DNA of 64,000 bases from Chryseosolibacter indicum. GTDB taxonomy: Bacteria > Bacteroidota > Bacteroidia > Cytophagales > Cyclobacteriaceae. Where the stretch lies: the NCBI RefSeq assembly GCF_018598585.1, contig NZ_JAHESD010000020.1:1-64000 (forward strand). The letters are read 5' to 3'. Position numbers and translations under genes: made by a program. The notes below the pieces were generated by a model. The model saw only the letters and a program-made list of their open reading frames with translations. It had not been told where the DNA came from and made no database searches. This document shows, piece after piece, positions 1 to 64,000 of this stretch; position 1 is the first letter of the stretch; each line of letters begins with the position of its first letter.

Positions 1-3
1 CAT

Positions 4-690
4 TTACAACGTCTCCCCATTCAAATCCGTACCCAGCACCTCACTCACATAATCAAAGAAAGGACGTATGGCTTTAAAGCTCTTGTTAACATTCAGTAAG
101 AAATCATCAGCAAGTACTTCTTTATCTGCAAACGATCTTTCGAACCACAATTGCTTAAAACGCAAGAGTCCAATAGCAGGATGATCTTTTTCGAAACCTC
201 GCGGTGCCGTTCGTACCTGTTCGCCCTGCATCGCCCCAAATGTAGACACAACAGTTTTCAACTTCAAAAGCTTATACCAGTCTTCATAGTTTACCTCTAT
301 GTCTTGCCGAATTCGTTTCAAATCATCAGGGTTAGGATGGGCAAATCCACATGCAATACGTGAATTGCCAGGCTTGATCCAGAAATAATACCCACCACGA
401 AGAAAAGGTTTCCTTCGTTTAAGATATCCTGCGAAACGTGGATTATAGGGTGTCTTGTCGTCAGAGAACCGGACGTCATTATAAATACGGTACAAACTCT
501 TTTTTCCTGAGGGCGTCTCCAGGTCGTCATGCTCATTCATCTTCGCGATAAGCGCATCAATAAACTGCTCGGCATTTTCTTTTGCGCCTTCGTACTTCGC
601 TTTATTCGAAGCGAACCATTCTCTATTATTATTTACAGAAAGCTTCTTCAGAAAATCAAATGTACTCTTCTGAATAACAAAGGATTTCAT
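4..690 (-). CDS. DUF2461 family protein
   Basis: A 228-residue soluble protein with no signal peptide. The whole length matches my memory of the DUF2461 (TIGR02453) family: an N-terminal NNREWF element, a central stretch around NDVRFSDDKTPY, then a Tyr/Phe/Gly-rich strand (GGYYFWI). The family is widespread in Bacteroidota and has no established biochemical role. The ATG at 690 gives a full-length family member. The stop codon lies at the window edge, so the gene is complete. It points the same way as the HAD gene upstream (24 bp gap) and could be co-transcribed with it. Function is not inferred. Confidence 0.85.
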   Translation of the reverse strand: MKSFVIQKSTFDFLKKLSVNNNREWFASNKAKYEGAKENAEQFIDALIAKMNEHDDLETPSGKKSLYRIYNDVRFSDDKTPYNPRFAGYLKRRKPFLRGGYYFWIKPGNSRIACGFAHPNPDDLKRIRQDIEVNYEDWYKLLKLKTVVSTFGAMQGEQVRTAPRGFEKDHPAIGLLRFKQLWFERSFADKEVLADDFLLNVNKSFKAIRPFFDYVSEVLGTDLNGETL

Positions 691-713
691 AATCTTAACT
701 CAAACTATCTTCT

Positions 714-1373
714 TCACCACACCAATGAATTTAATGTCTTATCGTTGTAGTCGTTAATAACGCAAAGAACATTTGTATTTTGCAGCTCGTCAGCTGTATG
801 ATAAGAAGCAACGCCTACTGCCTTCATGCCTGCGCGTCGGGCAGCTTCAATACCTTTTGGTGAATCTTCAAATACAACACATTCTTCAGGCATAACCTTC
901 AGTCCTTGTGCTGCTTTTAAAAACACTTCCGGATGCGGCTTGCTTACTGCTACATCATCCGGACCAATAATAACTGAAAACAAATTTCTTAGGTTAAGAT
1001 TATCCAAGACATAATCTACATTTCCCACGATTGCAGCAGTTCCTATTGCTAACTTGATTTTTTCAGATTTTGCTCTGGTTAAAAAAGTATCTAACCCATC
1101 AATCAACTTTAAGTAGGGTAAAAATTCCTCGCGGTATCTTAACTCCTTTCGTAGAGAATGAGAATCCACTTCTTCTTTTGTAAATTTTGTCGCACCGAAT
1201 ACCCTTTCAAACAACTCCTCGTTCTTTCCATAAAGCTGATGTTTAAGTTCTTCTTGTGTAAGCGGTGCACCCAACTCTTCTACAATTACCTTATACCATG
1301 CAAGTTCATGATAATGCATATCGTTAATCATTGTACCGTTCATGTCGAAGATAAAAGCGTTGTATTTAGGCAT
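714..1373 (-). CDS. HAD-superfamily hydrolase, beta-phosphoglucomutase-like, with variant motif I (DMNGT)
   Basis: A 219-residue cytoplasmic HAD protein with a helical cap. Motif I is FDMNGT (D10-M-N12-G-T), motif III Lys lies in SKPHPEVF and motif IV is FEDSPKG, giving the usual order and length of the beta-phosphoglucomutase/phosphatase subfamily. The nucleophile Asp10 is present. The residue two positions later, normally the Asp that acts as general acid/base in phosphatases and mutases, is Asn12. Similar DMNGT proteins occur in Bacteroidota as far as I recall, so this may be a subfamily trait. Substrate unknown: a sugar phosphate is the family default, but the Asn makes ordinary phosphatase activity uncertain. 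Confidence 0.85.
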   Translation of the reverse strand: MPKYNAFIFDMNGTMINDMHYHELAWYKVIVEELGAPLTQEELKHQLYGKNEELFERVFGATKFTKEEVDSHSLRKELRYREEFLPYLKLIDGLDTFLTRAKSEKIKLAIGTAAIVGNVDYVLDNLNLRNLFSVIIGPDDVAVSKPHPEVFLKAAQGLKVMPEECVVFEDSPKGIEAARRAGMKAVGVASYHTADELQNTNVLCVINDYNDKTLNSLVW

Positions 1374-1489
1374 AGGATGTGTAATACTTTAATTCAAATA
1401 ACTGACGCGAAGGTAATGCTTACGATATTCAAAACAAGCACTTGATTCTTCAACTCGCGCTTATCCAACATCAGAGGCAAAGGAAATTC

Positions 1490-2905
1490 TTAAAACAAGA
1501 AAGCATAATTCTCTTCCAGCCTTTTTAACAGTGCCTCTGCATTAACCTTTTTCTTAAACAATGGTTCAAATGGATCTCCAACTTGTCTAAGTCTTTTTAA
1601 AACTGATTCCGGATTGAATTGTTCTGCCTGAAGCTCTTCCTTGACCTCATCCCACAAAAGGGGTGTTGCAACCAGTGCTGACTGCCCAGGTATGAACGAG
1701 TATGGCGCTATAACACTTACACCTTGCTTGTTAGCATGGTAATCCAAAAATACGCTCCCATAGGAGGCGTCAGAATCTTTAAGGCGAGCAAGATCTGGCA
1801 ATTTAAGCCTGACAAGTTTACACAGATATTCTCCTGCTTTTTCACTTGTACCGAAATCACTTTTAGCATCTAGTGGTATATAGACATGCAATCCTGAATT
1901 ACCGTTGGTCTTAACGAGGGATGGTAACTGAAGACCTGTTAAGATATCCCTTACTGTAAGGGTAACTTCGATCATCTTTGTAAATGCAGCATCTGAATCA
2001 ACACCAATAACAATGTAATCAGAAAACGCGGTTGATTTTAAACGTGAATGACCAACATGAAATGCTATGCATCCAAGTTCAACATATTGCAGCAGGTCAT
2101 CTTTGTCGTTACAAAGCAGTAATTGTTCTTTTCCTTTGGAAAGGCTAAGCCCATTCGTACGTTCTTCAAAGTCCTTACTTAACTCTGCTATATTCTTGTA
2201 CACAGTATGCTTTTTGTTGTTGATCGAATCCGGTTGGATCTGCAGCGGTCGGTCTTTAAGATAAGGTAATATGAAGTCTGCAATTTTATTATAATAATCA
2301 AGCACGTCTTTCTTCTTCAATTGTGGCTGCCTGAAGAGTACCTTATCCAGATCAGTAAAATGGATTTTACGTTTGAGCTTGTAGTCAGGTTGTTTGGTGC
2401 CTTTATCTTCCGCCTTCACCTTAGGTTTCTGTACATCCTTCTCTTTTCTTAAAGGAGGAGTTTCTGTCTTTACTTTAGGCGAAGGAATAACAAATTTCTC
2501 TGCCTTCTCCTTTTTCCTCACTGTAGGGAGTTCTGGCAAGGAAGAGAATTCTTTTTTTACTGCTTCGTCAAATTCAAAAGGCGTCTCGTCCCATACTTTA
2601 TTGGAGCTACTATGAAAGAAATAGATACCTGGCATCTCATCGCTTTCGTGCAGTTGGTGATTGGATGACTTCAGATTGTTTAACACTGCCTGAAAAGTCA
2701 TCTCATAAAAAAGCGCTGACTCTCCCTGAATGCCTTCAATGCTTATTCTTTCACGAATGGTGTCGCCTGCTTTGGTAATGAAAAGCCTGATGAGCTTCTC
2801 GCGGTCTTCCATGCTCTGACATGCGACAACAATCTCTACGATGGTTTTAAATGCTTTTGTATTCTTTCGGATTAACATGTTTATTTTTAGCCATGCAAAT
2901 ATCAA
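1490..2905 (-). CDS. Stand-alone LigD polymerase (primase-polymerase)-like protein, divergent active site
   Basis: A 471-residue protein. Residues 1-125 are an unrecognised alpha/beta region and about 125-178 are a Lys/Pro/Glu-rich linker. Residues about 180-465 align by eye with the polymerase domain of ATP-dependent DNA ligase D: FTDLDKVLF start, LKDRPL, the region before GLHVYIPL (His340), FLDY (Asp388), IAPYS, and a C-terminal PLLWDEV. LigD-Pol normally synthesises short NTP/dNTP extensions in non-homologous end joining. Several motifs differ. The metal-binding DLDP reads G301-V-D303-S-D305, RYPDG reads QPDS, and the Arg after YS is missing. No ligase domain, phosphoesterase domain or Ku gene is seen here. 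The start could also be Met10 (position 2878). Activity is therefore doubtful. Confidence 0.75.
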   Translation of the reverse strand: MIFAWLKINMLIRKNTKAFKTIVEIVVACQSMEDREKLIRLFITKAGDTIRERISIEGIQGESALFYEMTFQAVLNNLKSSNHQLHESDEMPGIYFFHSSSNKVWDETPFEFDEAVKKEFSSLPELPTVRKKEKAEKFVIPSPKVKTETPPLRKEKDVQKPKVKAEDKGTKQPDYKLKRKIHFTDLDKVLFRQPQLKKKDVLDYYNKIADFILPYLKDRPLQIQPDSINNKKHTVYKNIAELSKDFEERTNGLSLSKGKEQLLLCNDKDDLLQYVELGCIAFHVGHSRLKSTAFSDYIVIGVDSDAAFTKMIEVTLTVRDILTGLQLPSLVKTNGNSGLHVYIPLDAKSDFGTSEKAGEYLCKLVRLKLPDLARLKDSDASYGSVFLDYHANKQGVSVIAPYSFIPGQSALVATPLLWDEVKEELQAEQFNPESVLKRLRQVGDPFEPLFKKKVNAEALLKRLEENYAFLF

Positions 2906-2951
2906 ATATAAAATGGATGGTTGTTGATAGATAGATAGATGGCAAAAGTTC

Positions 2952-3290
2952 TTACTTTCTTTTTGAACGTTTGGCTCTCTTGTTAAAGTCGAGACAGAGC
3001 GCTACCCAATATTCAAAATCCTTCGAAGACTTCATTCCTGTTTCATCTATAAGCACGCATCCCTTCATACGTTTACCTTCAAGCGTCATTATCCGACAAC
3101 CTGGCTTTTCAAGTAAAGTATCTACTATCTCACGATCAATCCTGCACATCATTTCATCTTTCATGATTCCAATACACATCTTATCATTGACCATAAATAT
3201 CAGACCTCCCATCATTTGTTTTTCATCTACCTTTGGTACTTCAGCAAGTCTTTCACGTATGCGATCGGCCAGTTTTTCATTATATGCCAT
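2952..3290 (-). CDS. TfoX N-terminal domain protein
   Basis: A small soluble protein of 112 residues from the ATG at 3290. An upstream in-frame ATG at 3299 would add three residues, but the MAYNEKLADRIRE start fits the family better. It matches the TfoX/Sxy N-terminal domain: helix with LADRIRERL, KQMMGGLIFMVNDKMCIG, then a strand-helix ending in a Lys/Arg-rich tail. In Bacteroidota these stand-alone proteins are common and are not shown to control competence as TfoX does in gamma-proteobacteria. The gene sits 46 bp downstream of nothing on its own strand; LigD-Pol-like starts just below it. Role unknown. Confidence 0.8.
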   Translation of the reverse strand: MAYNEKLADRIRERLAEVPKVDEKQMMGGLIFMVNDKMCIGIMKDEMMCRIDREIVDTLLEKPGCRIMTLEGKRMKGCVLIDETGMKSSKDFEYWVALCLDFNKRAKRSKRK

Positions 3291-3510
3291 ACATAACAAT
3301 TATGTTACAGATCTTTCTGCATATAGGGGTCTTCCTAATCCCTATTTGGAGAAAAGGTTACTTCAGTCTTCGTTTAAGTAAAATAGCGTAAAATGGACAT
3401 CTTACAATTCAAATAACTTTAATGCTGCTTTTATACCTTTATTTCCCCTGAATCGTGTCAAAAAGGTCACTTTGTTACAAGGTACAGTATTAAAAGCAAG
3501 AACAGAGATT

Positions 3511-6500
3511 TTAAAGGATTACAGAGGCTTGTTTAATGGGTAACATTATCTGAAAGGTAGCACCTTCATTTTTTCTACCAGAAGCTCTTATTGATCCGCC
3601 ATGTCGTTGCACAATCTTCCGGCAAAGCGATAAACCTAGCCCAGTTCCTTCAAATTTGTCTTTGGTATTTAATCTGATAAATGCGTTGAAGATCTTTTCA
3701 GCGTACTCTCCTTCAAAACCAATCCCATTATCTTTAATAATAATCTTGACAAAACCATTTTCTACGTTAGCTGCGCTTATAGAAATAAATGGAGGTTCAT
3801 TGGGTTTAGAAAACTTCAATGAATTATTGATAAGATTATAGAACAATTGATAAATAAGTACACCTGCACCTTGGATGCTTGGCAAAGGTGTTGTTTTAAT
3901 AATTGCCTGCTTTTGCTGAATAACTACTTCAAGATCGCTTTCAATGTTTCTGATTATCTGGTTCAAATCTATCTGATCAATCTTTTGCTCGAGTGCATTT
4001 ACCGTTGAATATGCGAGAACACCTTCGATCATAGCACCCATTCTGTCTGCAGAATGTTGGATCTTCTGCAAAAACAACTTCGTTTTGTCTGATAAGGTAT
4101 TCTGTAGCTCACTTTCAAGCCTGCTGGCGAATATTTTAATTTTTCTTACGGGCTCTTTAAGATCATGACTTGTAACATGTGCGAATTGAAGAAGGTCTTC
4201 GTTAGAGCGTTGTAACTCTTTGGTTCGCTCACCCACAAGTATTTCTAATTTTTCCGAAACTGTTTTTTGATCATGAATATCCGTACTGGTGCCTACCCAT
4301 TGTACCACCTTGCCTTCTGAATTTTTTAGAGGATATGCCTGTGTTAAAAACCAACGGTAAAACCCGTCCCTTCTGCGCATAGGAAAAGTAAGTTCAAAAG
4401 GCTCACTTCTATCCAATGCCTCTTTCAAAACCGTGGTTGTATATAGTAAGTGATCAGGGTGTACAATTGTCTTCCAGCCATCACCCTGAACCTCTTCAAA
4501 GGTTGTACCAGTATAATCATACCAGCGTTGGTTGTACCAGTATATCCAGCCATCGCCATTGGCAGTCCATGATAGTTGTGAAATGGAATTAGCAAGTGTA
4601 CGGAACCTTTCTTCCTGTTCTTTCAAGTTGGCCTCAAAGCGTTTCCGTTCAGTGACATCCTGCATAGAGCCTAACATCCTAATAGATTTGCCTTCGTGAT
4701 TCTGAAGTACAAAACCTCTATCCAACACGGATTTATAACTTCCATCACTGCATCTGAATCGATACTCGTCCATCCATGAGCTGCCACCTTCATTAATTAC
4801 CTGGTAAATACCCTTTATTACCTGCTCCCGATCGTCAGGGTGAATCCGCTCTTTCCACCAGTTAATAGAATTATCTACTTCGTCAGTTCGGTAGCCTAGC
4901 ACCGTAGTTACAGCCTCATTCCATATCAGTTCATTTGTAAACAAATTCCAATCCCATATAGCATCGCGTGTGGCCTTGTTAAGCAGACGAAAACGCTCAT
5001 CACTTAACTTAAGCTTTTCCAGTGCAAGCTTTCTTTCGTTTATATCTTCTATTACAGATATAAAATATTCAGGTTTGCCCTTACTATCCCTTACCGGGGC
5101 AACGGTAATGTTTACCCATATAATAGAACCACTTTTATGAATATATCGCTTCTCTAACGAATAATTAGGAATAGAACCATTGTATAGATGACGCAGTAGG
5201 TCAACGTCTTCGTTTATATCATCTTTAAAAGTAATATCCTGAAAAGTGCGCTGAAGCAATTCTTCTTCAGAATATCCTGTAATTTCGCAAAGGCGTTGAT
5301 TAACGAGTAGCCATTTTCCTTCAGGTGAAACGTGTGATATCCCTACTGCAGCATTTTCGAAAGTACCTCTGAAACGCTCTTCGCTCTTTCTCAACTTCTC
5401 TTCAGTCTCCTTCTGACTTGTAATATCAAGGCTTACACCCGTTAATGTAGTGAGCTCACCCTCGGCGTTATGATGATACTTTCCCAATGATCTGATCCAC
5501 CTCAATTCTTCATTATCTGCTCTTATTATACGGTATTCAGCGTCATAAGGAGTATGATTTTCATAAGATTGCTGAAGGAGTGTTAGTGCCATTTGCTTGT
5601 CAGCTGGATGAATCACACCGTGCCAATGGTTAAAATCCAAATCATTTCTTTCAGTGTCATACCCCCACATTCTCTTGAGTAAAGGAGACCAGCCAATTTT
5701 TTTGGTTTTAATGTTATACCACCATGTTCCGAGCTGTGCTGATTCTGTCGCAAGTTGAAGGTGGGCGGCAAGTCGTTGTAGCTCCACGTCTGCCTTTTTC
5801 CTTTCAGTAATATCAGAAGTTAGTACCAATATAGATACTACTTCACCCTTCTCGTCAAACTCGGGCACCAACCGCGAGTAACTGTGTACGTTCCAGCCTG
5901 GCATTTCATGCTCTAAGATATTCAGGCGCTTTGTCTGAAAGGCAATAGCAAGATGCTTATCAAAAAAAACACATAGCTCTTCCGGAAGTCCTACCTCTCG
6001 GTATGTTTTACCTATAACATCTTCAGCCTTTGCACCTATGAATTGGTAGATCTGCGGGCTTGCATATAGGTAACGGAAATTTCTGTCATGTCTGGTTATC
6101 AGGTCGGGTGAGTTCTCTGCCAGCGACCTGTAACGCTCTTCACTTTGTTTTAATTGTTCCTTGCTTTTCTTCTCGGCAGTAATGTCTTCAGCAAGTCCAA
6201 GAAGTTCTCGTGTACTACCGTCGTCATTCTTTACAACGGAAAGATTGAGCCTTATCCAAATAATCTCACCACTTTTCTTGATACATCTCTTTTCAACAGC
6301 AATTCCCTTGTCGTCTTCCTCAAGGAGCTGGTCGATATGTATGGTAAGTTTAGCACGATCTTCCTGATAAGTAAGCTCGATTAGTTGCTTATCCATCATC
6401 TCCTCTTCTGTGTATTCAAAAAGGCGCAGCCATACTTTATTAGCGTAAGAGACCTTTCCCCTTACACTAATAATGGCCATTCCTATAGGAGCATAGGCAA

Positions 6501-6534
6501 AGGCATTCTTAAACTGCTGCTCAATTACTTCCAT
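3511..6534 (-). CDS. Soluble hybrid sensor: six PAS domains plus histidine kinase
   Basis: A 1007-residue protein with no membrane segment. I count six PAS/PAC units: about 1-125, 130-250, 255-385, 385-510, 512-640 and 640-765. Most end in a DI(T/N)E or DITSQK-type PAC tail followed by an SEERFR-type linker. A coiled coil (EILVGERTKELQRS) leads into the HisKA domain, with the phospho-acceptor His in TSHDLKEPVRK (about 780-850). The HATPase_c domain follows, with N-box NLINNSLKFS, G1 KDNGIGF and G2 GTGLGLSL. No receiver domain or partner response regulator is adjacent, so it is an orphan kinase. The signal is probably cytoplasmic (redox, light or ligand bound by one of the PAS units), which cannot be told from sequence. 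Confidence 0.9.
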   Translation of the reverse strand: MEVIEQQFKNAFAYAPIGMAIISVRGKVSYANKVWLRLFEYTEEEMMDKQLIELTYQEDRAKLTIHIDQLLEEDDKGIAVEKRCIKKSGEIIWIRLNLSVVKNDDGSTRELLGLAEDITAEKKSKEQLKQSEERYRSLAENSPDLITRHDRNFRYLYASPQIYQFIGAKAEDVIGKTYREVGLPEELCVFFDKHLAIAFQTKRLNILEHEMPGWNVHSYSRLVPEFDEKGEVVSILVLTSDITERKKADVELQRLAAHLQLATESAQLGTWWYNIKTKKIGWSPLLKRMWGYDTERNDLDFNHWHGVIHPADKQMALTLLQQSYENHTPYDAEYRIIRADNEELRWIRSLGKYHHNAEGELTTLTGVSLDITSQKETEEKLRKSEERFRGTFENAAVGISHVSPEGKWLLVNQRLCEITGYSEEELLQRTFQDITFKDDINEDVDLLRHLYNGSIPNYSLEKRYIHKSGSIIWVNITVAPVRDSKGKPEYFISVIEDINERKLALEKLKLSDERFRLLNKATRDAIWDWNLFTNELIWNEAVTTVLGYRTDEVDNSINWWKERIHPDDREQVIKGIYQVINEGGSSWMDEYRFRCSDGSYKSVLDRGFVLQNHEGKSIRMLGSMQDVTERKRFEANLKEQEERFRTLANSISQLSWTANGDGWIYWYNQRWYDYTGTTFEEVQGDGWKTIVHPDHLLYTTTVLKEALDRSEPFELTFPMRRRDGFYRWFLTQAYPLKNSEGKVVQWVGTSTDIHDQKTVSEKLEILVGERTKELQRSNEDLLQFAHVTSHDLKEPVRKIKIFASRLESELQNTLSDKTKLFLQKIQHSADRMGAMIEGVLAYSTVNALEQKIDQIDLNQIIRNIESDLEVVIQQKQAIIKTTPLPSIQGAGVLIYQLFYNLINNSLKFSKPNEPPFISISAANVENGFVKIIIKDNGIGFEGEYAEKIFNAFIRLNTKDKFEGTGLGLSLCRKIVQRHGGSIRASGRKNEGATFQIMLPIKQASVIL

Positions 6535-6841
6535 CCAACTTTAGAAAAGACGATAAGAATTCTTAACAGAACCAGGAATAAAACCTTTCAAATAACACTG
6601 TCGTTGACGAGATGAAATTGTCTAAAAACGTTCAAACGGCTGAAGTGTTAATTGGAACGTGAATATAGTAGTTCTCGCAAAATAAAGTAATCACCCTAGA
6701 TTAGTTTAACCATAATCAATTTATATACCGGTTGTAGCCATCAAGTTTACTGCTGCTTGTTAATCCCAGACAAAGTAATTCTAAGTTAAGCCTTCCTATA
6801 TGGAATGGAATTTTACCGGTTATTCATTAAAATATTTGTAT
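6535..6841. other. Divergent intergenic region between the PAS kinase and the SDR gene
   Basis: This 307-bp AT-rich stretch lies between divergently transcribed genes and must contain both promoters. ACCGGTTGT and ACCGGTTAT occur once each, near 6727 and 6814. No exact Bacteroidota TTTG/TAnnTTTG promoter pair, terminator, RNA gene or convincing reading frame was seen. Confidence 0.4.
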
Positions 6842-7726
6842 ATGGCAACCAACAATGAAAATAAAAGAAATGAGTATGCTCTGGTAACAGGCGGTACAAG
6901 CGGTATAGGTTATGAGATAGCTAAGTTATTGGCGAAAGATGGATACAATCTTGTACTGGTAGCCAGATCATCAGACCGGCTGTTAGAAGTAAGTGATGAG
7001 TTCCAGGACCTGGGTGTAGACGTTTTACTGTTAGACAAAGATCTTTTTGAAGCTAACGCGGCAAGAGAAATATACGATGAACTTAAGGCCAGGAACATCC
7101 AGATAGATGTACTGATTAATAATGCTGGTCAGGGGCAGAAGGGTAAGTTTAACGAAGTGCCCTTCGAAAGACATATCGATGTGATCCAGCTTAACATCGT
7201 TTCACTCGTTTCGCTAACTAAGTTATTCCTTGACGATATGGTTGCACGAAATAATGGTAAGATCTTAAACCTTGCTTCCGTAGTTTCTAAAACACCAGCG
7301 CCTGAGTTCTCCGTTTATGCCGCAAGCAAAGCGTTCGTTCTGTCTTTCTCGGAAGCTTTAGCGAAAGAGCTAGCAGAGACGAATGTCACTATTACAGCAT
7401 TGCTACCTGGCAGAACTGACACTGACTTCTTTCACAAAGCTGACCTAACCGACAGTAAAGAATACCAGGAGCATAAATTGGCTGATCCTGCTGAAGTGGC
7501 TAAAGATGGGTATCAAGCACTCATGAGCGGCAAGAGCCGTATTATTTCAGGAGCTCAGAATAAAGTGATGGTTGGGATGATGAACTCAATGCCTGACAGC
7601 GCCAATGCCGCCAACATGCAGAAAAACATGCAACCCTCAGATAAAGAACAAGGGGAAAGAAAAGAAAGACCTGGCCATGCTGCATCTGAACAAGAACGAG
7701 AAGCAATGGGAAAGGAAAAAGTTTAA
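6842..7726 (+). CDS. SDR-family NAD(P)-dependent oxidoreductase
   Basis: A classical short-chain dehydrogenase of 294 residues. The ATG at 6842 (MATNNENK) is preferred. The in-frame ATG at 6800 would add a 14-residue tail unlike the family. The cofactor motif is TGGTSGIG, followed by NNAG and the catalytic Ser and YxxxK (NLAS, then YAASK). It resembles the DltE/YqjQ-like group of SDRs. After the Rossmann fold there is a hydrophilic, Lys/Glu-rich C-terminal tail of about 45 residues (SDKEQGERKERPGH), unusual for the family. A strong terminator follows at 7750-7778, so the gene is probably monocistronic. Substrate unknown. Confidence 0.88.
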   Translation: MATNNENKRNEYALVTGGTSGIGYEIAKLLAKDGYNLVLVARSSDRLLEVSDEFQDLGVDVLLLDKDLFEANAAREIYDELKARNIQIDVLINNAGQGQKGKFNEVPFERHIDVIQLNIVSLVSLTKLFLDDMVARNNGKILNLASVVSKTPAPEFSVYAASKAFVLSFSEALAKELAETNVTITALLPGRTDTDFFHKADLTDSKEYQEHKLADPAEVAKDGYQALMSGKSRIISGAQNKVMVGMMNSMPDSANAANMQKNMQPSDKEQGERKERPGHAASEQEREAMGKEKV

Positions 7727-7749
7727 TCCAATATATAGTGTGTAAGTAC

Positions 7750-7786
7750 AAAGGCCTGTTGTTGAAAGACAGGCCTTGTTATTTAT
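7750..7786 (+). terminator. Intrinsic terminator after the SDR gene
   Basis: Perfect 10-bp stem CAAGGCCTGT (7750-7759) and ACAGGCCTTG (7769-7778) with a 9-nt loop, followed by a T-rich TTATTTATTT tail, 24 bp after the SDR stop codon. Confidence 0.85.
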
Positions 7787-7854
7787 TTATGCTGATATGA
7801 CCGCTACATTCATATTGCCCAGATTGTGAAGTACAATTAAATACCTTATAATAA

Positions 7855-8628
7855 ATGCAAGGCATACAAAACTTCTATTCCGGTCTTAGTGGTATAGCGC
7901 TTCCCAATCCAAAATATCAATATCCTACTGAGTTCCAGAAATCGAGTCGTCTAACGTATTACAATTCTCTGTTTAACAGCATCGAAGTTAACAGTACCTT
8001 CTATAAGATCCCAAGAAGCGCTACGCTGGAACGCTGGGCTTCTTCCGTTGGCGATAATTTTAAATTTACCTTTAAGCTCTTTAAGGAAATAACACACACC
8101 AAGAATCTTATGTTTGATGCGGTACACATTGAGCAGTTTATACGAACAATCTCTCATGCCGGCAAAAAAAGAGCATGCTTACTTGTACAGTTTCCACCAA
8201 GTTTAAAAAAAGAGAGTATTCGCCAGGTAGATCACCTGTTGGATAAGATCAAACTCAATGACGCTGATAATTTATGGAATATAGTGGTTGAGTTTCGTGA
8301 CAAAAGTTGGTATCACAACGATGTTTATGAAATGTTGTCATTTTACAATGTCACACTTGTAATTCATGATATTCCCAAATCTGCTACACCCGTTAAAACT
8401 ACTTCATCTGATGTTATTTACATACGGTTTCATGGGCCGACGGGAAATTACGGTGGTAGCTATACCGATGCCTTCCTCCTGGAGTATGCCGAATACGTAA
8501 GAGGTTGGTTGAATGAAGAGAAAAAGGTGTTTGTATATTTTAACAATACGAAGGGCGATGCCTTTAAAAACCTAAACACATTCAACAAATACCTAAGCGA
8601 ATTAACAAGTGATGTGAACATGTACTAA
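7855..8628 (+). CDS. DUF72 family protein
   Basis: A 257-residue soluble protein of the DUF72 family, which adopts a TIM-barrel-like fold. Signature stretches are SIEVNSTFYKIP near residue 42, FTFKLFKEITH, LVQFPPSLKK, VEFRDKSW and YIRFHGPTG. No enzymatic activity is established for the family. It starts 76 bp after the preceding terminator, so it likely has its own promoter. It is followed 44 bp later by the GH43 gene on the same strand. Confidence 0.88.
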   Translation: MQGIQNFYSGLSGIALPNPKYQYPTEFQKSSRLTYYNSLFNSIEVNSTFYKIPRSATLERWASSVGDNFKFTFKLFKEITHTKNLMFDAVHIEQFIRTISHAGKKRACLLVQFPPSLKKESIRQVDHLLDKIKLNDADNLWNIVVEFRDKSWYHNDVYEMLSFYNVTLVIHDIPKSATPVKTTSSDVIYIRFHGPTGNYGGSYTDAFLLEYAEYVRGWLNEEKKVFVYFNNTKGDAFKNLNTFNKYLSELTSDVNMY

Positions 8629-8672
8629 AAAGAGTAAGTTAAATACTTTAGTAAGACTAAATTATTCGTGTT

Positions 8673-9578
8673 ATGGAGACAAAGGAAATTATGACTAGCC
8701 TGGGCAATCCTATTATAAGGCATAAATTTACTGCAGACCCAACAGTACTTGTTCATGAGCAAAAAGTATACTTATATACAGGTCATGATGAAGCCTTACC
8801 TGACAGATATGAATATGTTATGAATGAGTGGCTATGTTTTTCTTCTGAAGACCTCATTCATTGGACAGAACATCCTGTTCCCCTTAAAGCAAAAAATTTC
8901 AAATGGGCCAGTGGGGATGCCTATGCCTCTAACGTTATCAGGCATTATGACAAGTTTTTCTGGTATGCTGCAGTTACGCATGCTACCATACCTGGAAAGG
9001 CTATAGGTGTAGCAATATCTGAACATCCAACAGGACCATTTAAAGATGCAAGGGGTTCTGCATTAATAACAACACAAATGGGTATAAAACTAGGTACCGA
9101 CAACTTTGACCCTAGCGTATTGGTGGATGACGATGGACAAGCATATATCTTCTGGGGAAAGAATATTTGCTACTACGCAAAACTTAAGGAAAATATGATT
9201 GAGATTGATGGAACTATAAATACACTTAATCTTCCTGAGTTTCAGGAGGGCGTACATCTTCATAAGAAGAACGGATCGTATTACTTATCCTACGGTTATG
9301 AATTTCCTGAAAAGGTTGGCTATGCTATGAGTAGATCTATCACCGGACCCTGGGAATTTAAAGGCATACTTAATGAAATAGCAGGTAACTGCGAAACCAA
9401 CAGACCTGCTATAATAGAATTCAAAGGCAAAGATTACTTTTTCTATCACAACGGAAGTCTTAAACATGGCGGAAGCCACCGACGTTCTGTATGTATAGAT
9501 CACCTTTTTTATAATGAAGACGGAACGATGAAAAGAGTAATAATGTCTTCTGAAGGTGTCAGTAAGGCCACGCACTAA
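8673..9578 (+). CDS. Glycoside hydrolase family 43 (five-bladed beta-propeller), cytoplasmic
   Basis: A 301-residue GH43-like enzyme without signal peptide, so probably cytoplasmic. The catalytic trio is in the expected order: base Asp in the early HKFTADPTV strand, pKa-modulating Asp in NFDPSVLVDDDG, and acid Glu in FQEGVHLHK. SYYLSYG and GNCETNRPAII further support the propeller. GH43 members release arabinose, xylose or galactose residues. This one would act on imported oligosaccharides. It lies tail to tail, 10 bp from the last gene of the PUL on the other strand, so it is probably a functional part of the locus with separate transcription. Exact subfamily and substrate are not known. Confidence 0.85.
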   Translation: METKEIMTSLGNPIIRHKFTADPTVLVHEQKVYLYTGHDEALPDRYEYVMNEWLCFSSEDLIHWTEHPVPLKAKNFKWASGDAYASNVIRHYDKFFWYAAVTHATIPGKAIGVAISEHPTGPFKDARGSALITTQMGIKLGTDNFDPSVLVDDDGQAYIFWGKNICYYAKLKENMIEIDGTINTLNLPEFQEGVHLHKKNGSYYLSYGYEFPEKVGYAMSRSITGPWEFKGILNEIAGNCETNRPAIIEFKGKDYFFYHNGSLKHGGSHRRSVCIDHLFYNEDGTMKRVIMSSEGVSKATH

Positions 9579-9588
9579 CTCAGTAATA

Positions 9589-10815
9589 TCAATAAAAAAC
9601 GCTGTGTGTTATAAAAAGAACCGAATTACTATTTTCTGTTTTCAGTTTGTTAATTACAGGTGTTAGGTCTAAATTTGGATAATGTGGTTCAGCGATAATA
9701 ATCAACGGTAGGAAGCTTTTCCATTGAATAGGCTCGATTTGCTGATAAGTCCATTGCAACTCCTCTTTGACATAAGGTAGCATCCATTCAAAAGCTTTTT
9801 TAATACTCTTATGATCAGATGTTTCATAATTCCATAGGTCAATTTCTAAATGCTCTGAAAGGCGGGCAAGTCCAAAAAAACCTTTAAGATTCATCGACGC
9901 ATACCCCCAGGATTTTGTTCTTGCTAACTCGTGCGGTTGGCTTCCATCTTGCTTTATCTGCTCTGCAATTCGCGGTATAGTTTGTTCCATAATTATTTTC
10001 CTTGCAAGTTCCTTTTGATTGGTAAATAGGGCAAAGGAAACCACTTGCAGATCGTAATAAGTACCGTGGTTATTGTGTTCATCTAGTTCGTCTTTACCCA
10101 ATGTACTTGTCATCATCCAAGTCATAAACTCTTTAAACCACTTTAATAATTCTTTATGATCTGAACTTGTCCAGGCTTTTGAATTTTTAATAAGCTGGAC
10201 ACCGTCTACAACATCAACCAATGGTTTGGTATCGATTAATCCAATTCCTCTTCCCTCAGTTATACCGGGGATGGCCTGGCCAAAATTCAGGTTAGGATTC
10301 ATCTTTGTTTCTTTATTTAAAAACCATGTCTTCAAAAGAGATGCAGCGTGCTGCGCGTACTTTTCATCCTCGGTAAAATAAAACGTCAAACCTAGCAATT
10401 TAACATCATGTGCAAGTGCTTTTAGGTAGTCGGCGTCTTTAATTGTATGTCGCTCTGGATTTTCTTCTCCATCCCTTCGAATATAAGGAAGACCATTCGC
10501 CTTAGTGGTGTCAGGCCACCAATAGGGGCCAACGCTCATATAATCATGCTTGCTACCACTTGGCGGAATTTTACTTTTATAGACTACTGAGTAAGGTCGG
10601 TGAAGCAAACTTTCATCTGCTTCGGCTACCAAATTATCTAGTGCTTCTTTCAGCGCCTCATCTCCGTTTAGAATGTTTTTTTTACTTGCTTGGAGAACAG
10701 CCATATCTACAATAAATGTTTCAGGTTGTTTAAAAAACTGTGCTTGAGCCCAAAAAATACATGTTATACTTAGTATAATAGCAATGGAGCAAACTTTAAT
10801 GATGAATATTCTCAT
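9589..10815 (-). CDS. Alginate_lyase-domain (PF05426-type) secreted protein, copy 1
   Basis: A 408-residue protein with a signal peptide (residues 1-26, IAIILSITCIFWAQAQ). The rest is an alpha/alpha-toroid of the alginate lyase superfamily: HDYMSVGPYWWPD (about 90-102), GRGIGLIDT, the Asn-His pair in NNHGTYYD (N249-H250), and an RTKSWGYASMNL element near 299-310 that carries the likely catalytic Tyr. These are the features I associate with PL38-like and other Bacteroidota alginate-lyase-family proteins, several of which act on glucuronan or alginate. It is the last gene of the minus-strand PUL, 12 bp after the BNR_4 gene. It is about 30-40% similar by eye to the second copy at 27459-28628. 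Substrate not assignable. Confidence 0.82.
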   Translation of the reverse strand: MRIFIIKVCSIAIILSITCIFWAQAQFFKQPETFIVDMAVLQASKKNILNGDEALKEALDNLVAEADESLLHRPYSVVYKSKIPPSGSKHDYMSVGPYWWPDTTKANGLPYIRRDGEENPERHTIKDADYLKALAHDVKLLGLTFYFTEDEKYAQHAASLLKTWFLNKETKMNPNLNFGQAIPGITEGRGIGLIDTKPLVDVVDGVQLIKNSKAWTSSDHKELLKWFKEFMTWMMTSTLGKDELDEHNNHGTYYDLQVVSFALFTNQKELARKIIMEQTIPRIAEQIKQDGSQPHELARTKSWGYASMNLKGFFGLARLSEHLEIDLWNYETSDHKSIKKAFEWMLPYVKEELQWTYQQIEPIQWKSFLPLIIIAEPHYPNLDLTPVINKLKTENSNSVLFITHSVFY

Positions 10816-10827
10816 ATATGGGTATCT

Positions 10828-12243
10828 TTAACGTATTTGATGTGGCAACTCTTCCTGTTGTTGCATAGTATAGGGTAGCTGCCAGACATGTCCTTCATAA
10901 TCTCCGAAATACAGGTAGGAAATACTTTGCTTACCCGGATCACCGTCCGACCAGAAGTAAATAAAAGGTGGCACTCCGTTTACAACCCGTCTTACATAGT
11001 TGTGGTTTCTATCACTTTGCTGTGTTACCCTTTTTATTTCCCTCCACGAATGTCCCTTATTCTTGCTTTGCCACATTGATATTTCTCCTCCGGACCCATG
11101 TACCTGTGGGCTATTTTCGGTTGGTGCTATTAATGTCCAAGTTTGACCGTTAACTATCAGGCTACCCATATCGTAATTATGATCTGAAGTGCAAATTAAA
11201 TTATCTTCCCACTTTTTTCCGGTCCAGTACAAACACCGCCACTCACGGGGTCCATTTTGAGGACCAGGCTCATGTCCTTTACTTGTAAGGTAAATACAAA
11301 TGGGATTGCCATGCTTGTCGAAAGTTACATCACAGAGATAAACGTTCTTTTGCTGACTGATGTAATCAGATACAAGTGCCATAGAGTTGACATCTTGCAG
11401 TGGTATATTGATGCTAATTCCGGTGATTGTTTGCCAATGTTTACCAAAATCAGAAGTTTCGAGATAATATATGTTTGTTCGTTTATCTACATTACCGTTG
11501 GGATGCCAATTGAAAAATGTTATTATTTTATTCCCATAATGGTTGCTTACCTGATAGTGTCCGCTCTTTATGTCTGAAGATGCCTTTATTCCTGCAAGCT
11601 TAATGTCATCACTCCATGTTTTACCATTAGTACTTGTTTCAAAATACAACTCGCGAACGCCAGTATATTTTGTAAAGAAATGAAAAAATCCTTGTCCCTT
11701 CACATGCCAAGGCTGTGGATATGTAAATACTTCTTCAGTTATCTGTTCAAATGCATCTATTGAATATGGTTGTTTGCTTCTGTATTTATAACCCTTCCTG
11801 GTCGTATTTCTTCCGCTTACAAATACCCAAACATAACCTTCACCATCAAGCATAATACTTGGATTGTCATGCGGGTCATCAACTCCCCCTTTGTCGTGAA
11901 CAATAGTAGGCTTGCTAACCATCTTTGTTTTATGATCGAAACTACCGATCATACACAGTAAGTGCCGGGCCTGTTTATCAGTCGTTCCTCCGTAGACAAA
12001 AAAAGTTTTGTTTACTTCAGGTGCGTATATAGCCATAGGAATATGGTGTGCTGTATATGTGCCGAGTCCTCCAGAATATTTATCTCCGTAAGTAGAAAAC
12101 TGGTTCAGCGTAAACCAGATACCTCTGTAACCATTTACAGTAGTATTACTCGAACCTTCCTTTTCTGATTGTGAAAATGTATTGAGAAAAGCTATCAGAA
12201 ACAGGAATGTAAGGTTTAAAAATATCAACTGCATATTTTTCAC
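10828..12243 (-). CDS. BNR_4 beta-propeller protein, putative polysaccharide lyase or binding protein
   Basis: A 471-residue secreted protein with a signal peptide (FLFLIAFLNTFSQS, end near residue 25). The body carries BNR_4-type repeats: NGYRGIWF, HHIPMAIYAPEVNKTFFVYGG, DDPHDNPSIMLDGEGYVWVF, then Asp-box-like SFDHKT, TSNGKTWSD and TSDFGKHWQTI elements. BNR_4 propellers include ulvan lyases and other lyases of the seven-bladed fold, and also non-catalytic members. His/Tyr candidates exist (HHIP, PHDN) but cannot be assigned as catalytic from sequence. Its start codon overlaps the stop of the upstream heparinase-family gene by 4 bp, so the two are translationally coupled. Confidence 0.78.
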   Translation of the reverse strand: MKNMQLIFLNLTFLFLIAFLNTFSQSEKEGSSNTTVNGYRGIWFTLNQFSTYGDKYSGGLGTYTAHHIPMAIYAPEVNKTFFVYGGTTDKQARHLLCMIGSFDHKTKMVSKPTIVHDKGGVDDPHDNPSIMLDGEGYVWVFVSGRNTTRKGYKYRSKQPYSIDAFEQITEEVFTYPQPWHVKGQGFFHFFTKYTGVRELYFETSTNGKTWSDDIKLAGIKASSDIKSGHYQVSNHYGNKIITFFNWHPNGNVDKRTNIYYLETSDFGKHWQTITGISINIPLQDVNSMALVSDYISQQKNVYLCDVTFDKHGNPICIYLTSKGHEPGPQNGPREWRCLYWTGKKWEDNLICTSDHNYDMGSLIVNGQTWTLIAPTENSPQVHGSGGEISMWQSKNKGHSWREIKRVTQQSDRNHNYVRRVVNGVPPFIYFWSDGDPGKQSISYLYFGDYEGHVWQLPYTMQQQEELPHQIR

Positions 12244-14186
12244 TTTGCAGCTATTTCAAAACTTATCTTATCGGTTGTCTTCGGTACTTTTGATCTAAAA
12301 TTGATTCTATAAATAGTATCACCCCACTTCGCAAGGATGCCCTTATCTTCAGGAGCAGTTAGAGGAACCTTTTCTATTGAAGCTTCAAGTTGATCGTTAT
12401 TAAATCGCACTTTAAAATCTTTGTTACTTCCGTCAGCTGTTTTATAATGTATAATTACTTCACCCGCCTTTGTTACTTCTGAGGGATAGGAAGTCATCAA
12501 GTGTTCTGTTAATTCATTTGCAGCACTTAAATTAATAACATCTTCTACTGTTACGCTTTTTGATCGATTCAAACGAATAGTTCGCTTAAAATTCGTTACA
12601 TGTGCTTCTTGAGGATAAGATTTAGAAATATCCAAAGAGAAAGATGCAAATGATTTTCCTTGTTTATACTCGACGTTTGTAGCTTTAAACTCTCCGCCTG
12701 GTGGCTGCGTCTTTCCATTAATGGTTGGCACATTATGATAATCAGAACAGTTATACCAGATTTCATAACGTCTTGCGCTAAATGTTTTACGTGTATAAGT
12801 TCCGCGGCCTACGTCAATAAGCAAAGGTTGTCCGTCGTAGTAAACAACAAAATTACCAATATCATTATGATTATGGCTTTCATCATTATTGCCTCCTTTA
12901 GCTGCCATAAAGAAACCTTTTGTTGAACCCTGATAGTCCCTCGCTGCCATAACCTGCAGATCAGGTAACCATACATCTTTAGGAAGAGGCAAACCCTGAG
13001 CTGCCTTATCATATTCCTGCTGAATGAACAACGAGAAGAAATTTCTGAAGTAATGAAACCGAGGAAGTAAACCGTCATTTGGCTTTCTGTAGTATGCTCC
13101 AAACTTCATCATGTCTTCATCCCGGATATCTTTGCCGTAACGATATATCATTGTTGCTGATAACCCTGGTTGAGGATCTGCATCGGCGAAGTTCAGGAAA
13201 TACTTTTCACTGATCTGTGCGCGATATATAAACTTCCCCATATTTCTGAATTTTTCATCCCGGAATACATAACTATAAGCATCCTTAGTGGTAAGGTTTA
13301 ACAATGCAATATTATCGTATAAAGAGGCAGCTGCGGCTCCCCAATAACTTGGCCCTTCGTCACATCCGCCATCAAGTGGATGCGGATTAAGATATTCATC
13401 TAGAACCATTAACGCTTTATGTACTCCTTCGGCGCGTTTATCCTCATTCTTTTCCAAAAGCAAAACAGAATTAAGCCAGTTAGAGCAAATCCATGGATTC
13501 CAGTTATTGGGTCTTCTACCATTGTCGTTGGTTTTCATCCAACCATGAGGCTTCGTCAGTAGTGGCTGAAAAACTCTATTGTTCGTCTCAAAGTAAATTC
13601 TCTTTCGTATTTGAGGAGAGACTGCATCCAGTTTATCTCCTAAATAATAGTCTACCCACGCCAGATATGTAGCAGTTTCCGCGGCAAAAAGATCAACAAA
13701 GGGAACAGAGACATCCATTAATCCTGCATATTCTTTGGATTGAGGTAAATGCGCGGGAACACCCCAAAACGACTCCTCACAAATCGACCAAACACCATCG
13801 ATGATTGGATCTATAAAACGTCCTTTATTCTCTGCGATCTCTGCAAATAGAAGCAAACCCAAAACTTCCCGTTTTTTAAAACTTATGGTTTGGTATTCAT
13901 CCCTGTCACCTGTGCGTGCAATCAGCAAAGATTTGGTAGCAGGAATATAGGGCCATTCGTAATTAATATAATTCTCCGCTTGTCTCAAGTATGCCTGAAG
14001 TGTTTGCTGGTCAGCTTTTGACCATCCTTCGCGATCATCCAACTTGGGAAAGGGATGCCATTCGGCCAGAGGAATCAATACTTTTTTTAACTCTTCGGGT
14101 TTATATTTTCCACTCAACAGATTTTGTTGTGCCATTAATGAAGGCACAACAAACAACATTAAAAATACGCACGGCAAATTTCTCAT
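12240..14186 (-). CDS. Heparinase II/III-family lyase (heparin lyase II/PL21-like), secreted
   Basis: A 648-residue protein. I place the start at 14186 because an AAAGGAGA ribosome site lies 7 bases upstream and a signal peptide (CVFLMLFVVPSLMAQQ) follows directly. The in-frame ATG at 14228 would add 14 polar residues. The N-terminal two-thirds form an alpha/alpha toroid (CEESFWGVPAHL, NNWNPWICSNW, CDEGPSYWGAAA). The C-terminal part is the heparinase II/III beta-sandwich with SHNHNDIGNFVVYYDG. CEESFWG, NNW and CDEGPSYW recall heparin lyase II (PL21) and related families. His and Tyr residues suited to beta-elimination are present. The enzyme should cleave a uronate-containing polysaccharide in the periplasm or at the surface. 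It overlaps the BNR_4 gene start. Confidence 0.85.
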   Translation of the reverse strand: MRNLPCVFLMLFVVPSLMAQQNLLSGKYKPEELKKVLIPLAEWHPFPKLDDREGWSKADQQTLQAYLRQAENYINYEWPYIPATKSLLIARTGDRDEYQTISFKKREVLGLLLFAEIAENKGRFIDPIIDGVWSICEESFWGVPAHLPQSKEYAGLMDVSVPFVDLFAAETATYLAWVDYYLGDKLDAVSPQIRKRIYFETNNRVFQPLLTKPHGWMKTNDNGRRPNNWNPWICSNWLNSVLLLEKNEDKRAEGVHKALMVLDEYLNPHPLDGGCDEGPSYWGAAAASLYDNIALLNLTTKDAYSYVFRDEKFRNMGKFIYRAQISEKYFLNFADADPQPGLSATMIYRYGKDIRDEDMMKFGAYYRKPNDGLLPRFHYFRNFFSLFIQQEYDKAAQGLPLPKDVWLPDLQVMAARDYQGSTKGFFMAAKGGNNDESHNHNDIGNFVVYYDGQPLLIDVGRGTYTRKTFSARRYEIWYNCSDYHNVPTINGKTQPPGGEFKATNVEYKQGKSFASFSLDISKSYPQEAHVTNFKRTIRLNRSKSVTVEDVINLSAANELTEHLMTSYPSEVTKAGEVIIHYKTADGSNKDFKVRFNNDQLEASIEKVPLTAPEDKGILAKWGDTIYRINFRSKVPKTTDKISFEIAAK

Positions 14187-14201
14187 AAGTGATCTCCTTT
14201 G
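14187..14201 (-). promoter_or_regulatory. Shine-Dalgarno-like site deciding the heparinase-family start
   Basis: Read on the minus strand, AAAGGAGATCACTT immediately precedes the ATG at 14186. This spacing is optimal and strong purine-rich sites are rare in this window, so it selects the shorter of the two possible starts. Confidence 0.6.
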
Positions 14202-14234
14202 TTCTTTGACTATACTTACTGCAACCAATAATTG

Positions 14235-16109
14235 CTACCAGTTCTTTAGCGGCTTTATTTTCGCTTTTGCTTTCTTAGCTGCTTTTTCAGGAATTAATAG
14301 CACTGTAAATTGATTCTCTTCACTGCCCTTCAGGTTTACTTCAAAACCCACCAGTATGGTTCCAGGATTAGGAGCATCATAGTTCGTAGTAGGTTGTGTG
14401 CTCCATGTGCTTATGGTTGTGTTTGCAGGAGAATCAACCCTAAGAAAAAGTTTTTTTCCCTCTTTCGTAAGTGTTGCTGTATTCTTTCCCGTGATCTCAA
14501 CATTAGCCGAAGTCATCATAACCCACTTTATAGTTGCAGGTTTATCAGTTGCCTTCAATTCATCATGTATGACAACATATTCTCCCTTTACAATTCCCAC
14601 ACCTCTTTTCACTGAAGCTAGCTGATTCTCATAAACAGTTGACAGGTCAGATACCGCATAAGAAAAGTCATGAGCATCAGAATGCTTATCAATCTTGGCA
14701 TAGCCTTTCACGAGCTGCAATTGCCCATCTACTGTAAGAGTATTGTGAACATAATTATTCATTCGCAGGATTGTCCACCGTTGCGCATCCTGAGTGCGTC
14801 CGAAAATGTGCATACCTTTTGACTCCAACGATTCATACTCCTGCATTCCAAAATCAGAAGCCCAACGAACGCCATCAGATTCCATAACAAATGAGCCGAC
14901 GTCCATATGACCATGGTTGACAGAAGGAGATCCCGCCTTAAAGCCGAGATAAATAGCGTTTGGATCACTCCATGAGGTACGCATTATGCTAACAGGATTG
15001 GCCCCCTGGCCCGTCCAAACGTTTTGGGACGGCGCTTCAATTTTATCAAATGAAATACCCTTTCCCCAGATCATGATTGCAGGTAAAAGTCTATCATTAG
15101 TAAAACCGGAAAAATCGCTTGTTTTTAAGTAATCCTTTTCCACCCACAGCAGTGAAGGATCGTTTGACTTTTGAGCGAACCAGAACATAGCAGGACTCAG
15201 ATGACCTCGCATACCAGAATCGCCCCAGTTAAAACAAAGTCCTGTTGGGCCAGTCATGCTACGAAGAAATTTTGCAGTACTAAGAAACCCTGGTACTTGT
15301 GTTAACCCAAAATCAGAAGATAAAGCTTTCTCTACGGCACTCAAAAACATCACATTAAAAGAGGTCCCATAACCCCAGTATCCATATCCTTCCGGATATG
15401 CGCCATCGGGCTTGTATTCATCCATAGGAAGGTGAATAGTATTTATAGCGGTTGACAGAATTTTTTCAGAAAGCTCTGGATAATCTTCAGCTACAGCCAA
15501 GGCGCCGTAAGTCATACCTGCATTACAAACCTGGTTCCAGTTATGAGTTGCTTTGAGGTAGTGATTATAACGATTATCAAAGGAAAGTTCCAATCCTTTT
15601 TTTACGATAGCTTCCTGTATAATTTTTTTTGATTCAAGAGAAAGTTTATCAAAAAGCCAATCGTAACCAATGGCAACTGCCATTGTCATCTCTGCTACAT
15701 CAAGGAAATGGCTTGGATTCCAGTCGCTGAATTTTGAGACCGCCAACAACTCTTTTTCCGCACGTACAAAATATTTGTCGTCGCCTGTCATTCTTGATGC
15801 ATACGAAAGATAGAAAACCCTACGAAGGCATTCTCTCGATTTATCAAGAAGACGTCGCCCTATCTGAATTCGTTCTACAGGAGGTAGCGCAATTATCTTG
15901 TCACATTCTTTAAAAATAGCTTGATCCATCGCGGCCCAAATTTGATTTTGCGAAATTGCTGTTCTTATTATCTTCTCCTCATCCTTGAGCAATAGTATTC
16001 TAGGATGTCCAGGAAGTTTTGAAAAATCAGGAGCTTTATGCTGCTGTCCTGTTACAACAGACAGTAAGCCCATACTAACAATAAGAAGAAGTAAACATTT
16101 CTTTTGCAT
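14235..16109 (-). CDS. Heparinase II/III-family protein, second type (PL15/PL17-like architecture), secreted
   Basis: A 624-residue protein with a signal peptide (LLLLIVSMGLLSVVTGQQ). The alpha/alpha toroid spans about 30-380 with HNWNQVCNAGMTYGA, PDGAYPEGYGYWGYG and FNWGDSGMRGH. A heparinase II/III beta-sandwich follows with SVNHGHMDVGSFVMESDG, where H-G-H and a neighbouring Tyr are the usual catalytic set. The tail is Lys-rich (KAAKKAKAKIKPLK). The N-terminal PGHPRILL box is typical of Bacteroidota heparinase-like lyases. It is distinct from the downstream heparinase-family neighbour, so they are not recent duplicates and probably cut different linkages of one polymer. It is 34 bp downstream of the fusion lyase gene and 48 bp upstream of the next. 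Confidence 0.84.
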   Translation of the reverse strand: MQKKCLLLLIVSMGLLSVVTGQQHKAPDFSKLPGHPRILLLKDEEKIIRTAISQNQIWAAMDQAIFKECDKIIALPPVERIQIGRRLLDKSRECLRRVFYLSYASRMTGDDKYFVRAEKELLAVSKFSDWNPSHFLDVAEMTMAVAIGYDWLFDKLSLESKKIIQEAIVKKGLELSFDNRYNHYLKATHNWNQVCNAGMTYGALAVAEDYPELSEKILSTAINTIHLPMDEYKPDGAYPEGYGYWGYGTSFNVMFLSAVEKALSSDFGLTQVPGFLSTAKFLRSMTGPTGLCFNWGDSGMRGHLSPAMFWFAQKSNDPSLLWVEKDYLKTSDFSGFTNDRLLPAIMIWGKGISFDKIEAPSQNVWTGQGANPVSIMRTSWSDPNAIYLGFKAGSPSVNHGHMDVGSFVMESDGVRWASDFGMQEYESLESKGMHIFGRTQDAQRWTILRMNNYVHNTLTVDGQLQLVKGYAKIDKHSDAHDFSYAVSDLSTVYENQLASVKRGVGIVKGEYVVIHDELKATDKPATIKWVMMTSANVEITGKNTATLTKEGKKLFLRVDSPANTTISTWSTQPTTNYDAPNPGTILVGFEVNLKGSEENQFTVLLIPEKAAKKAKAKIKPLKNW

Positions 16110-16143
16110 ATCGAATTCCTTTTAGTAAAACCTAATCAAATCA

Positions 16144-18198
16144 TTACTCCATTATAATGTACTTTTCAGTACTAAGCTTTTGCTGATCTTTATGTTTGCC
16201 ATTACCAGCGTAAGTGTTACTTTCTGCTTTTATATCTTTTACACCATACGATTCAACGCCATACCCGTTATTATAATGAATTATGTTTTTTTTAACGGAG
16301 ATGTTATCTGAACCATGGTAAAGGAACTCAGTCATAACACCACTGCGATCATTTGCTTCTATGAGGTTGCCTGTTATAGAAATGTCACGGCTCTCTGAAA
16401 TCAGAACGCCATAATAACCGTTTCGTGCAATTTCGCAATTGGTTATCATTCCCTCTTTACTCTGACTTATCGAAACTCCACAGCCAAATGGTGAAGTATC
16501 GAGCCTACTATCTTTTACAGTAATGTTTGAGCAGTGGGTAAGTAAAAGGTTATGCTGCAATTTTGGTCCTGGAACAACACTTGAACCGTTCTCGTTGAGG
16601 TCGCAATTGATGACATTAACATTAGTAGCACCGCTAACAAGTACACCATTATAAGTACAATTTTGGACTGTTACGTTGATGAAGCTAATGTTTTTCATGC
16701 CGCCTTCTTTCGATGCGAGGAAAATTATTCCTCCTCTGTTAGCTCCATTCCGATAAGAACGCGACGAGTTTGGATCACTCGGAATCTCTGTTTTTAAGGC
16801 TCCCTCAACAACAAGATCACGAATTGTTACGTCATGCATATTGTCATCAGTGTTCGCGATTGCATCTCTTATCCCAGAGGAAGGATCTAAGAACAATACT
16901 GTCCGAAGTCCTTCTCCAGCTAACGTTACGCCTGAAGGTACCTTAAGAGTTGTTGAGAGTGTATGAATACCTGCACCTGCAATTACCCATTTTCCAGTAC
17001 CCGAGGCTTCGTTCAATGCGTTTTGTAAAGACTCTCCTGGTGCCACCTTTATGGACTCTGGCGGGTGTGCAGCGCTGATTTCCATTGCTCCCGCCGGATA
17101 AGCTATTCTACCAGGTTTAGGAGTACCGGACTTCCTTTTCCTATACGAAGATGGTGCACGTTGCGCTGTAAGGATACTTCGTGACGCTTTAGGACGAATT
17201 AAATCAGCTGCAGCTTTAGTGTAAGGCACCTCCAACCCTTCCGCCGAATAGTGACGGTAAACATACTCATAATTATCCCTAACATCCTTTACTCTTTCTG
17301 AGATTGGACCGTAGCCATGGTTTTTTTTGCCAAGAACAAAACTAGCAGTGTATTCGAAGCCTAGCGCAATTCTGTTGTCTGCTATAGTAAAAAGATCAAC
17401 ACCTTGCGTATATGCTATACGTGCTGCGCCTGCAAATTCACCTAGCCCAAGCTGAACATGCCCCTGATCTCTTGTACTCTCCTGGCACTGTCCGCTGGGA
17501 TATATATATTTAAATACACTGCCATTAAAAGGCGCATGCAGGAAATGATCTATCGCATTATCGAACATTTGCCGGTTATCCGTGAATACACCAATCGCCA
17601 TGATGGAGTGAATGATAGCACCATCCCAATTGCCGTTTGCTTGTGTATAGTAAAAACGCAGTAAAGGATAGTAAACACCTAAAAGCAAATTAACAAACTC
17701 ATCCGTATTCTCTTTTTGCCATCCGGATTCTGTATACCGAAGAATCTCCGCGGCGTTACAGAGCAAGTGTCCTGTCCATCCGGCAAGAAGTTTTGCATCA
17801 TTATAGTCGAAATCCCATAGCATCGTAGACCACTTGTGGATTACTTCAATTGCCTTTTTCGCGTATCGTTTATCCTCAGTGATATACCACAGCAAAGCAC
17901 AATTATAAGCCATATTTGCTCCCTTCGAAAGGTCATCACCCCCGAAGTTAGGTTTACCGTAGGGCCCCCGTAGCACGTGTGTAAAGGGTGTTACAATAAA
18001 ATTCAGATCAGTTTCATCTTTTAGCTTGTCAAAAGCATTCTTCCATGGTTGCTCGCCCTTGAGTACCTGGTTCTTCATGTATTCCAGGTCTTCCTTTGTT
18101 TGGTCAAGCCCTGGATGAATAATTTTTTGTGCACATATCCTGTTCGTAGTAAATAGAACAACTAAACAAATAATGAATAGCGGCATGGATATTCGCAT
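16144..18198 (-). CDS. Fusion protein: alginate_lyase toroid domain plus right-handed beta-helix domain
   Basis: A 684-residue secreted protein. The start at 18198 (MRISMPLFIICLVVLF) gives a clean signal peptide; the reading frame is open up to an ATG at 18276, but that region contains the upstream terminator and is unlikely to be coding. Residues about 25-320 are an alginate-lyase-family alpha/alpha toroid (FTHVLRGPYG, GWTGHLLCNAAEI, NGNWDGAIIHSI, STRDQGHVQLGLGEF). A basic linker (SSYRKRKSGTPKPGR) leads to about 400-680, a right-handed parallel beta-helix (SGVTLAGEG, then repeated SNITVKDSRL and SRDISITGNLI rungs) typical of pectate-lyase, PL6 or NosD-type folds. Two different lyase-type folds in one chain suggest a two-step or bifunctional depolymerase, or a lyase with a carbohydrate-binding helix. 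Confidence 0.82.
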   Translation of the reverse strand: MRISMPLFIICLVVLFTTNRICAQKIIHPGLDQTKEDLEYMKNQVLKGEQPWKNAFDKLKDETDLNFIVTPFTHVLRGPYGKPNFGGDDLSKGANMAYNCALLWYITEDKRYAKKAIEVIHKWSTMLWDFDYNDAKLLAGWTGHLLCNAAEILRYTESGWQKENTDEFVNLLLGVYYPLLRFYYTQANGNWDGAIIHSIMAIGVFTDNRQMFDNAIDHFLHAPFNGSVFKYIYPSGQCQESTRDQGHVQLGLGEFAGAARIAYTQGVDLFTIADNRIALGFEYTASFVLGKKNHGYGPISERVKDVRDNYEYVYRHYSAEGLEVPYTKAAADLIRPKASRSILTAQRAPSSYRKRKSGTPKPGRIAYPAGAMEISAAHPPESIKVAPGESLQNALNEASGTGKWVIAGAGIHTLSTTLKVPSGVTLAGEGLRTVLFLDPSSGIRDAIANTDDNMHDVTIRDLVVEGALKTEIPSDPNSSRSYRNGANRGGIIFLASKEGGMKNISFINVTVQNCTYNGVLVSGATNVNVINCDLNENGSSVVPGPKLQHNLLLTHCSNITVKDSRLDTSPFGCGVSISQSKEGMITNCEIARNGYYGVLISESRDISITGNLIEANDRSGVMTEFLYHGSDNISVKKNIIHYNNGYGVESYGVKDIKAESNTYAGNGKHKDQQKLSTEKYIIME

Positions 18199-18240
18199 GA
18201 GTAGAAGTGTTAGTTCAGAACTAAAATCGGAGGGCCTTAT

Positions 18241-18275
18241 AAAAATAATGGCCATTGGAGAACATCCAATGGCCA
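18241..18275 (-). terminator. Strong intrinsic terminator inside the PUL
   Basis: An 11-bp perfect stem: plus-strand TGGCCATTGGA (18249-18259) and TCCAATGGCCA (18265-18275), with a 5-nt loop. On the minus strand it is followed by TTATTTTTA. It lies 20 bp after the stop codon of the DUF4466-like gene and about 50 bp before the start of the fusion lyase. Confidence 0.85.
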
Positions 18276-18295
18276 CTCATGTAAAGTATCAAAAA

Positions 18296-19282
18296 TTAAA
18301 ACATCGTTAATCTCTTCATGCTAATTACAGCAGAACCATTTGCATTTACTGAGTTCACATAAATATATGCACGATATTTACCGTCTTCAGTTTCTACCCA
18401 TGCGCCGCTTTCAGCTTTAAGGTTAATTGCAAAATTAGATGCAGTAGATAAATTAAGATTTCTAAAATCTACCTCATCAACATACACCCCGTATTGAAGA
18501 CGAGCGAGGTGCTGGTCACGAAGGTTCAGCGTTTCAATAATCTTTGTATTGTTATCTACACCTGCAGGTAACGTTACTCCAGGAAGATAAACAGGATCTG
18601 CTGCAGGAGCAACTAATGCGTGATTGAAGTTTTTGCCACCGATACTTCTATATAAGTATACAACATCAATTTTATCAGGCATGGTTGCTGCCTGTGCTGC
18701 ATCATATACTGCCATATCCGCTACAGAAATGTACATAGCTGTTCCATTTACTGCTCTATCCAATGCCATGTCCATATTTGAAATCTCGTATGGCCCCATG
18801 TCATATTTCACAGTTTTTCCGTTAGAATCCTTCGCAGAAAACGTGAAGCTTACCGACTGGCCACGAGCTTCCTCCGGAATAACATAATAGTAACGCAATG
18901 TTGTAGCAAATGTATCTCTGGTGAACGTAACGTTTGTAAAGTTACCTTCTGTGCTGGAAGGAGAAGCAACCTCAATGCCTACATCAGCACCATTGCCTGC
19001 TGTATAATAAGCGAGGTTATCAAACCTTGTATTCGCAGCACCAGGAATAGAAGCTTCAACCTGTGCAGAGGCCAGAGCTCCCAGATCAGGAGGTAGTGCC
19101 ATTGCATAAGCAAACTCGATTCTGTTACCAACGAGGTTTGGACCAATTGTTCTCTTTATACAATCATTCTGAAATTCATTTTTTGGTTGGGGTAGTGAAT
19201 ATTCATCATCCTCACAACCTGTGAGAACAACGAATAACATACCTACAATCGTTACTAGAAAACCTATATTTTTTAATGTCAT
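18296..19282 (-). CDS. DUF4466-like surface lipoprotein of the Sus operon
   Basis: A 328-residue lipoprotein (lipobox LTGCEDDE, Cys near residue 23, acidic +2/+3 residues typical of surface export in Bacteroidota). The body has IEFAYAMALPP near 57, ASAQVEASIPGA, a YYVIPEEARGQSVSFTFSA strand and MGPYEISNMDM. I recognise these as a DUF4466-type domain, seen next to SusD in other PULs. By position, the last gene before the terminator in a SusC-SusD operon, it is probably a surface glycan-binding protein. No catalytic motif seen. Confidence 0.72.
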   Translation of the reverse strand: MTLKNIGFLVTIVGMLFVVLTGCEDDEYSLPQPKNEFQNDCIKRTIGPNLVGNRIEFAYAMALPPDLGALASAQVEASIPGAANTRFDNLAYYTAGNGADVGIEVASPSSTEGNFTNVTFTRDTFATTLRYYYVIPEEARGQSVSFTFSAKDSNGKTVKYDMGPYEISNMDMALDRAVNGTAMYISVADMAVYDAAQAATMPDKIDVVYLYRSIGGKNFNHALVAPAADPVYLPGVTLPAGVDNNTKIIETLNLRDQHLARLQYGVYVDEVDFRNLNLSTASNFAINLKAESGAWVETEDGKYRAYIYVNSVNANGSAVISMKRLTMF

Positions 19283-19293
19283 AACTTTAAAGT

Positions 19294-19698
19294 TTAAGGT
19301 TGTACCGTGATATAGACAGTATAAGTCTTTCTCACTTTACGGTTTCCTGATATAACTGTGTATTGTTTAGGATTTGCAAGGTCTGAGAAATCAACCTTTC
19401 CTGTGATCTTAGGATCCAGTTTTGCATCCGTTACCAACGTAAACTGAGGGTAGAGGTTCTTTAGATCCGTACCAAAAGCAACTTCTACATTAATTGTTTG
19501 AGCCGTTGTGTCTATAGCCGCAGCTTTTGTTCTTACGGTTTGAAAATCTGTACCTAGTAATTCGAAACTACTTACATAACATTCTGACCTCCTGGTTATC
19601 AATAGGCCATCTTCATCAATAGGAAGATCATCAGAGCATCTTGTTGATAAAACCAGAACAAGTGCTACTATTAACGATATCTTAAAATACTTTTTCAT
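19294..19698 (-). CDS. Small DUF5018-like lipoprotein
   Basis: A 134-residue exported protein. The N-terminal hydrophobic segment ends in STRCSDD, a weak lipobox with Arg before Cys, followed by acidic residues. The single domain (SSFELLGTD, INVEVAFGTDLKNLYPQFTLV, GKVDFSDLANPKQYTV, YTVYITV) is the beta-sandwich repeat I associate with DUF5018 and related PUL proteins. It lies between SusD and the DUF4466-like protein with 11-22 bp spacings, so it is co-transcribed. Likely a surface sugar-binding accessory protein. Confidence 0.68.
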   Translation of the reverse strand: MKKYFKISLIVALVLVLSTRCSDDLPIDEDGLLITRRSECYVSSFELLGTDFQTVRTKAAAIDTTAQTINVEVAFGTDLKNLYPQFTLVTDAKLDPKITGKVDFSDLANPKQYTVISGNRKVRKTYTVYITVQP

Positions 19699-19720
19699 AT
19701 TTGAGTTCTCAGTTTAAAAA

Positions 19721-21568
19721 TTACAACCAAGGCTTATTCTGCGTTAAATTGCTATTGCGATCACGTTCGCCTGGCGGAATACGGAATATATAATTCTGCT
19801 GATATGTAAGCTCAACTGTATTGCGATAGTACACATCGCGGTTTGCACCATGGGTATCTCTTGTTTGAATACCATTTCCGTTTGGTGGTCCCCAAACTCT
19901 TTCCAACGCTCTCCATCTTCGCAAATCAAAACCACGATGTCCTTCAGCAACAAGCTCTATGATGCGTTCCTGTTCTATCGCAGAAAAGAGTGCTTCAGGG
20001 CTTGCAGTCATTGCAGCAGTAAGCGGAGGAAGATTACCACGATGGCGGATTTTATTAACCAGGTCAATTGCATCAGCCTGGGGACCAAGAACAGCATTTG
20101 TTGCTTCAGCATACATCAGGTAAACGTCTGCCAGTCTCATAACAGGCCATGCAAAATCACCATCGCTACGTCCTTGCCCTGCATAGTTCCGTACGAATTT
20201 TCTAAATACATAACCAGAGTTAGACCCGTCTGTATTATAAGTTGTATAAGTTACTCCATTAATGGCCACCTTCTGATTCCATGTATTATAAATAAATGGT
20301 ACAAAACCTGTTGATTGAAGTGAGGCCATACCTATACTCATTTCGTAATCCCATTGAATGGAGGATTTCATTCTGTAGTCTCTATTTGCATAGGACAGAG
20401 GATTTACAGCCGAATTAATAGTTGTTCTTGCAGCCGCATTTGTTGTAGGGTTCATTGGAACCAATTTAGGTGCAAACTCACCTGTAGTAGTTAATTGATA
20501 ACGGTCTGCTATTTCGTAGCGGGGAGAAACCCAACACTGGGAGCTTTCATGAGAACGTCCTGAAAAATCCCGCATTAACTCCTCTCCCTGACTTGTACCT
20601 GTTCCTCCATGTGCAAAATTCATAATAAATTCAGCATCGCCATTTGCAGCAGGGAGAAACAAATGATAGTAGTTTGGTAAAGTATCTGGTTCACCCGACC
20701 TGTCCATGTCACCAGGAGTGCCGCCTCTAAACAATATTAAACCATAGTTATCAATTACAGCTTTAAAATCAGCTGCCGCATTTGTATACGCAGTAACTGC
20801 TGCAGCATCATCTTGCGTAAATCCCTCCAACTCGGGCCATCCAAATCTCTTCCATGAAGCCCAATAAAGCTGTAGCTTACCTCTGAACGCCAAGGCTGCA
20901 GGTTTTCCTGCACGACCGATACCAGGTTTTTTTTCCGGAAGCTTGTCAAAAGCATACGTAAAGTCTGCCATGATAGAATCTTTCACTACAGCAATGGGAG
21001 TGCGTTCAATGGATGCCACCTCATCATTATCATTAACTACCTTATTGATATAAGGCACATCACCCCACATGGAGATAAGACGAAAGTACACCATACCCCT
21101 TAGTAGACGAGCCTCTCCAACGATGGTTTCAAGTCTTTTTCTTACCTCTGCATTAGAAGTTGTTGTCAACAACTTCCGTGTGTTTTCAATAACATAATTG
21201 GTTCGGTTTACACCTCCGTAAAGGTATCGGAAATACTTGTCAAATGAAGAACCATAACCTGATGGGTTATAGTTGCCATTATGATAAGCATCTCCTAACC
21301 GGAGATTACCATCTGTTGCGCTTGTACCTCTTACGCGCGTATACTCTCCGTGGCCATCAAAATAATAATCACGGTCAAAAAGAGGCCTTACACTTGAGTA
21401 TGCACCCATTAAGGCAGCCGCAGCATCATTTTCATTTTTCCAGAAAACTTCAACCAAAGGCTCTGTCGTAGGTTTTTGATCGAGAAGGTCTTCTGAACAA
21501 GAAGCAGGAAAGAGCATTAGCGTACTTAATGTAGCAAATACTCCTATATTAAAAATTAATTTTTTCAT
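19721..21568 (-). CDS. SusD/RagB-family glycan-binding lipoprotein (PUL)
   Basis: A 615-residue lipoprotein (LFPASCSEDLL, Cys near 24). It has the SusD TPR-like core: GGVNRTNYVIENTRK, GEARLLRGMVYFRL near 150, WPVMRLADVYLMYAEA and a C-terminal ERIIELVAEGHRGFDLRRW. SusD proteins sit on the outer surface as the lid of the SusC transporter and deliver oligosaccharides to it. At 15 bp downstream of susC-like and 22 bp upstream of the DUF5018-like gene it is clearly in the same operon. Ligand not predictable. Confidence 0.95.
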   Translation of the reverse strand: MKKLIFNIGVFATLSTLMLFPASCSEDLLDQKPTTEPLVEVFWKNENDAAAALMGAYSSVRPLFDRDYYFDGHGEYTRVRGTSATDGNLRLGDAYHNGNYNPSGYGSSFDKYFRYLYGGVNRTNYVIENTRKLLTTTSNAEVRKRLETIVGEARLLRGMVYFRLISMWGDVPYINKVVNDNDEVASIERTPIAVVKDSIMADFTYAFDKLPEKKPGIGRAGKPAALAFRGKLQLYWASWKRFGWPELEGFTQDDAAAVTAYTNAAADFKAVIDNYGLILFRGGTPGDMDRSGEPDTLPNYYHLFLPAANGDAEFIMNFAHGGTGTSQGEELMRDFSGRSHESSQCWVSPRYEIADRYQLTTTGEFAPKLVPMNPTTNAAARTTINSAVNPLSYANRDYRMKSSIQWDYEMSIGMASLQSTGFVPFIYNTWNQKVAINGVTYTTYNTDGSNSGYVFRKFVRNYAGQGRSDGDFAWPVMRLADVYLMYAEATNAVLGPQADAIDLVNKIRHRGNLPPLTAAMTASPEALFSAIEQERIIELVAEGHRGFDLRRWRALERVWGPPNGNGIQTRDTHGANRDVYYRNTVELTYQQNYIFRIPPGERDRNSNLTQNKPWL

Positions 21569-21583
21569 ACTTAAAAGTGATCT

Positions 21584-24500
21584 TTAGATACCAATGTTAA
21601 TTCCAATAGCATAAGATTTGGTCAAAGGATAGGCATCACTTCTATTGCCTATTTTTTCAGGATCAAGACCACGGTATCCTGTAATTGTCGCGATGTTTTC
21701 CGCTGAAGCATAAATCCTCGCATTGGCCACACGAATTCTGCTAAGCACATTTGAAGGAATTCTATATCCAAGTTGAATGTTTTTCACACGCAGGTAACTC
21801 ATGTCATCCAGCCAGAAAGTAGACTCCTCTCTGTTTGCGTTACCACTTAAACGAGGCCACTCACCATTTCTGTTATCCCAGTTCCATGGATTATTCCAAT
21901 GGTCCCATGTTGAAGCATAACGTTGCGTTGGAAAACTTACGTTGTTGTAATTATTCAACCAATGATCTTTTCGTCCTGTAGCGCCTTGAAGTAAGAAGGT
22001 AAGATCAAATCCTCTCCATGCAACGTTACCAGTTAAACCAAAGTTTGTTGTTGGTCTGTCGCGTTGTACATTCTTATACGCCTTTCTGTCATTACCATCA
22101 ATTCTACCATCACCATTTAAATCCTCGCGTAAGATATCGCCAGGAGACGCCCCCTGAGGAGTAGCGTTATAAACGTCTTGCCAGGTTTGCGCTATACCAC
22201 TGGCAACATAGCTGTACACATAGTTATAAGGCATTCCAACAAAAATATTATTACCAGAGTAAGTAGTTCCTCTTCCCACAAACTCACTCCAGTTTTCAAT
22301 GGTGTTTGCATTATACGAAGCATTCAAATTAACAGAATAAGAAATTTCTCCTATTTGATCACGCCACGTAAAATTACCTTCTATACCTCTGTTGCGCATA
22401 TCTCCTATGTTAGCACGAGGTGCATCGTATGCGCCTCCCAGGAAAACAGACATTTGAGAAGGGAGAAGCATTCCCTTTGTCTTTCTATCATAGAAGTCAA
22501 ATTCTGTAGTAAGACGGTTGTTAAGGAAACCGAGCTCAAGTCCGACGTTTAACACTTGTGTCTCTTCCCAAGTAAGATCTTCATTGATCATTTTCCTATA
22601 TACCAAGCCTTTTGTTACATAACTACCATTCATATAATGGCCTCCTGAAAGAACATCTTGTTGCTCATACCGTTGAACACCACTGTTGTTACCTAAGCCA
22701 CCAAAAGAAGCGCGAAGTTTCCCGTTGCTAAGCCATCCTTCACTAGCCATAAAGTTTTCTTCTGAAAAGCGCCAGCCTACAGCAACAGAAGGAAAGAATC
22801 CGTACTGGTGTCCTTTTAAGAATTTAGATGATCCATCGTAACGGAAGCTTGCTTCTAATAGATACTTATCAAAAGCAGAATAATTTATACGACCGATGTA
22901 TGACCGAAGACCTTCTTCATTTGAATTACCTTCTGTAACCTGAACCTGAGGAAGGGCTGCGTCTATTTCATGAAGAGATGGATGAAGTCTGTCATTCCTT
23001 GATGTTAATTGATAACGGTTATACCAATACTCCTCACTGTAAACTACTAAAGCAGATAAATTATGATTCTCAGCCAATTTCGTGTTGTAACTAATTCGGC
23101 CTTGCAATTGCGTCTTATAACCAGTGTTGGTATAGTTTGCAATACCTGCATTGTCTCCTACATAAACCCTTGAACCAAATGCATTCGCCTGAAAATTATA
23201 AGCACGGTTGGGCATTGGAGCTAGGTAGCGAAACTGATTGTAGTAATTTAATGCATAGTCAAGGCGAGCTGTTAGTCCTTTTATAGGTGACCAGTCAATG
23301 AAAATATTAGGATTTATCTCCTGGCGATTTTGCTCATTAATGTTATTCATGTAAACCGAATACGGATTATATGCCTGAACATCTTCACCGTAAGACATTA
23401 CGCCGCCGTAGTAACCAGACACAGGATTGTAGGGAGTAATACCAGGAATAGCGTACTGCATATCAAAACCTGCTGTATTGGTTGGATCATCATCTGTAAA
23501 ACCATCTTCAAGTGAATATGTGAACTTTGACCAGTTACCATTGAACCTGATCCCCACGTTCATGTTCTCGCGAAGCTTATAATCGTAATTAAACCTGGTG
23601 TTGTAGCGAGAGAAGTCGTTGTTGATTTGTATACCGTCCTGATCGAGGTATCCAACTGAAATAAAGAAATTCGATTTATCGTTTCCACCTGATGCTGATA
23701 AGTTATGATTCATGATCTTTCCATCACGCACAATGATATCCCACCAGTCAGTATTAGGAAAACGTAATGGATCAACCATCCCCATGGCCATCCATTGATC
23801 TATGGTACCATTTTTAAAGATAAAGTTCGATGGAAGGGTATTTACGGCTGCAGCACGCTGATGAAGGGTAAGCGTACGCGGGTAGTTGGCTAAGAAATCA
23901 TAAGACTTTACTGGCTCTTCAATAGCATAGGAGCCAGTATAATTAATCTGTGTCTTTTGCATTCCTTTTCCTGATTTTGTAGTAATCAGTACAACACCGT
24001 TAGCACCACGTGAACCATATACGGAAGCTGATGCTGCATCTTTGAGTACCGAAATGCTCTCAATATCATTAAAGTTTAAGCGGTTAATGTCTACATCAGG
24101 CATACCATCTACGACAATAAGTGGCCCGCTATTATTCACGGAACCGAGACCGCGGATGAGTAGTGAGGCATTGTTATTACCTGCCATACCCGAAGACTGA
24201 GTAGCAGTTAAGCCCGGAACAAGACCTGTAAGTCCAGAAGAAACGTTAGTTAAAGCGCGGCCTGTGATCTTCTCATCTATCTTTACAGCAGAAACAGCAC
24301 CCGTAACGTTAACTTTTTCCTGGGTACCGTAACCTACAACAACAACTTCGTTTAATGTTTGAATATCTGGGGTTAGTGAAATATCTACAACAGTTCTGTC
24401 TCCAACAGGGATTTCTTCCGTTACGTGGCCAATGTAACTGAAAACAAGTACACCATCAGCAGGGACAGAAATGGAGAACTTTCCTTCAACATCTGTAATG

Positions 24501-24676
24501 GTACCTATGGTAGAACCTTTTACAACAACGTTTACCCCTGGAATTGGGTCTACTCCATCAGGGGAAGTGACACGCCCTGTTACGGTCGTCTGCGCTCGTG
24601 CGCTATTGGAGATCCCCACCACTATCAGTAGCAGAGCCAATAACTGACAAAGCTTTTTCTTGTACAATTTTTTCAT
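21584..24676 (-). CDS. SusC/RagA-family TonB-dependent outer-membrane transporter (PUL)
   Basis: A 1030-residue protein with a signal peptide (LLALLLIVVGISNSARAQ). Next come a carboxypeptidase-D-like domain (TVTGRVTSPDG to VEGKFSISVP), a TonB-box-like TLNEVVVVGYGTQ near 108-121, and a plug with SLLIRGLGSV, VDGMPDVDINRLN and VLKDAASASVYGSRGANGV. A 22-strand barrel follows, ending in a short aromatic-poor strand KSYAIGINIGI. No STN domain, so it is a plain importer, not a FecR-type signaller. It imports oligosaccharides captured by SusD. A 278-bp leader with several inverted repeats lies upstream. Confidence 0.96.
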   Translation of the reverse strand: MKKLYKKKLCQLLALLLIVVGISNSARAQTTVTGRVTSPDGVDPIPGVNVVVKGSTIGTITDVEGKFSISVPADGVLVFSYIGHVTEEIPVGDRTVVDISLTPDIQTLNEVVVVGYGTQEKVNVTGAVSAVKIDEKITGRALTNVSSGLTGLVPGLTATQSSGMAGNNNASLLIRGLGSVNNSGPLIVVDGMPDVDINRLNFNDIESISVLKDAASASVYGSRGANGVVLITTKSGKGMQKTQINYTGSYAIEEPVKSYDFLANYPRTLTLHQRAAAVNTLPSNFIFKNGTIDQWMAMGMVDPLRFPNTDWWDIIVRDGKIMNHNLSASGGNDKSNFFISVGYLDQDGIQINNDFSRYNTRFNYDYKLRENMNVGIRFNGNWSKFTYSLEDGFTDDDPTNTAGFDMQYAIPGITPYNPVSGYYGGVMSYGEDVQAYNPYSVYMNNINEQNRQEINPNIFIDWSPIKGLTARLDYALNYYNQFRYLAPMPNRAYNFQANAFGSRVYVGDNAGIANYTNTGYKTQLQGRISYNTKLAENHNLSALVVYSEEYWYNRYQLTSRNDRLHPSLHEIDAALPQVQVTEGNSNEEGLRSYIGRINYSAFDKYLLEASFRYDGSSKFLKGHQYGFFPSVAVGWRFSEENFMASEGWLSNGKLRASFGGLGNNSGVQRYEQQDVLSGGHYMNGSYVTKGLVYRKMINEDLTWEETQVLNVGLELGFLNNRLTTEFDFYDRKTKGMLLPSQMSVFLGGAYDAPRANIGDMRNRGIEGNFTWRDQIGEISYSVNLNASYNANTIENWSEFVGRGTTYSGNNIFVGMPYNYVYSYVASGIAQTWQDVYNATPQGASPGDILREDLNGDGRIDGNDRKAYKNVQRDRPTTNFGLTGNVAWRGFDLTFLLQGATGRKDHWLNNYNNVSFPTQRYASTWDHWNNPWNWDNRNGEWPRLSGNANREESTFWLDDMSYLRVKNIQLGYRIPSNVLSRIRVANARIYASAENIATITGYRGLDPEKIGNRSDAYPLTKSYAIGINIGI

Positions 24677-24709
24677 GAATGGTTTGAGTTTAGATAATTA
24701 AAAAGCCTC

Positions 24710-24731
24710 CAGGTATTTATAGCAGTACCTG
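24710..24731 (-). promoter_or_regulatory. Leader hairpin upstream of the SusC start
   Basis: On the minus strand CAGGTA and TACCTG are separated by 10 nt, followed by GGAGGCTTTTTAATT, within 60 bp of the SusC start codon. It could be an attenuator-like or translation-modulating hairpin. The stem is short (6 bp), so this is tentative. Confidence 0.35.
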
Positions 24732-24737
24732 ATACTC

Positions 24738-24823
24738 CCTTAATAAGGAAGCATACAAGCTTACCAGTATTTCAATTAGTAAGACGTCGAAAACCATTGC
24801 ATACCTTACAAGAATTAGTAAGG
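24738..24823. promoter_or_regulatory. Cluster of inverted repeats upstream of SusC, candidate operator region
   Basis: Three dyads lie here: CCTTAATAAGG (24738-24748, perfect 11-mer), CTTAC...GTAAG (24760-24783) and CCTTAC...GTAAGG (24804-24823). The last two share the direct repeat AATTAGTAAG, 39 bp apart. A related TTACTAACG sits just upstream of the lacI-like gene near 32283. A regulator dimer such as the PUL's LacI protein could bind here. Neither dyad matches the classic contiguous LacI-family operator, so the assignment is uncertain. Confidence 0.4.
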
Positions 24824-24954
24824 ACATTAAAAAAAAATTAAAACCAGTTAATGAATAATACCCTTAACGTATTCGTCGACCTCAAACGCAGATAAACGTG
24901 GCTTTTTTCGAAATTCTGTAAAAGCTTTAAGATATCTTATCGCAATAAATAGTG

Positions 24955-27408
24955 TTACAACGTTATAAATGCAGTTAATAAATCTTCACCCCTTACACTT
25001 ATTACACTTTTTCCTTTACTTCTTACTTTTATTATAGCGCGGCCGTTGTAAAGTTGCACATAATTAGAACCTGAAGATGTGCCTTGATTGTCTATTAGTT
25101 CTCCATCACCAGTTATTGAAAATCTCACAAAATTCATAGCATCCAGGCAGAGCACGCCTTTTTTATCGATTACTTTTGCCTGAATTGTAGTGATTCCATT
25201 ATCCTCCCCAACCTTTTCAATTACAAGTTGCGAAGGCCGATCCCATTTCTCAATCTGATAAATAAAAGTTATTTCATCCTCTACCTTAATCTTACCCTTC
25301 CTAGCCACAACATTTATTTTGTTCTCGCCTTCATTAAACCTTAATAACCATCGCAAACCTGCTGCGGGAAAATCCTGGCTGTTTCTCTTTTTAATACCAA
25401 AAGACTTTCCATTCAGAAACAACTCTACTTCATCGCAATTGGAATATACCTTTACCATCTTCTCTTCGTCTTTTTCTCCCCAACGTACCGGCCAACTGTG
25501 CCCATAAATATGGACCATGGGTTTTTCCGTCCACCATGATTGAAAAACATAATACGACTCTTTCTTGGTAAAGTCTCTTTCTACTACTCCTTTCTGATTC
25601 ATGTAAGGAACAGGATTGTCAGGACGAACAGGTGTAGAAAAATCTTTGAAAGGCCAGTAAGCAGTACCTGTTAACCAGGGCATGGTTTCCTGTTCTTTTA
25701 AATGCCAGTCAATAAGATTGCAGATGTAAGATTCACTCCAATCGCCATCTTTAGATACACGGGCAGAGCCACCAAACAACGAAGCATCACCCGCACGTTC
25801 GTCTGCACCTTTACCTGTCAACACTTTACTTAGTATCTGATCTGGATTTTCTGAGTGTCGCCTGGCGTGGCTATCACCTCCCCATTCTACATGGATAAAG
25901 TGTTTTACCTTGTCTTTTTCGGCTTCTGAAACTGATTTGTATTCCGTGTAAATTCCGCGATACCAACCAGCCCAGATGGAAGGTGAATACACATCAACAA
26001 TGTCTTTACAAAAATCGCATCGGCGTATGGCTGTTTTTCTTGAGGGATCAAGCTGATGAGAAAGATCATTAAGCTCCTTCATAAACGTCCTGATCTTCTC
26101 TTTATCAAATTCCGGAAAATCTCCCGGCCAGTCGTTTTCATTTCCAAGTCCCCATATAATAATGGAAGGATGGTTGTAGTGTTGCTCGATCATGTTTGCG
26201 AGCATGGTACGTGCCTGAGCTTTATATACATCACCACCAAGTCCTCCCCTGCACCATGGAATTTCTTCCCACACAAGAATACCGAGGCTATCACAAAGGT
26301 TTAACACAATCCGCGATTGCTGATAATGGCCAAGCCTGATAAAGTTTACACCCATCTCTTTCATCATCACCATCTCTTTACTGATCATCTCCTCCGTCAT
26401 TGCGGCACCTACGCCTGCATGATCTTCATGACGGTGCGTGCCCCTCAGCAAAAGTCTTTTGCCATTGAGCATGAAGGGGCCCTTTTCTACGAATACAAAA
26501 TTTCGAAAACCAACCTTTTCGGTATACGTACTTTCTGTTTCTCCTACCTTAAAAGATATCTGTACGGTATATAACTTTGGAAGTGTAGTAGACCACAACA
26601 CTGGCTTCTTAAGATCAAAGGATACCAGCTCTTGTGTACCTGATATCGAACTCAAGGCAACGTTCTGTTGTTTCACTACTTTTCCTGACGGATCTATTAA
26701 TGTAACAGAAACATCGGCTTTTGAAACATTAGCCGGATTAGCGAAGCGCGCCTTCACGTTAATGCTACCCGTCTTTCCATCCTTGTCCGTTTGTGCAAAT
26801 GCAAAGATCTTATCAGGATAAACGGAAGGTGTGTATACCAGATTAAGGTAGCGATAGATACCACCATACAAATTGAAGTCAGACAAATCAGATGGGATCA
26901 TTTCCAAATCACGAGAGTTGTCTGTACGTATGGACAAAGGAATTTTTCCCTTAAACTGCTTTTGATAAGCCTCAGTTTTCTGGAATGCAGCAACAGCATC
27001 GGTGATGTCTACTGTCCATTCATCATAGCCACCTACGTGCTCTCCTACTTTTGTTGTATAAATATATACCTGTGTTTTTTGTCCGGCTCCTTCAAAGTGA
27101 AGCAGGGTGCGGCCATTAACGTAAGGATTGTTAACCGATAACGATGTTCTGTACCAGGCAGGTCCCTGATAATAATTAATATCAGGATCAACGGCATCAA
27201 TAGCGTTAACACAATGAGGCAAGGAAACAGAATCCCAGAGAGGCACACTTTCGGGTGCTCCCTTTCCTACGGGGCGAACCGCCTCCCAGATACCGCCCAG
27301 GTCTTGCTTCAAAAATTGCCAATGGTCATTAAGGCGAATATTTTGCTGGCCAAACGCCACCGAGCACAACGCAGTAATAACAATTATAAAAGAAAGGGTT
27401 CGCTTCAT
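24955..27408 (-). CDS. Glycoside hydrolase family 2 enzyme, secreted
   Basis: An 817-residue protein. The start at 27408 (MKRTLSFIIVITALCSVAFGQ) gives a good signal peptide; an upstream in-frame ATG at 27444 is unlikely. Domain order is GH2 jelly-roll (about 25-190, HFEGAGQKTQVYI), Ig-like domain, TIM barrel (about 290-590), then C-terminal Ig-like domains. The acid/base Glu is in GLGNENDWPGDF and the nucleophile Glu in HVEWGGDSHARR. GH2 covers beta-galactosidases, beta-glucuronidases, beta-mannosidases and others. Motifs here do not decide between them, though the uronate theme of the locus makes a glucuronidase or galactosidase plausible. It is the last gene of the GH88-DUF4861-lyase-GH2 run. 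Confidence 0.9.
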   Translation of the reverse strand: MKRTLSFIIVITALCSVAFGQQNIRLNDHWQFLKQDLGGIWEAVRPVGKGAPESVPLWDSVSLPHCVNAIDAVDPDINYYQGPAWYRTSLSVNNPYVNGRTLLHFEGAGQKTQVYIYTTKVGEHVGGYDEWTVDITDAVAAFQKTEAYQKQFKGKIPLSIRTDNSRDLEMIPSDLSDFNLYGGIYRYLNLVYTPSVYPDKIFAFAQTDKDGKTGSINVKARFANPANVSKADVSVTLIDPSGKVVKQQNVALSSISGTQELVSFDLKKPVLWSTTLPKLYTVQISFKVGETESTYTEKVGFRNFVFVEKGPFMLNGKRLLLRGTHRHEDHAGVGAAMTEEMISKEMVMMKEMGVNFIRLGHYQQSRIVLNLCDSLGILVWEEIPWCRGGLGGDVYKAQARTMLANMIEQHYNHPSIIIWGLGNENDWPGDFPEFDKEKIRTFMKELNDLSHQLDPSRKTAIRRCDFCKDIVDVYSPSIWAGWYRGIYTEYKSVSEAEKDKVKHFIHVEWGGDSHARRHSENPDQILSKVLTGKGADERAGDASLFGGSARVSKDGDWSESYICNLIDWHLKEQETMPWLTGTAYWPFKDFSTPVRPDNPVPYMNQKGVVERDFTKKESYYVFQSWWTEKPMVHIYGHSWPVRWGEKDEEKMVKVYSNCDEVELFLNGKSFGIKKRNSQDFPAAGLRWLLRFNEGENKINVVARKGKIKVEDEITFIYQIEKWDRPSQLVIEKVGEDNGITTIQAKVIDKKGVLCLDAMNFVRFSITGDGELIDNQGTSSGSNYVQLYNGRAIIKVRSKGKSVISVRGEDLLTAFITL

Positions 27409-27458
27409 TATTATGTTCAACTTTATAATTGTGTTGTTATCCATTTAGCTAAAACAAA

Positions 27459-28628
27459 TTAATTCAACCAGATCAAAGGGTTTCTTATCGGGAGGTTTCT
27501 CAGGACTTCTTCAACTTCAGGTTTATGATCCATCTGCTCCCAGGTGCGAAGCCACTCCTTTTCATTAAATGCGGCTGCTCCAAATAATAGGGCAGGGTGT
27601 GCAACTGGCCAATTATCCCAATACATTACATCTTTTGCATACGGCCATGTCGATTTATCTTTCAGATAAGGAAAGAGAAAGTTTATTCCCTTCCTGATTG
27701 ACTTTCCATCTGCTGTCCGATACTCCCATAAATTATCTTTTGAATCAGAAAGGATCTGGCAGATCACTGTCATCGCATCTAAATTGAAAATGGAGTAACC
27801 GTAAGGTTTAGTACGCTTAAGCTCTAAAGGAAAACTACCGTCTTTCGCCATTTGATCGGGCAGTAAAACACCTTTATAGCGCTCGCGACAAAAGTCCAGT
27901 ATCTGTTTGTTTTCTGTTAGCCTGGCAAAAGATGCAACCTGCATTACCCAGCATGTACCGTGATTATTCTTTGCATTCATTTCGTCTTTGCCATACTGAT
28001 GGGTAGTGAGCCATTCCAGGTATTTTGAAAACCAGGTCACAACTCCTTGTCTTGTCTCCCTATCAAAAGCAGAGGACTTACTCATTACCAGTACCCCTTG
28101 AGCTACTTCCATCAGATGAATAGTATCAATGATACCGATACCCCTACCGGTAACTCTTCCTTTAATGGCCTGGGCATATAATAAATGCGGAGTCATAAAT
28201 GTTTCTGCATCAATAAACCAGGCACGGAGATGTTTTAAGGCATGAAGCACATATTTATTATCTTTTGTAATGACATAAGCTGAGGTAAGGGCGCCTATAA
28301 TTCTGCTGAAGCGAATCATGGCCAAGCGATGATCAACGAAATTATCAGGATTTGTCATCCCATCGCGTTGTACATACGGACCATCAATATTGCTAGAATC
28401 GGGCCACCAGTAATCTCCCTCTGAATAGAAGTCGTGTTGGGTACCCGCACTGCGTGGTGAATGTGATGCCGTTACTGTAACAGGTTGCTGTTGCAAGGCC
28501 CACGTTGCTTCTGCAAGTATCTGATCCTGAAGAACGGCAATTACCTTGTTCCTGTATGAAATTTGTGCTAAACCTTCAGCTGAAACTAAAAAGAACAACA
28601 GTATGACAATCCAAGCCCTTATCATCAC
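27459..28628 (-). CDS. Alginate_lyase-domain secreted protein, copy 2
   Basis: A 389-residue protein with a signal peptide ending near residue 22 (EGLAQ). It has the same toroid landmarks as the copy at 9589-10815: QHDFYSEGDYWWPD, GRGIGIIDT, the Asn-His pair in NNHGTCWVMQ (N222-H223) and RTKPYGYSIFNL with Tyr candidates. It would cleave a uronate-rich chain by beta-elimination using Asn/His/Tyr. Its start codon overlaps the stop of the DUF4861 gene by 4 bp, so translation is coupled. Being paired with GH88 in one operon suggests its product, a Delta4,5-uronate end, is handed to GH88. Confidence 0.83.
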   Translation of the reverse strand: MMIRAWIVILLFFLVSAEGLAQISYRNKVIAVLQDQILAEATWALQQQPVTVTASHSPRSAGTQHDFYSEGDYWWPDSSNIDGPYVQRDGMTNPDNFVDHRLAMIRFSRIIGALTSAYVITKDNKYVLHALKHLRAWFIDAETFMTPHLLYAQAIKGRVTGRGIGIIDTIHLMEVAQGVLVMSKSSAFDRETRQGVVTWFSKYLEWLTTHQYGKDEMNAKNNHGTCWVMQVASFARLTENKQILDFCRERYKGVLLPDQMAKDGSFPLELKRTKPYGYSIFNLDAMTVICQILSDSKDNLWEYRTADGKSIRKGINFLFPYLKDKSTWPYAKDVMYWDNWPVAHPALLFGAAAFNEKEWLRTWEQMDHKPEVEEVLRNLPIRNPLIWLN

Positions 28629-29791
28629 TGAATAGTAACCACTAACGGAGTAGCAATACGCTGAGCAAAGCGCCCAAGGTAATCATTCCATTCGCTTTCG
28701 CTTTGTATATACCCTGCTTTCTTCCAGGCAAAACCTGTATAGTATGTAACTTTATTTTCAGGCTTTGTCATAATGTAGAGCTGGCTGAGATCTTTTTTAC
28801 GGGTTCTGTAATCGCTATGCCCAATAATTTGGATTGGATCAACAACAACACCAGTACCTATTTCTGAATCGTCTATAGGTTCCCAATAGCTGAACGTACC
28901 TTTAACTGTATCGGCATGGGTTCTGCCTTTTGCATCATGAAGCGTGATTCCAATGGCAACGTTGGGCAAACTACCTGAAGCATTAATCATATCCTCAACC
29001 TTATACAACTGGTTTCCCAGGTCAATGGTAATTCGTTTTGTTTCGTTAATAGAAATGCCATCAGCCTGCCAGGGTGCATAAGTTAGTTCAAAGATATTAC
29101 GCACAGGTCCATCCGCTATTTTCTTCCACGACACAAAATTCCTGGATACATAAAGGGAGTCGTTCTTCCATACGCCAATGCCACCACAGCCGCGACTAAT
29201 CCCTACGTGGTAAGGGTCATATCCTTCTCCGTCATCTTTATGGTACGATCCTCCTTCTGCATTCTTCTTATACCATTTATCAATAACAGGATAATTAACC
29301 CGCTTGAGCCAGCAATCCAAACCACTTGATAATGTTCCTGCCTTTTCGCCCGCCTCTGCCATACGTTGCGCTTCTGGCCCGTAAGTTCTGAAAGCAACAA
29401 GATCATTCTCCCACGCGTAGTCGTCAGTACGTTCAGGAACAAACCTTGAATACGTACTTACTTCCGACTTTACATCAGTTTTGTTAGCTGTTGTTTCTAT
29501 CTCAAAAGTTTTCGTTTCCCCTGCTTTAAGCGAAGCAAGAAAAATAAGCTCATCGGCTACTGAATCCGCATCTGTATCTACAAGCTGACTTAACAACTGT
29601 TCATTGCCCGATTTAGCAACCCAGTGGGTATGTTCCTTTACTCCCACGTCTGCCAACTTTATGGCTACCACCTCCTGGCGATCGAAGTCAAGCGTATTCT
29701 TAACTGAAATTTCTTTCTTTACAGAAGGTTGACCACAGGAGGCAAGAAACAGGAGTATACTTACAGAAAGTAAAGACGAAATCAATCTCAT
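28625..29791 (-). CDS. DUF4861 family lipoprotein
   Basis: A 388-residue protein with a lipoprotein signal (SILLFLASCGQPS, Cys near 19). It matches the DUF4861 family by VPERTDDYAWENDLVAFRTYGP, SGLDCWLKRVNYPVIDKWY, DGEGYDPYHVGISRGCGG and a C-terminal YYTGFAWKKAG. The family is recurrent in PULs for uronate-bearing polymers such as rhamnogalacturonan and arabinogalactan. Its catalytic role was not established in the literature I can recall with certainty. Conserved Asp, Glu, His and Trp residues suggest an enzyme or a binding protein. It overlaps both neighbours by 4 bp, so it is made in step with GH88 and the lyase. Confidence 0.82.
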   Translation of the reverse strand: MRLISSLLSVSILLFLASCGQPSVKKEISVKNTLDFDRQEVVAIKLADVGVKEHTHWVAKSGNEQLLSQLVDTDADSVADELIFLASLKAGETKTFEIETTANKTDVKSEVSTYSRFVPERTDDYAWENDLVAFRTYGPEAQRMAEAGEKAGTLSSGLDCWLKRVNYPVIDKWYKKNAEGGSYHKDDGEGYDPYHVGISRGCGGIGVWKNDSLYVSRNFVSWKKIADGPVRNIFELTYAPWQADGISINETKRITIDLGNQLYKVEDMINASGSLPNVAIGITLHDAKGRTHADTVKGTFSYWEPIDDSEIGTGVVVDPIQIIGHSDYRTRKKDLSQLYIMTKPENKVTYYTGFAWKKAGYIQSESEWNDYLGRFAQRIATPLVVTIQ

Positions 29792-30960
29792 GACTTAACC
29801 TTTGTTTCAAACTTGTTTCTATAACGAAGCAGTGCTTCTATATAATAGTAATCGCCATAAATAAGCGGAACATCAATTTCTGATTTGGCGGGCTTGTGAC
29901 CGGTGCAGTGCATCAAAATAAAGTCGTGATTAGTGCCTGGCTTTGCCAGATAAGCATCACTGCTTAAGCTTGCAAGAATTTGTTCTGCAGCGGAGTTGTA
30001 CTTCTTACCATCCTTTACATAATCGCTTAACTCCAGCAAACCTGAAGCAAGAATAGCTGCCGCAGAAGCATCTCTTTCTTCGTTGGGAATTTTAGGTGCA
30101 TTGAAATCCCAGTATGGAATTTTGTCTTTCGGAAGGTTGGGATGACTGAGAAAGAAATCGGCAATCTTCACGGCCTGATCAAGGAAGCGTTTATCTTTTG
30201 TTTCGCGGTAGGTAACGGTATAGCCATACATACCCCAGGCTTGCCCCCTCGCCCATGCTGACTCATCCGCAGCGCCTTGATGCGTTACCCGCGATAATAC
30301 TTTCCCCGTAAGGGTATCGTAATCTACCACATGGTAGCTACTGTTATCGGCACGAAAATGATTTTTAAGGGTTGTATTTGCGTGTGTAACTGCAATCTTA
30401 TAAAAGCTGGAATCGCCACTTACCTTTGTTGCCCAAAACAACAACTCCAGGTTCATCATGTTATCAATAATAACGGGGAATTGCCATTTGCCGTGATCCC
30501 ATGATTTTATAACGCCTGCCTTTGCATTGTAGCGTTTGGACAACGAGCGCGCTCCCTGCAACAATACTTCTTTATACTTCTGATCATTGGTTAACCGAAG
30601 ACCATTCCCGTAAGGACAATACAACATAAAGCCGAGGTCGTGAGTGCGGGTATTGAATTTCTCCTTCTCCATTGAGGCAGTCCACGTGCGTGCGGCCTGC
30701 TCCCATTTTTTATCTTTCGTATATTCAAACATATACCAAAGTATTCCCGGATAAAACCCACTGGTCCAATCCTGCGAGGGAACGCTGTGCAAGGCGCCCG
30801 CTTTAACAGAACGCGGAAATTTTAAGGTATCATGATAATTCTTCAACCGGTTTTCCATGTGTTGCTGAACAACCTGGAAGCTTTTGGTTGTATTAAACTT
30901 TTTAACGGCAATAAAAGAAAGCAGGGCGAAAAAGGGAGCTAAAAACAAAATTCTTTTCAT
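29788..30960 (-). CDS. Glycoside hydrolase family 88, unsaturated glucuronyl hydrolase
   Basis: A 390-residue enzyme from the ATG at 30960 (MKRILFLAPFFALLSF, signal peptide); an ATG at 30969 is also possible. GH88 enzymes hydrate Delta4,5-unsaturated uronic acid at the non-reducing end of lyase products, releasing it. The toroid carries the two hallmark Asp sites: HDLGFMLYCPYGNG and RDASAAAILASGLLEL. The aromatic/basic substrate pocket has SWDHGKWQFPVIIDNMMN and ARGQAWGMYG. It is the first gene of the operon and overlaps DUF4861 by 4 bp. It lies about 245 bp downstream of the lacI-like gene. It ties the locus to a lyase-cut glucuronate polymer. GH105 is a less likely alternative. Confidence 0.9.
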   Translation of the reverse strand: MKRILFLAPFFALLSFIAVKKFNTTKSFQVVQQHMENRLKNYHDTLKFPRSVKAGALHSVPSQDWTSGFYPGILWYMFEYTKDKKWEQAARTWTASMEKEKFNTRTHDLGFMLYCPYGNGLRLTNDQKYKEVLLQGARSLSKRYNAKAGVIKSWDHGKWQFPVIIDNMMNLELLFWATKVSGDSSFYKIAVTHANTTLKNHFRADNSSYHVVDYDTLTGKVLSRVTHQGAADESAWARGQAWGMYGYTVTYRETKDKRFLDQAVKIADFFLSHPNLPKDKIPYWDFNAPKIPNEERDASAAAILASGLLELSDYVKDGKKYNSAAEQILASLSSDAYLAKPGTNHDFILMHCTGHKPAKSEIDVPLIYGDYYYIEALLRYRNKFETKVKS

Positions 30961-31036
30961 CGTATTCATTTTTCACGGTGATCCTATGTGCTACAGTATT
31001 TAATGTAATCTTCTTTATGCCTAAGTTAAAAAGTAA

Positions 31037-31110
31037 AATGGGAGGTTGTCCGAATAATTTTACCCAAACTAAACCAGTACTTTGTACGAAGCCCGGACCA
31101 ACCTCCCATT
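31037..31110 (-). terminator. Long bulged hairpin between the LacI gene and GH88, candidate terminator or leader element
   Basis: Arms AATGGGAGGTTG and CAACCTCCCATT (12 bp perfect) continue after a 1-nt bulge with TCCG/CGGA, giving 16 pairs around a 41-nt loop. The loop holds a small GTAC-TTT-GTAC hairpin. On the minus strand the stem is followed by TTTTACTTTTTAA. It lies 95 bp after the LacI stop, so it could terminate the regulator transcript. The long loop is unusual for a plain terminator. Confidence 0.55.
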
Positions 31111-31204
31111 CCCATTGCCTTAACCCAAAATATGCACAATGGTTTTATAGGAGACGTAACCATTTAGCGTCACCCCTACAACGGGAGTATTTATTTTTAA
31201 ATGA

Positions 31205-32236
31205 CTAACTGCTGGTTCTTAATGAAGAACCTCTGACAATCAATTCGGGCATCAACACAACCTTTCTTGGAGAAAATTCTGCTTGGCCATTGAGCTTCAC
31301 CTCATCAAGAAATATTTCGCATGCAATATTTCCCATACGTAAACAATGCTGGTCGACAGAAGAAATAGGCGGATCGCTGAAAAGGGTAAACGGATCGTTG
31401 CTGAAGCCTACAATGGCAACCTCATCAGGAACACGAATGCCATGCTCCTTTAAAACCTGCAGCGCGCCCATCGCCCCAAGATCACTCGAAGAAAAAACAC
31501 CATCGACAGATATTCTTTCATCCAATAATTTCTGCATCGATCTCCTTCCATCTTCAAGCTGCATATTGCTCTCAACAATCAGCTCATTGACAAGCGGAAG
31601 ACTATAGTGTTCCAACGCGGCGAGGTAACCGCGGCGTCTTTCTTTATAGATACTGACGTTCTGAAAACTTGTAAAGTGCCCTATTCTCTTACAACCTTGC
31701 TGTATGAGGTGCTCAGTAGCCTTGTAAGCACCCTTAAAATCATCGATCAGAACTTTGCTGATATCCAGGTCATCATTGGTTCTATCGAAAGAGATAACAG
31801 GGATTCCCTGACGCTTTGCTTTCAGAAAATGATCAAAGTTAACCGTGTTCTTCGAGAATGATGTTATGATACCATCCACCCGCGAATTTATTAATGCCTC
31901 AACAGCGGCGGCTTCCTTAGCGGGATTTTCATACGTCTGACAGATAATAACCTGATAGTTGGCATTCATAGCCACCTCTTCTACGCCCCTTACAATAGAC
32001 CCGAAGAAGTTGCGGTCTGCCGTAGGAACAATAATTCCAATAATATTACTTCTGCCATTACGCAGCGCTGCAGCAAGCTTATGAGGCTGATAATTGAGTT
32101 GTTTGGCGACAGACAATACGGAATCCTTCGTCTGCTGACTAATCCTCGGACTACCGTTTAATGCCCTTGAAACAGTGGACGCGGCAATTTTAAGCTCCCG
32201 AGCTATATCGTGGATAGTGGCCTTATCTGCCATCAT
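31205..32236 (-). CDS. LacI/GalR-family transcriptional regulator of the PUL
   Basis: A 343-residue protein. The N-terminal LacI helix-turn-helix is ATIHDIARELKIAASTVSRALNG and is followed by the hinge helix PHKLAAALRNGRS (about 50-62). The periplasmic-binding-like effector domain runs from IIGIIVPTADRNFF to the end, with VDGIITSFS, GVFSSSDLGAMGALQVL and VAIVGFSNDPF. It should bind a sugar or oligosaccharide effector and control the genes downstream. It is transcribed toward the GH88 operon, from which a 235-bp spacer with a long hairpin separates it. LacI regulators of this type are frequent local regulators of Bacteroidota PULs. Confidence 0.93.
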   Translation of the reverse strand: MMADKATIHDIARELKIAASTVSRALNGSPRISQQTKDSVLSVAKQLNYQPHKLAAALRNGRSNIIGIIVPTADRNFFGSIVRGVEEVAMNANYQVIICQTYENPAKEAAAVEALINSRVDGIITSFSKNTVNFDHFLKAKRQGIPVISFDRTNDDLDISKVLIDDFKGAYKATEHLIQQGCKRIGHFTSFQNVSIYKERRRGYLAALEHYSLPLVNELIVESNMQLEDGRRSMQKLLDERISVDGVFSSSDLGAMGALQVLKEHGIRVPDEVAIVGFSNDPFTLFSDPPISSVDQHCLRMGNIACEIFLDEVKLNGQAEFSPRKVVLMPELIVRGSSLRTSS

Positions 32237-32646
32237 TTATAGTTTCTTTCCAATATAACTGACGTTTTTTTTGAAAAAAACCCTTACTAACGTCTAAGCG
32301 AACCGAGATGGCTGAAAGATGGACATTTTATAACCCAGGAGGCTCCGAGTAGCTACTATGACGCATCCGAGCAGCCTTCATGGTGAGACGGTGGTGATAG
32401 GGTGTTTGTTCGGTTGTGATAGGGATAATGGGCCTTTTTACGGTCAAAAACCCTATTTATCCGCTATTTTCACCGTTTTTGCACTGATTATCCATAGAAC
32501 CTGCTCTGAACCGCCACTGGTGATCTATTAATACCAAACTAAGGAACCTACATTTTAACGCATACGTAACCTCATTGTGGGTTTGGTATAGTCTTGGCAA
32601 TGGCACCAAATCAACTTTTCAGAAAGGAGCTTGAATGGAAGTGAAA
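32237..32646. other. 410-bp intergenic region upstream of the LacI gene
   Basis: No credible gene was found. The part near 32237-32300 must hold the promoter of the lacI-like gene and carries a TTTTTTTTGAAAAAAA stretch and a TTACTAACG motif. A perfect 9-bp inverted repeat, ATACCAAAC (32531-32539) and GTTTGGTAT (32581-32589), lies 41 bp apart near the end of the DUF5655 gene. GTGATAGGG occurs twice (near 32394 and 32417). No terminator was recognised. Confidence 0.5.
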
Positions 32647-33039
32647 TTATTTGTCCTCAGTTCCGAGGCGGTATGCTAATTCCATAAAGGATAGTATCTC
32701 AGAATTTAAGTCTTCCTTGTCATACATCCTGAAATGATGGTTGAATTGCTTTACATCACCCGGAACTTGTGCTATTTTTTGAAAGCAATCATTCCCGGTG
32801 TAGGGTTGTTTAAACGGAAAAATGACGTGAACAAAATTCTTTCCTAATTGCGTAACGTAAGCAATACGCCTGCGCGGAGTAGCAATACCAATCATCGTTT
32901 TGGCCGGGTGAACAGTTACTCTTCCTACTTTCTGAAATTCAGTTATAAAGGCTTTAAAAAGGCTGACAGTATGATCTGACTTTCCTGTAAGAAAATCTTC
33001 CAACGCTTTGTCACCTTTTACTGCCCGTCCTTTCTTCAT
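32647..33039 (-). CDS. DUF5655 domain protein
   Basis: A 130-residue soluble protein. The single domain shows TVSLFKAFITEF, VTVHPAKTMIGIATPRRRIAYV, KNFVHVIFPF and FNHHFRMYDKEDLNSEI. It matches DUF5655, a small domain of unknown function often near DNA-binding or uncharacterised genes. The start at 33039 is the only Met that keeps the whole domain. It is 62 bp downstream of the DinB-like gene on the same strand. Role unknown. Confidence 0.75.
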   Translation of the reverse strand: MKKGRAVKGDKALEDFLTGKSDHTVSLFKAFITEFQKVGRVTVHPAKTMIGIATPRRRIAYVTQLGKNFVHVIFPFKQPYTGNDCFQKIAQVPGDVKQFNHHFRMYDKEDLNSEILSFMELAYRLGTEDK

Positions 33040-33101
33040 GTAGCTAAGTTATTACAGAAAATTGAAAGAAACAGTAAAGGTACTGAGAGCAGCATGCCCT
33101 T

Positions 33102-33635
33102 TTAATGCTTAACCATAGCTTTAATTATTGCTTCAATCTTTTGAAGTTGATGATGGTGTCTTTGAGTATGAACAATTAGAAAATGTACTATTTCAAGACG
33201 AGTTGATTCTTTAAATTCAGGTATATCAATATCCAGACAGGTTTGAGTAAGATCAATAGAGCCTATCTGTTTTGTCAGCATTGCGACGATTTCTCCAAGA
33301 TTACCATCTATTTCTTTTTTACTTGTAAATATTCCTTTCGGGATGATGAATTCGGGAGAATTCATTTTGAATGAAAAATCTAAAAACATCTCCCTGATCT
33401 CATTCACGTGAGCATCTGGTTTTCGCTTTGTTGGTACTGAATTACCAGTTATAAATCGATACATCCCCTGGTCAGACAAGACAACATGTTCTGCAACTTC
33501 AGCCGCACTCCAGCTGCCAGGTTGCGGAGACATAAAAAGCTGCTCTTCTTCAAACATATTTAAAGTATTATTGAAATCAGCATTTACTTTTATAAACTCT
33601 GACAGCACTTCCTTATTCATACATGTATTATTCAT
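33102..33635 (-). CDS. DinB superfamily protein (four-helix bundle), copy 1
   Basis: A 177-residue protein of the DinB/YfiT four-helix-bundle type. Landmarks are WSAAEVAEHVVLSDQGMYRFI (helix 2, with the metal-binding His) and the C-terminal IVHFLIVHTQRHHHQLQKIE helix with several His. Such proteins bind a divalent metal and are mostly thiol-dependent transferases or uncharacterised. Start could be Met1 (33635) or Met6 (33620). A second, different DinB protein lies at 53701-54192. Confidence 0.82.
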   Translation of the reverse strand: MNNTCMNKEVLSEFIKVNADFNNTLNMFEEEQLFMSPQPGSWSAAEVAEHVVLSDQGMYRFITGNSVPTKRKPDAHVNEIREMFLDFSFKMNSPEFIIPKGIFTSKKEIDGNLGEIVAMLTKQIGSIDLTQTCLDIDIPEFKESTRLEIVHFLIVHTQRHHHQLQKIEAIIKAMVKH

Positions 33636-33821
33636 TAGATTTAATACAAAAGTATTTGGACGTATCCTTCTGTAAGCGGTGGGAACGCGCCAATTACGCG
33701 GGGCAAGCGCGACATTCTCAACGAGTAACGGTAATGAGATGCATGACTAAAATATTTGCGCAAAGCCTTTACCAGTCTATTTAAAACAATTACTTTTCTA
33801 TACAATAAACAACACAAGCGT

Positions 33822-34637
33822 TTGATAACGATCGGTAACATAGAAAAGCTTTATACACCTGTTCAGCCTACGGTAAAACAATATACCGATGATGTTGCTT
33901 ATTGTGAATTTTCGCCTGACAAAAGTCTTCAATCAGTTATTTCCTGCTACTGGCAACTGAAAACATTAAAACCTGTTATCAATTCGTTTAATTATCGTGT
34001 AGTGGCAGACGGATGTATCGACATCTTCTTTGAACTTGACAAACCACGCGAGAATTTTGTAATGGGCTTTTGTGAGAAGTTCACCGATTTTGTGCTTAGA
34101 GGAGCATTTAATTATGTAGGCATCCGTTTTTTTCCTACCATGTTTTCTCAATTGTTTAACTTAAGTGCAAAAGACTTGAGCAATCAATCAGAACAACTAA
34201 GCGCAGTGGTTCCTGAAATGGCTGGCTTTATTCAAGACAATTTTGATGGGAGTGTTGACCACAACGACATTAAAAAATTGCTTGACGCTCATTTCACAGA
34301 TCTTGTAAACAAGACTACATTTAATAATGATGTTCGGCTCTATGGAGCGATAAATATTATTCTCGAGAAGAAGGGCGTAGTTGATATTGAGAAAGACATT
34401 GACACTGGTATAAGCACCAGGCAACTTCGCAGGCTTTTTGAATACTATATAGGCGATACACCAAAAACCTTCAGCAAAGTAGTTCGCTTTCAAAACATAC
34501 TTAAAGCAAAACCATCAGGAGAAAGCCTTAAAAAGGATAAGCTTTTCTTTGATGCAGGCTACTATGATCAGGCCCATTTTATTAAAGAATTTAAGGACCT
34601 TTACGGTGTCACGCCTTCAAAAGCATTCGGGCGTTAA
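33822..34637 (+). CDS. AraC-family transcriptional regulator, copy 1 (TTG start likely)
   Basis: A regulator of about 270 residues. The N-terminal domain (VSCYWQL, FNYRVVADGCIDIFF, GIRFFPTMFSQLFN) is of the type that precedes AraC helix-turn-helix domains in Bacteroidota. The C-terminal DNA-binding domain has STRQLRRLFEYYIGDTPKTFSKVVRFQNIL and the final FFDAGYYDQAHFIKEFKDLYGVTPSKAF signature. No ATG exists before the domain; candidate starts are TTG at 33822 or TTG at 33756. Shorter alternatives would delete part of the first domain. The partner gene is probably the DinB gene or the following VOC gene. Effector unknown. Confidence 0.78.
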   Translation: MITIGNIEKLYTPVQPTVKQYTDDVAYCEFSPDKSLQSVISCYWQLKTLKPVINSFNYRVVADGCIDIFFELDKPRENFVMGFCEKFTDFVLRGAFNYVGIRFFPTMFSQLFNLSAKDLSNQSEQLSAVVPEMAGFIQDNFDGSVDHNDIKKLLDAHFTDLVNKTTFNNDVRLYGAINIILEKKGVVDIEKDIDTGISTRQLRRLFEYYIGDTPKTFSKVVRFQNILKAKPSGESLKKDKLFFDAGYYDQAHFIKEFKDLYGVTPSKAFGR

Positions 34638-34702
34638 GATGTCCGTTTTTTACAATACTTAAATTTTGTTAATGCTCATGTTTGTACCGTTAATTTAACA
34701 GT

Positions 34703-35167
34703 ATGAAACACGTTCTTGTTGTTATGATACTATCCATAACATCACACCTTTATGCACAATTAGGTTCAACAAAAAAAAACATCACTATGAAATTAAATGC
34801 AGGTATTATCACCAGGAAAATTTCAGAAACAAAAGATTTCTATATCAATGTACTTGGTTTTGAAGTAACATTCGAAAACGACTTCTATCTCCTGCTACAC
34901 ACACCCGATGGTCAATCAGAAATAAGCTTTCTACTTCCTGATCATCCAAGCCAACAACCCTTGTTTCACAAACCCTTCCAAGGACAGGGAATATATTTAA
35001 CGATAGAGGTAGACAATGTTGACAATATATATAACGCATTAAAAAGTAAAGGAGTTGAAATTAAAATAGATCTACGAAATGAAACTTGGGGAGACAGGCA
35101 CTTTGCTATTGAAGACCCTAATGGGGTGGGCATTGACATTGTCCAATATATAGCGCCAAGTAGGTAA
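34703..35167 (+). CDS. Exported VOC/glyoxalase-superfamily protein
   Basis: A 154-residue protein. Residues about 30-150 are a vicinal-oxygen-chelate (glyoxalase/bleomycin resistance) domain: GIITRKISETKDFYINVLGF, GIYLTIEVDNVDNIYNAL, DRHFAIEDPNGVGIDIVQ, with metal/substrate residues such as His and the final Glu/Asp. The first 28 residues (HVLVVMILSITSHLYAQ) look like a signal peptide with an A-Q cleavage site. An internal ATG at 34787 would give the usual cytoplasmic VOC protein, so location is unresolved. It lies 65 bp downstream of the AraC gene on the same strand. Confidence 0.8.
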   Translation: MKHVLVVMILSITSHLYAQLGSTKKNITMKLNAGIITRKISETKDFYINVLGFEVTFENDFYLLLHTPDGQSEISFLLPDHPSQQPLFHKPFQGQGIYLTIEVDNVDNIYNALKSKGVEIKIDLRNETWGDRHFAIEDPNGVGIDIVQYIAPSR

Positions 35168-35378
35168 GTAAGCCGGACTCATTGAGCAAGTAATAGGTTT
35201 AATAACCTTAACTTCCGGAACACTCAAATAACATATGTAAGATTACAAGAAGTTAAGAAGAAAGTTCTTTTAATCTTCGTTTTAAATTTTGGTATACTTG
35301 TTGTGTATGGCTGCTTAGTACTTAAAAGAATCAGCTCATTATATCAAATCATTATAAATTGAATTAAACCCCACTATT

Positions 35379-36113
35379 ATGTTATTAAGAACATTGTGTC
35401 TTGTATGCTATTTAACAATTTCTGTGTTCACTGTTAAGGCACAGGACCCTGGCCCTGGATCAGTAACAGTATATTCAGAGGATGGTGAAAATTTTACGCT
35501 TTACCTCAACGGAGAGCAAAAGAATATTGGTCCGTCATCAAGAGTAGTCGCTGAGAACGTGAAAGAAGTACCTGTAGCATTTCGCATCGTATTTCAAAAC
35601 GGGGCGAAAGAGATAAAGAAAAACGGCATTCGTCAGGGCACACACTGCTTATATGCAATTCAAAAAAATAAGAAAGGCGAACGGGTATTTAAAATGAAGG
35701 GTTGCAGTGAAGATGCTCCTGTTGCTCAGAGTACTTCATCTGCTGAACAAAGTGCTTCTTCATCAACGGTTACAACTACCACTGTTACTTCAACGCCTGC
35801 ACAATTATCCGCAACGTTTAGTAATGGAGTAATTAGCATCAACGATGGAAGAACGATTCATGTGAAAAAGGTGAAGGCTAATGGCATGTCCTATCCGCGT
35901 GTATTTATGAATGCGCTTCCAGGTGCACGTGTTTCTATAACCTATGATGACAACGACGAGAAGTACAATGCTGAATCTCCCTTTAAGTATGAGGTGAAGG
36001 ACTACAGCAACAATAATTCTTATCTTACACTTACAGTTGATGAAGGCGGGCCCCAAAAGACATGGCACGTTAAGCTTCAGAATGCTAATGGCTACGACAT
36101 GAAGATCGAATAA
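35379..36113 (+). CDS. Exported protein of unknown function with Ser/Thr-rich linker
   Basis: A 244-residue protein with a signal peptide (TLCLVCYLTISVFTVKAQ). Residues about 25-110 form a small domain (VTVYSEDGENFTLYLNG, VPVAFRIVFQNGAKEI). A Ser/Thr-rich linker (about 117-145) leads to a second beta-rich half with YPRVFMNALPGARVSI and YLTLTVDEG. I do not recognise the family. It ends at a clear terminator (36134-36168), so it is a single-gene unit. Likely periplasmic or surface-located. Confidence 0.8.
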   Translation: MLLRTLCLVCYLTISVFTVKAQDPGPGSVTVYSEDGENFTLYLNGEQKNIGPSSRVVAENVKEVPVAFRIVFQNGAKEIKKNGIRQGTHCLYAIQKNKKGERVFKMKGCSEDAPVAQSTSSAEQSASSSTVTTTTVTSTPAQLSATFSNGVISINDGRTIHVKKVKANGMSYPRVFMNALPGARVSITYDDNDEKYNAESPFKYEVKDYSNNNSYLTLTVDEGGPQKTWHVKLQNANGYDMKIE

Positions 36114-36133
36114 GGAGTTTATATAATGGCAGG

Positions 36134-36168
36134 AAAGGCAGGTAGTAAACAACCTGCCTTTTTTCATA
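36134..36168 (+). terminator. Intrinsic terminator after the exported protein gene
   Basis: AAAGGCAGGT (36134-36143) pairs with ACCTGCCTTT (36152-36161), an 8-nt loop, followed by TTT; 10 pairs in all, 20 bp after the stop codon at 36113. Confidence 0.85.
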
Positions 36169-36308
36169 TGCGGCGAATGGAAGGAACTAACGTAAAAACG
36201 ATATTCTAGGAATAAATGGTCTTTTCCTTTAAAAAGTGTTTTTCTTGAAATCGTTACTCATCACTGTATTTCTAATTATTTTGGGGCAGTATTTATCCAA
36301 GTCTTAGC

Positions 36309-37193
36309 ATGGCAAAAAAAAGAGAGGCTCCCTTATTTCATTTAGACGCATTTAGTAAGAAGGCACAAGAGAGCTCTTTTTATATAGAGAAACTGGAGAC
36401 ACACTTACGGAATCATAAATTTGTCAGTAAGCCACACAACCACGACTTCTATTTGCTGCTCTATATTAAAAACGGCGGTGGTGAACATACTATCGACTTT
36501 AAAGCATATACAATCTACGCTGGAAGCTTTTTCCTGATGACTCCAGGCCAAGTACACTCCTGGAATTTAAAAGAAGGAACTGAAGGGTATATTATTTTCT
36601 TTCTTCCCGCATTTTATAAAATGCAATCACAGGAGAGTAACTTGCTCGCGTTTCCATTCTTTCATTCACTTAGTGCCAATCCACATCTTATTGTTGATGA
36701 CGACACAAAAAACGTTATCGATTTTATAATGAAACAGATGCTCAAAGAATTTGCAAAGTCTGCGAAAACAGACCTACGCATTCTCAGAAACTATCTTGAA
36801 ATAATCCTGCTTAAGTTGAGTGCTATTTATCCAACGCAAGAAGCAAAAGATTTAGTAAATGGAAATTCATACAAAATACGGAAGCTTGAACAACTTATAG
36901 AAAAACACTACTTAAAACTAAAGCAACCAAGCCAGTATGCAGAGCTAATGAATCTTTCTGCTTCTTACCTCAATTCATTATGCAAGCAAACATTGGGAAA
37001 GACTCTTACTGATATGATCTCCCAACGGCTTATTCTCGAGGCAAAAAGGCTATTCTCCTATTCTGATTTAAACGTGAACCAGGTTGCTACCCAATTAAAC
37101 TTCAGCGATCCTTCCTATTTTATTCGTTTTTTCAAAAAACACACAAAACAAACTCCCGAGCAGTTTAAGGACACCATGCAACATGCAGTGTAA
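36309..37193 (+). CDS. AraC-family transcriptional regulator, copy 2 (cupin sensor domain)
   Basis: A 294-residue regulator. The N-terminal half is a cupin-like AraC binding domain (HNHDFYLLLYIKNGGG, SFFLMTPGQVHSWNL). The C-terminal half has two helix-turn-helix motifs (MNLSASYLNSLCKQTLGKTL and VNQVATQLNFSDPSYFIRFFKKHTKQTPEQF). It should sense a small molecule through the cupin and activate a nearby promoter; target not evident. It is tail to tail (13 bp) with the end of the second Sus locus, so it may regulate that locus, but no operator was seen. Confidence 0.9.
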   Translation: MAKKREAPLFHLDAFSKKAQESSFYIEKLETHLRNHKFVSKPHNHDFYLLLYIKNGGGEHTIDFKAYTIYAGSFFLMTPGQVHSWNLKEGTEGYIIFFLPAFYKMQSQESNLLAFPFFHSLSANPHLIVDDDTKNVIDFIMKQMLKEFAKSAKTDLRILRNYLEIILLKLSAIYPTQEAKDLVNGNSYKIRKLEQLIEKHYLKLKQPSQYAELMNLSASYLNSLCKQTLGKTLTDMISQRLILEAKRLFSYSDLNVNQVATQLNFSDPSYFIRFFKKHTKQTPEQFKDTMQHAV

Positions 37194-37206
37194 GAATTCT
37201 AAACCC

Positions 37207-37671
37207 TTAATCTCCTACTCTTATAAAAGTGAATTTCCAATTTCCGCCGATTCCTTTAACTCTACCACCTTCGGCGCTATCACTGTGCCTAAAGTACATG
37301 ATCAACGATTTCTCAGCAATTGAATAATCAATTACAACTCCATCATCCCTGGTCATTGAACCCGAAGGCCTTTGGGAATGGAGAAAAAACATGCCGATAT
37401 TTGAAGGCCAGATAGAGTTGTAAGAATTATTTTCTATCGTATAAGAAAGTCTTTCTTGTACTTTGGATTCTGAAATACCAAGTATAAAGTGTTCAGATGT
37501 GTTCTGCGTGATATTATCCTTTTCAATCAATGTTGCCTGCCACGTACCTTTCAATTTTTTAAATATTTCATTGTTTACTAAATCATTTTTATCATCCTCA
37601 CTGGAACAGCCAGCAAGAACAATGAATAATGAGATGAACAAAGAACGTATTGTAACTACCAAGCTTTTCAT
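37207..37671 (-). CDS. Small lipocalin-like lipoprotein, last gene of the second Sus locus
   Basis: A 154-residue lipoprotein (FIVLAGCSSEDDKN lipobox, acidic after Cys). After the lipid anchor come KKLKGTWQATLIEKDN near residue 39 and a run of beta strands (SIWPSNIGMFFL, YSIAEKSLIMYFRHSD). This resembles the lipocalin-like or DUF5004-type barrels frequent beside SusCD. No family named with certainty. It follows the DUF4302 gene with a 26-bp spacer and is probably the last gene of the transcript. Confidence 0.68.
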   Translation of the reverse strand: MKSLVVTIRSLFISLFIVLAGCSSEDDKNDLVNNEIFKKLKGTWQATLIEKDNITQNTSEHFILGISESKVQERLSYTIENNSYNSIWPSNIGMFFLHSQRPSGSMTRDDGVVIDYSIAEKSLIMYFRHSDSAEGGRVKGIGGNWKFTFIRVGD

Positions 37672-37697
37672 TAAGCGTAAATTTAAATTCTCCCTTT

Positions 37698-39071
37698 TTA
37701 TTTCTGTAAATGACCACCAAAATGAAAACCTGGCTCCTCTATACTGAAAAATCCACCTATTAAATTAAAATCCCCACCTACATACTCTATAATAAAAGTA
37801 TCATTATCGAAATGATTCAATACTCCGATCATATCAGCATAAAGCGCACTTGCGTTTTGGTCTGTACTTTCTAATTTGAATTTCAAAATTCCTTCAGCAC
37901 GCACCTGGTAGGAATATGTATACATCGCCTCAAATGCCTGTACACCTCCACTACTTGTTGGTTGTGTTACCAACAGTGTTATTACCATACGATCAGTGTT
38001 TGGTACAAAGGTAAATTTTATCTGACTTAATGTAAGACGATATTCTCCTTCATACATTTGTTGGGCTGCAAATTTATACGCTTGAGTAAATTCTTCCGAT
38101 TGACCAGGCAGTGGATCATTACCTGCCTCAGAAGGTATAGTCACTGCTACAAGCTTTTTACCAAGTAAACTATACAAGGGAGTAGACGGTTTAAAAATGT
38201 AAGTTTCATTAGTACCGGTAATTATTGCCTTGTTCTCAAAAGGCACATAATATGTATTGTTACTGTCATCCCAGATTAACTTATTGATTTCATATTCAAA
38301 GATCTTAATGGGATCTTTTAGCGCAATCCCTTCAATAGTAAAGGTATAAGAAGTAAAAGGGATCTGGATTGTATTTCCATCACGGTCAAGGTACTGGAAA
38401 GCTATCGTTTTATATGGAATATCTAAAACCATAGGTATTACGGTTTTATTGGGTAAAGTGAGCCTGTAACCTTTGTAAGAACCAAGGTAATTTGCTGTAT
38501 GCTGTAGTACTTGCTGAATGCGTTTATTAAGAAAAGCTTGAGTCTCTGTTTCGGTAGCGCGGACCAAGATTATTTCAGAATTATGCTTAAGTCCTTTCAT
38601 TTTTAAACTATCGCCCGAAGGTTCAGTTATAGCAAATTCAAAATCAGACAACAATCCACTCCCTGGCAAGCCATTATTTACATTGCCATCAGGGTCTGCT
38701 GGCAGGTGAATGTAAGAATACGTTGAGAATGTTAAGGTGGGTCTTTGTAATGCCTTTACAGTCCACGTACTTTGCATTAGTTCGCCCGCAGAGGTAACGT
38801 TGAAATCAGAAAGCATAGTAACATTCCCGTCTTCATCAAAGTCAAAATAATAAAAATAGCCAGTACCTATACCTGTATAAAGCGTAGCCTTCCAACCATA
38901 AGAAGCCCCTGTGAGTAAAGACTTGTACTGAGTAATTGTTGCCTTAAGACGCTCATCGGGTGTTTCTTTGAAAATTGTCTCATAATCATTACTGTCACAT
39001 GCGTTCAATACCAACGCAAGGACCGCTATAAGAAACAAATTGTTAATTCCTTTACTATTGTTTTTTAACAT
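37698..39071 (-). CDS. DUF4302 family lipoprotein
   Basis: A 457-residue lipoprotein (LVLNACDSNDYE). Recognised as DUF4302 from ERLKATITQYKSLLTGASYGWKATLYTG near 40-65, DGNVTMLSDFNV, and SDFEFAITEPSGDSLKMKG. DUF4302 proteins are found in Bacteroidota operons with a SusC/SusD pair and a zinc metallopeptidase, as here. Function is not known; the role is probably in surface binding or handling of peptides. Spacing to both neighbours is short (15 and 26 bp). Confidence 0.82.
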   Translation of the reverse strand: MLKNNSKGINNLFLIAVLALVLNACDSNDYETIFKETPDERLKATITQYKSLLTGASYGWKATLYTGIGTGYFYYFDFDEDGNVTMLSDFNVTSAGELMQSTWTVKALQRPTLTFSTYSYIHLPADPDGNVNNGLPGSGLLSDFEFAITEPSGDSLKMKGLKHNSEIILVRATETETQAFLNKRIQQVLQHTANYLGSYKGYRLTLPNKTVIPMVLDIPYKTIAFQYLDRDGNTIQIPFTSYTFTIEGIALKDPIKIFEYEINKLIWDDSNNTYYVPFENKAIITGTNETYIFKPSTPLYSLLGKKLVAVTIPSEAGNDPLPGQSEEFTQAYKFAAQQMYEGEYRLTLSQIKFTFVPNTDRMVITLLVTQPTSSGGVQAFEAMYTYSYQVRAEGILKFKLESTDQNASALYADMIGVLNHFDNDTFIIEYVGGDFNLIGGFFSIEEPGFHFGGHLQK

Positions 39072-39086
39072 AGGTCTCTGTTCGTT

Positions 39087-40445
39087 TTAATTTTCTAACA
39101 TCCCATAACAAAAAGTTTCTGGATTGTCTTTAAGGTGAAATCCTACATAAACTTCATCACTACAGGTCTGAAGCCAATCAATTGTAAATGTTCTGTTGGC
39201 AAAAAATGAAGGCAGTGCAGTTGCTTTTAATCCTTCCAGGTAGTAACCATTTTCATCAGCAAAACTTGCGGATATAATAATCGACCCATCATCGCGCTGT
39301 ATCAATGTATAATAGAAATTGGCTTGTTGGTAGACCCTATTCTCATCATTAAGATTATAATAGTAGATCCGTAAAGCAAGCTCATCTTCAGCAGTAAAAC
39401 TCATTTTAAAGTTATAATCAAGCGCCAGTCCGTTATTATGCAGCACTCTGTTATCCTGATTAAACCTACCCGTAAATTCTGCTGGCTGGTTAAGTGTTGA
39501 AAGATCAAACCGGACAGATGTCTTTTCCTTCCCGTACCCCCACACATCAAATAATGGAGGAAGTTCTTCTGGACCTCCCTGAGGTGGTGCTAACTCATTT
39601 ATTGCCTCCTGTACTTTTGATTGTAAACCATAGAAATCAATATTGAATGCTTCCTTATAATACTGCACCACTAGCTGTTCCTTTTTCCTAAGCATCTCAA
39701 GTGATGGTGCATTTGTTTCACATTCCAGAATTGCTTCATACCCTTCTCTTCCCTCTATAAGCATTGTGGCTACCATTTCAACAAAATCTTCATCAGGAGA
39801 AGCCATCGCATAATTTGTTATAAAACCGTTCGCCCTTGCTTGCGTTACAGAGTTAAACCGCCAGTCACTGGTATATAATCCTGCAGTAATGTCTCGAAAG
39901 GCCGATGGGTAAGAAACTTTCTGATTGAGGATATGACCAAACTCATGATGTACGATGTGCATCATAGTTTTTAATGCAGAGCGTTCTGTTGGAGAAAAAT
40001 TATTAACTACATATAACACTACTTTTCGTCCACCTTCCGCAGTGCCTAGTGTAAATGTTCCATCCGGATTATAATGCGCACTACCTACCAGTAAGAATTG
40101 CTTTGGGCAGTAAGTTTTAATAAATGTTCCTCCTGCAATTTCACTGTAGGGAGTGATCCATACATCGTTTACTGTTTCCATTACTGGCTTAATCTGTGAT
40201 ACTTTGGGAGGGACAAGCGTTCTATAAATGTCACCTTCAGAAGCATCCCAGCGATATTTTACCTCTATATTAAATGGATAAGTAAAACTATTCAGAAGCC
40301 ATGTATCAAGCTCTGTAGTTTGTGGTTCTTCGTTTCCAAGATAATCTGTTTTTGAAGGATCTACTTTGTCATTATAGGCATCTTCACATGCAAGTGCCAT
40401 AAGAGCAAGAACGAGAGTAGATAAAATATATTTTGTACAACGCAT
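39087..40445 (-). CDS. Putative zinc-binding metallopeptidase lipoprotein (HEFGH)
   Basis: A 452-residue protein. The start at 40445 (MRCTKYILSTLVLALMALACEDAYND) yields a clear lipoprotein signal; the longer in-frame start at 40541 would overlap the SusD gene. The zinc motif HEFGH (HExxH) is in MMHIVHHEFGHILNQ near residue 185-190, with downstream Glu/Asp (FVEMVATMLIEGREGYEAI) as possible third ligand. The family is the putative zinc-binding metallopeptidase of PF15890 type that often accompanies SusCD. Probably cleaves surface peptides before import. The C-terminal 100 residues are a beta-rich domain (DNRVLHNNGLALDYNF). Confidence 0.85.
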   Translation of the reverse strand: MRCTKYILSTLVLALMALACEDAYNDKVDPSKTDYLGNEEPQTTELDTWLLNSFTYPFNIEVKYRWDASEGDIYRTLVPPKVSQIKPVMETVNDVWITPYSEIAGGTFIKTYCPKQFLLVGSAHYNPDGTFTLGTAEGGRKVVLYVVNNFSPTERSALKTMMHIVHHEFGHILNQKVSYPSAFRDITAGLYTSDWRFNSVTQARANGFITNYAMASPDEDFVEMVATMLIEGREGYEAILECETNAPSLEMLRKKEQLVVQYYKEAFNIDFYGLQSKVQEAINELAPPQGGPEELPPLFDVWGYGKEKTSVRFDLSTLNQPAEFTGRFNQDNRVLHNNGLALDYNFKMSFTAEDELALRIYYYNLNDENRVYQQANFYYTLIQRDDGSIIISASFADENGYYLEGLKATALPSFFANRTFTIDWLQTCSDEVYVGFHLKDNPETFCYGMLEN

Positions 40446-40464
40446 AGTCGTTATTATTGAGTTA

Positions 40465-41958
40465 TCAATGCCGGGGATTAGGTTCAAGACCGCCAACGGA
40501 TATCGCTTCGGCAGGAATTTGTAATATTCTGCGAGGATCACTTGGTTTTAACTCAAGCGTTTGCCCTTCTATTGTTGTATGAAATACGGGAATCTGGTGT
40601 CTTAGGATATCAAACCAGCGAAGTCCTTCATGCAAAAACTCTATTCTTCTTAATTCAAGTATCCCACGAACAATTGCCTTTTTATTATCTGTTTCCTTAT
40701 AAAGATTATACAACCTGTTATAAGTTACATTGTGTCGTTCAGGATCATAGTTTAAAACCCTTACACTTATAAAACGATTCATTTCATCTAATGCCTTTCT
40801 AAACTCAGATTGCATGGCATATGCCTCTGCACGATTTAGTAACACCTCTTCTGTCGTGAATAGCGGAAGGATCGTATAGATGTACCCAGTTGTAGCGTTT
40901 GTGCCAATACGTACAAAATGTTCTCGAAATTTATGGATGAAATTTATACCTGTTTGCGTGTAGAAATAAGAATAAGCATACATGTCTGCTGCAGGATTAA
41001 ATTGAAAGATCATCTCATTCATTCTCCCTGCCCCCGTAGAATACCGCATCTTGTTGAAAGTTCTCCCCCAATCTGATTGTGTTTCACACAGCAAAAGATT
41101 CGCCTTTTCTGTAGAGCGTGTATAAGCAATAGACAGTTCGTTAGTTGTATAGGTGCGATATATGGTTGTCCATGGGCGAAGAGAAGAGATAACGTCACTA
41201 CTACCCATCAGAACTCGGTCAGCATGTTCAACCACTTTGTCATATTGTTTTTTATAGAGGTAATACCGCGAAGCAAACGCATGAGCCGCAGCTTTTGTAA
41301 AATGAAACTTGGCAATATTTGACGCATTATTACTTTGTTCACCATATGACTGGTCATTTATAAGTGGCAGCCCTACTATAAGATCTTTCTCTATCATATC
41401 ATAAACATACTGTACAGTTTTTCTTTCGTATGTTTTAAGTGAGACAGTTTCAAGGTCCGTTACATAGGGAATGCCGGGGTCTATATCCGCTGTTTGTGGG
41501 TTATACATTTTGGCGAATAAGCTTACCAGCATAAAGTGTGAGTAGGCTCTTGCAATCAGCGCTTCACCTTTTTGTGCGTTATAGTTCAACGAGTCATTAC
41601 TTTCCCTGATAGCCTTTAAGGCGTGATTAGCTGCTGCAATTGCAGCATAACAAGCATTCCAATAATTTTCGGGTGAGTCTTGCCAGGTTGCAGCGCCATC
41701 TCTCCAGAAGTATGGGTCTGCGTTAGTAACATCCTGGGTTCCTCCAAAATTATCTTCAACATTGTCTGACATTGCCTCACAAAAAGGAATGTAATTCCCT
41801 TCGGGATAAGCTGAAACCAAAAGCTCTGCAATCTTTTCCTTTGTATTAACTGTCGCCCTATTATCAGGCGTTTCTGAAAGAAAATCATCACATGCGGTAA
41901 ATAGAAGAGCTGATGTTACAAGTACCAACAGACCTTTGGCGATGTTCTTCTTTAACAT
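40465..41958 (-). CDS. SusD/RagB-family lipoprotein (peptide-type Sus locus)
   Basis: A 497-residue lipoprotein. Start at 41958 (MLKKNIAKGLLVLVTSALLFTACDDF) is favoured for its lipobox; ATG at 41988 would overlap the SusC stop. SusD landmarks are EGNYIPFCEAMSDN, NACYAAIAAANHALKAI, KGEALIARAYSHFMLVSLF and the C-terminal RRIEFLHEGLRWFDILRHQ. It binds ligands at the outer surface for SusC. The neighbouring zinc peptidase suggests peptides rather than glycans as ligands. Confidence 0.94.
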   Translation of the reverse strand: MLKKNIAKGLLVLVTSALLFTACDDFLSETPDNRATVNTKEKIAELLVSAYPEGNYIPFCEAMSDNVEDNFGGTQDVTNADPYFWRDGAATWQDSPENYWNACYAAIAAANHALKAIRESNDSLNYNAQKGEALIARAYSHFMLVSLFAKMYNPQTADIDPGIPYVTDLETVSLKTYERKTVQYVYDMIEKDLIVGLPLINDQSYGEQSNNASNIAKFHFTKAAAHAFASRYYLYKKQYDKVVEHADRVLMGSSDVISSLRPWTTIYRTYTTNELSIAYTRSTEKANLLLCETQSDWGRTFNKMRYSTGAGRMNEMIFQFNPAADMYAYSYFYTQTGINFIHKFREHFVRIGTNATTGYIYTILPLFTTEEVLLNRAEAYAMQSEFRKALDEMNRFISVRVLNYDPERHNVTYNRLYNLYKETDNKKAIVRGILELRRIEFLHEGLRWFDILRHQIPVFHTTIEGQTLELKPSDPRRILQIPAEAISVGGLEPNPRH

Positions 41959-41987
41959 ATTTTTTTGATATAGTTGTATCACACGCA

Positions 41988-44900
41988 TTAGAAGCTAAGT
42001 TTTACGGATAATGTTATCTGTTTTGCCACAGGCAATGCTACCCCACCCGAAGAAAAGAACTCAGGGTCCTGTCCATATAACTTTTTATCTGCATACAGAA
42101 GCCAAAGGTTCGTACCCGTAAGGCTTACAGAAGCATTGGTAAAAGCATTGGCAGGAAGAATCTTTTCAGGAACATTATAGCTCAATGAAACTGTACGCAA
42201 GCGGATAAAAGATCCATCCGCTACCCTTTCAGTAGAGTAGTTGTAAGAATTATAAGGATAAGTAGCACTTAGCGCAGCAAGGGTAGTAAGGTCTGGTATT
42301 GAAGGAATATCTGAAGCTCTTTCATCACCAGGTAAAACCCACCGATCAAGAAACTCACGAGGCATGGCATCGAGGTCTGAGTAAGCGCTTTTAAAAGCCG
42401 GGTTAAGCCTGATCTTGTTTCCAGCCTGATAAGTCAAGAAAACGTTTAAGCTGAAGTTTCGGTATTGTAATGTATTTGAAAACCCACCTGTAACTGTTGG
42501 ATCTACAGGTCCTTCATATTTTAAATATTGTGTATTGAGACTCTGTAAAAAAACGTTATTGCTCAAATGGCCATTATGATCAATAAAGTTAGGCACTCCT
42601 GTCTCGGGGTTAAGGCCTTGAAAGTCGATAGAAAAAAGACCACGTACCGGGTAACCTTGTTGTGCTCCTCCATCCTGGAACACGAGGTTGTAAATCCTAG
42701 GCATGTTTTTAAGATTTGTAATTTTGCTTTTGTTGTAAGTGAAAACAAAATTTGTCGTCCAGTTTAGTTTTCCCTGGTTCAGAATTGTAGCACCTAATGA
42801 TAAGTCAACACCATGCGATTTCATATCCGCATAATTGATCGCTTTATAAGGCTCACCGCCAATACCGGACGTCTTGATAACGCTTATTAAATCGAAGTGA
42901 TTACGTTTATAATAATCAAATGTTATTGTAAATGTTTTTAAAAGTCCTGCGCTTAATCCAAGGTTAAGCTCATACTGTTTCTCCCATGTCAGGTCCTGGT
43001 TTTCTAATCCTTCGATAATGATCTGAGCTTCTTTCTCATCAAGGTGTGGCCGGCTCGTCGTTGAACTGCGGTATACAACAGAAGAATTGGTTGCATTTCC
43101 GACGTTTGCTGTAAGTCCATAGCCAGCCTTTACTGTAAGAAAATCCACCGCCCGTATGGATTGCATAAAAGTCTCCGTGTCGATATTCCATGCTGCGCTT
43201 ACGTTCCATGTCGGAAGCCATCGTGCTGTACGCGATTCACCAAGACGATTAGATCCATCTTGACGAAGTGTAGCATTAAGAATATACTTGTCATTCCACG
43301 CATAGTTTGCACCTGCATAAAAACTTGCGTAGCGTTCTCGAGAATACCCCATACCGAAGTAGTTAAAATTACCCTCAAGCAACTGCTTTATCATGAGGTA
43401 ATCTGTAAAAGCAAGGCCTCCTTTGTTGAATTGATAACCGTATCCATTACTATAAGAATTCTGTCGATTGATTAACCTTAGCTCTTGGCCTGCAACCACG
43501 CTTAAATTATGCTTACTATTGAAAGAATAATTCCAATCAATTTGATTTTTTAAGTAATAACTTCTCATCTGGTCATCGGAGCGATTATAAAACCCTCCCT
43601 CTGGGAGAACTACAACAGGATCAAGGTTCGGATAGTCTGGATTGTAGTATAAGAACTTATTACCTTGACGGATAACCTGGGTACCATCAGCCCGATAGGC
43701 TTCCGCCATATTTGATTGTTCTTCGACCTTATGTTCAGTAGTAGTTCTTACATCGCGTACAGCACCCACAAATTCATACTTGAAGTGTTTTGTTATGTTA
43801 TAAGTGAAATCGCCCTGCAAACGAAGGTCAAGAAGATTTAAATCAATGTAATTTGACGCTACTTCCTTGAGAATGTTAAAAGGCGAATAGTTGCGAGTAA
43901 AATACTCCAGGTTTCCGTTCTTATCGTAAGGAGTAAGCACTCTGCTCGTATTAAGCGCATAGCTAAAAGGATTAATGTCGAAATCACGGTTATAGCGTCC
44001 TTCAACAACATTTACTTCTCTTGCGACTGTTCCTGGTACACGCTGTATTCGAGAAGAACCATTTGCGCTTAGTCCAAAACCAATTTTATCTGAAATTTTA
44101 AAAGTACCACGTGCGTTGAGCGTGTACCTGTCAACCTGATCTGCAATTGTCCATCCGCTGTCATCATAATAGCTGGCGGAGAAATAAAGCTGCGAAGCAT
44201 CGGTACCTGATGATACACCTAATGAATGTTCCTGAACAAAGGAATTTTTAAAAAGAATATCAAACCAATCTGTATTAGCTAAGGCATAACGCTGAAGGTA
44301 AGCCTTACGTTGCTCCGGTGTATTCAGAAGTTCAAATTGATCTAACTGCTCATTGTAAGAATCATTAATAATGTCGTACATCTTTTTATACACACCTCCA
44401 TCGGGAAGCATCGACATTGCTGCATGATTTAGCAGACCCTTTCTCTCCATTTCCGCATACACTGACATCTGGTCTACTGAATTCAGTATATTAAAGTTAT
44501 CATAGGTAGGCTTGAGATAAGATGAAAAATTACCTGAATACGTTACCTGTGCTTTTCCCACCCGCCCGCGTTTGGTCTTAATCACAATTACACCATCCTT
44601 TGCTCGAGCTCCATATAAAGCAGTTGCAGAAGCATCTTTCAGTACGGTAATACTTTCGATATCATCGGCATTCAAGCCGGCCACAGAGGATCCTATCAAT
44701 GTATTGGGGTCACCTGTAGTCAGTTGCTCGGCAGAAACATTTACTACATCTTCAAGCACAACATTATCTATTACCCAAAGTGGCTTATTATCACCAGTAA
44801 TAGAAGTAGCACCTCTTATTCTGATTTTTGGTGCGGCACCAAAAGTACCCGAAACGTTTTGAACCGACACCCCTGCAGCCTTCCCTTGAAGCATACGACT

Positions 44901-45623
44901 AAGATCAACTGTCCCCTCTGCTTTAAACTCTTTTGAGTCGAGCATCACGGCAGAACCAGTAAACAATCTCTTATCCATCTCCTGGTATCCGGTGGAGACC
45001 AATGAAACTTCAGTTAGTGTTTGGACGTCAACTTGTAATTCTACATTAATAATAGTTTCTGTAGTTACTTTAATTTCTGATGATGTATAACCTACAAAAG
45101 AAAACACGAGTATTTCACCACTTGCCGCATCAATTGTATACTCTCCGTTTGCATTTGTAATAACTCCTCGGGTACTACCTTTAATAGTAACGTTGACACC
45201 AGGAAGCGATTCTTTTGTATCAGCTGCCACTACCCTCCCCTTGATACGAATATCTTGCTGGCTGTCTTTGAGTACAATTACGATAAGCTTACCTTCTAAA
45301 AATTTATGAGTAAGAGACGTGGGACTTAACAGTCGGGCGATTACGGATTGCAGCGATTCGTTTTTGGCAGAAATTGAAGTAATCTTTTTAAGGTCATCAA
45401 AAGAATCGTTATAGAAAAAAGAATACCCGCTTTCTCGTTCGATTACCTGAAGCGCTTGGCGAATAGTAACATCTTTTAACTCTATACTTAAAGTTTGAGA
45501 ATAGGCGTTTTCAGCAAAGGCAACACCAATAGGTATTAACAATAAAAGCCAGATTTTCATATTCAATGCTGTTTTTTCTAATACAGACCAAATTAACAGT
45601 TGGCCGTATCTATTTTTTTTCAT
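41988..45623 (-). CDS. SusC/RagA-family TonB-dependent transporter with STN signalling domain
   Basis: A 1211-residue protein. After a signal peptide (LLLLIPIGVAFAENAYSQ) comes an STN/secretin-N domain (about 45-120, VTIRQALQVIERESGYSF, LKKITSISAKN). A carboxypeptidase-like domain follows (IRIKGRVVAADTKE to TNANGEYTID), then the TonB plug (IRGATSITGDNKPLWVID, VLKDASATALYGARAKDGV) and a beta-barrel to the end (KQITLSVKLSF). The STN domain contacts a FecR-type anti-sigma factor, here encoded just upstream, so ligand uptake can trigger transcription by the ECF sigma. Only 29 bp separates it from SusD. Confidence 0.95.
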   Translation of the reverse strand: MKKNRYGQLLIWSVLEKTALNMKIWLLLLIPIGVAFAENAYSQTLSIELKDVTIRQALQVIERESGYSFFYNDSFDDLKKITSISAKNESLQSVIARLLSPTSLTHKFLEGKLIVIVLKDSQQDIRIKGRVVAADTKESLPGVNVTIKGSTRGVITNANGEYTIDAASGEILVFSFVGYTSSEIKVTTETIINVELQVDVQTLTEVSLVSTGYQEMDKRLFTGSAVMLDSKEFKAEGTVDLSRMLQGKAAGVSVQNVSGTFGAAPKIRIRGATSITGDNKPLWVIDNVVLEDVVNVSAEQLTTGDPNTLIGSSVAGLNADDIESITVLKDASATALYGARAKDGVIVIKTKRGRVGKAQVTYSGNFSSYLKPTYDNFNILNSVDQMSVYAEMERKGLLNHAAMSMLPDGGVYKKMYDIINDSYNEQLDQFELLNTPEQRKAYLQRYALANTDWFDILFKNSFVQEHSLGVSSGTDASQLYFSASYYDDSGWTIADQVDRYTLNARGTFKISDKIGFGLSANGSSRIQRVPGTVAREVNVVEGRYNRDFDINPFSYALNTSRVLTPYDKNGNLEYFTRNYSPFNILKEVASNYIDLNLLDLRLQGDFTYNITKHFKYEFVGAVRDVRTTTEHKVEEQSNMAEAYRADGTQVIRQGNKFLYYNPDYPNLDPVVVLPEGGFYNRSDDQMRSYYLKNQIDWNYSFNSKHNLSVVAGQELRLINRQNSYSNGYGYQFNKGGLAFTDYLMIKQLLEGNFNYFGMGYSRERYASFYAGANYAWNDKYILNATLRQDGSNRLGESRTARWLPTWNVSAAWNIDTETFMQSIRAVDFLTVKAGYGLTANVGNATNSSVVYRSSTTSRPHLDEKEAQIIIEGLENQDLTWEKQYELNLGLSAGLLKTFTITFDYYKRNHFDLISVIKTSGIGGEPYKAINYADMKSHGVDLSLGATILNQGKLNWTTNFVFTYNKSKITNLKNMPRIYNLVFQDGGAQQGYPVRGLFSIDFQGLNPETGVPNFIDHNGHLSNNVFLQSLNTQYLKYEGPVDPTVTGGFSNTLQYRNFSLNVFLTYQAGNKIRLNPAFKSAYSDLDAMPREFLDRWVLPGDERASDIPSIPDLTTLAALSATYPYNSYNYSTERVADGSFIRLRTVSLSYNVPEKILPANAFTNASVSLTGTNLWLLYADKKLYGQDPEFFSSGGVALPVAKQITLSVKLSF

Positions 45624-45803
45624 AGACTTAGTTTAGGATTGGATGAATTATTTTGTTCCTCACCGTGCGAAGGTTGGGTTACAGACTGTTTGCTAGTCCT
45701 ACGGGATCATTTGATGTGCCAGCATCTTTTGGTCCCTCATTTATTCTAACGGAACAGCTTATTATATGTAGTGGTTATTCATAATAGTGGTTTTATTGGT
45801 GAG

Positions 45804-46868
45804 CTAGGGCTTCTGACTTTGGTATTTTGATTTTGTCAGCTCATTTTCACTTAGTATTACATTCTTTTCATGTATTGTGAACTTTACCGGTGATGTTAAT
45901 GCAAGAGCGCTTAACACCTGCTCAAGACTGAGTTGCTGAATTCTTCCGTTGTATCGATATGTTTTCAGGCTTTCATCTTTGAAATTAATTTTTACGTTAT
46001 AGATCCGTTCAATTTTCTTAGATAACTCATTAAGCGATTCTCCCCTTACTGTAAGCCAACCATCTTTCCAATCGGCATCTGCTGCAGCATCTACATTTTT
46101 CTCAAGTACCATCGCTTCAGCCATTCTTTGCGTAGTAGTTGCACGTAGTATAATCCTTTCATTCGGCTTAAGAACAACTTCTTCACCTTTACCAGAAGCT
46201 CCAACACGATTTACTTTTAAAGAACCACGAAGAAGAGTTGTACTGAAAACGTCCTCCTTATCGTATGCATTTACATTAAAAGCAGTACCAAGAACAGTAA
46301 TGTCAAATAAGGCAGTATGAACTTTGAATGGAACCGTTCGCTTCTTCACATCAAAGAACGCTTCACCCTCAAGTGTTATATTACGGTTTTCTGCTCCAAA
46401 TTCTTGATTATATGAAATCTTACTTCCCGCATTCAACCATACCTTAGAACTATCAGGAAGTGTAATTAGTGTACGCGCTCCATTGGGAGCTTCTACGATT
46501 GTAGCAACATTAGTAACATCTGTGTCGGTAGCAACTTTCCAAATAAGAACTGAAGCTATCAAAACTACTGCAATAACAGCTGCATAACGCAGTAATTCTA
46601 TAAAGGTAACACGACGCGTATCCGTTGTTTGCTTACGCATCCGTTCCAGCACTACCTTCCAATCCTGGTCTTTGTCTATCTGTAGATAAGGCAAATCCTC
46701 GCTCCTACTCCAATATTTACTAATCAGTTCAAACTCTTTTCTAAAAGGTTCATCCTTAATTATCTCTTCCCATTCTAATCGTTCAACAGGCGTTAATGAA
46801 TTAGTTAATAAGCGTGTTGCGAGATACCACTTGCGTTCTTCTGGGTCTAATTCCTCCATGTTATTCAT
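45804..46868 (-). CDS. FecR-family anti-sigma regulator
   Basis: A 354-residue protein. The start at 46868 (MNNMEELDPEERKWYLATRLL) is preferred, since the longer start at 46976 would overlap the upstream T9SS gene. An N-terminal cytoplasmic part (about 1-90) precedes one membrane helix (YAAVIAVVLIASVLIWKV) and the periplasmic FecR domain (EAPNGARTLITLPDSSKVWL, ITLEGEAFFDVKK, DITVLGTAFNVNAY). A C-terminal DUF4974-type STN-like domain (LNELSKKIERIYNVKINF) follows. It should hold the ECF sigma inactive until SusC is loaded. Separated from SusC by 180 bp. Confidence 0.93.
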   Translation of the reverse strand: MNNMEELDPEERKWYLATRLLTNSLTPVERLEWEEIIKDEPFRKEFELISKYWSRSEDLPYLQIDKDQDWKVVLERMRKQTTDTRRVTFIELLRYAAVIAVVLIASVLIWKVATDTDVTNVATIVEAPNGARTLITLPDSSKVWLNAGSKISYNQEFGAENRNITLEGEAFFDVKKRTVPFKVHTALFDITVLGTAFNVNAYDKEDVFSTTLLRGSLKVNRVGASGKGEEVVLKPNERIILRATTTQRMAEAMVLEKNVDAAADADWKDGWLTVRGESLNELSKKIERIYNVKINFKDESLKTYRYNGRIQQLSLEQVLSALALTSPVKFTIHEKNVILSENELTKSKYQSQKP

Positions 46869-46884
46869 TTTAGCGATGACTATC

Positions 46885-48747
46885 TTATTTTGCAATAACC
46901 AATATTTTTCCTGTATAAGGTCTAGGGCTTCCTTGCACGACGATTGAATATGTGCCTGAAGGGAGATGTGAGACATCTAAGGGGAGGCGCTCATAACTTC
47001 CTGAAGTTAATGAACCTTTGTCACTTGAGTGAACTACTCTACCCATGATGTCAATAACATTTAAAACTACCTTTGCTGGTCTTTCTAAAAACAGGTCTGT
47101 GTATACAATTCCGTTTGATGGATTAGGATAAAGAGCTATAAACTTCATGGGATGAGGACTTTCAACACCAACAGGTGTGTTAAAAGAGAAATCCATATGA
47201 ATGACACCATTTGCAGCATTAGGATCATCAGGACCTGCAGCCTCGCCCGTTACACGGATATAATAATCAGAACCTGCTACAACTTCAAAGTTGCTTATCC
47301 TGGATTGAAATATCTGTGATAATTCATCTATATCTTTACTGCAAGCAAGTTGGTCTAGATTCTTGTCTTGTATAAGTAGTAATGTATTAAAATCACAATC
47401 AGATAGATCGACTGTAATCATTCCGTTGGCAGGTGCCTTAAAATGCCACCATACTGAGTTTGAACCATCCATTCTTGATTCACCTGAACAATAAGCTAAT
47501 CTTTCGAATTCTGTTTCATAAGTTGCTCTATAATTGTAGGATCCATAGCGAGCAGGAATAGAAGATGGTTGAAGTTCTATAGCATCTGCATAATTATCAT
47601 TTACAGGTCTACGTGGAACTATCGGATGTACTACAGTAATCGATGAGGTTAACGTTGCATATTCCTCACCATTTACCACAACCTTCTCAAAGGTGGTGCC
47701 CACCTCCGGAAAAGGATAGATAAGATCATTTTCATTGGCTTCAAGGGTATAAACAAGCCAGAAATATGTATCTCCTTGTTCGAGAACCTGATCACCCTCA
47801 ATAACGAATTTACTTTCCGGATCTGTTACTGTTCCAAATATATCGGCATCTACCACTCCTTCGTCTTCAATGGTCGAGATAAAGGATACATCGTAAGTAG
47901 TGTATAATTTTGCTTCCTTTATTTTTATCAGCGGAGACGTTTCTGGTGTAGTAAAAGTTAAAGAAGTAATATTGGCTGTACCGTTGTCACCTGCCGCACG
48001 AACAATAAGCCCCATAATAATAGTAGTTTTTGAGTAAGCTAGTCTTACCACATTGGTATAGGCACCAAATATCTCTGCACCATTAAATTGCATTTGCTGC
48101 ATTGGTCGCACCCATACATTATCTAAGTACCAATTTTCTGTTGGTGGCTGAAAGTCGGGATCCTCGCTCTCACCCGTGACGGGATTCTTATGAACAAAGG
48201 CTATATAAATAGGAATACCTTGGTAAGCTGAAAGGTCGAGAAATAATCTGTCCTTATAAATATATCGAGGAAATTCTGTTTCATTCCAAATGGCAAGCGT
48301 TTCCGTAAAATCTGACCGATTAGAAGAAGCCGTTGAAATACGTACTTCAAAGGTTGAACCGAGGTCCTCCAAAAGTTCCTGACCAGAATCAAAAATAAGG
48401 TAATCATTATATGCGGGGGTAATCTGCGGAGTAACTAACCAATCCTCATCAATTTGTCCTGGAAGTGCATACTCAACCCCACTTGTCATTACTTTAGGTC
48501 CAAAGAACCCGTATGTACTACGTATCCAATTATTGCCACTTCCTCCTCCTAAAGAGTACCATTTCCATCCTTCTGGCACTTCCCCCAACGGAGTATCGTC
48601 AAAACTTTCATAAAAGGTAGCATTTTGACCGCTAACATCTAATGATAACTGCAATACTGCAGCGGTCATAAGTACGGTCAGGAAGCTTTTATAACACCTT
48701 CTTAATACTGATATTAGAACAAGATTGGCAATAGAGATTTTATCCAT
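46885..48747 (-). CDS. Secreted choice-of-anchor J protein with T9SS C-terminal sorting domain
   Basis: A 620-residue protein with signal peptide (FLTVLMTAAVLQLSLDVSGQ). Residues about 45-215 are a choice-of-anchor J (MAM-like) jelly roll (FYESFDDTPLGEVPEGW, ENWYLDNVWVRPM). Middle regions look like beta-sandwich segments, including one with SVWWHFKAPANGMITVDLSDCDF. The C-terminal 80 residues are a T9SS type A sorting domain (ALYPNPSNGIVYTDLF, GSYERLPLDVSHLPSGTYSI). It would be exported by the type IX system to the cell surface or medium. Its place between the sigma and FecR genes is unusual. Function unknown; an adhesin or a hydrolase-associated carrier are options. Confidence 0.87.
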   Translation of the reverse strand: MDKISIANLVLISVLRRCYKSFLTVLMTAAVLQLSLDVSGQNATFYESFDDTPLGEVPEGWKWYSLGGGSGNNWIRSTYGFFGPKVMTSGVEYALPGQIDEDWLVTPQITPAYNDYLIFDSGQELLEDLGSTFEVRISTASSNRSDFTETLAIWNETEFPRYIYKDRLFLDLSAYQGIPIYIAFVHKNPVTGESEDPDFQPPTENWYLDNVWVRPMQQMQFNGAEIFGAYTNVVRLAYSKTTIIMGLIVRAAGDNGTANITSLTFTTPETSPLIKIKEAKLYTTYDVSFISTIEDEGVVDADIFGTVTDPESKFVIEGDQVLEQGDTYFWLVYTLEANENDLIYPFPEVGTTFEKVVVNGEEYATLTSSITVVHPIVPRRPVNDNYADAIELQPSSIPARYGSYNYRATYETEFERLAYCSGESRMDGSNSVWWHFKAPANGMITVDLSDCDFNTLLLIQDKNLDQLACSKDIDELSQIFQSRISNFEVVAGSDYYIRVTGEAAGPDDPNAANGVIHMDFSFNTPVGVESPHPMKFIALYPNPSNGIVYTDLFLERPAKVVLNVIDIMGRVVHSSDKGSLTSGSYERLPLDVSHLPSGTYSIVVQGSPRPYTGKILVIAK

Positions 48748-48857
48748 AGTTACCCCCAGGTAATTAGTTTGGCTTAAATTGTTCCTGAGACAGGAAATCG
48801 GAAGACAACCCCTAAAAAGTTTCTGAAAAAATTTTAGGCTGAAGGCTTACAGGCTGG

Positions 48858-49421
48858 CTAGTATCTTAATAAAAGGAAAACCAGAAGGGTTATAAGCGAC
48901 TGAAGCAAACGTTTTAAAGCAATGGATATTTGGGCTTCAACTGTTTTCACAGAGATCTGAAGTTGATTTGAAATAGCTTGATTTGAAAGTTTATTCATCC
49001 TGCTCAACACAAAAATCTCACGGCATTTTTGTGGTAGTTTGTCGATGGCCTTCATGAGTAATTCTTCCTGCTCTGCTAATATCAAGTTCTCAAGTGCGTT
49101 CTCTGTTGAGAGGACCGCTTGACTGTAGTTCTGCATTCGACGTTGCTTAACTTTATTCGTTTCCAAATAATTCAAACATGCATTTTTTACACTTTGATAT
49201 AGGTACATCTTCAATGAAAATGTAATCTTTAGTGAGTTGCGCCTATACCAAAAACGCACAAAAAAATCTTGAACTACTTCTTTTGCCTCCTCAATATCCG
49301 CTACATATTTTAAAGCAAAAAGGGTTAATGGCCTGTAGTATTGATCAAAGACGAACTTAAAAGCGATTTCATCTCCTTCGCTAATCCCATGAACCAGTTC
49401 ATCTTCAGAATACTCTTTCAC
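48858..49421 (-). CDS. ECF-type RNA polymerase sigma factor
   Basis: A 187-residue sigma-70 family protein with region 2 (EIAFKFVFDQYYRPLTLFALKY, AKEVVQDFFVRFWYRR) and region 4 (LPQKCREIFVLSRMNKLSNQAISNQLQISVKT). It is followed after about 110 bp by the T9SS gene and then FecR, so it heads the Sus operon and is probably its own regulator together with FecR. The extreme C-terminus (LITLLVFLLLRY) is hydrophobic, a mild oddity for this family. Confidence 0.93.
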   Translation of the reverse strand: MKEYSEDELVHGISEGDEIAFKFVFDQYYRPLTLFALKYVADIEEAKEVVQDFFVRFWYRRNSLKITFSLKMYLYQSVKNACLNYLETNKVKQRRMQNYSQAVLSTENALENLILAEQEELLMKAIDKLPQKCREIFVLSRMNKLSNQAISNQLQISVKTVEAQISIALKRLLQSLITLLVFLLLRY

Positions 49422-49697
49422 TCTTTAATCATCTTATTCAATAAAAAGAAGGTTTTAAAGGTTAAATTATCAAATTCTTGAATATCTGTAATAAAATATT
49501 TTTTTAAATAAAACATAAATAAGACAGCGCGCTCGCACGTGGGGAAGGACTAAGTCAAAAGTGAAGTATTAAGAAGTTAATTAATTCCTATCAACTCTCA
49601 CGTGTGTTCTAACCTGTAATTCTCCTTTGTTGTTATATGGATTTTTTTATATTTGAGATACCTTCTCTAAAAGTAACTATGCTATTAAATTCAGACT
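49422..49697. promoter_or_regulatory. Divergent promoter region with paired CACGTG palindromes
   Basis: The 276-bp spacer lies between the ECF sigma (minus) and the GAF kinase (plus). It contains two perfect CACGTG sites at 49536-49541 and 49599-49604, 63 bp apart, close to six helical turns. The spacer is otherwise AT-rich, with a T/A-rich block near 49495-49520. No reading frame or terminator seen. Confidence 0.35.
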
Positions 49698-50911
49698 ATG
49701 AATGCAGAATCAATGAGGCTTTTAGTGAATACGGTACAGGAGCTCTCACTTGCGAGAAGTCTTGATAGCGTGATAGAAATTGTACGATTTGCAGCAAGAC
49801 ATTTAACGGGAGCTGACGGCGCTGCCTTTGTTTTACGCGATGGTGATCGTTGTTTTTATGCCGATGAAGATGCCATTAGCCCATTATGGAAAGGAAGTCG
49901 TTTCCCGATTGATAGTTGCATCAGTGGTTGGGCTATGCTCAATAGGCAGCCCGCTGTCATTGAAGATATTTACCTTGACAACAGAATTCCTCACGATGCT
50001 TATCGCCCTACTTTTGTTAAGAGTCTTGCTATGGTTCCCATCAGAACCCTTGCTCCTATTGGAGCCATTGGAAATTATTGGGCAGAGAAACATATACCCA
50101 CTCAAGAACAAGTTGCAATTCTGCAATCTTTAGCCGATATCACTGCCGTAACTATAGAAAATATTAATGTGTACAACGAGTTAGAGCATCGTGTAAAAGA
50201 AAGAACAGCTCAACTCGAAATCGTAAATCAGGAGTTATTATCACTTAACCAAGAGCTTGAAGCATTTTCATATTCTGTTTCTCATGATCTGCGAGCCCCA
50301 CTACGATCGATTCTAGGTTATTCAGATATTCTCAAAGAGGAAAGTTTTGAAAACCTAACAGCTGAAGGAAAAGGTGCCCTTGAAACCATTCAACAGAATG
50401 GAAATAAGATGAACAATCTTATTAATGACCTTCTTAAATTTTCAAAACTGGGAAGAAAGGAACTGAGAAAACAGATATCAATACAAATGTCTTGGTAAAT
50501 GAAGTCATCCGGGAGCTAAAGCCATCCTCGGACAGGATTAAATTTCTTATTCACGACATCCCTACATCTTTTGGTGATTATGCTTTGCTTAGTCAGGTAT
50601 GGTTGAACCTGATTTCAAATGCAATCAAGTACTCCAGTAAAAAAGGTTCACCTGTAATAGAGATTGGGTCTTTCAGCAACCAAGGTGAAGATGGTTTTTG
50701 TATTAAAGATAACGGTGCCGGATTTGATATGAAGTATGCTGATAAGCTATTTGGTGTTTTTCAACGCCTTCATGGCATGAAAGATTTCGACGGCACCGGT
50801 ATTGGCCTTGCCCTTGTTAAAAGAATTGTAAATAAACACGGAGGAAGAGTATGGGCGCATGGAGAACCCGGCGTTGGGGCCACATTTTATTTCACACTCC
50901 CCAATTTATAA
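49698..50911 (+). pseudogene. GAF-domain sensor histidine kinase broken by a one-base frameshift
   Basis: A former kinase of about 404 residues in two frames. The first frame (49698-50498, 266 residues) has a GAF domain (about 10-155: ADGAAFVLRDGDRCFY, FPIDSCISGWAMLNRQPAVIED, MVPIRTLAPIGAIGNYWAEK) and a HisKA helix with SYSVSHDLRAPLRSILGYS. The second frame (about 50471-50911) carries the catalytic HATPase_c domain (NLISNAIKYSS, KDNGAGF, GTGIGLALVKRIVNKHGG). A run of four As at 50468-50471 marks the slip: one extra A restores R-K-T-D-I-N-T-N-V-L-V-N-E-V between the two. It could be a sequencing error, a true mutation or rare programmed slippage. No partner response regulator nearby. Confidence 0.85.
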
Positions 50912-50914
50912 CAC

Positions 50915-50964
50915 AAGAAGAGGCTGTCCCATAAGTTATTGAACTTTTTGAAACAGCCTTCTTT
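50915..50964. terminator. Bidirectional terminator between kinase and permease
   Basis: GGCTGT (50922-50927) pairs with ACAGCC (50953-50958). The stem extends through an A bulge with AAGAA/TTCTT and has a loop of about 25 nt with a CTTTTTG run. It lies between two converging genes and could serve both. The long loop makes it moderately confident only. Confidence 0.55.
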
Positions 50965-50991
50965 CCCATATTATTCTCTTAGATCAAGAGC

Positions 50992-53436
50992 TTATTCAGA
51001 TCGTAATATTTTAGCCGGATTAATATTTGCGCCTCTCAAAATCTGCAGACTTACAGTACCCAGCGCTATTACACTTAAAATAACAATTGGAACAACAAAC
51101 AAGTCCCACTGGATGCCTATCCGAAAGGCAAATGTACCAAGCCATTGATCAACACCGTACCATGTTAATGGTATAGAAATCAAACATGCAATTAATACGA
51201 GTTTAAAAAACTGCCACGACAATAGCGACATGATGCTTCGTGTTGACGCTCCCAATACTTTTCTTATTCCTATTTCTTTTAACTTTAATGTGGTAGTAAA
51301 AGAGGCTAAACCCCACAAACCGAGACATGCAATGATAATTGCCAGTACGGCAAAAAGACTAAATATCTTAGCAAATTGTTGTTCATCTTTATACTGTTTG
51401 TTAAAGAAGTCATCAAGGAAATAGTAATTGAATGGATTACCGGGAAAAGCTTCTTTAAACAGCGCCTCTACTTTACTAATGGTTTCAGGCATGTTTTTAC
51501 TTTCAAGGTGAATTGAATAATTCCTTCCTGCAATGGTATCTGCTTTTAATAGCCACGGAGAGTGCTCAATCTTCAGCGAGTTCCAATGATAATTCTTTAA
51601 AACACCCAGAATAGCTACAGTGTCACCACCTAACACAATACGTTCCTGAAGTGCATGCTCGGCATCTCCTAAGCCAAAAGATTTAAGCGCCGCTTCATTT
51701 ACCAAAACTGATTCCATATCAGAACGAATGGCAGGGTTAAAGTTTCTTCCTGAGAGAATCTTTATTCCGTATGTTTCAATAAAGTCCGGATCTACCCAAA
51801 CAACACTTCCCCCTTTGTTCTCTTCACGAGGTGCGCCGTCTCTTCTCATACTTGTTCCCCAGTTATACCCGCCACCAGGAATAGACGCCGATGTTGCTAC
51901 TTTGCGTACCCCAGGTACTTCAGCAAGCTGGTTTTTAAAGGTCGTTAATCGGGCTCTTCTTTCTTTACCTGTTTTCCAATCTACAACTTTTGGTCCGTCT
52001 ACAATAAGCATCTGCTCCATGGTGAGGCCCTTATCCTGGCTGCGCATAAATATCACTTGCCTGTAGATAGTAAAAGTACCGGCAATAAGAATTAATGATG
52101 AAGCAAATTGAAATACAACTAATGCTTTCCGTAGTGAGAAACCACTCGTTAAATTCTCTACCTTTCCCTTAAGCACCTGCGTGGTGTTAAAAGAAGAGAG
52201 TACGAAAGCAGGGTATGCGCCAGAGATAAGCGACCCTGTAACAAATAACCCAAACAGGATAAGCCAGAATCTATAATCTGCAAAATCAAATCTTAAATTC
52301 TTATTTACTATTTCACCAAGCACAGGCAGTAACGCAAGCGCTATCAGCACGGCTAATACAACACCGAGCAGATTAACAAGCACCGATTCACTAATGAACT
52401 GCCAAACTAGCTGGCCTTTGACTGCTCCTACAGCCTTCTTAATACCTACTTCACGCGCTCTTTCCATCGCCCTCGCTGTAGAGAGGTTAATGTAGTTGAT
52501 CCACGCAATAGCAAGAATGAAAACTGAGATAATAATAAAGAAGTATATAGAATTAATGCTTACGGTGGGGCTTGATTCAAGATCTAGCCCAGGGCTAAGA
52601 TGAATATCAAGAATAGGCTGAAAATTAAAGACCACTTTCCCGTTGGACTCAGCAAGTTCCTTACCCCGATACTTTTCAACAAAAGCCGGAATCTTTGCTT
52701 CCACTGATTTTATATCAATACGGTCGTGAAACTGAACATATGTTATAAAGTTATTCCATCCCCAGCCATCTTTATCCTGTTGGTATTGTTCGCCTTTTAA
52801 CAGATTATGTATTGGAAAGAGAAAATCAAAGTCGAAATGTGAGTTTTGCGGCACCTCTTTTAGTACTGCAGTTACTTCATAATCTCCATCCGCCCACCCT
52901 CCGGAAATCTGAAACGTCTTCCCTAATGGATCTTCTTTACCAAAGTACTTCGTAGCAGTTTCTTTTGTTATTACAACGGAATTGGGGTTATCAAGAGCTG
53001 TATTCAGGTTGCCTTGAAGAGCTTCATAAGTAAAAACATCGAAAAAGGTGGAGTCGGCAAACTGCATATTATCTTCCTGGAAGATGGAAGGATCACCCTC
53101 ATTTCTTTTATATGCCGCTACAGCGCCTCCATACATCGGATGCGTACGGACATACGTCTTTACTTCCGGGATATCAGAAGCGAGAGAAGGTCCGAGTGCA
53201 TACCCTGAAACAACATTAGTACCTCGTAGCTCCCCGTTCTGAAAATAGGTTGTAGTGTTTCTATAGATTGTTTCCGCCTTTTTGTGAAAGCGGTCATAGC
53301 TTAATTCAAAATCAACATACTTAAGGATAACAAGACACACGGCTACACCAATAGCAAGACCGAAAATATTGATGAACGAATACAATTTCCTTTTCAAAAG
53401 GTTCCTGAGCGCGAGGGTAAAGAAGTTTTTAAGCAT
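50992..53436 (-). CDS. FtsX/MacB-type ABC transporter permease with two FtsX units
   Basis: An 814-residue membrane protein. An N-terminal helix (LRNLLKRKLYSFINIFGLAIGVAVCLVILKY) is followed by a periplasmic MacB-PCD domain (about 50-280). Three helices near 285-410 form the first FtsX unit (INLSTARAMEREV-like: INLSTARAMERAREVGIKKA). Then comes a second copy of the same order, ending in LKLKEIGIRKVLGASTRSIMSLLSWQF. This long, ATPase-less permease type is very common in Cytophagales; the ATPase must be supplied in trans. Likely a mechanotransmission exporter or lipoprotein or antimicrobial efflux role, not assigned. No ATPase gene in the window. Confidence 0.93.
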   Translation of the reverse strand: MLKNFFTLALRNLLKRKLYSFINIFGLAIGVAVCLVILKYVDFELSYDRFHKKAETIYRNTTTYFQNGELRGTNVVSGYALGPSLASDIPEVKTYVRTHPMYGGAVAAYKRNEGDPSIFQEDNMQFADSTFFDVFTYEALQGNLNTALDNPNSVVITKETATKYFGKEDPLGKTFQISGGWADGDYEVTAVLKEVPQNSHFDFDFLFPIHNLLKGEQYQQDKDGWGWNNFITYVQFHDRIDIKSVEAKIPAFVEKYRGKELAESNGKVVFNFQPILDIHLSPGLDLESSPTVSINSIYFFIIISVFILAIAWINYINLSTARAMERAREVGIKKAVGAVKGQLVWQFISESVLVNLLGVVLAVLIALALLPVLGEIVNKNLRFDFADYRFWLILFGLFVTGSLISGAYPAFVLSSFNTTQVLKGKVENLTSGFSLRKALVVFQFASSLILIAGTFTIYRQVIFMRSQDKGLTMEQMLIVDGPKVVDWKTGKERRARLTTFKNQLAEVPGVRKVATSASIPGGGYNWGTSMRRDGAPREENKGGSVVWVDPDFIETYGIKILSGRNFNPAIRSDMESVLVNEAALKSFGLGDAEHALQERIVLGGDTVAILGVLKNYHWNSLKIEHSPWLLKADTIAGRNYSIHLESKNMPETISKVEALFKEAFPGNPFNYYFLDDFFNKQYKDEQQFAKIFSLFAVLAIIIACLGLWGLASFTTTLKLKEIGIRKVLGASTRSIMSLLSWQFFKLVLIACLISIPLTWYGVDQWLGTFAFRIGIQWDLFVVPIVILSVIALGTVSLQILRGANINPAKILRSE

Positions 53437-53700
53437 GATGGTTACATTATGTTCTTATGATGAACTTTCTCCAAATTAAGTTGTATCATTTACAATAATT
53501 ATTCTTTGCTGTCGCAAGTCCCATAAAAATGTATCCAAACTGCATTTCTGCGTATTGAACTGTAATTAATAACATTGACCAGCCCAGGTATTACCTTCAA
53601 AATAAAAAAAGGTTACAAAATATTTTAAGTAGTTAAACCCTGCTGACATACGCTTGTCACACGTTCATCGCTTCTTTGCTTCATAATTAACAATAAAGCA

Positions 53701-54192
53701 ATGACACAACTTGAAGCCTTACGTCGGGAATTTGAAAAGGAAGCAATCACTACAAGAAAGATGTTAACCCAGGTTCCAACAGATAAATTTAACTGGCAAC
53801 CCCATCCTAAAAGTATGACCATAAAAAGGCTTGCAGCCCATATAGCTGAACTTCCTACCTGGATAGGTATGGTCTTTAACACGGACGAGCTTGATTTTGA
53901 GAACAACCCTTATCAGGTAGAAGATGTAAATACTACTGCGGAACTGTTGGCTTATTTTGAAAAGTCAGTTGAAGACGGTCGCAAGCATCTTAAAGACGGT
54001 AAGGAAGAAGTTTTAGATAAACCTTGGACTTTGCGTAGCGGGAGCACTATATTCAGCATTGATCCCAAACGCGATGTACTGAGAATGGCTTTCAGCCAAG
54101 TTATTCATCACAGAGCGCAACTTGGAGTTTATCTACGACTATTAAATATACCCATACCAGGAAGCTATGGTCCCAGTGCTGATGAACTATAG
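53701..54192 (+). CDS. DinB superfamily protein, copy 2
   Basis: A 163-residue four-helix-bundle protein. It shows LRREFEKEAITTRKMLTQVPTDKFNW (helix 1), SMTIKRLAAHIAELPTWIGMV (helix 2, with His), DGRKHLKDGKEEVLDKPW, and DVLRMAFSQVIHHRAQLGVYLRLL (helix with HHR). His residues at these three positions are the usual metal-binding set of DinB/YfiT. Family members are often thiol- or bacillithiol-related transferases, or not characterised. It ends 9 bp from the converging receptor gene. Confidence 0.87.
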   Translation: MTQLEALRREFEKEAITTRKMLTQVPTDKFNWQPHPKSMTIKRLAAHIAELPTWIGMVFNTDELDFENNPYQVEDVNTTAELLAYFEKSVEDGRKHLKDGKEEVLDKPWTLRSGSTIFSIDPKRDVLRMAFSQVIHHRAQLGVYLRLLNIPIPGSYGPSADEL

Positions 54193-54201
54193 AAATTCTA
54201 A

Positions 54202-56985
54202 TTAACGACGAGAATTAAAGTTGCCCAGCCTATAGGTAACCGTAAATAAGAAGTACCGGGTAAGTACATTGCTCTCCCGGTCTTCTATAAAAGTCTCAGT
54301 AATGTCACGGCTAATGCTGTTGTTCTGATTAAGAATGTCAAAAGCATTTAACTTAACCTCCAGCGATTGATCTTTCAGGAATTTATATCCCAAGCCTGCA
54401 TTCCAATACCATATCGATTGATCAAACTGCGCTGACAAACCGTTATACATAATGGTGTTAAGATTGCTTGAAAAAACAAATCCTTTCCAAAAGATCCAGT
54501 TTAGCCGAAGGTTCAAATTCTGGTTTAAATAGTTATTATCTGATTGCTGCTGAAGCGAATTCTTTACAATAGTATAATTTGCAGTATAGCCGACTGTAAA
54601 ATCTATTTTCTCATTAATGTTACTGCTAATAATAATACCCTGACTGATTCCATAATTGCGAGCAAGGTTCTGAGCTCCATTAATAAGTGTAGGGATTCGA
54701 TTATAGTTTAAACCTGAAGTAAAATTAACATTTGACTTGATTACGGAAAGAGGGATGCCATAGGTGATCATTGTTCTTGCGTTTTGATACCCATCTACAT
54801 TAACAGGAAAAGATAACTGTGTACCTCGTGTTAACGTAATACCATTTACAACTGTGTCTTTAACTGCTATTATAGACGTGTTGGTAATATAATTTTGTGT
54901 GAGTCCTGCATTTACCATTACCAGAAGACTAGATGACGCATTCGGATTTGTGTTACCATAACGAATGGTGACATTGTGACTATAGTCCTGCGACAAATCT
55001 GGATTCCCTGTTCTCAAAAACAAGGGATTCCTGTTATCGATTACGTTCTGCAATTGCGAAACAGAAGGTGCATTAGTAGAAGACCTATATTGAATTCGCA
55101 CATTTTCTGTTGATGTGAATTTATAATTTAATGAAAATTGTGGCAACACGTTGCTAAAAGAACGGTCTACAGAAAAGACGTAAGGAAAAGATTGATCACT
55201 AATTAGTCGCGCCTGCTGATAATTTAAACCGGTGTTAAAATTGAGCTTTTTGTTGTTGTACCTGTAGCTTACACCTCCACGTTGCGTAATATATTCGTTA
55301 TCAAAAGTGTTGGAGAGTAAACTATCAAGTACAGTATAGGTTTCAGTAGAAGAGGCATAGTTAAAAGTTTTCTTATCCGTCTTACTATTCCTATAACTTG
55401 GTGAATAATTTAATTGCAACTGACCGCGTTTGCCTACAGGCTCTGTAAATGCCAGGTTAGGAGATATAGACCAGGTATCGGTGAAATTATCTGACTGCTG
55501 ATCTCGTACATTTGTTTCACCTTCTTCCATCTCATCATCCATAGAAAACAGGGAGGTATTTCCTTCTCTATTATTTATCTCTGTATTTATTCCTACAGAA
55601 AGTGATCTTCCTCTTTTTTTGAATCGATGCCTAAACAGTACATTATTGGCAAAATTGTAACCGCTATTGTCTGCATTGTTCTGGTTAGTCAACATTCTCG
55701 AAAAATTACTTTGCACTCCCGAATAGCTGCCATTAAGAAGAGAACGTGCATCATTTTGTTGGAAACTAAGACGAGGTGTTATAACAAGAGAGTTTGCTGA
55801 ATCAATGGAATACTCCAGTCTGCCGTTGAAACGATGGTTGTAGTTCTTGCTGTTAGAGCGATCACTTTCCCGATAGACCAAGCCACTATCAAGAGCAGTA
55901 ATATAAAGCCTGTTCAGGTCGGTAATCCGCTCGTTTTCGGAAGCGTTGAAGAAGTAACTTCCACTAATTTTCATTTTCTTACCCCACTCATCACTATAAT
56001 TTAAGCCAACGGAATGTGTTGTAGATATTCCATTTTGCTGACCAACAGAAAAATTGTTCTCACCTCCACCGCGTTGGCCGCCTCCGCGGTTGCCGCGTCC
56101 TCCTCGGCCACCTCCACCGGAAGTATTCATAACACCTAGCAAATCTTCACTGCTAAAATTTTGCTGATTGACATTATTAGAAAGGCCGACAAGAGAAAGT
56201 CTGCTAGTGCCCTTAAAAGCATTGATGTTTCCTCCTGCAGAATAAAGACCGTCCTGACCTATGCCTGCATACACTCTTCCAAATTGTCCATTGTTCATTC
56301 CCTTCTTTGTAACTATATTCACAGTCTTCCTTGTTTGTCCGTCATCAAATCCGGAAAACTGTGATTGCTCACTCATCCGGTCAAATACTTCTATTTTATC
56401 AATAATTTCCGCAGGCAAGTTCTTTAACGCAAGTGCTGCATCATCTCCGAAAAATTCCTTTCCGTCTACCAATACCTGTTGTACAGTTTCTCCCTGTACT
56501 TTAAGACCTGAATTGTCCGATGTCATTCCCGGCATCTTTGCAATTAAATCTTCAGCAGAGGCATCGCGGTTTGTTTTAAAAGCATTGGCGTTATATTGAA
56601 CCGTATCACCTTTTTGTTCTACCTGTATTGCGTTCCCGGCTATTTCAACACTTTTTAAGGTTGTTGTTCCCTGTGACAGTTTAATATTTCCAAGATCTAT
56701 TGAAGCACCTCTTATATTCACTGCGACTTTTCGTGAAGAATAACCCAAATAAGAAATACCGAGTACATAATTACCTTCTGAAATATTATTAAACAAAAAC
56801 TTTCCTTCTACATCTGTGACAACTCCGCTGCGTATAGTTGTGTCCTGGGCAGGATATAACCATACGGAAACTCCTATGAGAGAACTACTATCTGAACTAT
56901 CTTGTATTTTTCCTGATACAGAAAAGTTTTGAGCAAAACCAACGGAACATAGTAACGAGAATAAACATGCTAAAATCTTCATCAC
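54202..56985 (-). CDS. Outer-membrane beta-barrel TonB-dependent-like receptor, Gly/Arg-rich insert
   Basis: A 927-residue outer-membrane protein with signal peptide (ILACLFSLLCSVGFAQ). A carboxypeptidase-regulatory-like domain (FSVSGKIQDSSDSSSLIGVSV to GNYVLGISYLGYSSR) precedes a short plug (AEDLIAKMPGMTSD, QQVLVDGKEFFGDDAALALKNLPAEIIDKIEV). A large barrel of the outer membrane beta-barrel family (PF14905 type) follows, ending in TRYFLFTVTYRLGNFNSRR. Residues about 288-312 are Gly/Arg-rich (GGGGRGGRGNRGGGQRGGG). No SusD neighbour, so it is not a classic SusC. Ligand unknown. Confidence 0.9.
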   Translation of the reverse strand: MMKILACLFSLLCSVGFAQNFSVSGKIQDSSDSSSLIGVSVWLYPAQDTTIRSGVVTDVEGKFLFNNISEGNYVLGISYLGYSSRKVAVNIRGASIDLGNIKLSQGTTTLKSVEIAGNAIQVEQKGDTVQYNANAFKTNRDASAEDLIAKMPGMTSDNSGLKVQGETVQQVLVDGKEFFGDDAALALKNLPAEIIDKIEVFDRMSEQSQFSGFDDGQTRKTVNIVTKKGMNNGQFGRVYAGIGQDGLYSAGGNINAFKGTSRLSLVGLSNNVNQQNFSSEDLLGVMNTSGGGGRGGRGNRGGGQRGGGENNFSVGQQNGISTTHSVGLNYSDEWGKKMKISGSYFFNASENERITDLNRLYITALDSGLVYRESDRSNSKNYNHRFNGRLEYSIDSANSLVITPRLSFQQNDARSLLNGSYSGVQSNFSRMLTNQNNADNSGYNFANNVLFRHRFKKRGRSLSVGINTEINNREGNTSLFSMDDEMEEGETNVRDQQSDNFTDTWSISPNLAFTEPVGKRGQLQLNYSPSYRNSKTDKKTFNYASSTETYTVLDSLLSNTFDNEYITQRGGVSYRYNNKKLNFNTGLNYQQARLISDQSFPYVFSVDRSFSNVLPQFSLNYKFTSTENVRIQYRSSTNAPSVSQLQNVIDNRNPLFLRTGNPDLSQDYSHNVTIRYGNTNPNASSSLLVMVNAGLTQNYITNTSIIAVKDTVVNGITLTRGTQLSFPVNVDGYQNARTMITYGIPLSVIKSNVNFTSGLNYNRIPTLINGAQNLARNYGISQGIIISSNINEKIDFTVGYTANYTIVKNSLQQQSDNNYLNQNLNLRLNWIFWKGFVFSSNLNTIMYNGLSAQFDQSIWYWNAGLGYKFLKDQSLEVKLNAFDILNQNNSISRDITETFIEDRESNVLTRYFLFTVTYRLGNFNSRR

Positions 56986-57153
56986 TGAACTATAAATAAG
57001 GTATGAAGATTAAAACAAAGATTAAGCCAGACAAGCAATTAGATTTCCAGCAGTATTAGACCGATACAAAAGGCAAAAAAAAGAAGTCAGATAAAAATGA
57101 AAAACTACCAGGATATACGTAGGTCATACCCTAATTAGCAATTAGAGCCCTAA

Positions 57154-58614
57154 CTACTTCTTTAGCGGATCCCAAAATTTACCACTCAGTGTAAACAAGT
57201 ATAAACATCTGGTATTTAAGTTGAACCAATAAGTATCGTTTAATTTGCTCAATTCCTGGCCAAACGTGTTCACCGTTGTCTGGCTGTTTGCCATGGCTGC
57301 AACAGCAAATCCGCCTAGAAAAGCACTATTCAAGCCGTTGGTGCCTCTTGGCGTTCCATTAAGCTCGTATCCATCAACGATCTTTGAAGGTCCAACCAGA
57401 GAGGCCCAGTTCGATATTTTCCTTGACCAGGCTTCTGCTTTATCGTTTCCATTCCAGAGATAATCTAAAGTTATTCTCCAGGGCGCACGACATGCGTCGT
57501 ATCCATAGTGTCCTGCTCTATTATTGGGGCCTGGAGTTCCTGTTGCTGTCTGCCAATCCGGAACCAAACCAGTAACAGGATGTGCGCTTGCGTTTAATGT
57601 AATATAGGTATCATCTGCTAAGTTATTCCATGTGTTATCACCAGTAACTTCAGCAAACACACGGAAGAATGCAGGTGTGTGATACATAATATCCATTTCC
57701 TGACAACCTCCCCAGGCTATATTATTATAACCCGGACCAACGATTAACACACTTTGGTCGTTTACAGAACATTCTTTTACCAAATTGTCTCTGATTATTT
57801 TCAGAATGGATTTCGCAGCATCGAGGTAGGATGGTGCATCCCATTGTTTATACGCTACAATAAGGGCAAAGGCAACATCAAGATCGCCATCTGTAGCACT
57901 ACCCGGATCGATTATTCCATTACAAGTAACAGACCACGCCATCATATTTTTAGCTTGTGCTGTACGCTTACTATTATAAAACCTGTGGATGCCATCAAAC
58001 GTAGCCCTGTCTTTTGCATAGGCCGCGAGCAACATTCCAAAACCTATCGCTTCAACCTTTGTTTCCGTTGAAGGGTCTGCTACTACTCTTAGTCCATCAC
58101 TACATGTAACAACCATTAGCCTTTTCCATCGGTCATATTCGCTCATAGCAAGCGTAGAAGAAATGGTTGAGGGCAAAAATCCGTAAGCGTAAGGTGTGAT
58201 TGTTCCCGAATCATCAGATTCCGAAATTACGATGGTCTTTCTCACCGTTTGGTCCTTGGTATCAACATTCCAATCTATAGAACCTATTACATTATAATCT
58301 CCTGTAGCAGTCTTTTCTAATGCTGTAAAATAAACTACCTCTCCATTCTTTAAAGAAGTTAAAGTACTCATATCAAAGTTTGCAATACCATTCACATCAG
58401 TAACTGCAGCCTTTAAAGCATTTGTTGCGTTACTTCCCTCAGCTTCCAAAGGAGTGGCTTTTAATAAGTAAACATTAATTGATGGCTGTGCAACACCTGC
58501 TGTATTCGTTACCTTGATTTCTACGTCACTAATATTTACATCATCTTCTTCTTTATCACAACCCAAAATCAAAAAAACGGGAAACAACAAAAGATAAATG
58601 GCCATCTTCTTCAT
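57154..58614 (-). CDS. Glycoside hydrolase family 8 lipoprotein
   Basis: A 486-residue lipoprotein (FLILGCDKEEDD, Cys 19). Residues about 25-130 are an Ig-like domain. The GH8 alpha/alpha barrel spans about 140-486. Acid Glu188 is in KVEAIGFGMLLAAYA and the signature ATDGDLDVAFALIVAYKQW (240-258) nearly fits the GH8 motif, with Val in place of Ile/Met. The proposed base Asp region is GHYGYDACRAPWR. GH8 includes endoglucanases, lichenases, chitosanases and exo-oligoxylanases; the acidic +2 residues suggest surface exposure. It stands alone between the receptor and a kinase. Substrate beta-glucan, xylan or chitosan is open. Confidence 0.9.
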   Translation of the reverse strand: MKKMAIYLLLFPVFLILGCDKEEDDVNISDVEIKVTNTAGVAQPSINVYLLKATPLEAEGSNATNALKAAVTDVNGIANFDMSTLTSLKNGEVVYFTALEKTATGDYNVIGSIDWNVDTKDQTVRKTIVISESDDSGTITPYAYGFLPSTISSTLAMSEYDRWKRLMVVTCSDGLRVVADPSTETKVEAIGFGMLLAAYAKDRATFDGIHRFYNSKRTAQAKNMMAWSVTCNGIIDPGSATDGDLDVAFALIVAYKQWDAPSYLDAAKSILKIIRDNLVKECSVNDQSVLIVGPGYNNIAWGGCQEMDIMYHTPAFFRVFAEVTGDNTWNNLADDTYITLNASAHPVTGLVPDWQTATGTPGPNNRAGHYGYDACRAPWRITLDYLWNGNDKAEAWSRKISNWASLVGPSKIVDGYELNGTPRGTNGLNSAFLGGFAVAAMANSQTTVNTFGQELSKLNDTYWFNLNTRCLYLFTLSGKFWDPLKK

Positions 58615-58774
58615 ATCTATTTCGAAAGGTTAAAACATCATTCCGCACAAGAGATTGCATTTCGGCAATCTATACAATGTAATGATTTGTTTTTCGATTA
58701 TCAAGAAGTGAAGAGAATGGAATTATTGATTTATAAAGTTGTGCAACATTTTCATTGTGTAAGTTCGACAAGCA

Positions 58775-61700
58775 TTATTCAGCGACAGCAGGAAACCTTA
58801 TTATAAAAACTGAACCTTTACCTACACTGCTTTCAACGTCTATGGCTCCATTTAACGCATCTACCTGCGTTTTTACCAAAAATAATCCAAGTCCTTTGCC
58901 TTCTACTTCAAGATGAAAGCGCTGGTAAAGCGTAAAAAGTTTTGCACCATATTTTTTCAAATCAATTCCCTTACCATTATCGGAGATTGAAAAGCCATAA
59001 CCTTCACTATTTTTAAACGTTGCTAGTCGTATTATCAGCTTGCGATTGGTAACCTTATATTTTATTGCATTAGAGATAAGGTTATATATAATGCTGTAGA
59101 AGTAACTTCTTATAACAAAAAACTCATCTATTGCATGTGAATCAATAGATACGTCAGAGTCAATATCGCATAATTGCCCTTCAAATGACTGTATAATTTC
59201 CCTTGCAATCTTTGAAAAAGATATCCATTCTCTTTGCTCAACATAGTTATTCCGGATATCAAGAATCTTATTTATATCCTTAATAACATCATCGAGCCTG
59301 CCTACAGTTTTATGAAACATTTGAAGCAATCCCTGAACCTCCTTATTCATTTCATATTGATCTATTATTTGAAAGAGGCCAAGCATTGAGGCAACCGGAC
59401 CTCGAAGGTTATGAGATGCTATGAAGGAGAACTGAAGCAGCTCACTGTTTTGATTAAGAAGTTGTTGGAGAATGATATTTTTGTCAGCCTCCGCATTCTT
59501 CCTTGCAGTAATATCACGAAAATTAGTTACGATGCCATTGACATTTTTCTTATCCAATAGATTTACTGCCGTACCCTCCATCCATTGGTAATGGCCCTGC
59601 CTATGTTTCGATCGGAACTGAATATAGAATAAGTGCCCGGGGTTTTCAAAAAGACTTGCAACAAATGATTCAAACGCTACTTTGTCGTCATCATGCACCA
59701 AGGTTAATCCACCAAGTTCCAAAAACTCCTCTATACTATAACCTGTAATTTTAGTTACGCCAGGACTCACATACACAAGCTTGCCTTTACTATCCGTAAG
59801 GCCTATAATATCCTCTGTGTTTTCTACCAGCGCACGAAAACGTTCTTCGCTTTGAACAATTTTCTCCTGAGCATTCTTCTGTGCCGTTATATTATGAGAG
59901 GTTATACAATATCCGATCTGATTATTCTGGTCTGTTTTAACCGGAGAAACAGATACATTAAACCATTGTGTTAAAGAATCTTTTTCATATTCGGTATTGT
60001 ATCTGACAATGTTACCTAATTCTACTTGAGTAAGTACATCTCTAAATCTCTGCTTATAATCATCGCGCACGTATTCAAAAATATTCTTACCTTTTTGAAT
60101 CTCTTTACCCAATAAGTCCTTCGAGAATTCAAAAGACCCTCGGTTAAATGTTACTATCCTAAAATCCTTATCAAGCAGCGTAAATAAATCGTCTGTATTT
60201 TCAAATATGGACTTTAGGTTTGCCTCATTTTCTTTTTGCACAGTAATATCAACGGAAATGATACAAACATTTGTAATTACATTATTGGTATAAATAGGTT
60301 CGTACCTTAGCAAATGGGTAATAATTCCATGTGATGAAGGAAACGTAGCTTCCGCCTGTACAACCTCACCTGACAAAGCGCGCAAAAAGTACTGCCTTGC
60401 TATTTCACTCCTTTCTTTCGTTGTTACCTCCCACAAATACTTTCCCACTTCAGGTTGCTTTCCTGTAACCTTAGACATAAAGTTTTTAAAGGAAACATTA
60501 AATAGAACAACCTTCCCAACTTTATCCATCAGAAGGATACCTTCGTGCGTATTTTCAAAAATAATGTTCAGGTTCTTCTGAAATGTCTCAACCTCTTCTT
60601 CTGTCTTTTTCTGGGAGGTGATATCAGTGATAAAACCATCCTCTCTTATTGGCTTACCTTCACTGTTTCTTACAATCTTGCCTTTATAGTAAAGCCATCT
60701 TATTCCTTTTTCTTTATCCAATATTCTGTATGTGGCTTCCGATTTACCGTAATACTCAAGTAGTCGCTCCGCAGTTTCAATCATCAATTTATCATCTGCC
60801 ACCACACCTTCAAACCAAAACTTTCTGTTATTCAACAATTCATTATATGGCTTATTAAAAATCCGTTGTACAGAACGGCTCATATAGTTTTCATTCTTAC
60901 CGGTTAGGTCAAAGGACCAGATGATGTTATCACTGGAATCCAGAACGCGGTTAAGCTGTTCATCCTTTTGTCTTATAATTATGTCTGACTGTGCTTTAAT
61001 AACTTCATTTGCAGCAACAAGACTTTCATTTAAAGAAGCCAGTTGATTATTGCGCTCATACAATTGCTCATTTGAGGTAATCAGCTCTTCATTAAGTGCT
61101 GCAACCTCTTCGTTAGCCTCCTTAAGATTAACGTTTAGAATAACTACCTCTTCTTCCTGCTTCTTGCGGACCAGATCTCTTTTATTGAGAATAACCATGC
61201 TAATCGAAAGAACGAAAAAGAATATCAAGGTAATACTTACGACCAATAGCGATACACCAAACTCCGTTGAAAATAACCCAAGCCAATGTCCCCATAACCT
61301 AATGTAGCCAAGCAATAACGGAACTACCAAAGTAGTAGGTAACAACAGTCTGGCCAATCTGCTCCCTTCGTAAGCTCCTGTGAAATGGTGCATTAGTCCT
61401 TTATCAGGAAAGTAAAGTAGAATAGCCAGCCCTATACAGGTAAAACAAATGGCTGAGCGGATAGACATAGGGATATAAGGAATATGACCATAAAATTCAG
61501 GCACGTTATAAATGTAACCCAATATCGAAAACCACGATACGATAAGAATTACAATAGAAAGAGCCTGCGTTACTTTAGCATACTTACTATCTCTTATCAG
61601 GAGCAACGAAATACCCAAAAGAATAAAATTAAAAGCAGAGCTTGGAGCAAACTGTCCATACGATTCTCTGAGAGCCGGAGCTGCAGAAAGTCTGAGAAAC

Positions 61701-62008
61701 TCGTCTATGTAATTAAATACCGGGACTAGTTCATTAAAAAGTTTTAACAGCCCTATCACTATAGCGGTTATTGATAGCACTTTGGCTAATGAATAGTTTC
61801 GAGGTGAAGATTGAGTTCTGATGAGTAATAAAGTAATAGCACATAAATTAAAAGTAATAGCCGCAACAGGATTCATGGCGATGATCCCTTGATCAGGTCC
61901 TAATAAAAAAGAAATATCAAAGATCCACCCAATAAGTGATACGGACGAAACAAAGATAACTACCAGTGTAAAGTAAAAGGTCCAGCTTTTCAATTTCTCA
62001 CCTGACAT
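58775..62008 (-). CDS. Membrane-anchored four-PAS sensor histidine kinase
   Basis: A 1077-residue kinase. About 7-8 transmembrane helices form the N-terminal 280 residues (FTLVVIFVSSVSLIGWIFDI, YSLAKVLSITAIVIGLL, LLIRDSKY, VSITLIFFFVLSISMVI). A coiled coil (LNVNLKEANEEVAALNEELI) follows, then four PAS units: about 350-470, 475-600, 600-720 and 725-845. HisKA has the variant H-box SHNLRGPVASMLG common in Bacteroidota. HATPase_c carries NLISNAIKYK, SDNGKGID and GKGLGLFLVK. No receiver domain and no adjacent regulator. It lies 161 bp upstream of the GH8 gene on the same strand; whether it controls GH8 is unknown. Confidence 0.92.
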   Translation of the reverse strand: MSGEKLKSWTFYFTLVVIFVSSVSLIGWIFDISFLLGPDQGIIAMNPVAAITFNLCAITLLLIRTQSSPRNYSLAKVLSITAIVIGLLKLFNELVPVFNYIDEFLRLSAAPALRESYGQFAPSSAFNFILLGISLLLIRDSKYAKVTQALSIVILIVSWFSILGYIYNVPEFYGHIPYIPMSIRSAICFTCIGLAILLYFPDKGLMHHFTGAYEGSRLARLLLPTTLVVPLLLGYIRLWGHWLGLFSTEFGVSLLVVSITLIFFFVLSISMVILNKRDLVRKKQEEEVVILNVNLKEANEEVAALNEELITSNEQLYERNNQLASLNESLVAANEVIKAQSDIIIRQKDEQLNRVLDSSDNIIWSFDLTGKNENYMSRSVQRIFNKPYNELLNNRKFWFEGVVADDKLMIETAERLLEYYGKSEATYRILDKEKGIRWLYYKGKIVRNSEGKPIREDGFITDITSQKKTEEEVETFQKNLNIIFENTHEGILLMDKVGKVVLFNVSFKNFMSKVTGKQPEVGKYLWEVTTKERSEIARQYFLRALSGEVVQAEATFPSSHGIITHLLRYEPIYTNNVITNVCIISVDITVQKENEANLKSIFENTDDLFTLLDKDFRIVTFNRGSFEFSKDLLGKEIQKGKNIFEYVRDDYKQRFRDVLTQVELGNIVRYNTEYEKDSLTQWFNVSVSPVKTDQNNQIGYCITSHNITAQKNAQEKIVQSEERFRALVENTEDIIGLTDSKGKLVYVSPGVTKITGYSIEEFLELGGLTLVHDDDKVAFESFVASLFENPGHLFYIQFRSKHRQGHYQWMEGTAVNLLDKKNVNGIVTNFRDITARKNAEADKNIILQQLLNQNSELLQFSFIASHNLRGPVASMLGLFQIIDQYEMNKEVQGLLQMFHKTVGRLDDVIKDINKILDIRNNYVEQREWISFSKIAREIIQSFEGQLCDIDSDVSIDSHAIDEFFVIRSYFYSIIYNLISNAIKYKVTNRKLIIRLATFKNSEGYGFSISDNGKGIDLKKYGAKLFTLYQRFHLEVEGKGLGLFLVKTQVDALNGAIDVESSVGKGSVFIIRFPAVAE

Positions 62009-62301
62009 ATCAGTACTAATTACAAGACGAAAAACCCATCTATCAACTCATGGGCTAGAGCTAATAAATGGGCTTGCTATAAAGTTAGAAGAGAAGTCGA
62101 TAAATAAAAATTATACTGACAACAAACTTCTATAATGTTATAGAAATCAGTGTTGCTGGTATTACTTAGATTGATTTTAAATATATGTCAGACGTAAGAC
62201 ATTAGATGCTATTTTAAAACAGAACCCGCAATAGCACCACTTATAGTTAACATAGCCGTTTAGTAAAAATGTTATTTACACTATGTTCAGTTTTTATCAG
62301 C

Positions 62302-62754
62302 TCAGGTAATATTAGGATAATATAGATTTGAAAAGGGATTACCACATGGATAATTATAAGGCGTAAATATTCTTCCGCTGTACTTTACTTCGTCATTGTC
62401 TCCCAGTTTTTCCCAGAAGTAATTGGTTGAAAGTAAAAAGTTGCCAGTTACTATTGATCGAAGCTCTGTATACAGTCCCTCATAAGGCAGGGGGAGCCCA
62501 AGCGGTTTAAGACGAGAGTACGCAGCAAGAAATTTCCATTTTTTATCACCAAAGCGAAAGGGGTCGTGCTTCACCACATCCGCCGCATACCGCTTTATGT
62601 CTTCCTGTTTCACGTTGAGCTGGCTTACGTCTTCCTTTACCATAGAAACAATAAGTTTTTCCATTCCAGGTAATGTAACACCAAACGCGCCAACGGATAA
62701 GACGAGACCCGCGGCACTTGCTCCTGTAATAGCCAAAAATTTTCTTCTCTTCAT
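62302..62754 (-). CDS. Small twin-arginine protein, probable gamma-like subunit of the GMC dehydrogenase
   Basis: A 150-residue protein starting MKRRKFLAITGASAAGLVLSVG, a twin-arginine signal. The short mature region (KRYAADVVKHDPFRFGDKKW) ends in TPYNYPCGNPFSNLYYP, with one conserved-looking Cys. In FAD-dependent glucose/sorbitol dehydrogenases a small Tat-exported subunit of similar size carries the folded flavoprotein to the periplasm. Its start follows the GMC stop by 3 bp, so the two are translated together. Family (gluconate_2-dh3-like) is suggested by context and length more than by sequence. Confidence 0.65.
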   Translation of the reverse strand: MKRRKFLAITGASAAGLVLSVGAFGVTLPGMEKLIVSMVKEDVSQLNVKQEDIKRYAADVVKHDPFRFGDKKWKFLAAYSRLKPLGLPLPYEGLYTELRSIVTGNFLLSTNYFWEKLGDNDEVKYSGRIFTPYNYPCGNPFSNLYYPNIT

Positions 62755-62757
62755 AAA

Positions 62758-64000
62758 CTAAAACATTAAGTCGGCACTTCTTAGGGACAAAGCAGCTATT
62801 GTAAGTGAAGGGTTAGCCGCTGTTATTGAAGGAAAAGAACCTCCGCCCAACACAAAAAGATTTCTATATTGATGGTGAATAAGCTTGTCATCTACTACAC
62901 CTGTTGCAGCGTCTTTACTCATGCGTGTAGTGCCCAGGATGTGGTACTCAGACTCCATGTATTCTTCATCTATCGTAAGCGATTCTACCGGTAGCGGAGC
63001 TAGGATTTTGTTCAGATCCTGAAGCACCCTTTTTCTACCTGCATCTACGTAAGCCGATTCATTTACGAAATTGATTTTAGGTTTAAGCCTGTCTTCTGAG
63101 AGACTTACAAAGTTTCGGTCTTCAGGCAGATCCTCAAAAACAAATTTAAACCTTGCCATATTTCTCCATTTGCCATGTTCATTGCGAATGAAGAAACCAT
63201 TATGACTTTCAACCATAATTGACGCATGCTGCTTACGGAATTCACCGTCATATAACATATAGCCATTCGCAGTCATCGACGAACTACCTCCTACATTAGG
63301 AAAATTATCAAGGTATACAGTTACAAAGAATCCCTTCTGCTCACTGATTCCCTTGCCTGTATATCGATTGCTATCATTGGAGGCAAGCAGAATATGGGCA
63401 TTAAAAATAGCGTTAGCACCCAGTGCTACAAGCTCTCCTTCAACTTCCATTTCTTTACCTTCCTGTTCAAAAACGACTTTCTTTACCTGATCATTTTGAA
63501 ACACCAGTCCTGTTACCTGCGATTGATAAAGAAGTTCTATTCGCGGGTCTTCGTAAAGTGAGCTAAACGTATTCTCTATTGTAAACTTCGCATTTGTTGG
63601 ACACAGAGAGCACGAGTAGCTTGTACAACACACACCTCTTTTCGCTGCTACAGTACTTGCGCGTGCGGTAGGCTGACTAAAATACAGCTCCTCTCCAAAC
63701 TTCCTTTGCATGGCTCTGTCTACAGTAGTTAAAACGTGCGGTGGCAAAGGAAACGAACCTTTCTTTGGATAAGGTGTTTTGTCGGGTCCGGAAATAGACA
63801 TTAGCTTCTCGGCCTCATCGTAGTAAGGATCGATATCATCGTAACCAATAGGCCAATCCTGGGCTACGCCGTACAAAGTCTTTGTCTTGAAATCATTGGG
63901 CATGAAACGGAGTGCTACCCCCCACCAGCAGTTCGACCCACCTCCAAAATTAGGTTCGAAAACCCAGGGCTTAATGGTGTCAGGATTCGAGATGCAGTCC
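62758..64000 (-). CDS. GMC-family FAD-dependent dehydrogenase, large subunit, 5' end outside the window
   Basis: A GMC flavoprotein that continues in frame to the window edge. The segment before the internal ATG at 63903 reads PNFGGGSNCWWGVALRF, a conserved GMC stretch, so that ATG is not the start and the FAD-binding N-terminus is missing. Conserved parts are AQDWPIGYDDIDPYYDEAE, GELVALGANAIFN, the active-site SEYHILGTTRMS (His) and the final ITAANPSLTIAALSLR (Asn). A cysteine cluster, GVCCTSYSCSLCPTNAK, has C-C-x4-C-x2-C spacing. Similar cysteines hold a 3Fe-4S cluster in bacterial FAD-glucose dehydrogenase. Likely oxidises a sugar or sugar alcohol in the periplasm and passes electrons to a cytochrome. 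Confidence 0.88.
   Translation of the reverse strand, partial: DCISNPDTIKPWVFEPNFGGGSNCWWGVALRFMPNDFKTKTLYGVAQDWPIGYDDIDPYYDEAEKLMSISGPDKTPYPKKGSFPLPPHVLTTVDRAMQRKFGEELYFSQPTARASTVAAKRGVCCTSYSCSLCPTNAKFTIENTFSSLYEDPRIELLYQSQVTGLVFQNDQVKKVVFEQEGKEMEVEGELVALGANAIFNAHILLASNDSNRYTGKGISEQKGFFVTVYLDNFPNVGGSSSMTANGYMLYDGEFRKQHASIMVESHNGFFIRNEHGKWRNMARFKFVFEDLPEDRNFVSLSEDRLKPKINFVNESAYVDAGRKRVLQDLNKILAPLPVESLTIDEEYMESEYHILGTTRMSKDAATGVVDDKLIHHQYRNLFVLGGGSFPSITAANPSLTIAALSLRSADLMF

Follow-up and report, generated by a model that had tools for sequence, protein, structure and literature searches.

An open reading frame in the genome of Chryseosolibacter indicum raises the question of how an alginate-lyase toroid and a right-handed beta-helix, two superfolds of the lyase type, function within one protein chain: as two activities on one polymer, as an enzyme with a helix used for binding, or as the parts of a common site. 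The gene is contained in a 64,000-nucleotide stretch of contig NZ_JAHESD010000020.1 (the window), where it occupies the minus strand; the preliminary description gave no strand for positions 16144-18198, and the plus strand there is full of stop codons. In the encoded protein, the Pfam domains Alginate_lyase (PF05426; residues 90-292, E 2e-15) and Beta_helix (PF13229; residues 551-668, E 9e-16) are both detected above the curated cut-offs, and the two toroid motifs quoted previously are present, with NGNWDGAIIHSI starting at residue 188 and STRDQGHVQLG at residue 241. AlphaFold modeling of the full chain yielded two folds rather than a contiguous one, with a mean pLDDT of 93.8 and a pTM of 0.91 in a second model built from 75 sequences, up from pLDDT 84.9 and pTM 0.72 in a first one built from 42. 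Thus, the original proposal that a single chain joins two lyase-type superfolds is borne out by domain search and structure prediction alike.

The accompanying view, in which a basic linker joins two halves, is not supported, although the connector of the window protein itself is basic (net charge +5). The charge ranges from +2 to -5 in the relatives, and this lack of conservation rules out a basic linker as a family feature. Moreover, the connector is ordered in the second, better model and the domains look rigidly docked; according to this model, therefore, the chain of two folds is a single rigid unit rather than two parts joined by a flexible basic tether. The hydrophobic N-terminal segment MRISMPLFIICLVVLFTTNRICAQ looks, by eye, like a Sec signal peptide, and Pfam detected no T9SS tail; from these two features we infer that the protein is exported. 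Many of the related proteins in which the toroid is joined to carbohydrate-binding modules (CBMs) differ in having such a tail.

Table 1. Features of the window around the toroid-helix gene, in descending order of coordinates
Feature	Coordinates	Strand	Basis or remark
LacI-type regulator	31205..32236	-	
GH88-family protein, probably unsaturated glucuronyl hydrolase	29788..30969	-	
DUF4861 protein	28625..29791	-	
PL38-like protein	27459..28628	-	3nfv, E 1e-61; BoPL38, E 4e-41
GH2-family protein	24955..27444	-	
SusC-type TonB-dependent transporter	21584..24676	-	plug and CarbopepD_reg domains
SusD-family protein	19721..21568	-	
DUF5018-like small protein	19294..19698	-	below curated cut-off
DUF4466 protein	18296..19282	-	near neighbor in 49/80 related loci, usually directly upstream
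Terminator-like hairpin in the gap between the DUF4466 and toroid-helix genes	18247..18277	-	13 pairs, T-rich tail
Toroid-helix gene	16144..18198	-	684 aa, stop codon included in coordinates; ORF list, Pfam
(alpha/alpha) toroid, residues 27-349	17152..18120	-	Pfam, conservation, AlphaFold model
Connector, residues 350-380	17059..17151	-	ordered in model; charge not conserved
Right-handed beta-helix, residues 381-680, mannuronan C5-epimerase type	16159..17058	-	Pfam, profile match, AlphaFold model
Helix loop, residues 472-483 (D475-P476-N477 and R480, 98-100% conserved)	16750..16785	-	family alignment
Helix loop, residues 537-550 (P543-G544 and H549-N550, 98-100% conserved)	16549..16590	-	family alignment
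PL35-type glycosaminoglycan lyase	14235..16109	-	8khv, E 6e-233
PL33-type lyase	12240..14228	-	8r73, E 4e-116
BNR_4 beta-propeller protein	10828..12243	-	Pfam; PDB search without match
PL38-like alginate-lyase-family protein	9589..10815	-	Pfam, profile alignment

The genes between about 32 kb and 9.6 kb are all on the minus strand and include a SusC/SusD pair beside carbohydrate-active enzymes and a regulator, which identifies the region as a polysaccharide utilization locus (PUL; Table 1). The first lyase-like gene to follow the hairpin, read from 18277 to 18247, is the toroid-helix gene. Of the 23 related loci where this gap spans 40-200 bp (L129-L185), 21 also contain a comparable hairpin there, of different sequence, so that the previous remark on a terminator at this position was right and applies generally. 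The hairpin, conserved in place but not in sequence, lies between the SusCD/DUF4466 block and the enzyme block and may determine how much binding protein is made relative to enzyme. The DUF4466 protein, on which a literature search returned nothing, may be a surface glycan-binding protein of such loci. The BNR_4 propeller recurs in 8 related loci and matches an alpha-L-rhamnosidase model weakly.

Apart from the window protein, a single relative with both domains (46% identity) was present in the sampled whole genomes, along with a group of proteins approximately 1313 residues long. Scanning 84,980 species genomes with a profile identified 143 relatives, of which we kept the 80 that match nearly end to end, with best-segment identities of 43-67%; the existence of these 80 in public genomes rules out a chance or misassembled fusion. 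The architecture is thus not unique, and none of the 84 family members examined has one of the two folds without the other. The carriers, from Bacteroidota and a few other phyla, belong to Prolixibacteraceae, Chitinophaga, Telluribacter, Adhaeribacter, Dyadobacter, Parabacteroides, Bacteroides and Cyclobacterium, with a few records labeled Acidobacteria, Verrucomicrobia, Pontiellaceae or Latescibacterota; some odd labels (Williamsia, Lachnospiraceae) come from metagenome bins that may be misplaced.

A DUF4466 gene lies near the toroid-helix gene, as a rule directly upstream, in at least 49 of the 80 loci, and a PL35, PL33, PL8 or PL38 gene is present in at least 37; these are lower bounds because many contigs are short. 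No sulfatase motif was found in any of the 80 loci, with a pattern that does detect a sulfatase-like ORF elsewhere. Three lineages have fused the toroid-helix pair to a third enzyme: heparinase III (PL12; 4mmi, E 4e-115), a second, PL38-like Alginate_lyase domain, or GH92. The third domain of the Cyclobacterium fusions is not a copy of a window neighbor: it is PL12 and only weakly resembles the PL35 and PL33 proteins of the window. GH92, an alpha-mannosidase family that one would not expect beside a uronan enzyme, is located at the N-terminus of the fusions in L186, L187, L189 and L194 (Pfam was run on L186, L189 and L194). In the tree of the family, built with FastTree only and including several weak forks, there are two clades, and three changes of architecture are required. 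Members of clade II are mostly found outside the DUF4466 cluster, so the substrate may differ there. In 14 of the 80 loci there is a member of an 888-residue family (L088:12557-15220) with similarity to Uly1040 (9vtk, E 6e-60), by its name an ulvan lyase.

The toroid half resembles the PL5/PL38 lyases of alginate, glucuronan and glycosaminoglycans (PF05426; A1-III, BoPL38; Z about 26-27), although a single-sequence search with the window protein matched no PL5 or PL38 structure. All 84 family members share N190, W191, E240, R243, D244, H247 and E282. By two concordant profile alignments, N190, E240 and R243 are the Asn, Glu and Arg of PL38, matching the Asn before His220, E266 and R269 in the PL38-like protein of the window. 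Unlike in PL5/PL38, the place of the catalytic Tyr is taken by His247 and that of the NNH-motif His by Trp191, both without exception in the family, so that canonical beta-elimination is not assured; a further difference is the C-terminal helix domain. In the sampled wider subfamily, where the C-terminal slot holds CBM6, CBM35, CBM3, CBM9, F5/8 type C, laminin G or ricin-type lectin domains, E151, N190, R243, D244, H247 and E282 are invariant, too. Given this conservation within the family and beyond it, the cleft, as judged from the alignments, is altered rather than decayed.

Among solved structures, the helix half comes closest to AlgE4, AlgE6 and an alginate epimerase/lyase (Z 33-34). In particular, the helix matches the A-module 8ja4 with Z 34.4 and rmsd 1.9 over 273 residues, and AlgE4 with Z 32.8 in structure comparison and E 8e-11 in a sequence profile search. 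The similarity to these mannuronan C5-epimerase/lyase A-modules (AlgE4, AlgE6, AlgE7, 8ja4) spans the whole length of the fold at 21-22% identity; the differences are the attached toroid, a distinct set of invariant loops and the absence of the catalytic residues, which in AlgE7 are Tyr149, Asp152, His154 and Asp178 (PMC8824271). By rung register, these positions correspond to N517, L520, S522 and T554, none of which is conserved in the family, and the YG-x-D motif is absent from all 16 helices checked. In a local HMMER alignment, the catalytic rung of AlgE falls two rungs later; the register used here is favored by the structure ranges (381-681 against 1-320), and the motif is missing in either one. 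An AlgE-type epimerase, as defined by its catalytic residues, is accordingly ruled out, and the suggested chemistry, with a Ca-binding Asp and an Arg or Lys base, is not established for this helix. What the family conserves instead are N477, R480, H549 and N550 (100% of the 84 members), D475 and R565 (98-99%), and E589, R592 and E614, also fixed. A divergent helix of the same type in L116 (7035-9104, minus strand) follows an N-terminal domain that has no Pfam match and, to the eye, looks galactose-mutarotase-like.

The reading we favor, at somewhat less than even confidence, is that the protein is a Sec-exported PUL enzyme acting on an unsulfated glucuronate polymer through a cleft formed by toroid and helix, most likely as a lyase by beta-elimination. 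The toroid would provide a uronate-binding cleft in which N190, E240 and R243 are retained from PL38, D244 is added, and H247 stands at the place of the catalytic Tyr. The helix would sit where PL17, PL33, PL35 and other toroid lyases carry an antiparallel beta-sheet domain; in lyases of this layout, the cleft is closed by the C-terminal domain, which also contributes a His or Tyr to catalysis (PMC11848413, PMC12088678). The lyases with a toroid and an antiparallel beta-sheet (PL12, PL15, PL17, PL21, PL33, PL35) share with the window protein the toroid (PL17, Z 28) and the two-domain layout and differ in that a right-handed beta-helix replaces the beta-sheet domain here. When PL17 and PL35 were aligned on the toroid in the two models, the aligned range in most comparisons extended as far as residues 473-476 or 535-543, which lie within or beside the two conserved helix loops. 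These end points, from which alone the facing of the loops is read, suggest that the helix replaces the beta-sheet wall, and they lead us to favor a composite cleft with beta-elimination, in which the loops with D475-P476-N477 and R480, and with H549-N550, would point towards the toroid cleft and the pair would cut chains or oligosaccharides. More tentatively, and with considerable doubt, the protein could represent a new PL family, with an epimerase-type helix in the place of the beta-sheet domain, one site across two superfolds and His for Tyr.

The invariant polar residues in both halves oppose an inert helix, which may be either catalytic or binding; binding alone is less likely than a role in an active site. 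A second, separate site in the helix groove, belonging to a uronate C5-epimerase or another lyase that prepares or trims the substrate of the toroid, would fit the AlgE-like structure and profile matches, the capacity of the AlgE7 fold for both epimerization and lysis (PMC8824271) and the retention of the H549-N550 pair even in the divergent L116 helix on its unrelated N-terminal domain; with the AlgE residues replaced and YG-x-D missing from 16 of 16 helices, we consider it rather improbable. Somewhat less credible still is a helix that only binds or positions carbohydrate next to a toroid that alone is catalytic: binding modules such as CBM6 and CBM35 do occupy the same slot in related proteins, but the helix invariants include charged loop residues rather than an aromatic platform, and the ordered connector and rigid model are unlike a tethered CBM.

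Least probable, and in our view very unlikely, is a catalytically dead, structural toroid, with the chemistry left to the helix or a partner enzyme. The replacement of the catalytic Tyr and His points this way, as does RiPL8 of Roseihalotalea indica, which resembles the window protein in the linkage of an N-terminal Alginate_lyase domain to another lyase and in its PL35/PL38 glycosaminoglycan locus; that domain neither cleaved nor bound hyaluronan (PMC13027841). RiPL8 counts against a toroid lyase, but the likeness is at the level of the Alginate_lyase domain only: its C-terminal partner is PL8, and a beta-helix is not reported (PMC13027841). Against a dead toroid stand the invariant cleft residues and the fact that the toroid is the better conserved half, with 49-54% identity versus 36-41% for the helix.

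The enzymes of the same loci point to the substrate of the favored composite-cleft lyase. Hyaluronan, chondroitin or heparan sulfate serve as substrates of PL35, PL33, PL8 and one PL38, with gellan as an additional substrate of PL33 (PMC12088678, PMC11848413, PMC13027841). Together with GH88, the PL12 fusion and the lack of sulfatase motifs, these specificities point to an unsulfated glucuronate polymer, from which we infer either a glycosaminoglycan-like chain (hyaluronan, chondroitin, heparosan) or a bacterial exopolysaccharide. A rhamnose-containing polymer is possible in view of the BNR_4 and Uly1040-related neighbors.

The homologs are many, and a search that covered part of the open-access literature found no characterized protein with the toroid-helix architecture. 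The gene is apparently a recurrent, uncharacterized member of a widespread cluster for acidic glucuronate polysaccharides, carried by cultured soil and gut bacteria and by many metagenome bins. Solving the protein would assign a function to a family of two-fold enzymes, complete the enzyme set of such loci and reveal how one substrate can be handled jointly by a beta-helix and a toroid. If the composite site is real, it would mean that another fold can stand in for the second wall of a toroid lyase.
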